DNA of 36,844 bases from Bacillota bacterium (GTDB lineage Bacteria; Bacillota; Negativicutes; Sporomusales; CTSoil-080): positions 1-36,844 of the forward strand of contig JAGGAC010000022.1 of NCBI GenBank assembly GCA_017889635.1, written 5' to 3'. Of this stretch, positions 1 to 36,844 are shown one piece after another. Positions within the stretch are counted from its first letter, which is position 1. Each line of letters opens with the position of its first letter. The notes beneath the pieces were generated by a model that ran no database searches, was not told the origin of the DNA, and saw nothing but the letters and a program-made list of their open reading frames with translations. The translations under genes were made by a program, and so were the position numbers.

Positions 1-31
1 AGGTGATTTTTTTGTATAACATCCGTTTCCG

Positions 32-82
32 CACCCGCCTAGCGGGTGGTTTATTGTGGAGCGCTAAAAACGTGCGCCCCAC
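32..82. other. Two consecutive hairpins at window edge
   Basis: Two adjacent inverted repeats are visible. CACCCGC at 32-38 pairs with GCGGGTG at 42-48. GTGGAGCGC at 56-64 pairs with GCGCCCCAC at 74-82 with one mismatch. A small GGCTAAAGCC follows. Neither has a clear T-run. They could be the end of a short hairpin-rich repeat or of an IS200/IS605-like element lying outside the window. No function can be assigned. Confidence 0.25.
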
Positions 83-94
83 TGGCTAAAGCCG

Positions 95-131
95 ATAATA
101 AAAATGACACCATTTGAAAAACGGTGTCATT
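95..131 (-). terminator. Rho-independent terminator of uppP
   Basis: A 9-bp stem (103-111 with 123-131, AATGACACC/GGTGTCATT) has an 11-nt loop. On the minus strand it is followed by TTTTTATT. It lies 30 bp past the uppP stop codon and is oriented to end that transcript. Confidence 0.75.
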
Positions 132-160
132 CAGCATATTTTTAAGAAATCCTACTACAA

Positions 161-979
161 TCATGCACCCCTAACAAAATATACAACCACAATAAGTACT
201 GCCAACATTATTCTATATATAGCGAATATAGCAAAGTTATTTCTTTGGAGATATTTAAGCAGTAAGCTAATACACAAGAGCCCTACTATTGCTGATGTAA
301 TTGCGCCCACTAAAAACAAGGGATTAGCAATATTATGAATAATATCCGGAGTATGTTTTAGCGCTGCCCCAGCAATAATTGGCGTTCCTAGTAAGAAAGA
401 AAATTTAGCTGACGCCTCCCGCGAAATTCCTAACAAACGGCCAGTTGTCATGGTAATACCTGATCGCGAAACCCCCGGAATCAGCGCCAGCGCCTGTGAA
501 ACGCCAATATACAACGTATGTTTGAAAGTTATATTTTCATAATTAATTCTTTGAGTTGAATTCTTATCTACATAGTAAAGAATGATACCCATGATGACGA
601 GACCAATAGCAATGATGAGGGGTTGAGAACGAATAAATTTGTCTATAGTTGACTCAAAGATAACTCCAGCAACTACGCCAGGAATTGTTGCTACAACCAA
701 ATACCAAAACATTCTCCCCTCTTTAGTTTTTAGTCCTCCCGTTAATCCATTTACAATAAGCGTCTTCCAATCTTGGAAAAAATAAATGAGTACCGCCAGC
801 AATGTTCCAACATGCAACGCTACGTCAAGCGCGATATCAATATTTCCTCCTACTTGAGCGATAACCGGATCCCAGCCAAAAAGCCACCGCACAATAATTA
901 AGTGTGCTGAACTAGATATAGGTAAAAATTCGCCCAACCCTTGTACAATTCCTAAGACAATCGCAATAAGCCACAACAT
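161..979 (-). CDS. uppP: Undecaprenyl-diphosphatase UppP (BacA family)
   Basis: This integral membrane enzyme dephosphorylates undecaprenyl pyrophosphate to recycle the C55 lipid carrier for peptidoglycan and other envelope polymers; extra copies give bacitracin resistance in other bacteria. The 272-aa product has the usual family length. Both family signatures are present: GLGEFLPISSSAH at residues 14-26 (Glu17 and the Ser/His cluster) and PGVSRSG at 168-174 with the catalytic-site Arg172. The usual GLTEF is here GLGEF, a minor change. The remaining sequence is a series of hydrophobic helices. The start ATG at 979 follows an AAGGGGA site. The gene stands alone, with a terminator behind it and a 670-bp region with a c-di-GMP-type riboswitch in front. 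Confidence 0.95.
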   Translation of the reverse strand: MLWLIAIVLGIVQGLGEFLPISSSAHLIIVRWLFGWDPVIAQVGGNIDIALDVALHVGTLLAVLIYFFQDWKTLIVNGLTGGLKTKEGRMFWYLVVATIPGVVAGVIFESTIDKFIRSQPLIIAIGLVIMGIILYYVDKNSTQRINYENITFKHTLYIGVSQALALIPGVSRSGITMTTGRLLGISREASAKFSFLLGTPIIAGAALKHTPDIIHNIANPLFLVGAITSAIVGLLCISLLLKYLQRNNFAIFAIYRIMLAVLIVVVYFVRGA

Positions 980-983
980 ATGC

Positions 984-1400
984 TATTCATTTCCCCTTTT
1001 TATATAGTTTCATCAATGACTCCACTTATATGCCCAAGCATCTCTTGCAGACTGGAAAGCGTAATACTAAATTAATTAATTGGGTTTGTTCCTCCTCTCT
1101 ACTTCCATTTTTTAAATTTAAAACAAATTGCACTCGACTCAATCCCTGCCCCCATAAGTTCATCCTGAAGGTCGAGCTAGTCAAATAGCAGACTAACCAA
1201 TGATACTATACCCGATAATACAGCAATTAATGTGAATAAAAAAGACATAGGACTTTTATTATCTTTTATTTCTTCATCTAAAGTACGCTAAATACTATTG
1301 TCTTTCCCTTTTATCGCCTTACTTTGCACTTTTAATTGAACCTATTATTTTTTGGTTCTTTAATTCCTTCCTTGCCAAATAAGCAAGAATAAATAAAGAA
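984..1400 (-). pseudogene. Possible decayed small membrane-protein gene
   Basis: The 670 bp between uppP and the upstream glyoxalase gene hold no intact gene. One minus-strand frame reads as protein-like segments broken by stops: a charged stretch ending in DEEIKDNKSP, a strongly hydrophobic stretch of about 20 residues (1174-1248) ending in LLFD, a segment DELMGAGIESSAICF, and a last one with SLQEMLGHISGVIDE ending at 984. At least three TAG and one TAA codons interrupt it and no convincing start exists. It sits directly downstream of the riboswitch and terminator, so it may be the remnant of the gene once controlled there. The coding reading is uncertain because the region is A+T rich. Confidence 0.25.
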
Positions 1401-1425
1401 CAATATTGTCGACACTTATTCTGCT

Positions 1426-1479
1426 GAAATAAATAAAAGCTGCCAGATTGTCCAGATCTTCCTCTGGGCAACCTGGCAG
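1426..1479 (-). terminator. Riboswitch expression-platform terminator
   Basis: On the minus strand a nearly perfect 17-bp stem (1440-1456 with 1463-1479) has a 6-nt loop and is followed by CTTTTATTTATTT. Its first arm, CTGCCAGGTTGCCCAGA, contains the 3' strand of the GEMM aptamer, so aptamer folding and terminator folding exclude each other. This predicts antitermination, that is gene ON when ligand is bound. Confidence 0.85.
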
Positions 1480-1550
1480 TCATAAACTCTTTTATTAGCA
1501 GCTTTTAGACCCATAGTTTTGCGTCCTTATCTTTCAATAAGTTTGCCTTT
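1467..1550 (-). ncRNA. Cyclic-di-GMP-I (GEMM-I) riboswitch aptamer
   Basis: The minus strand shows the GEMM-I landmarks in order. GGCAAAC (1547-1541) is followed by a small hairpin CTTATTGAAAGATAAG with a GAAA tetraloop, then GACGCAAAAC (1525-1516), TATGGGTCTAA, a second variable stem, and the 3' signature CTGCCAGGTTGCC (1479-1467). This order and spacing match the family known to bind cyclic di-GMP (a subgroup binds 3',3'-cGAMP). The 3' part overlaps a terminator. The next intact gene downstream is uppP, about 450 bp away; a broken frame lies between. Confidence 0.85.
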
Positions 1551-1650
1551 AAGTTATTCTGCTTTAATATATTGGCACTCAGTTAAATGACCTATTATGA
1601 TTCTATATACAGGTAATTATTTCCTGCAATCTTTCATAGGTCGATCACTA

Positions 1651-2016
1651 TTACTTTTTTTCTGGAATGATTTCCAACCAGTAACCGTCAGGATCTGCGA
1701 TGAAGTATATGCCCATGGCCGGATTTTCATAGCAAATACAGCCCATCTTTTTATGCAATTCATAGGCTTTGTTGAAGTCGTCAACAATAAATGCCAAATG
1801 GATTTCATTATCTCCCAAATTATAGGCCTGCGTCCTATCTTTCAGCCAAGTCAGCTCCAGTTTATGAGCCGTAGTATTGTCTCCTAAATAAACCAGAGTA
1901 AAATCAGGTTTTTCAACCCGCCGTGTCTCTGATAGCTGTAGCGCTTCCTTATAAAACACCAGGCTTTTTTCCAAATTCAAAACATTAAAGTTATTGTGAG
2001 CAAAACTAAACTTCAT
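1651..2016 (-). CDS. VOC-family protein, glyoxalase I-like
   Basis: The 121-aa protein has a duplicated beta-alpha-beta-beta-beta vicinal-oxygen-chelate fold typical of lactoylglutathione lyase. The four metal-ligand positions of bacterial glyoxalase I all appear at the expected spacing: His7, Glu54 (KLELTW), His73 (EIHLAF) and Glu115 (DPDGYWLEII). This suggests an active metal-dependent lyase or isomerase acting on a methylglyoxal-thiol adduct, though VOC proteins vary widely in substrate and the real one cannot be read here. The start ATG follows AAAAGGAGAAGG. It lies 70 bp behind the MBL-fold gene on the same strand and may be cotranscribed with it. Confidence 0.9.
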   Translation of the reverse strand: MKFSFAHNNFNVLNLEKSLVFYKEALQLSETRRVEKPDFTLVYLGDNTTAHKLELTWLKDRTQAYNLGDNEIHLAFIVDDFNKAYELHKKMGCICYENPAMGIYFIADPDGYWLEIIPEKK

Positions 2017-2086
2017 GAACCCTTCTCCTTTTCTTATTCATCATCATTTATCTACCATTATAGCACGACTACATATCTTCGCGGGA

Positions 2087-2818
2087 CTAGAAGAAGATTT
2101 CCTGCCCCTTATGTATAATCTCAATGGTGGCCAAAGAAGAGTCTTTCACTCTTTCAGAGAAAGCCTTGCTTGTGTCGAAAACCTCCCCGAAGTGCATAGG
2201 AAGAAGCAGTTTTGGGTGCAGTTTAGCGGCGAAATACTCTGCACCAATACAGTAGAACTCTTCCAGCCTATGGTCCACCGGAAAAAATGCAATATCAATG
2301 TACTGCGGCGCGATTTTATCAATCTCCGCTTTGAAAAACGACTCTGCCCGGTCTCGTTCTGTCTTACTTTCCCCTTTCCAGTGCCACCAGTTTAAATCTC
2401 CGGCATGAAATATCGATAAACCATCAGCCTGTACCAAAAAAGATACTCCTTCATCGGTAGAACCGAAAGTTTTAACCAGCACCTCTTCCTGTTTCCACTC
2501 TTCGTAAGGCGACATAATATTGCAGTGGAGTGTTTTTACACCGATTGGTATATCGCTGCTAAAGATGTAGGTAATTGCGGGAATACTTTTTGCCCATTCT
2601 AGGATGACAGGATCATAGTGGTCTGGATGGCTGTGGGAAGCAAAAACAACAACATTATTTTTACTCTTGAGATATTCATTAGTGATAATTCCGTCAACCA
2701 AATTCCCGCCCCGAACTGATCCAGGCTGATAATAGTCAAAGATAAAAAGATGTTCCCTCGTTTCTACTGCATAGCCGCTATGAAACAAGTAAATAATTTT
2801 TGCTTTTGAATTATTCAT
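2087..2818 (-). CDS. MBL-fold metal-dependent hydrolase
   Basis: This 243-aa cytosolic protein has the metallo-beta-lactamase fold. The dinuclear-metal signature HSHPDH is at residues 62-67 (HxHxDH), with later candidate ligands in FHAGDLNWW and PMHFGE. It resembles the small UlaG-like/UPF0173-like hydrolases found in clostridia. The substrate is unknown. The ATG at 2818 is chosen over the longer frame from 2878 because GAGAAGGGAACC sits at ideal spacing before it. The gene is divergent from the TetR operon that starts at 3025, so the intergenic operator might affect both directions. Confidence 0.9.
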   Translation of the reverse strand: MNNSKAKIIYLFHSGYAVETREHLFIFDYYQPGSVRGGNLVDGIITNEYLKSKNNVVVFASHSHPDHYDPVILEWAKSIPAITYIFSSDIPIGVKTLHCNIMSPYEEWKQEEVLVKTFGSTDEGVSFLVQADGLSIFHAGDLNWWHWKGESKTERDRAESFFKAEIDKIAPQYIDIAFFPVDHRLEEFYCIGAEYFAAKLHPKLLLPMHFGEVFDTSKAFSERVKDSSLATIEIIHKGQEIFF

Positions 2819-2916
2819 AATGGTTCCCTTCTCAACACTCGATTTCATATCACTTAATGTTACCCTATTATTACACATGAACCTTTCCTATATATTTACT
2901 CCTCAAATGCTACTCA

Positions 2917-2945
2917 TTGACATCCAACTTCTTACAAATTACAAT
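2917..2945 (+). promoter_or_regulatory. Sigma-A promoter of TetR-FMN-flavodoxin operon
   Basis: TTGACA at 2917-2922 and TACAAT at 2940-2945 are separated by exactly 17 bp. The expected start of transcription is near 2952, inside the adjoining palindrome and about 70 bp before the tetR start codon. Confidence 0.75.
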
Positions 2946-2949
2946 ATTT

Positions 2950-2964
2950 TTGAACGGTGTTCAA
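2950..2964. promoter_or_regulatory. TetR-type operator TTGAAC-GGT-GTTCAA
   Basis: A perfect 6-3-6 palindrome begins 5 bp after the -10 box and covers the predicted transcription start. TGAAC-n3-GTTCA is a common half-site arrangement for TetR/AcrR-family repressors. The first gene of the operon encodes such a regulator, so autorepression is the simplest reading. Confidence 0.6.
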
Positions 2965-3024
2965 TAATATTTCATTATTTATATTTAAAACACCACTCAG
3001 CAACAACTGCAAGGAGCTGTTACA

Positions 3025-3675
3025 ATGTCCCTGGAAGAACGCCGCGAGCGTGAGAAGGAAGAAATGCGTAAACTTATTCTCGATGCAGCAGCAGAAATCA
3101 TTTTTCTAGATGGAATCGATAAGCTTTCCATAAGAAAAATAGCCGAACGTATAGAATACTCGCCATCTATAATCTACCACTATTTTAATAACAAAGATAA
3201 TATATTAAACCAATTGATGTCAAACGCCTATCAGAAGATTATCACAGCACTATCCTCAGCAAAATTATCATCAGACCACCCTGTGGAAAGGCTTAAAGAT
3301 GCCACAAGGAACTATATTGAAACAGCTCTTTCCATGCCTAATGAATATAACGCAGCCCAGCTAAACAGTTCGCCGGACGTCCTCAAATATACTGCATCGC
3401 TTTTCAGGGGCGCCACCAATAAAAACCCGGCACTGGCATTTCTTTGTGATTGCCTAAAGGATATTCACAAAAATGCCCCTCGGTCGGAGAGCGAAATTGA
3501 GCTTATGGCTCAAATGATAGTTATTGCCGCTTTTGGACTTATAATGAGGCTCAATGTCGAAGCGGAACTTGAAGAAAAACAAAAGTACAGACTTATCGAT
3601 CATTTTGTAAACGTTACGATATTGCAAATGGCTGGAATTTACACAAATAATATGCCAGGAGGTAAATCTATATGA
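3025..3675 (+). CDS. TetR/AcrR-family transcriptional regulator
   Basis: The 216-aa protein has an N-terminal helix-turn-helix at about residues 15-62, with the family pattern ILDAAAEII...LSIRKIAERIEYSPSIIYHYFNNKDNIL. The C-terminal ligand/dimer domain is divergent. It probably represses its own operon through the TTGAAC-GGT-GTTCAA palindrome upstream. The start ATG follows AAGGAG at 8-bp spacing. Its stop overlaps the ATG of the FMN-binding gene (ATGA), so the three genes are translationally coupled. The ligand is unknown. Confidence 0.93.
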   Translation: MSLEERREREKEEMRKLILDAAAEIIFLDGIDKLSIRKIAERIEYSPSIIYHYFNNKDNILNQLMSNAYQKIITALSSAKLSSDHPVERLKDATRNYIETALSMPNEYNAAQLNSSPDVLKYTASLFRGATNKNPALAFLCDCLKDIHKNAPRSESEIELMAQMIVIAAFGLIMRLNVEAELEEKQKYRLIDHFVNVTILQMAGIYTNNMPGGKSI

Positions 3676-4076
3676 AACTTTTTTTAAAAATTACGTTATC
3701 TGTATTAATAGCAATAATCTTGATTGGCGCAGGTGGCTTATTTTACATTACCCGGGGACTGGAAACTGGAAGCAACATTGAGATTGCCGGTATCGATGGT
3801 TCTTCCTTACAGGATGGCACCTATAAAGGAAAATACACCAGCGGAAGATGGTCCAACGAACTTAATATAACCGTTAAAGGCGGAAAAATTACTAATATCG
3901 AGATTGTAAAAGACGTTGCCTTTACAACCGAGGGACTTTCCGCCAACCTATTCCACAGGGTATTAGAAAACCAAACCACTACGGTAGATGTTGTTACAGG
4001 CGCAACTGTAACAAGCAAGGCTTATTTGAAAGCGATAGAAAACGCTTTAACTTCTGCGCAAGAGAGTAAAATATGA
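3672..4076 (+). CDS. Membrane-anchored FMN-binding domain protein
   Basis: The 134-aa protein has an N-terminal membrane helix (about residues 5-27) and an exported FMN_bind domain. Residues 106-115 read DVVTGATVTS, the flavinylation motif recognised by ApbE, which attaches FMN covalently to the threonine of D-x-x-T-G-A-T (Thr112 likely). This indicates an extracytoplasmic one- or two-electron carrier as in NqrC/RnfG-like proteins. No apbE gene is in the window, so the modifying enzyme must be encoded elsewhere. It overlaps both neighbours by 4 bp (ATGA), suggesting a redox pair with the flavodoxin. Confidence 0.9.
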   Translation: MKLFLKITLSVLIAIILIGAGGLFYITRGLETGSNIEIAGIDGSSLQDGTYKGKYTSGRWSNELNITVKGGKITNIEIVKDVAFTTEGLSANLFHRVLENQTTTVDVVTGATVTSKAYLKAIENALTSAQESKI

Positions 4077-4549
4077 GAATACTGATTGTCTACGCAACCA
4101 AATACGGCTTTACAAAAAAGTGTGCCGAAAAACTTGCCGAAGGCCTCGCTGGACAAGCGGACATTTGCAATATAAAATCGGAAGTACCTCCTGACCTTAT
4201 GCATTACGACAAGCTAATAATCGGCGGACCAATCTATGCCGGGAAAATACGAAAAGAAATCACTCGTTTCTGCAAGAAAAACCTAGATACATTAAAAAAT
4301 AAAAGAATTGCCTTCTTTATATGCGGTATGGTGGAAGACAATGTGCAAGCCCAGATTAACACCTCCTTCCCCAAGGAATTACTGTCCGTTGCCATAACCA
4401 AAGAACATTTCGGTGGCGAATACAAGTTCGACAAAATGAATTTTATTGAACGGTTTATAGTTAAAAAGGTGTCCGGCTCGAGTAATAATGTATCCAATAT
4501 CATTACTGAAAACATCGACAAATTAGCAAAAACCATATTAAACGCATAA
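4073..4549 (+). CDS. Flavodoxin-domain protein
   Basis: The 158-aa cytoplasmic flavodoxin-fold protein starts with the FMN phosphate-binding loop YATKYGFTKKCAE (about residues 7-19) and has the second loop GGPIYAGKIRKEI near residue 50. It resembles the Flavodoxin_5/HemG-like group. The substrate and redox partner are unknown; the overlapping FMN-binding protein is the obvious candidate, with electrons passing between cytoplasm and envelope only if a membrane partner exists. The ATG at 4073 overlaps the previous stop. It is the last gene of the operon before a strong terminator. Confidence 0.93.
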   Translation: MRILIVYATKYGFTKKCAEKLAEGLAGQADICNIKSEVPPDLMHYDKLIIGGPIYAGKIRKEITRFCKKNLDTLKNKRIAFFICGMVEDNVQAQINTSFPKELLSVAITKEHFGGEYKFDKMNFIERFIVKKVSGSSNNVSNIITENIDKLAKTILNA

Positions 4550-4596
4550 AAACCCGAAATTGACAGCGCCCCACTAGTCAACCCAACGTGACAGCA

Positions 4597-4623
4597 AAGA
4601 AGCCACGAAACTCGTGGCTTCTT
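4597..4623 (+). terminator. Terminator after flavodoxin, probably bidirectional
   Basis: A perfect 11-bp stem AAGAAGCCACG/CGTGGCTTCTT has a 5-nt loop and is followed by AATAATT on the plus strand and TTTGCT on the minus strand. It sits between the converging flavodoxin and MFS genes and could serve both. Confidence 0.8.
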
Positions 4624-4679
4624 AATAATTCCTGATTTGATTGGCAAAACGACTCGTTACCAACAATACACAAAACTTT

Positions 4680-4715
4680 GTGGCTAATGGATAGCTAATA
4701 GCTATAATTAGCCAC
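4680..4715 (-). terminator. Nested hairpin at the MFS stop codon
   Basis: GTGGCTAAT (4680-4688) pairs with ATTAGCCAC (4707-4715). Inside, ATAGCT pairs with AGCTAT around a 3-nt loop, giving a long two-part stem that includes the MFS stop codon. The minus strand continues AAAGTTTTGTG, a weak T-run. It may be a terminator or a 3'-end stabiliser. Confidence 0.45.
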
Positions 4716-6072
4716 CAATATTACTTTTTTCTTTTGCAAGTTGATCAAGCGATTTTCCCTTAGTTTCTCTTTTAATAAAAAGAATAGCTGCTAATGCTCC
4801 AACTAACCCTGGAACAGCATAAAACAAAAAAGACATTTGCGATCCCAAGTTCATTCCCATTAGTATTCCGGTTATAATTGGAGCGCTGGCCCCCCCGAGC
4901 CGACCAAATGCATGGCACCAGGATACCCCCGTATTTCTAAATTCAGTCGGATAACCCTCTGCCATCAGGGGTTGCACTGCGGTAATCGAATAGTTTATAG
5001 CAAAACCCATGAAAATATTTGCAGCCATAATAGCTGCAAAACCACCGCCGATGAAGGCCATAATGACAACAGAAACAGCAGCAATAATATAGCTGAAAAT
5101 AAGATTTGGCCTGCGACCTACCAGCTCAGACCCGACACCGGCCACTGCATCTGCTAATACTGCAGCTGCGTTATTGGCAATTGCCAATGCATACGCGGAA
5201 GTGAGCTTAAAACCTTTCTCCAGCATCAGTGATGGCAGCCAGGCATTGAGGCCGTAAACAGTGAAACAGCCACAAAAATACGTAATCCAGATACCTGCAG
5301 TTATCATTCTATAGTCTTTAGAAAAAAGTGCTTTGGGGCCGACAACTTTTGGTTGCGGTGGAACAACCAAGTCATTAGGATCCCGCTCAGTAACTTTGCC
5401 AGTAGCAACCCTCTCAATGTGTTCAATAATTTTAACCGCTTCTGCCATCCGGCCTTTATTGGCCAGCCAATAAGCTGACTCATGCATTTTGAAATATAAG
5501 AAAATGGAATATAGTAGAGGTACGCCGCCGATCAGGTAACACATTCTCCAACCCCAAACAGGAACAACCAATGTTGGTATAACACCACCCAGTACCCATC
5601 CAACTATCATCCATGCCATACCAAATGTTATAAAAAGGGCTCGGCGGGAAGTGGGCGTGGATTCGGAAAAAACAGTTGTAACAACAGGAATGCAAGCTCC
5701 CAGCCCCACGCCAGTCAATACACGGAAAAAGGCAAACGCCTCAAAACTATGAACAAAGTAGATAGGAATGGTTAATGCAGAATATACCGCGATAGAGTAT
5801 ATTAACGTTTTTCGTCTGCCAATTCTGTCAGAAATGATACCTGCAAAAAGTCCACCAATAATCAAACCGAAGAGACTCCAAGAAGACAAACTGCCAGTTT
5901 GTACTTTATTTAAAGCCCATTCAGCAGATATTTGCGGCATGGTGTAAGATACAACCATGTAATCATAGCCATCAAACACCATTGCCATACCAAGGAAAAA
6001 AAATACAGACCAAGTAAACTTATTGACCCCAAAAGAATCCACAACTTCCGAGATGCTAAAGTTTTTACTCAT
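4708..6072 (-). CDS. MFS transporter, aromatic acid:H+ symporter-like
   Basis: The 454-aa protein has about 12 membrane helices and a central cytoplasmic loop near residues 200-250. The N-terminal half carries FDGYDYMVV in helix 1 and the major-facilitator motif A, DRIGRRKT, between helices 2 and 3. The acidic residues and spacing in helix 1 are typical of the AAHS branch (4-hydroxybenzoate, vanillate and related acids), but the substrate cannot be read from sequence. The start ATG follows AGGAGGAATGAGGC. It is divergent from a TetR gene at 6549, a layout in which the regulator often controls the transporter. No aromatic-degradation enzymes are nearby. Confidence 0.93.
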   Translation of the reverse strand: MSKNFSISEVVDSFGVNKFTWSVFFFLGMAMVFDGYDYMVVSYTMPQISAEWALNKVQTGSLSSWSLFGLIIGGLFAGIISDRIGRRKTLIYSIAVYSALTIPIYFVHSFEAFAFFRVLTGVGLGACIPVVTTVFSESTPTSRRALFITFGMAWMIVGWVLGGVIPTLVVPVWGWRMCYLIGGVPLLYSIFLYFKMHESAYWLANKGRMAEAVKIIEHIERVATGKVTERDPNDLVVPPQPKVVGPKALFSKDYRMITAGIWITYFCGCFTVYGLNAWLPSLMLEKGFKLTSAYALAIANNAAAVLADAVAGVGSELVGRRPNLIFSYIIAAVSVVIMAFIGGGFAAIMAANIFMGFAINYSITAVQPLMAEGYPTEFRNTGVSWCHAFGRLGGASAPIITGILMGMNLGSQMSFLFYAVPGLVGALAAILFIKRETKGKSLDQLAKEKSNIGG

Positions 6073-6244
6073 GCCTCATTCCTCCTCATAATCTAAATAC
6101 AACGTCAGTTAACCATTAACCCGATTTTGATTATCTACACCTCCATCCAGCCAACAGAACTTCACCAGTTGTTGCGCGCAACTTATTCAGAATCCATTAA
6201 ATATTAAATGCTCTAAACAACGGCTGTTTTTCTCAAATAAATCG

Positions 6245-6273
6245 TTGACAAATTTCACGAATTATCTTATAAT
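6245..6273 (+). promoter_or_regulatory. Consensus sigma-A promoter facing tetR
   Basis: TTGACA at 6245-6250 and TATAAT at 6268-6273 are separated by 17 bp, an exact consensus promoter. The -10 box runs into a 32-bp palindrome. The first plus-strand gene is tetR at 6549, but a terminator stands at 6370-6406 in between. The 476-bp gap between the MFS and TetR genes also holds a 12-bp palindrome GTTGCGCGCAAC at 6171-6182. Confidence 0.75.
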
Positions 6274-6302
6274 TTATTCTAGAACAGATTCTAGAATAAA
6301 TT
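6271..6302. promoter_or_regulatory. 32-bp perfect palindromic operator
   Basis: Two 14-bp arms, AATTTATTCTAGAA and TTCTAGAATAAATT, flank a 4-bp centre CAGA. The palindrome overlaps the -10 box of the plus-strand promoter and covers its start site, so a bound dimer would block initiation. The divergent TetR protein is the likely ligand-responsive binder. Confidence 0.75.
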
Positions 6303-6312
6303 TCATTCATAG

Positions 6313-6406
6313 ATGTTGCAATGTAGATCTATAATAAAATTGCAACGTTATTTAACGCACAAATTTTTGCACTCATCGGACTTCGAAGTCGACATGAGTG
6401 TTTTTT
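6313..6406 (+). ncRNA. Short terminated leader or small RNA
   Basis: Downstream of the promoter the transcript can form GTTGCAAT/ATTGCAAC (6315-6322 with 6339-6346). It can then form an intrinsic terminator CACTCAT...ATGAGTG (6370-6376 with 6394-6400) with an inner GACTT/AAGTC stem and TTTTTT at 6401-6406. A transcript from about 6280 would therefore be near 127 nt unless the terminator is read through to tetR. A 37-codon frame from ATG 6313 overlaps the terminator but has no ribosome-binding site. Confidence 0.45.
6370..6406 (+). terminator. Intrinsic terminator between promoter and tetR
   Basis: A 7-bp outer stem, a 5-bp inner stem with a short loop, and six T residues immediately after give a good terminator. 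It is 140 bp before the tetR start codon, an unusual place unless transcription is attenuated or a separate small RNA is made. Confidence 0.65.
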
Positions 6407-6548
6407 ATGTTCTTATAAAAGGATGCTAATCCCGTACCTCTTGAAAGTGGTGGAATCAACAGATCGCATCGGCACTCCTCTGATGATTGCGAGTATTTAG
6501 CCAACCTTGTTGTAGTTATAGGCTAAGATAGCAGGAGGACTCAATCAG

Positions 6549-7121
6549 TTGAAGCCCAAGTCATTAGAATCAAAAAAAAAAATTATTAATGTCGCCCTTG
6601 AACTAATGCAACACCAAGGCTACGAAGGCATGACGGTCGATGATATAATTAAAGCAGCAAAAATTTCTGTTGGAACATTTTACCACTACTTCAACTCCAA
6701 GGCAGATATACTTCAAGAAGCATACAAAACAATGGATAATTACTTTGAGGAATATGTAGTAGCTAGGTTACTCGCCGAATGTTCTCCTATTGAACAGATT
6801 AACAAGTTTTTTCATCACTATGCCTTACATACTACTTCTGTTGGAGTAGAGAATATTCGGTCAATTTATAGTACAAATAACTCTATGTTTACAAAAAAGC
6901 GACAAATGGAAGTTATTTTAGAAAACATTATTAAGGATGGCCAAATAAAAGGAGAAATATCGACCAATATGCCAGCTGAAGAGATCAGACGATATTTTTT
7001 CATTGTTATAAGAGGTCTTATATTTGATTGGTGTGTCCAGGGTGGAAGTTACAGCCTGGAAGAAGAAATCGACAAATTTGTAAAAATACAAATTAGAGCA
7101 TTCAAACCAAATTCTTGCTGA
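6549..7121 (+). CDS. TetR/AcrR-family transcriptional regulator
   Basis: The 190-aa regulator has an N-terminal helix-turn-helix (about residues 8-55), with IINVALELMQHQGYEGMTVDDIIKAAKISVGTFYHYF in its typical form written here in two parts: IINVALELMQHQGYEG and MTVDDIIKAAKISVGTFYHY. The C-terminal domain is divergent. The start is TTG at 6549, supported by AGGAGG at 6533-6538 with 10-bp spacing; no ATG fits. It is divergent from the MFS transporter, which it may control, and it probably binds the 32-bp palindrome at 6271-6302 in front of its own promoter. Confidence 0.93.
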   Translation: MKPKSLESKKKIINVALELMQHQGYEGMTVDDIIKAAKISVGTFYHYFNSKADILQEAYKTMDNYFEEYVVARLLAECSPIEQINKFFHHYALHTTSVGVENIRSIYSTNNSMFTKKRQMEVILENIIKDGQIKGEISTNMPAEEIRRYFFIVIRGLIFDWCVQGGSYSLEEEIDKFVKIQIRAFKPNSC

Positions 7122-7225
7122 TATATTACCTGTTGATACTTGAATCACATACTTATACCCCCAACATACCCTCTCTTTTTCTTAATATAGTATGCCAAAT
7201 CATGCTACTTGCGTCGACACGGACT

Positions 7226-7245
7226 AAAAACAGCCCTGTTTTTTT
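7226..7245 (+). terminator. Probable tetR terminator
   Basis: AAAAACA and TGTTTTT flank GCCC, with the T-run continuing to 7245. The stem is short and A/T rich. It lies 105 bp after the tetR stop. A further 8-bp palindrome GACGTAAT-TAA-ATTACGTC is at 7284-7302, function unknown. Confidence 0.4.
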
Positions 7246-7320
7246 ACCTTGTTATTAAATATATGGGTTCTTGAACTATTCTAGACGTAATTAAATTACG
7301 TCTTCAATTAGGAGTACCGA

Positions 7321-7364
7321 ATAGAAGGGTTGTCTCAATACAAAAATTGAGACAACCCTTCTAT
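7321..7364. repeat. 19-bp perfect inverted repeat, 6-bp loop
   Basis: ATAGAAGGGTTGTCTCAAT (7321-7339) is followed, after ACAAAA, by its exact complement at 7346-7364. No T-run follows immediately on either strand. It stands between the tetR gene and the converging DUF2809 gene, so a terminator role is possible. The GGTTGTCTCAA core also resembles terminal repeats of some insertion sequences. Confidence 0.6.
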
Positions 7365-7385
7365 CAGTTTCATACCTTACTATCT

Positions 7386-7772
7386 CTATTCTTTATTCGA
7401 GTTATTTATCCCCAACTTTTCACAAGTAACTCCTATAGCAATACCAGTTATATAGCACAAAATATTATAGAATGAAAAAACATACCCTAAAATCAGCCCT
7501 CCTATTATGGTATAACGAAATGTATCAATCCACGGAGCATGATAGAACTTAGCTACTTCAATCCCTATCGAAAAGATAGCTGATAATATTGCATTATTTA
7601 ATATCGGCCTATCTCTAAAAATAAATCCCATAATGAAAAATACCATGAGCCCCCACAAAATATCTCCTATCCATTTAGGTAACCAGCTGGGAATCTCTCT
7701 AGAAAGCAAGCCTACTACAATAACCACCAATACCAAAATCAAGTAATATAACCTCTTGCGCCTAATAAGCAT
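7386..7772 (-). CDS. DUF2809-type membrane protein
   Basis: The 128-aa protein has four predicted membrane helices. The conserved DUF2809 features are visible: RKRLYYLIL at the N-terminus, LLSREIPSWLPKWIGDILWGL written here as LLSREIPSWLP then KWIGDILWGLMV, and AKFYHAPWIDTFR near residue 80. The biochemical role of the family is unknown. The ATG follows AAGGGGA. It lies 55 bp behind the DUF4153 gene and is the last gene of a four-gene minus-strand operon of membrane and regulatory proteins. Confidence 0.85.
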   Translation of the reverse strand: MLIRRKRLYYLILVLVVIVVGLLSREIPSWLPKWIGDILWGLMVFFIMGFIFRDRPILNNAILSAIFSIGIEVAKFYHAPWIDTFRYTIIGGLILGYVFSFYNILCYITGIAIGVTCEKLGINNSNKE

Positions 7773-7827
7773 AACATTCCCCTTATTCAGTTCGAAAAAA
7801 TGTTATTCTTTGAATTTAAAAGCTGCT

Positions 7828-9315
7828 TTAATAAATTCTCCACAGAATATTCCTTGCACGTTGCTCAGACAAATTAAATCCCTGCCAGTTCCGATTTACA
7901 GAAAGCTGGTCTTGTTTATTGGCAATATGTATTCTAGCTGCCAGTTCTATATTCCGGTCTGGCTCTTGGGTCAGCGCCACTAAACAAGGCAAAACGTCAT
8001 AGGATAACCCCGCCATATAATCGACATCTATCACACCGGTTCGATAAAACCGCTCCATGTTCTTATTGGCTATAAATGTGTCTACATTAACATAGTTAAT
8101 TAGTACATAGGCAATAAGCCCTATCATTACGTACCATTTAGCAAGATTTATTCTGTCAACCCAGACCTTATAAATGGTTGCGCACAACATGACAAACACC
8201 ATTCCCATGAAGCCATGAGTAAATACTCTCAGGTAAGTATATCCATAGCTTTCTTCATATAGCGACATCCTATAATGAGCAGAAAGCAACATGACAAATG
8301 TACTTAATAAAAGAACACTATTTAGCCCCTTCAATATTATTGCTAATCTGCGCCTGGATGTTACCGTGAGGGTTACGTTTCCGACCACGATTCCAGTATT
8401 TATTAACACCACAGCAACCAGTTCAAAAAAACCTCTTCTGGCATAAGCCGCATAAGTCAGACCTGAAGGCAAAAGATCAGAAAAGCCGCCAAAAAGATAG
8501 GAAAACTGGATGACAGAAAACAAGAGATATACCGCACTCAAAACACTCAGAGCAGTAATGACGATGATCTCGTCAAGATTTTTCGCCCCTGCGTCATAAG
8601 AAACCTGTTCGACCCTGTTATTATTAAGACCCCAGATAAAACTGAAGACCACCATTGTTATCAAACCAACCATCAATGAATGCTTGGTAATCTCTACAAT
8701 ATTGATATTGGACAAAATGGCTCTGACAAGAACTTCAAATACCGGATCTGCCGAAGAAAGCAGTATCACTACAACAACAAGAATTGGAAGAGAAAAAACT
8801 AAACCAAGGATCACTTTCCTGAAAACCGAACGAGTTGCTACCTCACTTTCTTGGCGTGCCAGAGCCCACATCAGGAAAAACGGTTTTGCTACAAACTGGA
8901 GAGGACGAATAATTAAGCCACCAAAAACATCTTTCAGAAAGCCGCTATGAAACCATTCGTGCCGACTACTCTTAGTAACCACCAGTATATGCGCTACAAA
9001 TAAAACAGGTATTACCATAGAATTTAAAAAACAGAGAATTTCGTTAGTAAATAGTAACCTAGTCAAAGCAAGAGCTATAAGTGGAAAAACCAGGAACCAT
9101 CCAATGCTCTGTTCCTTAACCAACAATGGCCTTGTATTTCCATATACTATAGCCAGTAAAGCTATAATAAAAACCGGATAAGATATGGCCGCAAAAGGCT
9201 GGGCGATTAAAACATCATAGCCTGCTGCCAAAACAACTGAGCTGACTAACATAACCAAATTACCACGGGTCACCAAGTTTTTCATAGTGCTTTTTTCTTC
9301 CTCATACACAAACAT
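7828..9315 (-). CDS. DUF4153/DUF4173 multi-helix membrane protein
   Basis: The 495-aa protein has about ten or more membrane helices and ends in a soluble tail of roughly 90 residues. The segment TYAAYARRGFFELVAV near residue 290 is the hallmark of the DUF4153/DUF4173 family. The function is unknown. Start ATG 9315 has AGGAGG 7 bp before it; a second ATG at 9285 (MKNLVTRGN) with GAGGAA is possible. It is preceded within 20 bp by a small XRE regulator and that by a DUF2975 gene, a grouping suggesting one regulated membrane function. Confidence 0.85.
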   Translation of the reverse strand: MFVYEEEKSTMKNLVTRGNLVMLVSSVVLAAGYDVLIAQPFAAISYPVFIIALLAIVYGNTRPLLVKEQSIGWFLVFPLIALALTRLLFTNEILCFLNSMVIPVLFVAHILVVTKSSRHEWFHSGFLKDVFGGLIIRPLQFVAKPFFLMWALARQESEVATRSVFRKVILGLVFSLPILVVVVILLSSADPVFEVLVRAILSNINIVEITKHSLMVGLITMVVFSFIWGLNNNRVEQVSYDAGAKNLDEIIVITALSVLSAVYLLFSVIQFSYLFGGFSDLLPSGLTYAAYARRGFFELVAVVLINTGIVVGNVTLTVTSRRRLAIILKGLNSVLLLSTFVMLLSAHYRMSLYEESYGYTYLRVFTHGFMGMVFVMLCATIYKVWVDRINLAKWYVMIGLIAYVLINYVNVDTFIANKNMERFYRTGVIDVDYMAGLSYDVLPCLVALTQEPDRNIELAARIHIANKQDQLSVNRNWQGFNLSEQRARNILWRIY

Positions 9316-9335
9316 ACATGCACCTCCTAACGTTG

Positions 9336-9557
9336 CTAGACGTTCTGTTCATCATCAGGAACATATTCCAGGATGTCTCCAGGCTGACAATTTAGTGCCT
9401 TGCAGACAGCATCCAGGGTGGAAAACCTGATCGCCTTGGCCTTATTGTTTTTAAGAATCGACAGATTGGCTAACGTTAAGTCTACTTTCCCTGCAAGATC
9501 TGAAAGTCCAATTTTTCGTTTGGCCATCATAACATCAAGATTAACAACTATTGCCAT
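9336..9557 (-). CDS. Small XRE-family (Cro/CI-type) regulator
   Basis: At 73 aa this is little more than one helix-turn-helix domain, with LSDLAGKVDLTLANLSILKN forming the two key helices and a C-terminal LDAVCKALNCQPGDILEY. It belongs to the small YozG-like group. Such proteins are often encoded next to DUF2975 membrane proteins, as here. It probably acts on the large inverted-repeat operator upstream of the operon (10079-10141). The ATG follows GGAGGAAATAAAA. The gaps to its neighbours are only 14 and 20 bp. Confidence 0.9.
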   Translation of the reverse strand: MAIVVNLDVMMAKRKIGLSDLAGKVDLTLANLSILKNNKAKAIRFSTLDAVCKALNCQPGDILEYVPDDEQNV

Positions 9558-9571
9558 TTTTATTTCCTCCG

Positions 9572-10033
9572 CTATATAGTAAGATCATTTTCTTCTTTGA
9601 CTTCAATGGCCTGGCTGAATACTTCAGAAAATACCAAACCGGCTAGCCCAAACAGAAGGAAACCCAACGCGACAATAATTGTCAAAAAGCTGATGTAAAA
9701 AATTATCTTTATGATATACGCTGCCGAGATAAAAAGCGCCATTATTGCTATTCGTTTAAGACAGGTTGCGTTTTGTCTCTGAAAAGGTTTGCGGTCGTTT
9801 ATACTGCGAAACATTCGCCTTAACTCATAAACCATGACTAGTCCAAATGCGCCAGTCACAAATAGAAAACCCAATAAAAACCAGTAGTTCTCGCCTGCGC
9901 TCCATGCGAGGTTTTCAAAACACCACTTTAAGCAGACTGGCAAACTAATTACAATTGCAGCTCCACCAGCGAGAATCATATCCAGCATGTACTTTACAGC
10001 ACCCGAAATCCCTTTTTTGCTAACTATCTCCAC
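9572..10033 (-). CDS. DUF2975 membrane protein
   Basis: The 153-aa protein has four predicted membrane helices and a central conserved segment YELRRMFRSINDRKPFQRQNA between helices 2 and 3, typical of DUF2975. The function is not established; together with the XRE gene it may form a membrane sensor/regulator pair. The start is GTG at 10033 with AGGAGGG 8 bp upstream. It is first in the operon, 33 bp behind a consensus promoter. Confidence 0.85.
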   Translation of the reverse strand: MEIVSKKGISGAVKYMLDMILAGGAAIVISLPVCLKWCFENLAWSAGENYWFLLGFLFVTGAFGLVMVYELRRMFRSINDRKPFQRQNATCLKRIAIMALFISAAYIIKIIFYISFLTIIVALGFLLFGLAGLVFSEVFSQAIEVKEENDLTI

Positions 10034-10065
10034 TAAACAATCCCTCCTCGGTTACTTTGTATTTT

Positions 10066-10094
10066 ATTATACAGCTCCCCATAATGAATATCAA
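10066..10094 (-). promoter_or_regulatory. Sigma-A promoter of DUF2975-XRE operon
   Basis: On the minus strand TTGATA (10094-10089) and TATAAT (10071-10066) are exactly 17 bp apart. The -35 box lies inside one arm of a long inverted repeat, so the operon is probably repressed by a protein bound there. Confidence 0.75.
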
Positions 10095-10141
10095 TATTTT
10101 TTTATTGAATTTCGATAAAAACATATTGATATTCATTATGG
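10079..10141. promoter_or_regulatory. Long inverted-repeat operator, two 19-bp arms
   Basis: CCATAATGAATATCAATAT (10079-10097) is repeated exactly as its complement at 10123-10141, separated by 25 bp of A/T-rich DNA. The proximal arm contains the -35 box. Each arm matches about 12 of 15 positions of the Fur-type consensus TGATAATCATTATCA, in opposite orientation. It may be an XRE autoregulatory site or a metal-responsive site. Confidence 0.65.
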
Positions 10142-10202
10142 CATATAAATAATGCAGCACCCAGTTAGCTATCTAACTGACACCATACCCACCCACAAAA
10201 AC

Positions 10203-10230
10203 AAAAACCCGCGTTAATTTGCGGGTTTTT
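10203..10230 (-). terminator. Terminator of the double P-loop ATPase gene
   Basis: AAAAACCCGC (10203-10212) pairs with GCGGGTTTTT (10221-10230) around an 8-nt loop. On the minus strand it is followed by more T-rich sequence, 35 bp beyond the stop codon. Confidence 0.85.
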
Positions 10231-10264
10231 AGGCTTTCCAATTTGCATAATAAAGCCGAACACA

Positions 10265-11371
10265 TTATTGAACTATGTTTCCCTTGATATACGCTACGCG
10301 CTCATACGTTCTTTGCCAAAGATTCTGTATTGCTTGAAAATCCATGTTAGGAATATAATATGCCTCCAATTGATCATGCAATTCCTTGGATTGCTTGATA
10401 CAGGCCACGCTCTTAATAAACAGTTCGAGAAACACTTCTTCGTCATAGGCGATAGCATCCTCAGATTTTTTAATAACCGTCGAATTCAAATACTGATTCA
10501 TCTCTATCGTTCCTGCTGCTTTCATAACGATATTATACACATGTGGCATATTTGATGTAGTAACTGCTACATCCAGACTGGGAATGACAAGGTGCTCAGG
10601 TTTCATCGGATCCAGCGGACAGTAAAAAACCTCAACATCCAAACCACGCACAACGGCCATGCTTATAACTTTTTGCACGATAGTACTTTTACCTGTTCCT
10701 GGATTGCCATTAATAACATAGCAACTTTTTTGATTCCAAACAGATGATTCTAAATAGTTTACCGGTCCGTCCGGCGTAATAGCTGAGGCAAAAAGTTTAC
10801 GTACTTTGCCTGCCCCCCTTGTATTTACACCAGCAAATATTTTCTCAATTAATTCTTCAGCCACACGATTGGCTTCGGCAATATCCAACGCAGAACTGTT
10901 TATTGCCGCTATATCATCATAAATGGATTTAGCCGCATTCAACAATCTATAAGCTCTCTGAAAGTTTCGCGAGATTTCGGCATTATAGTCAATTATCGTT
11001 TTTTTATGCGGAACAATTCCTTTCTCATCCCAAAAATCCCCTAAATGAATAATCTCATCAACACATCCGGGATTCTTGGGGTCTACAATATGGGGCGCTG
11101 TACCATCAATAAATGCCACCTGCAAATCCGGAATAACCAGACCGTCTAGCGACTTATTATCGCTAGAACAATGATGGAACTCCACATCATGTCCCTGTGA
11201 AATCATGGCTTCTCCAATTTTGCGCATGAAAGTGGATTTCCCTGTGCCTGGTCCACCCTTCAAAATAAAGATACGATTAGCATCGACGGGAATTATGTAA
11301 TTATAATAAGAGAAAAAACCCTGTGGTGTATTGCCCCCTGGAAAAAGGTGCCGTACTTTTCCCTCTCTCAT
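10265..11371 (-). CDS. Double P-loop ATPase, PRK06851-like
   Basis: The 368-aa protein is an internal duplication of an ATP-binding unit. Walker A sites are at residues 39-46 (GGPGTGKS) and 222-229 (GNPGTGKS). Each is followed by a parallel segment: HDVEFHHCSSDNKSLDGLVIPDL in the first half (written in parts as HDVEFHHCSSD and GLVIPDLQVAF) and LDVEVFYCPLD with LVIPSLDVAV in the second. It resembles uncharacterised clostridial ATPases of the PRK06851 group; the substrate is unknown. The ATG at 11371 is preferred over a longer frame because AAAGGAGG precedes it and because the longer frame would cross a terminator at 11496-11520. Confidence 0.9.
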   Translation of the reverse strand: MREGKVRHLFPGGNTPQGFFSYYNYIIPVDANRIFILKGGPGTGKSTFMRKIGEAMISQGHDVEFHHCSSDNKSLDGLVIPDLQVAFIDGTAPHIVDPKNPGCVDEIIHLGDFWDEKGIVPHKKTIIDYNAEISRNFQRAYRLLNAAKSIYDDIAAINSSALDIAEANRVAEELIEKIFAGVNTRGAGKVRKLFASAITPDGPVNYLESSVWNQKSCYVINGNPGTGKSTIVQKVISMAVVRGLDVEVFYCPLDPMKPEHLVIPSLDVAVTTSNMPHVYNIVMKAAGTIEMNQYLNSTVIKKSEDAIAYDEEVFLELFIKSVACIKQSKELHDQLEAYYIPNMDFQAIQNLWQRTYERVAYIKGNIVQ

Positions 11372-11495
11372 AATATCAAAGCCTCCTTTTAATCCCGCAT
11401 ATACGGGCGATTCTAACGTACAATATGATATGCCCCAAAAGCAAAAATGCCACTCTGACCCCCTTGACCTCCACAACTCAATCCAACGAACAACA

Positions 11496-11520
11496 AAAAC
11501 CCGCGAAAGTCGCGGGTTTT
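11496..11520 (-). terminator. Terminator of the small hypothetical gene
   Basis: An 11-bp perfect stem AAAACCCGCGA/TCGCGGGTTTT has a 3-nt loop and TTTTGTTG after it on the minus strand. It lies 57 bp past the stop of the gene at 11577-11795. Confidence 0.85.
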
Positions 11521-11576
11521 CAGGCATCTAGCCTTACAAGGTAACATGAATCGTCATAAGCTGGTAATAACTCGCC

Positions 11577-11795
11577 TTAAAATAGTGCTACAAAATCACC
11601 TCTGTTTTTTTTCCAGACATCATATGACTTTTCCCCTCTGTCATTAATAATGTAGTATATTAGTTGACCATCAACCGTTTCAGAATACAATTCGTATTGT
11701 ACGTTTTCCGTTACACCCAATTCATCATTGCTTTCATAAGCCATCCATTTTGAAGCTTCTTCAGGAGTAAACTGAATTGTATAAAAAGTTCCCAT
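11577..11795 (-). CDS. Small hypothetical protein
   Basis: The 72-aa soluble, acidic protein is not recognised. It begins MGTFYTIQFTPEEASKW and has alternating hydrophobic strands (VQYELYSETV, GQLIYYII) suggesting a small beta-rich domain. The ATG at 11795 has GAGG 7 bp before it; the GTG at 11801 would be too close to that site. It has its own terminator and probably its own extended -10 promoter, so it is likely a real single-gene unit. Confidence 0.7.
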   Translation of the reverse strand: MGTFYTIQFTPEEASKWMAYESNDELGVTENVQYELYSETVDGQLIYYIINDRGEKSYDVWKKNRGDFVALF

Positions 11796-11883
11796 TATCA
11801 CACCTCAATCATTTTTTTATTGTTTAGCAACATTGTAAGCAACCACAATAGTTCCTTTCCAATGGCAAATAAATTATTTTAAC

Positions 11884-11892
11884 ATTGTAGCA
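11884..11892 (-). promoter_or_regulatory. Possible extended -10 promoter of small gene
   Basis: The minus strand reads TGCTACAAT, an extended -10 element, with only a weak TGTTAA at -35 spacing. The rest of 11796-12036 shows no gene: one open frame of about 45 codons lacks a start codon. Confidence 0.3.
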
Positions 11893-12036
11893 TATTTCGC
11901 TAATATTTAACAGAAGCAATTAGTAGAACCACGTTGTAAGCGAGCGTAGGAAGACTTCATTTTTCCACCATTCTAGCAACTCAGCAGATTCTTTTGTATC
12001 ATGAATAGCGTGGAACTCACAATTTCTAGGGCTAGC

Positions 12037-12063
12037 AAAAAATCCGCGAAATTCGCGGATTTT
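12037..12063 (-). terminator. Terminator of the chemoreceptor gene
   Basis: AAAATCCGCGAA pairs with TTCGCGGATTTT across the centre at 12051, followed on the minus strand by TTTTTTGC. It lies 30 bp beyond the MCP stop codon. Confidence 0.85.
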
Positions 12064-12092
12064 AATATATTGTCACGCCACCCACTGCAACA

Positions 12093-13859
12093 TTAGATTC
12101 GAAAATGGCTTACAGCTTTCTCCAAATCCAAGGCTAGTTTAGCAAGGCTCTGACTCGAGGAAGCAATTTCTTCCATAGATGCCGATTGTTCTTCCGTAGC
12201 CGCCGACACAGTCTGCGATTCTCCCACAGCGGCTTTGCTAAGGCTATTAACAGTTTGCACAGACGCCACGATCTGCTGGCTGCCGCTGGCCATTTGTTGC
12301 ATAGCGGCAGAAATTTCTTTTACTTGCTTGGACACATTCGTTACCAAAATTACTATTTCTTTAAACGCTTCACCAGCCATTGTGACAACCTCTGTTCCCA
12401 CCTTAACCTCATGAGTACCTTCATCCATTGCCACTACTGCCTGTTCGGTATCTGCCTGGATTTCACCAATCAAAACAGCAATCTTTTGGGCTGCATCCTG
12501 TGACTGTTCCGCCAGCTTACGCACTTCTTCCGCGACAACAGCAAACCCTCTGCCTTGTTCACCAGCGCGAGCCGCTTCAATCGCCGCATTCAGCGCCAAC
12601 AGATTTGTCTGTCCGGCAATACCGCTAATTACACTAACTATCTCACCAATCTCTTTCGACCGTTCTCCCAACTTGGCGACAACCTGCGCACTATTATTTA
12701 CAGTTTGTTCAATCTGCGTCATTTGAGTAACAGCCTTGGCTACCGCTTGATCGCCGCCCTTGGCTCTTTCGGCAGCTTGCGCAGAATGCTCGGCTACCTG
12801 ATTGGAACTGGCTGCAGCCTGCTGAATACCTGCTGACATCTGTTCTACTATAGCTGATGTTTCGTCTACTGCTCGCAATTGTTTTGCCGCCCCTTCGGCC
12901 ACATCGCTAATTGATTCCGCTACTTGCGTTACCGCCAACGCCGACTGTTCCGCACTGGCAGTAAGTTCCTCACTAGCAGCACCCACTTGACTTGATGAAC
13001 TTGCTATTTCTCTTATTAAGCTATGCAAGTTCGTCTTCATCTCATTAACTGAGTTTGATAAAACTCCAATCTCATCTTTAGATGTTACGTCTAAGTCTGC
13101 AATACCCAAATTGCCATCAGCAATCTGACGCACGCCTTCTGCCGCAGCAACGATTGGAGCTGATATCTTTCGACTTACACGTAATGCTATAATAGTCGCA
13201 ATCCCAAGACACATTAACCCAATTAATGCCGACACTCCTATATCAAGCATTAACTTACGTTGATTTTCTTCGGTTTTTATAAGTACACTTTTTTCAATAT
13301 GATCCACCCAGTTTCCTGTGCCAATAACCCAGTTATACGGTTTAAACAAAAGAGAATATCCTCGTTTAGGCAAATCTTCTGTTTGATTAGGTTTGGGAAA
13401 CCAATAATCGGTATAACCACCATTTGGTTGCATACTATTAGCAATAATTTCGCGTATAAATTTTTTCCCTTTTGAATCAACAAGATCAATACGGCTCTTG
13501 CCTTCAATTTCACGCCCCAGGAGTACAACACTAACCCCTTCGGTAGTATCAATCCAAAAATAATTGCCATCATCAAATCGCAAATCACGAATCAAATCCG
13601 CAGCTTGCTTTTTAGCTTCCGATTCAGTCAAAAGTCCTTTTTGTTGTTTATCATATATTTCTTGTGCTAAGCTATAAGCAGTTTCCACCTGCAATTTTAT
13701 ACTTCTATCAAACTGCTCGAACATTGTTGTACGGTAATTTTTTATCTCAGCATCATTTTTACGAACGGTATCAAAAATTGTATAACAAGAAAGAATAAAT
13801 ACACATATAAAACTAGTTGCAAGCAAAGCTGTTATTAACCTATACTTTAGTTTTGTCAT
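12093..13859 (-). CDS. Methyl-accepting chemotaxis protein, sCache sensor
   Basis: The 588-aa transmembrane chemoreceptor has TM1 at about 7-29. A periplasmic single-Cache (sCache_2-type) domain follows at about 35-190, with the landmark [11 protein letters not shown], and then TM2 near 195-218. A HAMP linker (about 218-270) leads to a long coiled-coil signalling domain. The receptor tip that contacts CheA/CheW is intact: [20 protein letters not shown], then [10 protein letters not shown]. There is no CheR-tether pentapeptide at the C-terminus. The ligand is unknown; sCache_2 receptors often sense small carboxylates. ATG 13859 is chosen because GGAGAG lies 10 bp before it; the frame is open upstream to a TTG at 13877. 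A GEMM riboswitch and a promoter lie in its leader, linking motility to cyclic dinucleotides. Confidence 0.95.
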
Positions 13860-14006
13860 TACAAAACCGCTCTCCAATCCTAAAATTAGTTAAGTACATC
13901 ACCTTTCAGATGTAAAAACACGTATTATTTTAAACAAATCTCTCCTTTCATTCCCACATTTAATTAAACTTTAAATGCAGGAGTCTTTTATATTACCAGG
14001 CGAAAA

Positions 14007-14070
14007 GGACAAAAAGAAATGCCGACTTCATGAGAATGCGGATGTATTATATCCTTCTCCATAAAGCGGC
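14007..14070 (-). terminator. Riboswitch-linked terminator before the MCP
   Basis: On the minus strand a long imperfect stem starts with GCCG at 14070 and ends with CGGC at 14021, with GAGAA/TTCTC and GGAT/ATCC pairings inside. It is followed by ATTTCTTTTTGTC. Its first base pairs reuse the 3' end of the GEMM aptamer (GGTTGCC), as expected for a ligand-controlled terminator. Confidence 0.65.
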
Positions 14071-14140
14071 AACCTGGCAATAGCCTATTATCCTTAACCC
14101 CATAGTTTTGCCCCCCAACCTTTGGCAACTTTGCCAACAG
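14068..14140 (-). ncRNA. GEMM-I-type (c-di-GMP/cGAMP) riboswitch before MCP
   Basis: The minus strand reads GGCAAAG (14135), a short hairpin TTGCC-AAAG-GTTGG region, GGGGGCAAAACTATGGGG, a variable stem, and the 3' signature TTGCCAGGTTGCC (14080-14068). The same core GCAAAACTATGGG and CCAGGTTGCC occur in the riboswitch at 1467-1550. The first stem is less regular than consensus and lacks a clean GAAA loop, so this copy is slightly less certain. Chemoreceptor genes are a known class of targets for this family. Confidence 0.75.
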
Positions 14141-14181
14141 AAGTATTGTTAGCTATTATATTTGAGTCCTAGTTATACACC

Positions 14182-14210
14182 ATTGTATATTATTCGATAT
14201 TTTTCGTCAA
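14182..14210 (-). promoter_or_regulatory. Sigma-A promoter of riboswitch-MCP transcript
   Basis: On the minus strand TTGACG (14210-14205) and TACAAT (14187-14182) are separated by 17 bp. Transcription would start near 14175, about 40 bp before the aptamer. The rest of 13860-14325 contains only this leader. Confidence 0.75.
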
Positions 14211-14325
14211 TTTATGTTTACTGGTAATTTATAAAGATCTTGGAACACGCTTCTATAAATACCTAAAACGCAAGGTTGGGCCATTTTGGTCGTTAACAAA
14301 AACACGATTTCTCCCAATATCTAAA

Positions 14326-14958
14326 TTATTGATTTTCCTTTTCTCTTTCCAGCATTATCACAACAGGACGATGAGTAATTTGCCAGCCTAGGAAAACTAG
14401 ACATACTACCAACAATATTCCGGTTAAAATCATAGGCAAAGTAGGCCCAATAAATTTACAAATACGATATACTAAAGCAACCCAAGCTTTTACAATATGA
14501 GTTCGTTGCAGAGGTTCTTGCGCTACCTGGGAGAACCATGAAATAAAGCTACCAAACACTGCGACAACTACCAAACAAATTCCGGGAAACAGTACAGCGT
14601 CAGATAGTTTTTGTTTAGCAACTGTACGAGTAAAGTTTTGCGCTATATACGTATGGATAGTCTCAAGACATTTATCCCGCTCCTCCAGATTTCGCATTGC
14701 TATAGTATGTATAACATATTCCCCATTAATTTTTGTCATAATATCAATTTCATTATCGTCTCTTTTCGAAGTTATTTCGTCAAGATGTATAAAATGAATA
14801 ATCTTGCCTCCCTTTGTTTCTACAATTCCATTTCCCTTCTCAGATAAATTTTTAATATAATCATCTGCTTCAATTTGGGTAATTTGGATTGCTAAAAAAT
14901 CTTCGTCAATAAGCACAACCTTTTTTTCATCTAACGGAATAACTACAGGTGTTTTCAT
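14326..14958 (-). CDS. Hypothetical protein with two C-terminal TM helices
   Basis: This 210-aa protein is not recognised. Residues 1-125 are soluble and rich in beta-strand patterns (VVIPLDEKKVVLIDEDFLAI, then GGKIIHFIHLDEI) and end in a helix RNLEERDKCLETIHTYI, an arrangement that could be PH-like but is not proven. Two hydrophobic helices follow at about 128-150 and 178-200, with a short basic/acidic tail. The start ATG 14958 has AAAGGAG 11 bp upstream and is preferred over a longer frame from 15009. No clear terminator follows, and no functional partner is visible. Confidence 0.75.
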   Translation of the reverse strand: MKTPVVIPLDEKKVVLIDEDFLAIQITQIEADDYIKNLSEKGNGIVETKGGKIIHFIHLDEITSKRDDNEIDIMTKINGEYVIHTIAMRNLEERDKCLETIHTYIAQNFTRTVAKQKLSDAVLFPGICLVVVAVFGSFISWFSQVAQEPLQRTHIVKAWVALVYRICKFIGPTLPMILTGILLVVCLVFLGWQITHRPVVIMLEREKENQ

Positions 14959-15157
14959 TATAAGCAAAACTCCTTTAATTAATATATTTAATTTTGAAAT
15001 TTTCACCATCGGCCTTAAAATTCCTGTATTTTTTTTCTTCGCATTAGAAATATTAATATTAAAGTATAATGAAATGATATAAAATGGTTTAGATCTTATT
15101 CACTATATTAAGAAAACCGGCGACGCCAAATAGATAATAATACAAAGAGTTAAGTCC

Positions 15158-15502
15158 ATGGTCTTATTATGTATAGATGAATTTCAGAACAAGCTTAAAT
15201 CTACATCATTAGGTAAATCAATGGTTATTGCATATCTTGAAAAGGATATAGCCGCACCAAAAAGCAAAAATCCAGATGATCTAAAAAAGACCATCCAGAC
15301 TTATATTGAAAAAGTAGTTATTTTCGAGGAACACGTCGAAACGCACCTCGTTCTATTTGTACATACAATTGGCGGAGGCGAACCAACACCACCAACGCGC
15401 AAAACTTTTGCTATCAGAAATTATCTGCTAAGCGAATCAATGGAACAGGGCGAACGCCACCGCAAATTATACCTAAAGCTAGTAACAATATGTTTTTCTT
15501 AA
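15158..15502 (+). pseudogene. C-terminal remnant of a site-specific recombinase
   Basis: The reading frame (114 codons) looks like the C-terminal end of a serine-recombinase protein, with PDDLKKTIQTYIEKVVIFEE and HLVLFVHTIGGGEP matching the usual end region of such proteins. The catalytic N-terminal domain (with the Ser nucleophile and the resolvase fold) and the DNA-binding middle are absent, and upstream sequence does not continue the frame. There is no clear ribosome-binding site. It is a truncated leftover of a mobile element or phage. Family assignment rests on short stretches only. Confidence 0.6.
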
Positions 15503-15841
15503 CCCCAAATTGATCCAACTGAATATTCCATATTAATTAATAATATGGCAGCTTACTTCAGAATAATAATTACCTGCTAACTGCTGAAAAAGATGATTAT
15601 GCGAGATTAGTTCATTTTAGCTCTATTACGCATTCTAAAAACAGCATATTAGGTGCAGAAAATCTCTTAAATTTCAATTGAACCCTTGACCTCTTGAATG
15701 CGAGTCTTAAAACATTGTCTTGTTTACCTTTTTTACAAAAATACAAAACTCCAGCGAGCCCTTATATATCAAGCATTATTAAGTCTCGTTTTTTAATATA
15801 TATGGTAATAAGTATTCAAATTTAACTGTTTTAATCAGTTT
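15503..15841. other. Non-coding stretch within mobile-element relics
   Basis: No gene, strong hairpin or promoter is recognised in this A+T-rich stretch apart from a TATTAATTAATA palindrome near 15531-15542. It separates the recombinase remnant from the tRNA-like attachment footprint. Confidence 0.4.
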
Positions 15842-15886
15842 TTTGTCCCCTAAATCGGTCTTTATGGGACAAATCAGGGGACAAAT
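15842..15886. repeat. Integrase arm-type-like GGGACAAAT repeats
   Basis: GGGACAAAT occurs twice in direct orientation 12 bp apart (15866-15874 and 15878-15886) and once inverted (TTTGTCCCC, 15842-15850). They lie immediately beyond the CCA end of a tRNA-Gly-like half gene. Clustered short repeats in this position resemble arm-type binding sites of tyrosine integrases in attP/attL sites. Confidence 0.4.
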
Positions 15887-15891
15887 TTTTC

Positions 15892-15937
15892 TGGAACGAG
15901 TAACGAGATTCAAACTCGCACCCCACGGCCTGGGAAT
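15892..15937 (-). other. tRNA-Gly(CCC) 3'-half, relic attachment site
   Basis: The minus strand reads from an anticodon-loop-like TTCCCAG (CCC at 15934-15932) through a T-arm GCGAGTTTGAATCTCGT to an acceptor strand ending in CCA (15894-15892). The T-arm and 3' end resemble bacterial tRNA-Gly. The 5' half is missing: no D-arm or matching acceptor strand lies upstream. Integrative elements that target tRNA genes duplicate this anticodon-to-CCA segment, so this is best read as an old att site. Confidence 0.5.
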
Positions 15938-16044
15938 TAAAAAAGAGAATTTATTCCCCATCTACAAGTTCTATTAAGTCGCCATAATCAAAGGTTTTCA
16001 CTTTCTGTAAGTTGTTACTATATAGAATCCAATAAAGAAATACA

Positions 16045-16320
16045 TTAGAAAGAGCAACACAGCCTATCAATAACTTTTTGAGGTGTTTGGTTGAGTTGAG
16101 CAACAAAGGTTTGAATCCTTTGGCGAATTTCATCTACAGAGTGATAAAAAACGTTATAGATACAAGAGCGCTTGAGCCAACCCCAGAATTCTTCAATTAG
16201 ATTAGGATTAGGACTGTAATGTGGCAAAAAGACCCGACTAAGCCTATCATTATTTTTCTCCAAAACGTCTGTAAGAGATTAGCATGATGAATAGCTATTT
16301 TTCGATTATACGAATTGTCA
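16045..16320 (-). pseudogene. IS630-family transposase remnant (frameshifted)
   Basis: The main frame (16263-16045) encodes the C-terminal part of a DDE transposase: RVFLPHYSPNPNLIEEFWGW, with the third catalytic Glu in NLIEE, then NVFYHSVDEIRQ and a family-typical end VIDRLC. Just upstream another frame continues the homologous sequence with IAIHHANLLQTF (16320-16267). One missing T in the run near 16266 breaks the frame between LLQTF and LEKNNDRL. The N-terminal helix-turn-helix and the first catalytic Asp are absent. No inverted terminal repeats are seen. Confidence 0.8.
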
Positions 16321-16366
16321 AGCTAAGTGCAGCAGGCATCGCTGCTCAATAATATAACCATTCAGC

Positions 16367-17152
16367 TTAATAATATCCTAATGTTCCCTGAACTTTTGCT
16401 CTACGCACAAACCACCCGAAACACAACAGCCCCATTAAACAATATATGAAAGACTGAGAAAAAAGAACAATTAAGCTGCCATCTTGCCACAAACCATATA
16501 GAGAGTGCATATTTATTAAATTATCGCGTAATAAAATTACTCCTTGAGTTGTAGGCAATGTTTTTGCAAATAGCGCCAACCATTTAGGAAAACGCTCTAC
16601 CGGAAGCATTGAGCCATTAAGAAAAAGCAGTGCATTTGCTGTTAACCCTGCAAGTTCTCCCACCCGCTTAAAAACTAGCGTTGCACCTGCAATCACAAAA
16701 CCGAAACCAAACAATCCGGCCATAGTAATAATAAAGATGACTAGTCCCTGCCATTGCAGCGAAAGGGTAATATTTAACCCCCATACCATGACCATCGTAA
16801 ATACTAAAATATTTATTGTTGATGTAATTAATGTGGAAAAAGATCGCCCTATTAATATTAGGGATACTGAAACAGGACTCATAAAAATTTGTTCCAACGT
16901 ACCAGCCTGAGCCTCTCCTAATAGATCTCTACACATACTGGAAATAATAATCGAAGAATATAACCATAATGCGTAACCAATAAGAGTATAAGTAAGCTGC
17001 TCCGAACTAAGCTGTCCCCCACCAGTAATAAAACCTATCCCAACAAAAACAAGCCCCATCATTACTAGCTGCAAAAACGTTTCAAATTTATAGTTCCAGG
17101 CAATTAATAATCCTTTATAAGTTTCATTAAGCATGGTTTTTAATATCATCAT
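16367..17152 (-). CDS. ABC-2-type transporter permease
   Basis: The 261-aa protein has six predicted membrane helices, with the ABC-2 family region GEAQAGTLEQIFMSPVSVS after helix 2-3 and SMLPVERFPKWL before the last helices. It forms the membrane part of an exporter with the ATPase encoded immediately upstream, whose end it overlaps by 26 bp. The start at 17152 (ATGATG) is served by AAGGGGAAA. It is the last gene of a six-gene transport operon next to an NRPS cluster, so peptide export or self-protection is plausible; a lipid or polysaccharide substrate cannot be excluded. Confidence 0.9.
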   Translation of the reverse strand: MMILKTMLNETYKGLLIAWNYKFETFLQLVMMGLVFVGIGFITGGGQLSSEQLTYTLIGYALWLYSSIIISSMCRDLLGEAQAGTLEQIFMSPVSVSLILIGRSFSTLITSTINILVFTMVMVWGLNITLSLQWQGLVIFIITMAGLFGFGFVIAGATLVFKRVGELAGLTANALLFLNGSMLPVERFPKWLALFAKTLPTTQGVILLRDNLINMHSLYGLWQDGSLIVLFSQSFIYCLMGLLCFGWFVRRAKVQGTLGYY

Positions 17153-18125
17153 GATTACTATTTCCCCTTTCGTTTTTAACCAGTTTTAAAAACACTTCTT
17201 CTAAATCCGGTTCTAACGGTGATACCGAAATTAAAACCATTCCCTGTTTTCTAATCTGATCAAGCAAACTATATAGCTTGGTTTTGCTACTAATTTTACC
17301 GGTTAATATCGTCACCTCATTTTCCTCTCTTATACTAAAATTACTTAGTTCACCCTCCATGCGGCCATTAAAAACACCACTTAGCTTAATCTGATAATAA
17401 TCCGGTCCAAAAAGCATCAGCAATTTATTGAGATTTTTATCAGCGATTATTTTACCTTTATGCATAATAACTACACGCTCACAAAGCTCTTGTACCACGT
17501 CTAATTGATGCGAAGTTATCAAAACCGTTTTCTTATAATCCTCGGCTAAACGCTTAAGCAACTTCTTCATTATGTCTGTAGCTTCGACATCAAGACCCAG
17601 TGTCGGTTCATCCAAGATAAGAATAGGCGGATCAGCTACCAGTGCACAGGCAATGGCTACTCTTTGCAACATCCCCCGCGAAAAATTTCGTACAATATCA
17701 TTTCGCCTGTCCCAAAGTCCCAATTCTTTTAGAAGCACTTCTCCCCGCTTTATAATGTCTTTCTTCGAACACCCCTTCAAATTGCCAAAGTACATTATAT
17801 TTTGCCAAGCAGTTAACGGCCAATAAATATTTCTTGTTCCCTCTAATACAACTCCAATTTGCTTCATTGCTTTACCCTGCTCCAATGCTACATCACAACC
17901 ATTAAGCAATATTTTGCCAGCCGTTGGCGTTATCAGCCCACACATCATTTTTATTGTCGTGGTTTTACCGGCACCATTCGATCCTAAAAAGCCAAATACC
18001 TCACCCTTACGTACGCAAAGATTAACGTTATCCACTGCTGTAAAATAATTTTTGCCACTTTTACTGTAGATCTTGCTTATATCTTTGATTTCTACAGCCA
18101 TATCCGGCATGTTATTTTGACTCAA
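17127..18125 (-). CDS. ABC transporter ATPase of the ABC-2 exporter
   Basis: The 332-aa protein has an N-terminal nucleotide-binding domain with Walker A GSNGAGKTTT, signature FSRGMLQRVA (FSRGM in place of LSGGQ, common in the DrrA/CcmA-like group), Walker B ILILDEPTLGLD and the H-loop ITSHQ. A C-terminal extension of about 90 residues (after about 235) is typical of drug-export ATPases. The start appears to be TTG at 18125, preceded by GGGGGGAT; the nearest ATG (18110) is too far from that site. It lies 53 bp after the TolC gene and overlaps the permease gene. Confidence 0.95.
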   Translation of the reverse strand: MSQNNMPDMAVEIKDISKIYSKSGKNYFTAVDNVNLCVRKGEVFGFLGSNGAGKTTTIKMMCGLITPTAGKILLNGCDVALEQGKAMKQIGVVLEGTRNIYWPLTAWQNIMYFGNLKGCSKKDIIKRGEVLLKELGLWDRRNDIVRNFSRGMLQRVAIACALVADPPILILDEPTLGLDVEATDIMKKLLKRLAEDYKKTVLITSHQLDVVQELCERVVIMHKGKIIADKNLNKLLMLFGPDYYQIKLSGVFNGRMEGELSNFSIREENEVTILTGKISSKTKLYSLLDQIRKQGMVLISVSPLEPDLEEVFLKLVKNERGNSNHDDIKNHA

Positions 18126-18178
18126 ACTTATCCCCCCGCCATTTAGGATTTTCGTGTATTTCTAGACCACTGCTTAAC

Positions 18179-19516
18179 TTAGTCAATCCCTATTGATTTA
18201 TCCAATTTAGCTTTGCTGCTATTATAATCATACAGTGCCTGATGGTAGTTATTCTTGGCCTTGGCAACTGCTAATTGTGAGTCAATAACAACGAGGTTGG
18301 TATTGACTCCTTCTCTATAACGAATCTCGTTAATTTTAAAAGCTTCTTTAGCTTTGTCTACCGCAGCTTTACTTGTTACAATCCTCTCTTCAGCTGCTTT
18401 CAGACTCAAATAAGCCTGACTTACATCCAAGGCCACTGCCTCACGCGATTGCCTTACTTGTTCCAGTGCTTTATCAACTGAGCTTTCCGCTTCTTTCATT
18501 CTGGCTTTGGTAAGTCCGGAATCGAAGACATTTATTGATGCAGTTAAACTAACCATCCAGTAGTCTTGTTTCGCACCAGGAAATTTATCGTCATTCCAAT
18601 TATTACTGCCATTAAAATTGATCTGAGGCAATTTGCTGCTTTTAGCAACTTTCACTCCGCTCTTGGCAAATCCAACCTTGGCTTCCATTTGCCTGATATC
18701 TGGACGATAATTCAGAGCGTGTTTTAGGCATTCCTCAAGAGAAAGCGGGTATTCTTGATAACTTAGCTCATCTTTCACTTTAATTTCACTGTCAAGCGGT
18801 AATCCAATTACGTTTTTTAGGCTGGCAAGCGCTAAATTGTAGTCGTTCTTGGATTTAATAAGTTCCTGCCGAGCATTCACCACTTCTACCTCTGAGCTAA
18901 GTACATCTGCTTTGTTTACTGTCCCGGCATCAAACTGTGTCTGGACGCTGTTCAAATGTAAAATAAGATTATCCAATGCTTCTTGGTTGACTCGTAACTG
19001 CGCATCAGCCTTTAAAACATTGAAATAAGCGGTTAAAGTATCAAATTTTATCTGTTGCTTGGCTTTTCTAACTTCAAGGTCAGCGACTTGGAGGTTATTA
19101 TTCGCCTGATCACGCTGTCCTTCTAAATTTCCCCCTGTATAAAGAGGTACGCTGACACTAATGGTATTGCCAAAAGACGTGTACGTACCGCCAAAAGCAG
19201 TACTCGATATACCAGCAAGTGAAGTACCAGCAAAATACTTTTCCAAAGTAAAAGTAGGAAGTCCCGTTCTAGTATCCTTATGGGTGTATGTCAGGGTGGG
19301 ACCGAACTTCGCCTTAGCCTCAGAAACACCCCAAACTGAGGTTTCTTTATCAGCTTTTGCTATTTTTACACTAAAGTTATTTTTCAGCGCCAGGCTAACG
19401 CTGTCATTCAAAGATAATTCTATCGGCACCGCAAACGCATCATTACTATTTATCAGCAGCATTACACAACTAAATGCTGCAATCAAAAATCTCAACCGGC
19501 TGATTGATCTTATCAT
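18179..19516 (-). CDS. TolC-family outer-membrane efflux channel
   Basis: The 445-aa protein has a signal peptide (RLRFLIAAFSCVMLLINSND, cleavage likely after AFA at about residue 29) and the internal duplication of the TolC family: long alpha-helical hairpins with YFNVLKADAQLRVNQ in the first repeat and AYLSLKAAEERIVTS in the second, alternating with short strands (NTISVSVPLYTGG and YWMVSLTASINVFDSG). It would form a trimeric channel through the outer membrane, showing the host is a diderm. The ATG follows AAGGAGAG. It stands between an HlyD-type adaptor gene and a second ABC exporter and may serve both. Confidence 0.93.
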   Translation of the reverse strand: MIRSISRLRFLIAAFSCVMLLINSNDAFAVPIELSLNDSVSLALKNNFSVKIAKADKETSVWGVSEAKAKFGPTLTYTHKDTRTGLPTFTLEKYFAGTSLAGISSTAFGGTYTSFGNTISVSVPLYTGGNLEGQRDQANNNLQVADLEVRKAKQQIKFDTLTAYFNVLKADAQLRVNQEALDNLILHLNSVQTQFDAGTVNKADVLSSEVEVVNARQELIKSKNDYNLALASLKNVIGLPLDSEIKVKDELSYQEYPLSLEECLKHALNYRPDIRQMEAKVGFAKSGVKVAKSSKLPQINFNGSNNWNDDKFPGAKQDYWMVSLTASINVFDSGLTKARMKEAESSVDKALEQVRQSREAVALDVSQAYLSLKAAEERIVTSKAAVDKAKEAFKINEIRYREGVNTNLVVIDSQLAVAKAKNNYHQALYDYNSSKAKLDKSIGID

Positions 19517-19548
19517 GCTATACTCTCCTTAAAAAATTATCCGACAAT

Positions 19549-20436
19549 CTACTTCAACGGCGTAATAGCGATTTGCGCCGTCATATTCCAAAGCAGCCGT
19601 CCATCCCACGCTTCTGGAGTAATAATTACAGTATAGGTGATATCACCCCGTTTCTTCTCCCCATAGTGGCGAATAAACTTCACCCTACCAGCAATCTCCA
19701 GGTCATTTATGCCGTCAAACGTCAGTTTCACCGGATCGCCCTCCTTGATTTTAGCTACTGACAATTCGGTCAAGTCATCACTTTTCACTTCCCATGCCGA
19801 TTCGTCAGCAATCCGTACCAGCACCTTTCCTATCTCAGCATGCTCACCAACTTTCATATCCAGAAACACAACTGTCCCGTCTATCGGCGCCCTTAGTTCC
19901 GTCTTATCCAATACGTCTTGGGATTCAGACACCTTTTTTTCCCCAGCCGCCAGCTCAGCCTGCGCCTGCACCAACGCAGCTTGCTTTCGCGCTACCTCTG
20001 TCTGAGCTTGTTCGATTTGTTGGCGGGTTGCTGCCCCTGCTTTTTCCAGTCGTTCCTGACGCTTGAGTTCCCGCTCAGCATCCAGCATATTCACTCTAGC
20101 CTGTTCTACAGCTGCTGCCGCCCCAGCTACATTTGAGTGAGCACTTCCAACCCGATTCAGATAATCCTTCTGCACCAGCCGAATAATAGGTTGTCCAGCT
20201 TTTACCTTATCCCCTTCTTTAACCAATACTTCGCCAATCGTTCCATCCACCGGCATAGCTAATTCGACATAGTGTACCGGATATATAATACCTTCAGCCA
20301 ATATCCTCTCATCAGCCTTCACCGCTGGTACATTTCTATTCTCATTTGGACGATTGTTTAACAGCCACCACAAACTTACCATCAGAACAGCAATCAATAT
20401 TAAAATCAACAGCCAATATCGTTTTACAATTGACAT
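19549..20436 (-). CDS. HlyD/MacA-type periplasmic adaptor
   Basis: The 295-aa membrane-fusion protein has an N-terminal anchor helix (about 8-27). A lipoyl-like half ELAMPVDGTIGEVLVKEGDK (about 58-77) is followed by an alpha-helical coiled-coil hairpin (about 95-175, rich in Ala/Glu/Gln) and then the second lipoyl half LRAPIDGTVVFLDMKVGEHA. A beta-barrel domain closes the protein. It links the FtsX-type permease to the TolC channel. The ATG follows AAGGAGAGG; gaps to its neighbours are 24 and 32 bp. Confidence 0.93.
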   Translation of the reverse strand: MSIVKRYWLLILILIAVLMVSLWWLLNNRPNENRNVPAVKADERILAEGIIYPVHYVELAMPVDGTIGEVLVKEGDKVKAGQPIIRLVQKDYLNRVGSAHSNVAGAAAAVEQARVNMLDAERELKRQERLEKAGAATRQQIEQAQTEVARKQAALVQAQAELAAGEKKVSESQDVLDKTELRAPIDGTVVFLDMKVGEHAEIGKVLVRIADESAWEVKSDDLTELSVAKIKEGDPVKLTFDGINDLEIAGRVKFIRHYGEKKRGDITYTVIITPEAWDGRLLWNMTAQIAITPLK

Positions 20437-20460
20437 ATTTTGCCTCTCCTTGTTTAATAT

Positions 20461-22893
20461 TTATTCATAGCTTAATACATCCCGTACGCTCAGCCGAGCA
20501 GCATTCCAAGCCGGCAGTAAACTCGCCATTACCGCTAGCATAGTAGACAACACCAGCCAAATCCCCACCCCCAGGAAGCTAAACGAAAACGTCAGGGGAT
20601 TCTTCAAAAACAGCATCCCCACCTGATAACTTAACATCACCGCTACAGGTACGGCCAAAATCATCCCTGCTGCCCAACTTAATAAGCCAATACAAAGAGC
20701 TTCTACCACAAATACTTTTCCAATATCCAAACTAGAAGCCCCAACAGCTCGCATCACTCCAATTTCCCGTGTCCTCTCTAACACATTAATACCCATCGTA
20801 CCAGCCAATCCTAAAGCCCCCACAACTGCCAGCAACACTGCCATAATAAGTAAAAAAGTAGTGATTATATCAAACTGAGAACGAATAAGTTTTTTCTGTT
20901 CCCAGGTGATAGTCACATTTTTAACTCGCAAACTGTTTTTTTTCAGATGTTCTTCTATACTTCTCCCTAGACTGCTTTGTTCTTTGGCATCTTGATAATC
21001 CGCTACAAGCTGTACCGAACGAGCCCGTCCAGCCTCTTGCACGGCTCCAGCGAGCCACTCGTAAGGAGCGTATACTATTGGTCCTGCCAGAATGCCTTGA
21101 ACAACACCAACTACCGTAAACCTCAGTTTACGGTTTCCCACTATGATAACCGCCGATTCGCCCACCTTTAGCTGCGGGTTGTCTTTAAGCACCTCGGTAT
21201 TCACCACCGCAGCATTCTCATCATCTGGCAATAACCACCGTCCCGCAATAATTTGAGGATTAATCATCTGCGTTTTTACCGGCGGCGCGATAATATACAC
21301 ATTCTTGCTAGCCTCAGTTTCAGACTCCTTCCTCTCATCTGCCAACATTCGACCGGATACTCTGCCCCAACATTCCACCATTTTAACTCCCGGCACTTCT
21401 AATACTGCCTGCTCAATTCGACTAGCCCGATAACTATCGGCAAACTCTATCATTACGTCATAGTGAAAGTAATCCAACGCCTGATCCAACGTTGAGTACA
21501 AAGACGTTCGAACTGAAAACACCGCCATAAATACCGTACCAGCCACAGTCAGCGTCAGCAACGTAAGTGCCAGACGCCCTTTACGTCTAAAGGTGTTACG
21601 AAGTGATAATAATACTGGCCGGGGCAATTTTTTCAGCCGCCCCAGGCCAAAATCAACCATCTTATCTACCCAGCCCTTGGTCCGAATGGCACTGATACCA
21701 TAATCATTAAGTGCCTCCCTAACAGTAATGCCTGTTCCACGCCAAACCGGCCCTAAAGCTGCCATTAGAGGTACCAAAACAGCAACCACTGCTTCCAAAA
21801 TCACAACTCTAGGAGGTAACTCCAATCCCCCAGCATCGAAGTTGAACATTTCAGAAATAAAACCAGTCACCGCCTGAGCAGCCAATGCTCCCAGCGGAGC
21901 AGCCACCACCAGTGACAAAATGCCATACGCTCCTACAAGACTCAGATACATACGTAATATTTGATCCCTGCTCGCCCCAATAGATTTCATAATTCCCACC
22001 TGGCGCACCTGTTGGGCTAAAATTGCCGATACCGTGTTTATCAATAAGAATGTTCCCAGCAACAGTGCCAATACTCCAAGCACTGCCAATAACAACAGTA
22101 GAGCATTGATTGCCCCCTGCATTTGATGTTCCCCGGGTTTATTTACCTGCATCCACGACACCTTAGCGCCGCCCTGCTCCAGCTTTTTCCACGACTGCCG
22201 ACCCACATCCTTAATCGTAGTTGTATCATTATCTTTCAGTACAGCAGGCTCGACTACCAAATTTAGTTGGTTTAATTGACGTGACTCGTCCAACTTTTCC
22301 AAAGTATCCATACTGATATAACCATAATAATTACCGCTGAACGAGCTCGGAGTCTGACTAGGATCATACACAACTCCGGTCACCTTTACAGAACGTTTGC
22401 GCCCGGTAGACGTCTCCACTGTAATTCGGTCTCCTTGCTTCACTCCTAATGCGGCTACCGATGACCGTTCTAAAAGTACATCACCGTCCCCCGGAGGCCA
22501 CGCTCCAGATAAATGACGTACCACGTTTACTTTCTGTTTGATATAATCTGGTATTGCAACCAACACCATCTGCCGCCACTGATCATCGCCGGCCCTGATT
22601 CGCAGATTGACATTGCGCCTCCCCTCAGCAGCCTTGATATCCTTCAGACTGCGGATGCTTTCTACTAATTCTTCATCGAAAGGATCTGTAAATAAACTTG
22701 CGTTAGCCGGGGATGCCGCTACAAAACTAATATTCAAATCTCGTTGAAACATTAGATATGAGCTATAAACCATCCCCACCGCAAACACTCCAACAGAGAT
22801 CGAAAGTACCACAAGAAGTGTACGTATCTTGTTGCCCCAAATATCTGACCATACTTTGCGCCAGCGCGGTGACAATCGAACATAATTGTTCAT
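20461..22893 (-). CDS. MacB/FtsX-type ABC transporter permease, 810 aa
   Basis: This large permease has an N-terminal helix (about 18-40), an extracytoplasmic domain of about 220 residues and three helices near 265-370 with the FtsX pattern [19 protein letters not shown] second core begins near 430, with another large extracytoplasmic domain and three C-terminal helices bearing [19 protein letters not shown]. Two FtsX domains in one chain is the arrangement of LolCE/YknZ-like double permeases rather than of single-domain MacB. Its start overlaps the ATPase stop by 4 bp (ATGA). With the adaptor and TolC it would form a mechanotransmission-type exporter. Confidence 0.93.
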
Positions 22894-23645
22894 AACTCCA
22901 CCGTCCCGTAGCCATCTCTAGCAATCCGCCCCTCAGACACCGTCACAATCCGGCTGGCACAGCAGGCTAAATCCTCATCATGGGTAACCATAAGAATAGT
23001 TTTACCACCCTGAGTCAGTTCTCTGAACAGCTCTATGACTGCTTCGGCAGTCCGCGGATCAAGATTACCAGTAGGTTCGTCCGCCACCAAAAGAGGTGGA
23101 TCGTTGGCCAAAGAGCGCGCGATAGCCACCCGCTGCTGCTGACCTCCGGACAGGCTCGCCGGCACTTTATTTGCCTGATCTCCAACCCCCACTAAATTTA
23201 ACAAATCCATAGCCCGATCTGGTCGCTCAGCCCGATCATAAACATTACAAAAATCCATCGGCAACATTACATTCTCTATCACAGTTAACGTCGGCAGCAA
23301 TTGAAAAAATTGAAACACAACCCCTACTGTACGCCCCCTCCAGACGGCTATCTGGTTCTCAGTCAACGTATGCACCGCCGTGCCTGCTACCCACACTTCC
23401 CCCGAAGTCGGCCGGTCTATGCCGGTAACCATATTAATCAAAGTAGACTTGCCATTGCCAGACTTACCTACCACTGCCAAAAACTCACCATTATCTACCA
23501 AAAGATCTATTCCCTTCAGAGCCACAAACTCACCGGCACCAGTCAAATAAACCTTTCGCACATCCGTAAGTTCCACTGCAACCGCATTTGATTTAGACCT
23601 GGGTACATCCGCAGCCGCCAGCCAAGGCAGTAATTTTCCTATCAT
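22890..23645 (-). CDS. ABC transporter ATPase, MacB/LolD type
   Basis: The 251-aa nucleotide-binding protein has Walker [11 protein letters not shown]-loop [14 protein letters not shown], signature [15 protein letters not shown], Walker [13 protein letters not shown] and H-loop VTHD, the canonical pattern of the MacB/LolD group. The N-terminus is extended by about 25 residues. The ATG follows GGGAGG at 8-bp spacing. It is the first gene of the transport operon; a weak promoter (TTGTGG-17 bp-TAAGAT, minus strand) can be drawn in the 60 bp between it and the upstream terminator. Confidence 0.95.
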
Positions 23646-23705
23646 TTTATAAACCTCCCATAAAATTCACAGCAACTTTTATCTTATTAATTTGGTAATC
23701 TGACC

Positions 23706-23755
23706 ACAAAAGAAGTAAGCCTGTCGCAATTTTAATGCAGGCTTACTTCTTTTGT
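23706..23755 (-). terminator. Terminator between PPTase and exporter operon
   Basis: An 18-bp perfect stem (23706-23723 with 23738-23755) has a 14-nt loop and a distal arm ending CTTCTTTTGT on the minus strand. It separates the NRPS-DUF362-PPTase transcript from the exporter genes, though read-through is possible. Confidence 0.85.
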
Positions 23756-23787
23756 TTCCATTTCACTTTATGGAAATTTCCTTTTTA

Positions 23788-24465
23788 TCAAACAGGCGGC
23801 AAGCTCATAAACGTATATACATACTGAGCAAACTTCTTGCATCCAACTTCAAAAGTATAACCTTCGCCGTAACCAGCCCTAATATTTGTTAACAACCTTC
23901 CTTCAAATTGCCTGGTAGCCTCATGCCAAATAAGTTCAAACTCTAAATAGCTGATATATTCATTCATTAGTGGAAAAAAAGCTTTAAAGGCGCTCTCTTT
24001 CGCCGAAAATACCATTAACAATCTTTCAAGACTTTGCTCTTTTCTAGCCACTACCCATTCAGCTTCTCGTATCGTACATATCAGCTTTATAATATCCATT
24101 GAAACGGTTTCATCAACCATTTCAACATCTAAACCAATCCCTGCGGCATTTTCTTTGCGTGCTACCGCAGCAAGTGCTATTTCACCAGAGTGACTTATAG
24201 CCCCCACTATCCCCGGAGGCCATATAGGTTCATTATTAGCCCCTTTAAGAATAGGAAATTTATTTATGTCGATTTTGCTTAATGCGCTATGAGCAGCAGA
24301 CCTGCCGATGCAAAATTCACTCCGGCGCTTTTGTACGGCTTTAAGACTAAGAAATTCCAATTCTTCCGGATAAAGCATCTTTTCATCATAATCAGCCGTT
24401 GTTTTCATTGAAAATCCAAAATTATTGTTAAAAGGTGATACGATACCACCCAATCCTTTGCACAT
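23788..24465 (-). CDS. 4'-Phosphopantetheinyl transferase (Sfp/EntD-like)
   Basis: This 225-aa enzyme transfers the 4'-phosphopantetheine arm of coenzyme A to the conserved serine of carrier domains, converting apo- to holo-NRPS. The family motifs are all present: FCIGRSAAHSAL near 50, GAISHSGEIALAAVA near 92, the Mg-binding GLDVE near 114 and FSAKESAFKAFFP near 155. Length and motifs fit the EntD/Npt-like group. The start ATG 24465 follows AAGGGG. It is 21 bp behind the DUF362 gene and in line with the NRPS genes, so its natural substrates are most likely their T domains. Confidence 0.93.
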   Translation of the reverse strand: MCKGLGGIVSPFNNNFGFSMKTTADYDEKMLYPEELEFLSLKAVQKRRSEFCIGRSAAHSALSKIDINKFPILKGANNEPIWPPGIVGAISHSGEIALAAVARKENAAGIGLDVEMVDETVSMDIIKLICTIREAEWVVARKEQSLERLLMVFSAKESAFKAFFPLMNEYISYLEFELIWHEATRQFEGRLLTNIRAGYGEGYTFEVGCKKFAQYVYTFMSLPPV

Positions 24466-24486
24466 CCTTTCATACCCCTTAACCCA

Positions 24487-25632
24487 TTATCTAAATAATA
24501 ATCTGCAAAGCCAATGCTTTTTTATATCAACCGCCTTTTTAGGACACAACTCATGACAACAAAAACAATTTATACATTTATCCAAGTCCGGTATTGGCTT
24601 TCCAGAACTCATATCAATAATTTTGGCTGGACATCCTCTTTCACACTCACCACAAGAGATGCAGTCGGCATAATTAAACACCGGTTTGGCGCGTAAGTTT
24701 CTTACTAAAAATTGCTCTAAAAATCGGGGAACAATACCGCTTAACAAACTTTTATTTAATGAACGCGGTAGCTTAAATGGAGATATCTGTATATCCTTGA
24801 GCTGAATCCCCCTAACTGATATTTCCTTAAGCTCACCACTAAAGATTCCTCTTTCCCTAGCTACTTTCATCGTAGGTACCTCTAGTGGATTTATTCCAGC
24901 AATACCGATGGCCGCAGTATCCAGCGCGTAAGGATTTTCAGATGCCAAAACAAGCCCAACGTGCCTTTTATCCCCTGCTGAAGGCCCGTCCCCCTCCATA
25001 CCTTCCACTGCATCAATAACTGTAAATATAGGTTTTATATACTCGCATATGTCAATCAAATGATGAGCAAAATTTTCAGCATTATTCATTTTTAAATGAT
25101 ACTCAGCTTTTATAAGTCCTGGTATTACACCAAATAAGTTCTTCACCGCTCCAGTGTAGACCATCATTCCATGAGTCTTCAATTTTGCTGCCGATACAAC
25201 GAAATCAACCGTTGTAGCAATCTTGATGACTTGCATATGCTTCAGTTTTTGCGCCTGCTCATTAAAAATACTAACAGCTGACGTGTCATAGTTCAATTCG
25301 CAGCCTGTTCTATTAGCCACATCAAGCATCCCTGCAGCTTTATAGATACCAGTCAGTCTTTTTACAGTAAACGGGCCGCCTGGGCTATCTCCAATAATAA
25401 CACTGCATCCCAGACCTTGAAGATACCTGACAATTGCCTCAACTACAGCCGGGTGAGTGGTAACTGCATCTTCAGGTGCATTTTTCTTCAACAAGTTGAC
25501 TTTAACCAAAACCCTCGATCCCTTTTTTACTACGCTCTTTATTCCGCTAAGATTTTCTAAACAATCATTAACGGCTTTTTCTACAGCTTCATATCGATAG
25601 GTTTCACATTTTATAATACTTACTGTTTCCAT
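24487..25632 (-). CDS. DUF362 protein with C-terminal 2[4Fe-4S] ferredoxin
   Basis: The 381-aa protein has an N-terminal DUF362 domain of about 290 residues (VLVKVNLLKKNAPEDAVTTH, IIGDSPGG, KLKTHGMMVYTGAVKNLFG). The C-terminus has two classical [4Fe-4S] motifs, CISCGECERGCP and CINCFCCHELCP. DUF362 proteins are poorly characterised iron-sulfur proteins thought to be oxidoreductases or electron carriers. The ATG at 25632 (GGAGCGGAGAC before it) is preferred to a frame that overlaps the NRPS end. It is sandwiched between the reductase-terminated NRPS (62 bp) and the PPTase (21 bp), so a role in the pathway is likely, for example redox tailoring. That role is inference. Confidence 0.92.
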   Translation of the reverse strand: METVSIIKCETYRYEAVEKAVNDCLENLSGIKSVVKKGSRVLVKVNLLKKNAPEDAVTTHPAVVEAIVRYLQGLGCSVIIGDSPGGPFTVKRLTGIYKAAGMLDVANRTGCELNYDTSAVSIFNEQAQKLKHMQVIKIATTVDFVVSAAKLKTHGMMVYTGAVKNLFGVIPGLIKAEYHLKMNNAENFAHHLIDICEYIKPIFTVIDAVEGMEGDGPSAGDKRHVGLVLASENPYALDTAAIGIAGINPLEVPTMKVARERGIFSGELKEISVRGIQLKDIQISPFKLPRSLNKSLLSGIVPRFLEQFLVRNLRAKPVFNYADCISCGECERGCPAKIIDMSSGKPIPDLDKCINCFCCHELCPKKAVDIKKHWLCRLLFR

Positions 25633-25694
25633 TTTGTCTCCGCTCCAAAGGATTCTGGCATATTGCCTATAATTTTTCCGTTTATTTAAATTAA

Positions 25695-28600
25695 CTAAAT
25701 AAAGCCTACGTTCTTGCAGTGTTCCAACATCAAATTTACTTTTAAACAATCTAGTTCAGGCCATTCAAAATTTAATGCCTGCAAAATGCTTTCGGTCTTT
25801 TGATTCCGTATGATAAAGGATGTTTTGCTCGCTCCTTCAAAAAACACATTAGAATGAACCATAATTCTAGTAATATAGTTTTTAGTTTCTTCATCCTCAT
25901 ACCTTGCATATAAATATTTCACGAACTTGCCCAGAGCAATTGTATCAGCATTTATCCCAGCTTGTTTTAAAAGTTCAGCAAATATAATCATACTGATTTG
26001 GTGGGGATTAAAAATATGATAGGTTTCACCCTGCAAATTTTTCTTATCAAACAATAATACAATTGCCTTAGCAACATAATCTATAAAAGAAAAATTCATG
26101 GTTTTCTCTTTTATTTCCGGAAAATAGCCAAGTTTTATTAAAGATTTTACAATAGTGTAGAAAGCGTTATTCTCTATATTCTCCTGAAAGACACCGGATG
26201 CAGAATCAAACACAAGATTTCCGACCCTGAAAATATTTACATTTAATCCAGCTTGCCGAGCCCTAAGCAAGAATTTTTCCGCTTCCAATTTTGTTGCTAC
26301 ATAATAATTATCTGACTTCTGACCTAAATCACAATCATATTCCGTAAACACCGCCTTGGCCTTTCCATCTATAAATCCACTGCCAATACTTGTAGTCGAT
26401 ATAAAATTATAGCTCTTGGAGGAACCTGTATTTGCAAAATCGACAAGTCTTTCGTTCCCCTTTACATTAACATCAATAAATTCTGAGTAATGTCCATAAT
26501 GTTTTACATTGGCTGCAGAATTTATAATACAGTCGATTTTGCCAGCTAGTTCAATATATTTTTCCGAGGTTAAACCAAAATACTCTTTTGACAAATCACC
26601 GTGAAAGATACACATCCTTGTTTCAAAGCTATCACATTCATTCCTGTTAAGCTTAAAATGAAAATTCAGCTTGGCCCACAACCGTTCTTTTGCCTCGCTA
26701 TCGTTTTTACCTCTTACCGGCACATAAACCATATAGTCTGTGTGTTTTAATAATTGGTACAAAATATGTATGCCAAGATACCCAGTTCCACCAGCAACCA
26801 AAACGTTTTTATAATCCACGGTGTCAGAAAGATCAATTTGCTCATATGCCTGATTTTTTAATCTATAATCACGCAAAGCATTTCGTAATTCACCATCAAA
26901 GCCACTATACTTCCCGCGTGTGGCCGCAACTTCGTCCATCGCTGCCAGCATTTCCTTTAATCTGTCTTTCGAATACTTGATAACATCCGACAGCTTCCTT
27001 ATTGTCTGATATTGGAAAATATCGTTTATTCCGATCTCAAAATCCAGGGCAAGCTTTGCTACAACCTGTATGGCCTTTAATGAATTTCCTCCCAGGGCGA
27101 AAAAGTTGTCGTCAATTCCAACTCTATCTACACCAAGGATTTCCTGCCAAACATTTTGTATTTTATCATCGGCTTTATTTCTAGGGGCAGCATACCTTTC
27201 TCCAGTAGTTCCCCATCCTTCAGGCTGAGGCAATGCCCTTCTGTCAATCTTGCCATTGGGAGTCAAAGGTAATTTGTCAAGCTGAGTAAAATACACTGGC
27301 ACCATATATTCAGGCAGTTCCATTAACATGTATTCTCTCAGCTCGTCGGTTGCCACTTCATGTTCTGCCGCCACATACGCTGCTAAATATTTGTCATCTG
27401 CTTTATCTTGTCTTACAATGACCACCGCGTCCGCTACGGACGGGTGTTTTAACAACCGGCTTTCTATTTCTCCAAGTTCAATCCTAAAGCCCCGGATTTT
27501 GACTTGCTGATCAACCCGGCCTACAAATTCAATATTTCCGTCTGGAAGCCATTTTACAAGATCCCCGGTTCGATACATCAGCTTACCAAGCGCAAACGGA
27601 TTTTCGACAAACTTTTCCGCCGTCAATTCTGGTCTGTTCAAATAACCTCTGGCTAAACCATCGCCGGATATACACAGCTCTCCCGGAGCGCCTACCGGCT
27701 GCAATTTATTGTATCTATCTACAATATAAACTTGCGTATTATCCATAGGCCGGCCTATGGAAGGAAGCACAGAATTATCACTATCCGAACCGACAACACC
27801 CCAGGTTGTAACAACCGTACTTTCGGTTGGACCGTAATGGTTAAACAACCTAAACGGAAGCGTAGAACTTGGTCTACGGCGCAATTTATCGCCGCCGGTC
27901 AGCATAGCCCTCAAGGGAATATTATCGGGCCATTTCTCAATAAGCAAAGCTTCCGCCAATGGTGTCGGCATAAAACATACGGTAATCTTATAATCCTTCA
28001 GCCACTCAATTAGTCTCAACGGAGACATTCTCGTTTCATTATCCGGAATATAAAGCCCTGCACCAGCAAGCAAGTATGGCCATATCTCCCAAACTGAAGC
28101 GTCAAAAGCCTGTCCAGCTACAACAGTAGCCCTGTCCCTTGCGGTTATGTTATATACCCGCTGGTGCCAATATACTAAGTTAGTCAGGCTAGCCTGTTCA
28201 ACCTCAACACCTTTCGGTGTACCGGTTGATCCTGATGTATAGATTACATATGCTCTATCTTTCACAGTATTTTCACACGTTAAATTCGCAGTTTCTCCCT
28301 GGTATAATTCCAAACAATCCAGTATAATGATTTCTCCATTAAAGCTAATTTGATTAACCAAGTGCTTCTGAGTTAATAAAATCCTCGTTCTACTATCCTC
28401 CAACATATAACTGATTCTATTCTCCGGATACTCGGGGTCAATCGGCAGATAAGTTCCTCCGGCCTTCAATATTCCTATAACTCCAAGAATCATTTCCGGA
28501 GACCGTTCAGCCATAATACCCACAATGCTGTTGGCTTTTATCCCCTTATTCCTTAGCACCCGCGCCAGTTGGTTAGCTCTTTCATTTAGTACACCATAAG

Positions 28601-31600
28601 TTAGTTGCCGGTCTAAAAAAGCTACCGCAATATTGTCAGGCGTTTTCATAACCTGTTCTTCAAACAATTCTGATATAACTTTATTTCTTGGATACTCCAT
28701 CTCTGTATGATTGAAAGCAACTAAGAGCTTTTTTTCCTCTTCTGTTGTCACTATGTTTATATCTTTCACCAGTATCCCTGGATTATCAAGCACTTCTGTC
28801 AGCATTGTCTTAATATGGCCTTCAAGCTCCTCAATGAACCATTTATCATAGACCAGCGCATTATAAATAAATTTAATACTTAATTCCCGTCCGGGAATAA
28901 TGACAACATTAAAATCATAATTTGTTTGCTCAAATACTTCACTCCCCTTTATTTCTACACCAAGGTCGCCATTCATTACTTCTTCCAGCGGATAATTTTC
29001 AAACGCCACAATATGATTAAGCAGGGCATCTTTTAAACTTGTCCGTCCCTGTATTTCGGCAAGAGAACAATAGCTATACCGCTCAGAATCTATAACGGCT
29101 TGTTGTACTGCCTGCATCAACTTAACAATCGCTTGACTGCCATCGCACTTTATTCTTACAGGTAAAGTATTAATAAATAACCCTACTATGTTTTCTACGC
29201 CCGCTATTTCATGCGGCCTGCCTGATACAACTGCTCCGAACACAACATCATTTGTGTTATTATACCTGGCAAGCAAGAGTCCCCAGATTGTCTGAAACAA
29301 AGTATTCATAGTTACATTGTTTTTCCGAGTCATATTTTCAAGGCTACATCCTATAGCCTCGTCAATTTTTAATTGATACTCTTCACGTTCATAGCTTCCC
29401 TGTACTGACACACCGCCCTTTTTAGGAAGTAAAGCCGCTTCTTCATAACCACATAAGTATTCATCCCAATAGGCTGCCGCTGCTTTATAGTCCTGATTCT
29501 CCAACCAGCTAATATACTTACTATATGAACATATTTCAGCGATCTCTGGCATCTGTTTCTTCTGTAAAGCTGCATATATTCGGAAAAATTCCTTAAGTAT
29601 AATCCCCAGACACCATCCATCCATAATGATGTGGTGAAAACTCCATATTAACTTGCAGCAATCATTTCCAGTTTGAATTGCGCTCAATCGTATCAATTGG
29701 CCTTCTGAAAGATCAAAGCCTTTTATTTTATCTTGATCTTTAAACGCCTCAATAAATATCTGTTGCTCGTCCACTGATAAATGGGTAATATTCTCAAAAT
29801 TTATACAGGACCTTTGTTCCTTCATAACCACCTGCACTGGACGTGCTATTTTTGCATAAACAAATACCGTTCTAAAGATATCATATTGCTCAATAAGCAT
29901 TTGAAAGCTTTTTTCCAGCCGAGCTATATCCAGTCTACCTGCTATTGAAATAGTTGCTTGTTCAAAATACGCTGATGATTTATTATCTAGTATTGTATGA
30001 TATAACATGCCCTCTTGCATCGGACTCAACGTATATAAATCTTTTATGTTTCTTGTATCCAAATCGCTTAAAGCGGTTTCAAGCTCATCAATTGAGTTTT
30101 TCTTATAAGTAAAATCACTGGGCGTCATCTCTGTATAGTTACGCTTTGCGCAATGATTAATAATTTGAGCTAACTTTTCCTGAAAATTTGCAGCAAATTT
30201 TGCAATTGTTTCACGCTTATACTCGCCGTCATGATATGCAAAAGTTAGTATTAATCTTCCCTGGTTAACCATGCCGTTTATGTCGATAGCATACAAACAT
30301 TCCATATTTGGCGACATACCCAGAGAAACATCCGCAATAGAAAATCCATCATTATCCAGATCTATATCAAATTGCCCCAGATAATTGAAACTTACTTCCG
30401 GCCTTAAGTTGAACCGTAATGATGCTTTATTCTCCGGCAAAGTCAGATATCTTAGGATTCCATAACCGATTCCTTTGTTTGGAATCCGCCGAAGACTTTC
30501 TTTTACTGATTTTATCCTGTATGTGAGATCTCTGCTTCCGCTTAAATCCAGTACCACAGGGTATTGAGCAGTAAACCATCCAACTGTCCTTGATATATCT
30601 ATGTTATTGGTTATTTCCTCTCTACCGTGTCCCTCAAGATTAATTAATACTCTTTCTTCACCAGTCCATTCCTTGACCGCAAATCCCAATGCCGCAAGCA
30701 ATATATCATTAATTTCAGTATTATAGGCTTGACTCACATCTTTAAGCAATCTTGTCGTGTCATTTGCAGTTAACTCTACGCGGACTTGTTTGATGTCTTT
30801 ATACTTCCTTTCGGTAATTGGCCGATCTTTAGGAAGTGGATTTATGTTAATTGCTTCAACGTCAGCCCAATAATCCACCTCACTTAATAACGCCTGACTG
30901 TTAGCATACCTAGACAACTGTGCCGACCAATCATAAAACGAATCCGTCTTGGCAGGAAGTTTAATTTCCTCATCCCTTGAAGCCTGCATATACCCATTAA
31001 AAAGATCCTGAAGTATAATCCTCCAGGATATCCCGTCAACAACTAAATGATGAATCACCAGCAAGAGGTAATCTCCCTCATTAGTCTTAAAGAGGCCAGC
31101 CTTAACCAATGGCCCATTATAAAGATCGACGCTTTTCTGAAGCCTATCGGCCTCTGCTTCGATATTTTCCAAAAAGTAGTCTTGGTTCATTAAATCAACG
31201 GTCTCCAATGAATACAGGTTTCCTTCAATTCCCCGGTTAAAGAGAACTATATCGTCACTTTCTCTTCTTGCCACCATTCGTAGTGCGTCATGATGCTCAA
31301 GCAGCTTTGTAAATACACTTCGTAAAATGTTTTCAGCAAAACCTTTAGAATGATGAAGTAAAACCGATTGATTAAAATAATGCTTTTCGGCAAAGCGTTG
31401 CTCAAACAACCAACGTTGCACCGGTGTCAAACTTGTTTTTCCTTCAACAATACCTTGATCCGCAATATGTACTACTTCTTTTACCCAGCTGCTTACTTCT
31501 TCAATTACAGGGTGCTTAAACAAATCCTTCATTTCAAGTTTTAGACCATAAGCATTTAATTTTGACAATACCTGTATCGCTTTTATCGAGTCTCCGCCCA

Positions 31601-34577
31601 AATGAAAAAAGTTATCCCTTACCCCGATCCCTTCCGTCTTTAATGCATCCTGCCACACATTAACCAATACTCTTTCCTTTTCATTTCTAGGGGCTATATA
31701 CTCCACACAGGACTCTATACTACAGTCAGAATCAGGCAACGCTGCCCTGTCAATTTTATCATTAAGTGTCAAAGGCATACTATCAAGTTGGATGATGTAG
31801 GTCGGCACCATATATTCCGGCAGTTCCTTCAACAAATGTTTTCTAATCTCATCTACTTCTAGTCTATCTTCTGAAACAAAATACGCAGCCAAATATTTAT
31901 CGCCTTGTTTATCCTCCTTTACAATTACAACCGAATTCTCTACTGATTGATGATCTGCAAGCCGCGCTTCTATTTCTCCCAGTTCAATCCTAAATCCCCT
32001 GATTTTTACCTGTGAGTCGCTCCTTCCAATGTACTCTATAGTACCATCAGACCTCCATCTTGCCAAATCACCTGTCTTGTACATCCGCGCCCCTGCACAA
32101 TAAGGGTTGGTTACGAATTTTTCTGCCGTCAACTCCGGTCTATTCAGATAACCCCGTGCCAGTCCGTCTCCCCCTATGCACAATTCTCCGACCGCGCCAA
32201 TAGGCAGCAGACGGTTCTTTTCATTAAGAATAAATATCTCCGTATTGCTTATTGGACAGCCTACCGGAACCGTACCATTAGCCATTTCCTGCTCATTACA
32301 TTTCCAGGTTGTTGCAATAACCGTCGCCTCCGTAGGACCATAGGCGTTGCTATAGTTAACTTTATCCTTCCATTTATTAACCAGCCCTTTCGTAATAGCA
32401 GAGCCACCTGTAAATAAGTGCCTTAGTTTAGCCATTTGCTCCGGTTTTATCCCCTCCAGATAAGTAGGTGGCAAAAGTGTTACCGTTATTTCATTTTTAT
32501 TAATTAATTTTTCAAATTCTGTAAGATTATGAATGGTTTCCCGGCTTGCTATGTAAAGCGTTGCTCCGACCAGTAAGCTCGCGAATATTTCCCACACTGA
32601 AGCGTCGAAGGAACTACTAGCAAATTGCAGCATCCTATCCTGCTCGCCCAACTGATAGCTCTCTTTAAAAAAGGTTACTAAGTTTACAATTCCCTGATGC
32701 TCAATCATAACACCTTTTGGTTTACCTGTTGAACCAGAAGTATAGATTACATATGCCAAGTCTTCCGGCGTATTTATATTGCGCGGATTGCTATCGTCAC
32801 CTTCATTCAGGATAATATCTTCAATATTTATCACTTTTCCCTGATAAACAACGCAATCTTTCAAATCTCCTTGCGTCAACAAAACACTTGCAGAACTATC
32901 CTCCAACATATATTTAATTCTGTCCGGCGGATAGCCTGGATCAATCGGTAAATAAGCACCGCCCGCCTTTAGCACACCTAAAATACTGATAATCATCGCG
33001 CTTGAGCGGTCAACCATTATACCCACAAGACCATCAGGTTTTACACCATTCTGTATCAACACTTCAGCCAATTGATTGGCTTTGGAGTTCAACTCCCTGT
33101 AAGTCAGTCGGTGATTGTCATAAACGACCGCTAATTTCTCCGGTGTTTTTGCCACCTGTTCCTCATACAACGCCTGAATGGTCTTTTCCTTAGGATATGG
33201 GGCCTTTGTAGCATTAAACCTGTCCAAAAGCTTGTGTTTTTCTTCTTCCGGTATTATTTCTATATCAAAGATACTTTTCTCACTGCTCGTAAGCACTTCT
33301 TCTAGCATATATGTAAAATGAGCGGCCACATTTTTGATCGGAATAAACTTTTCAAACACGCTGAGCTGATAATCAAAATCAATCTCTACATCCCGATCAC
33401 TGTTATATTCTCTCACAAATATCGTTAATGCATTCCGTTCATGTTGATGGGCCATGCTTACAATATCATAATTACTAGCAGTAATAAAATTTTCACTAAA
33501 ATCACGGTTAATATAGGAAAGAGAAATATCAAAAATATTACTTTTATCCTTAACCTGATTAAAAACCGTCCGATATATTTCTCCAAACGGAAACTTTTGA
33601 TGCCTGTAACATTCCATAAGATTACTTTTTATTATTAACATCAGTTCTTTAAAACTTAGTTCTTCTGCCAACTTAATGCGTAAGGGTATAACATTCGCTA
33701 AAAGTCCCATTACTTGCTTGTACTTTGCTTTCCCTCGGTTCATAATAGGAACACCAATAACAACGTCATCCTTATTGCACACGCGGCTAAAATAGATAAA
33801 CAACACCGCCAAGATAAAATGAAAGGCTGTACATCCGTTTGCTTTGCTAAATGCAACAACCTTATCATACAAACTCCTTTTTATACTAAAAGTAAATCTG
33901 TCACTCATGGGTAAATCGCCATGAACATCTTGATTCCTGTTAAAAAGCGACTCCGGTATTATTTCATATCTTTCCTTCCAAAATTCTTTATCCGCTAAAA
34001 AAGTTTGGGATGAAAGATACCTTTTATTTTCGTCAATAAATTCCGTATAGGAACAGACCATTTTATCCGGCTCTATAATTGAGGCAGCCAATTGGTTATA
34101 AAATTCAATAACCTCTTTATACAGCATAGCTATGCTAAATCCATCACTAATGATATGATGAACTTTTACAAACCAAAAATAGTTATTTTTATCAGACTTA
34201 AGCAAAGCAAACTGAAATAAATTATCTTTAAATTCAAATGGTTCCAAGAATCTCTTTCTCATCCACTTAAGGCATGCTTCATTCGCCTTTTCTCTGCCCG
34301 AAAAATCATAAAAAGGAACGTCATAAATTACCTCTGATAATATTTTTAAATAAGGCTCGCCTCTTTTCTCAAATACTCTAATCCTCAATGAATCGTTATC
34401 CTGTATTAATCTATCAATGGCTTTAACAAAGATGTCTTGGTTGATTTTCCCCTTTATATCCATATATCCGCCTAAATTATAGATAGGCTTTCCCGGATAC
34501 AAACACTGTTCCAACCATACGTCCTTTTGATAAGAAGTTAGTGGGTGCTCAGTATACGAAACCCCTGTCTCATTCAT
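25695..34577 (-). CDS. Two-module NRPS, C-A-T-E-C-A-T-R
   Basis: This 2960-aa nonribosomal peptide synthetase has, with approximate residue positions: C1 (10-440, active site HHIISDG at 140-146), A1 (455-945, YTSGSTGKPKG), T1 (Ser997 in LGGDSIKA), epimerase E (1050-1490; HHLVVDG at 1176, EGHGRE, GWFTAQYP, NYLGQFD), C2 (1510-1940; HHIIMDG at 1648), A2 (1955-2445), T2 (Ser2499 in LGGNSLKA) and a terminal thioester reductase R (2580-2960; AGGTGYLG near 2590, YVATK). Aligned by eye with GrsA, the specificity residues are DAWLFGAVIK for A1 (hydrophobic, uncertain) and DAWFLGHVVK for A2 (one change from the known leucine code DAWFLGNVVK). Predicted output: acyl- or peptidyl-D-Xaa-Leu, released by NAD(P)H reduction as aldehyde or alcohol. 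Start ATG 34577 with GGGAGG before it. Confidence 0.97.
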   Translation of the reverse strand: MNETGVSYTEHPLTSYQKDVWLEQCLYPGKPIYNLGGYMDIKGKINQDIFVKAIDRLIQDNDSLRIRVFEKRGEPYLKILSEVIYDVPFYDFSGREKANEACLKWMRKRFLEPFEFKDNLFQFALLKSDKNNYFWFVKVHHIISDGFSIAMLYKEVIEFYNQLAASIIEPDKMVCSYTEFIDENKRYLSSQTFLADKEFWKERYEIIPESLFNRNQDVHGDLPMSDRFTFSIKRSLYDKVVAFSKANGCTAFHFILAVLFIYFSRVCNKDDVVIGVPIMNRGKAKYKQVMGLLANVIPLRIKLAEELSFKELMLIIKSNLMECYRHQKFPFGEIYRTVFNQVKDKSNIFDISLSYINRDFSENFITASNYDIVSMAHQHERNALTIFVREYNSDRDVEIDFDYQLSVFEKFIPIKNVAAHFTYMLEEVLTSSEKSIFDIEIIPEEEKHKLLDRFNATKAPYPKEKTIQALYEEQVAKTPEKLAVVYDNHRLTYRELNSKANQLAEVLIQNGVKPDGLVGIMVDRSSAMIISILGVLKAGGAYLPIDPGYPPDRIKYMLEDSSASVLLTQGDLKDCVVYQGKVINIEDIILNEGDDSNPRNINTPEDLAYVIYTSGSTGKPKGVMIEHQGIVNLVTFFKESYQLGEQDRMLQFASSSFDASVWEIFASLLVGATLYIASRETIHNLTEFEKLINKNEITVTLLPPTYLEGIKPEQMAKLRHLFTGGSAITKGLVNKWKDKVNYSNAYGPTEATVIATTWKCNEQEMANGTVPVGCPISNTEIFILNEKNRLLPIGAVGELCIGGDGLARGYLNRPELTAEKFVTNPYCAGARMYKTGDLARWRSDGTIEYIGRSDSQVKIRGFRIELGEIEARLADHQSVENSVVIVKEDKQGDKYLAAYFVSEDRLEVDEIRKHLLKELPEYMVPTYIIQLDSMPLTLNDKIDRAALPDSDCSIESCVEYIAPRNEKERVLVNVWQDALKTEGIGVRDNFFHLGGDSIKAIQVLSKLNAYGLKLEMKDLFKHPVIEEVSSWVKEVVHIADQGIVEGKTSLTPVQRWLFEQRFAEKHYFNQSVLLHHSKGFAENILRSVFTKLLEHHDALRMVARRESDDIVLFNRGIEGNLYSLETVDLMNQDYFLENIEAEADRLQKSVDLYNGPLVKAGLFKTNEGDYLLLVIHHLVVDGISWRIILQDLFNGYMQASRDEEIKLPAKTDSFYDWSAQLSRYANSQALLSEVDYWADVEAININPLPKDRPITERKYKDIKQVRVELTANDTTRLLKDVSQAYNTEINDILLAALGFAVKEWTGEERVLINLEGHGREEITNNIDISRTVGWFTAQYPVVLDLSGSRDLTYRIKSVKESLRRIPNKGIGYGILRYLTLPENKASLRFNLRPEVSFNYLGQFDIDLDNDGFSIADVSLGMSPNMECLYAIDINGMVNQGRLILTFAYHDGEYKRETIAKFAANFQEKLAQIINHCAKRNYTEMTPSDFTYKKNSIDELETALSDLDTRNIKDLYTLSPMQEGMLYHTILDNKSSAYFEQATISIAGRLDIARLEKSFQMLIEQYDIFRTVFVYAKIARPVQVVMKEQRSCINFENITHLSVDEQQIFIEAFKDQDKIKGFDLSEGQLIRLSAIQTGNDCCKLIWSFHHIIMDGWCLGIILKEFFRIYAALQKKQMPEIAEICSYSKYISWLENQDYKAAAAYWDEYLCGYEEAALLPKKGGVSVQGSYEREEYQLKIDEAIGCSLENMTRKNNVTMNTLFQTIWGLLLARYNNTNDVVFGAVVSGRPHEIAGVENIVGLFINTLPVRIKCDGSQAIVKLMQAVQQAVIDSERYSYCSLAEIQGRTSLKDALLNHIVAFENYPLEEVMNGDLGVEIKGSEVFEQTNYDFNVVIIPGRELSIKFIYNALVYDKWFIEELEGHIKTMLTEVLDNPGILVKDINIVTTEEEKKLLVAFNHTEMEYPRNKVISELFEEQVMKTPDNIAVAFLDRQLTYGVLNERANQLARVLRNKGIKANSIVGIMAERSPEMILGVIGILKAGGTYLPIDPEYPENRISYMLEDSRTRILLTQKHLVNQISFNGEIIILDCLELYQGETANLTCENTVKDRAYVIYTSGSTGTPKGVEVEQASLTNLVYWHQRVYNITARDRATVVAGQAFDASVWEIWPYLLAGAGLYIPDNETRMSPLRLIEWLKDYKITVCFMPTPLAEALLIEKWPDNIPLRAMLTGGDKLRRRPSSTLPFRLFNHYGPTESTVVTTWGVVGSDSDNSVLPSIGRPMDNTQVYIVDRYNKLQPVGAPGELCISGDGLARGYLNRPELTAEKFVENPFALGKLMYRTGDLVKWLPDGNIEFVGRVDQQVKIRGFRIELGEIESRLLKHPSVADAVVIVRQDKADDKYLAAYVAAEHEVATDELREYMLMELPEYMVPVYFTQLDKLPLTPNGKIDRRALPQPEGWGTTGERYAAPRNKADDKIQNVWQEILGVDRVGIDDNFFALGGNSLKAIQVVAKLALDFEIGINDIFQYQTIRKLSDVIKYSKDRLKEMLAAMDEVAATRGKYSGFDGELRNALRDYRLKNQAYEQIDLSDTVDYKNVLVAGGTGYLGIHILYQLLKHTDYMVYVPVRGKNDSEAKERLWAKLNFHFKLNRNECDSFETRMCIFHGDLSKEYFGLTSEKYIELAGKIDCIINSAANVKHYGHYSEFIDVNVKGNERLVDFANTGSSKSYNFISTTSIGSGFIDGKAKAVFTEYDCDLGQKSDNYYVATKLEAEKFLLRARQAGLNVNIFRVGNLVFDSASGVFQENIENNAFYTIVKSLIKLGYFPEIKEKTMNFSFIDYVAKAIVLLFDKKNLQGETYHIFNPHQISMIIFAELLKQAGINADTIALGKFVKYLYARYEDEETKNYITRIMVHSNVFFEGASKTSFIIRNQKTESILQALNFEWPELDCLKVNLMLEHCKNVGFI

Positions 34578-34605
34578 GTTATTATCCTCCCTCAAGCTAT
34601 TATTG

Positions 34606-35868
34606 CTACTTCAACAAGTATTCAGCTGTCAGCACTTGGTCAAATAAATTAAATACTTCCTGAGCATTATAAAGGTCTTTTGACAATGACATCTCCATGC
34701 ATAATTTTCCAGAAATAGAGGACGACACCAACAAAATCGACTGCGATTTGAAATAAAAATAAACCGAGTCTACCATTTTTTCCATAATCGGATACGATAT
34801 AACACCTAAATTAGAATACGTCAGTGAAAAATTCCCCAGATTAGTTCTTTCAGGTATAGTCTTTTTGCACATTTCCAAGCATTGCTTTTTAGCTTTTTCA
34901 TATGTGGAAATAGCAGCCAGAACGCGTGACAGACTATATGGGATTCCCCGTTTAAACCACTTAAATGCGCCTTTTACCTGTCTTTCCATATCTTTTTCCC
35001 GAAAAAGCTGCACTGGAAGACTTGCAATCAAGTTTCCGGGCGTTTCTCCCGGCAAGTAAGGCACCAGTGGCTGCAGATCCATCGGCATAGAAAGCAAAAC
35101 ACGCCTCTTCCCCTGATCATACTGCAATAAGGCCTGGGCTAAAACTTCACACATATACTCGCTTAACGTTACTCCTTTTTGTTTACACCTCCGCAGTAAC
35201 GTTTCAGTATCCTCCTGATTAATGGTGTACGACTTGGTAGAATAATCGTTACTTTTAGCAGGCCTTTTTGCATAACTTAAATCCACGGTATCTTCAATCG
35301 CGGTTTTGCCTGAACTATAAAAAAAATCAATAAGAAAAACCGGCAGCCATAAAAAGGCGCCGATTTTTTTTAATATACGTATACTCTTCTGCCAGGCAGT
35401 TTCCATGACCGCTGTTTTAATAATACGATGTTCACCACTATAATATTGAAGCCATTTTTGAATCCAAAAAACCAACCCCCGCCCATTTGCCAAGATGTGA
35501 TTCATACAAATAACTACCGTATTATCATTCACAACGGCTATGTGAAAAGGAAGGCGGGTATTGGTCGGGTAATATTGGCTTATAATTGTTTCCCGATCAT
35601 ACTTTTGGGCAAGTTGCTTATCTTCAAAGTTAAGCAGTCGCTCAAGCTCCTCATGAGAAAACCTTCCCCAATAAAACCTATTTTGTTCAGGACATTCGAT
35701 AATCTTCGTCTGCAGTAACGGATTTCTAACAATCATTTCTCTGTAGCTTATAGCCAGCTTACTAATATCAATTATTTCTTTCAGAACCACAGTTGCCATC
35801 ATATTGTTCGATGAATTAAATTCTTCCGTCCCTAGAAAATACACCCCCGCCAATTGAACCAACTCCAC
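34606..35868 (-). CDS. Stand-alone condensation-like acyltransferase
   Basis: The 420-aa protein resembles the condensation/PapA/wax-ester-synthase acyltransferase superfamily. At residues 123-129 it has NHILANG where the family has HHxxxDG: the second His (His124) and Gly are kept, but the first His is Asn and the Asp is Asn. The C-terminal half shows SMPMDLQPLVPYLPGETPGN and the superfamily-like TYSNLG. It is either an acyltransferase using the single His or a non-catalytic partner. Start GTG 35868 with GGGGTGG before it; no suitable ATG. It sits 63 bp behind one NRPS and 28 bp before the next, so it belongs to the pathway and might acylate the product or hand a chain between assembly lines. 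Confidence 0.8.
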   Translation of the reverse strand: MELVQLAGVYFLGTEEFNSSNNMMATVVLKEIIDISKLAISYREMIVRNPLLQTKIIECPEQNRFYWGRFSHEELERLLNFEDKQLAQKYDRETIISQYYPTNTRLPFHIAVVNDNTVVICMNHILANGRGLVFWIQKWLQYYSGEHRIIKTAVMETAWQKSIRILKKIGAFLWLPVFLIDFFYSSGKTAIEDTVDLSYAKRPAKSNDYSTKSYTINQEDTETLLRRCKQKGVTLSEYMCEVLAQALLQYDQGKRRVLLSMPMDLQPLVPYLPGETPGNLIASLPVQLFREKDMERQVKGAFKWFKRGIPYSLSRVLAAISTYEKAKKQCLEMCKKTIPERTNLGNFSLTYSNLGVISYPIMEKMVDSVYFYFKSQSILLVSSSISGKLCMEMSLSKDLYNAQEVFNLFDQVLTAEYLLK

Positions 35869-35931
35869 ATTTCCACCCCAATTATTATCAATTGTTCAAT
35901 TCTAATTTAGCGCTTTCAACAACCTTACCAC

Positions 35932-36844
35932 CTAGCAATTTGAGGGTATCGAAATACGCTGTAAAATTTCTTGCATAATCTTAGCATTTTCTTCGACATA
36001 TCGAGGCTCTAACATAGACTCATGAGCCCCAAATCCTTCATATTTTAAAAATTTTCCGGTAGTTTTTTGCGCCCATTCATTCACCTTCGACATATCTTGT
36101 TTATTAGAAGAATATATATGATATATATTGGCCATTATTTTTTCCTTGTTAAGCAAGGTATTAAGGTATTTTAAATAATCGGCTGTTTTACTTTGCATGA
36201 ATTGTGCTATATTCCCTTTCTCTTGAGAAGATATCTCCATATTCGTCAGATAAGCATCAAATTGTTTCATTAAAGCATCCATAACCTCAAGGCTTATCTC
36301 TACATACTGACAATCTAATAAAATTATTTCTGCCTGATAGCCTTGTTTTTCTAATTCTCTGGCTACTTCATAGGTTAACGTTCCCCCTGCAGAAAATCCG
36401 ACCAATATATAAGGGCCTTGCGGCTGTACAGCGATAATAGATTTTACATAATCTCTAATTTTATCTTCGGTTTCGATTAAATTGAAGCAAAATAAAGTAT
36501 AATCCGCTAAATAACCAGCCAAATGCCTGTATATTAAACCAAGAGGCACTGCTGGTGGAAAGAAAAACAAATTGCAACCATTATTATCATTAGCATTATA
36601 TTTAATATAATTGTTATAGATGCCAACCTTATCCCCTTGCAGTATACAAGTAGTAAATTCTTTTATATTGGGGGTTTTAAAAATTTGTTCATAGATTACA
36701 TCCAGACAAAATTCTTCACGTACCTTAGCGATAAGGGTTATAACCTTTAGAGAATGACCACCAAGTTCAAAGAAGTTATCTTCAATCCCGACCTTTTCAA
36801 CACCTAAAACCTCCTGCCAGATTTTCGCCATCTTTTCTTCCGCT
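35932..36844 (-). CDS. NRPS C-terminal end: T and thioesterase (partial)
   Basis: The open frame runs off the window at 36844, so this is the 3' end of a larger NRPS. A carrier domain (WQEVLGVEKVGIEDNFFELG, Ser in GGHSLK) is followed by a type I thioesterase of about 220 residues with nucleophile motif GFSAGG, an acid in LLDCQYVE and a catalytic His in GFGAHESML. Such TEs hydrolyse or cyclise the finished peptide. It is the most upstream visible gene of the cluster. The missing 5' modules, and whether a promoter lies before them, cannot be seen. Confidence 0.93.
   Translation of the reverse strand, partial: AEEKMAKIWQEVLGVEKVGIEDNFFELGGHSLKVITLIAKVREEFCLDVIYEQIFKTPNIKEFTTCILQGDKVGIYNNYIKYNANDNNGCNLFFFPPAVPLGLIYRHLAGYLADYTLFCFNLIETEDKIRDYVKSIIAVQPQGPYILVGFSAGGTLTYEVARELEKQGYQAEIILLDCQYVEISLEVMDALMKQFDAYLTNMEISSQEKGNIAQFMQSKTADYLKYLNTLLNKEKIMANIYHIYSSNKQDMSKVNEWAQKTTGKFLKYEGFGAHESMLEPRYVEENAKIMQEILQRISIPSNC

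Follow-up and report, generated by a model that had tools for sequence, protein, structure and literature searches.

A predicted lipodipeptide synthetase with starter, epimerisation and reductase domains, and its undescribed companion protein, in a Negativicutes operon

Introduction

Several described synthetases share parts of the architecture reported here. Myxochelin MxcG (C-A-T-R) combines a starter-type condensation (C) domain with a terminal reductase (R), and the synthetase of our window has an NCBIfam match to it, but MxcG uses an aryl starter, has a single module and makes a siderophore. The aureusimine synthetase AusA (A-T-C-A-T-R) is, like ours, a two-module enzyme with an SDR-type terminal reductase; however, AusA has neither a starter C nor an epimerisation (E) domain, and its dipeptide cyclises. 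With both domains present, the synthetase described here was rejected as a pyrazinone line of the AusA type (A-T-C-A-T-R, free amine). The starter domains of rhizomide RzmA and fengycin FenC/PpsA fall in the same clade as our first C domain (C1), but those lines end in a thioesterase (TE), whereas ours ends in R after two residues. The gut dipeptide-aldehyde NRPS clusters (ruminopeptin; Guo et al. 2017; PMC12327764) are likewise short lines, and their products are dipeptide aldehydes; compared with these we observe an E domain together with a DCL-type second C domain (C2), a companion protein (P0002), a TE-ended lipopeptide line in the same operon, and Negativicutes or Paenibacillus hosts, and the likeness drawn here is one of function.

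Here we analyse a window of 36,844 nucleotides (contig JAGGAC010000022.1 of assembly GCA_017889635.1, from a Bacillota bacterium of the Negativicutes), which is the whole of contig C103 in a 4.54-Mb draft genome. A preliminary description had placed a C-A-T-E-C-A-T-R synthetase at 25695-34577 and proposed a D-Xaa-Leu aldehyde or alcohol as its product. We find a known kind of synthetase in a new combination, that of starter C, E and R domains with an undescribed companion, and our search of the literature on Pelosinus and Negativicutes lipopeptides and on Paenibacillus peptide aldehydes returned nothing on this cluster.

Results

An intact two-module synthetase

Counted from its TTG, the open reading frame (25695-34595(-)) encodes 2966 aa (Table 1). 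Pfam recognises three Condensation, two AMP-binding and two PP-binding domains and one NAD_binding_4 (reductase) domain, and a domain-by-domain HMM pass gave the order C-A-T-C(E)-C-A-T-R, whose second 'C' falls within the E clade of our tree; the domain order and coordinates first proposed are thereby confirmed. In an alignment with five homologues, HHxxxDG is kept in C1, E and C2, as are the carrier motifs GGDS and GGNS, while EGHGRE of the E domain is kept except for EGHGRD in one homologue, and the reductase motifs GGTGYLG, STTS and YYVxTK are kept with GSTGYLG replacing the first of them in two of the five. All core motifs are therefore intact, as had been stated, and the two places where the preliminary description saw that its reading might fail proved sound: the reductase active site is intact on the alignment, and C1 keeps its HHxxxDG. 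The R domain is C-terminal, of the SDR type, follows a T domain and has a Rossmann motif with catalytic Thr-Tyr-Lys; it aligns to 4f6c with the Rossmann, Thr and Tyr/Lys motifs in common, and with GGTGYLG, STTS and YYVATK present the proposed reductive release holds as a prediction. Against the 77%-identical homologue in genome G044, Ka/Ks is about 0.1-0.2 in each domain and near 0.17 in C1. Purifying selection acts on all eight domains, and the intactness and conservation of the synthetase lie far beyond chance.

Table 1. Features of the window on and around the synthetase gene.
Feature	Coordinates	Strand	Remarks
Second ABC transporter (DrrA-like ATPase, ABC-2 permease)	16367..18125	-	
Tripartite exporter (ABC ATPase, MacB/FtsX-like permease, HlyD-like adaptor, outer-membrane channel)	18179..23645	-	
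Sfp-type phosphopantetheinyl transferase	23788..24465	-	
DUF362 and 4Fe-4S ferredoxin-like protein, 381 aa	24487..25632	-	
C-A-T-E-C-A-T-R synthetase	25695..34577	-	ORF open from TTG 34595; ATG 34577 likelier start
R, terminal reductase	25746..26810	-	GGTGYLG / STTS / YYVATK
T2, carrier	26970..27179	-	GGNSL
A2, code DAWFLGHVVK (predicted Leu)	27213..28661	-	
C2, DCL-type condensation domain	28713..30047	-	HHIIMDG; tree placement
E, epimerisation domain	30093..31448	-	HHLVVDG and EGHGRE; tree placement
T1, carrier	31470..31685	-	GGDSI
A1, code DAWLFGAVIK (predicted hydrophobic residue)	31716..33164	-	
C1, starter (lipoinitiation) condensation domain	33216..34562	-	HHIISDG; tree placement
P0002, 420 aa, condensation/AATase-like acyltransferase candidate	34606..35868	-	conserved NHxxxNG
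T-TE end of larger NRPS, cut by contig edge	35932..36844	-	continues in C27 and C109 of the same genome

The first condensation domain is of the starter type

In a maximum-likelihood tree of 110 C and E domains, C1 groups with starter domains (SH-aLRT 100), namely fengycin C1, RzmA C1 (PDB 7c1k), EntF and the first C domains of Paenibacillus tyrfis and Desulfosporosinus lines; fengycin C1 itself was recognised by its place after dacB and before DUF1360/GH10 genes, and by its first A code. When the long branches RzmA and EntF were removed for a second tree, C1 again joined the starters with SH-aLRT 100, and constraining it to the DCL or LCL clade was rejected with p-AU 0.022 each, a moderate value for which the tool warns of long branches. 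C2 falls within the DCL clade, next to a DCL domain of a large PKS-NRPS line discussed below, and the E domain within the E clade, so the C-domain phylogeny suggested earlier now types C1 as starter and C2 as DCL. Starter domains of the RzmA type use acyl-CoA, and acyl-CoA or acyl-ACP are the donors for starter domains of C1's kind (PMC7804268). The preliminary description had allowed the chain to begin from either an acyl group or an upstream peptide; because C1 sits in the starter clade and the synthetase exists without any upstream line, the evidence leans clearly towards an acyl start. Since C1 is of the starter type, residue 1 is predicted to be N-acylated; its D form is also predicted, in keeping with the earlier proposal, from an E domain with its motifs and a DCL-type C2. 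We also tried to read acyl length from the gate residue of RzmA, which is I/V/L/L/L/F across the family, but fengycin C1, which takes long chains, also has L and the residue was thus indecisive.

Adenylation codes and the predicted product

Adenylation codes were taken from the alignment, and as a control EntF gave DVWHFSLVDK, which we take to be the serine code expected for it. The A2 code DAWFLGHVVK occurs in 5/5 Negativicutes synthetases and is one change from DAWFLGNVVK, so that it was rightly called a near-perfect leucine code. The A1 code is more variable, being DAWLFGAVIK in the window and in G044, DAWLIGAVIK in Pelosinus fermentans JBW45, Lucifera and genome G009, and DAWLVGAVIK in Paenibacillus. 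It lies near DAWLYGAVMK, a leucine code from the early literature. It had been described as unusual, and in our literature search no exact match to DAWLFGAVIK was found among characterised codes; its make-up points to a hydrophobic substrate (Leu, Phe, Val or Ile). DAWFLGNVVK, the reference for A2, is the commonest leucine code (PMC12283262). On these predictions the product would most likely be N-acyl-D-(Leu/Phe/Val/Ile)-L-leucinal or leucinol, and we regard its class as well predicted. Because A1 and A2 of the Paenibacillus plasmid pHD03 are 96% identical, while the Negativicutes A2 instead resembles the leucine modules of the neighbouring large line (66-68% identity), the data suggest that module 2 of the Negativicutes synthetase may have been replaced by recombination.

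A separate line within the operon of a large PKS-NRPS

The contig edge cuts the window inside a larger operon, a fact that the preliminary description missed, as it did the companion gene. The final 99 bases of the window recur exactly at the start of contig C27, whose own final 99 match those at the end of contig C109, with no further exact copies; these 99-bp overlaps look like assembly-graph junctions around one ~1 kb repeat that is passed through twice, so that the contigs would run C109 - repeat - C27 - repeat - C103. The large line is accordingly split over C109:9294-33998, C27 and the window (35932-36844), and the A-domain cores of its modules 6 and 8 must be near-identical and seem collapsed into the missing ~1 kb repeat. 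This arrangement is confirmed by the complete JBW45 genome, where the same gene order is unbroken, as it is in Lucifera butyrica, and in the C/E tree each C domain of C27 pairs with its own counterpart in modules 2 and 3 of the corresponding large-line gene in a related genome (G008). The line runs FAAL, then ACP-KS-AT-KR-ACP with four modules, then A-T-E, then three modules and a TE, amounting to eight residues, and its TE has an intact GxSxG with the His at the expected place. By its architecture the large FAAL/PKS-NRPS is complete in itself, with a TE of its own, and its predicted product is a separate lipo-octapeptide. Within it the A-T-E gene starts with only the C-terminal half of a C domain (C109:28031-28800; L010:8031 on) and the preceding gene ends in a nearly full C domain, as also in JBW45, Lucifera and several P. 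tyrfis genes; this split C domain is possibly a docking device.

A type II thioesterase and a LoaP-like NusG paralogue precede the large line. Against NCBIfam NF033641 the LoaP-like genes scored 118.1 and 122.2 bits, just short of the cut-off (125) and well clear of other NusG families, and the putative antiterminator heads the operon (C109:4250-4789 in L009; L055:4025-4543(-)), being kept also in a genome without the large line.

In that genome, G044 (completeness rated at 100%), P0002, the R synthetase, DUF362 and a MacB-type exporter come straight after the LoaP-like gene and type II TE; with only 5 C/E domains genome-wide, it has no large line. In G009 seven genes separate the P0002-synthetase-DUF362 unit from the large line. 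Plasmid pHD03 and 8 Paenibacillales genomes also carry P0002 paired with an R-terminated NRPS, and the stretches read there contain no large NRPS; in pHD03 (L066:19997-21263) an apparent frameshift splits the C1 region, so the annotated NRPS starts late. Because G044 has the synthetase without a large line and the G009 unit stands seven genes away from one, we read it from gene content as a second, autonomous line within the operon of the large PKS-NRPS. Genome G033, from a relative of the same order, has a 4929-aa C-A-T-C-A-T-E-C-A-T-C-A-T-R synthetase (G033:C2 ~140-160 kb; L091), another R-terminated lipopeptide-type line, with no P0002 in the stretch read.

Among the operon neighbours, the DUF362 protein always adjoins the synthetase in Negativicutes clusters (75-83% identical), and none was seen beside it in Paenibacillus. 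The tripartite (MacB-type) exporter is kept with the synthetase in G044, and the second ABC transporter occurs only in clusters also holding the large PKS-NRPS. Elsewhere in the window, 10265-11527 encodes a 420-aa protein with two P-loops, PRK06851-like.

A companion protein tied to the reductase-terminated synthetase

P0002 has an invariant MNHxxxNG and belongs to a family that has no name. NHxxxNG is found in 14/14 members, keeping the His and replacing Asp by Asn relative to HHxxxDG, and profile comparison (hhalign, probability 69%) aligned it with HHxxxDG of C domains. The alcohol-acetyltransferase (AATase) profile weakly matched 4/6 members (best E 1.6e-4, below the Pfam cut-off), three Paenibacillus members had no Pfam match, the sequence had no match in the PDB, and the structure model has a pLDDT of 40. 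These weak profile matches and the aligned motif recall the alcohol acetyltransferase, PapA and condensation superfamily, from which P0002 departs in its Asn for Asp in all 14, its scores below Pfam cut-offs and its place outside any named family. We saw neither a carrier domain nor a reductase motif in it.

Strong homologues were found in 5/300 Negativicutes genomes, 8/395 Paenibacillales genomes and 1 Paenibacillus plasmid (pHD03, the sole match among plasmids), with none in phages, none in the GTDB family of P. tyrfis, and, in a 398-genome phylum sample, none beyond the window's own genome, where only weak NRPS-like matches appeared. The five Negativicutes genomes are exactly those in which the synthetase was found, and an R-terminated NRPS adjoins P0002 in 14/14 strong homologues, being a single C-A-T-R module in G1067, ending with the contig in G944 and G869, where the T-R end is visible, and reading in several frames in G1006. 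G1062 (L118) keeps only a broken P0002 remnant with no adjacent NRPS, and here the pair is decaying. On this co-occurrence P0002 is strictly tied to the R synthetase; its substrate is probably the reduced product, whose terminal alcohol it would, on the simplest view, acylate. The preliminary description had called such products rare in Negativicutes, which stands for this type (5/300 genomes by P0002), but the class has other R-terminated NRPSs (G033 by domain order; G027 and G048 by matches reaching into R).

Discussion

Taken together, the domain types, codes and gene neighbourhoods make it quite probable that the gene encodes an autonomous lipodipeptide synthetase. C1 would join a fatty acyl group, from acyl-CoA or acyl-ACP, to a hydrophobic amino acid (Leu, Phe, Val or Ile) on T1, the E domain would convert this residue to the D form, and the DCL-type C2 would couple it to L-leucine on T2. 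R would then release the chain with NAD(P)H as N-acyl-D-Xaa-L-leucinal, or as leucinol after a second reduction, and P0002 would probably act on this product, the simplest option being acylation of the terminal alcohol. Within this scheme we infer the A1 substrate, the acyl length, the aldehyde or alcohol state and the role of P0002.

In the window's genome, JBW45 and Lucifera the two lines lie side by side and point the same way, which could mean that the R synthetase serves as the final station of the large PKS-NRPS, adding two residues to the octapeptide to give a lipodecapeptide aldehyde or alcohol. However, the large line already ends in an intact TE, C1 is of the starter and not the LCL type, G044, pHD03 and Paenibacillus carry the synthetase alone, and seven genes lie between both lines in G009, and we consider this reading very improbable; an extension of the large line was rejected on C1 type, TE and stand-alone copies. 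Nor does it seem at all likely that C1 is silent and that synthesis starts from the amino acid of module 1, with a free dipeptide aldehyde as the product, which would then cyclise to a pyrazinone as in AusA or gut dipeptide-aldehyde lines. The architecture downstream of C1 does resemble AusA, but C1 retains an HHxxxDG that is conserved in all homologues and has a low Ka/Ks, and to our knowledge AusA-type lines include neither an E domain nor a DCL-type C2. Pyrazinones do arise from some gut lines (PMC12327764).

A different matter is the role of P0002, where the reading of the gene as an autonomous lipodipeptide synthetase would be unchanged. Instead of being a tailoring O-acyltransferase, P0002 may assist at the start, by handing the acyl group to C1, or at release, by working together with R, a possibility that we hold to be somewhat doubtful. 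It also stands beside a single-module C-A-T-R line and so is independent of a second module, and its similarity is only to the C-domain superfamily; yet starter C domains such as that of RzmA work without such a helper (PMC7804268), and neither a carrier domain nor a reductase motif was seen in P0002. More broadly, we tentatively suggest that P0002 and the R synthetase might form a mobile two-gene system common to Negativicutes and Paenibacillus, making a new class of small reduced lipopeptides acylated at both ends (N-acyl by C1, O-acyl on the reduced end by P0002); P0002 would then open a new acyltransferase family.

The synthetase yields a clear product prediction, and P0002 can be used to search genomes for this type of synthetase, which has so far turned up in two distant Bacillota groups. 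G044 reveals the minimal gene unit and which transporter accompanies the synthetase, and with the same pair of P0002 and R-NRPS in Paenibacillus the chemistry is testable in easily grown bacteria amenable to gene deletion. Moreover, since two separate lines with different release domains share one operon, one may ask why their products, a lipopeptide and a small lipodipeptide, would be made together.
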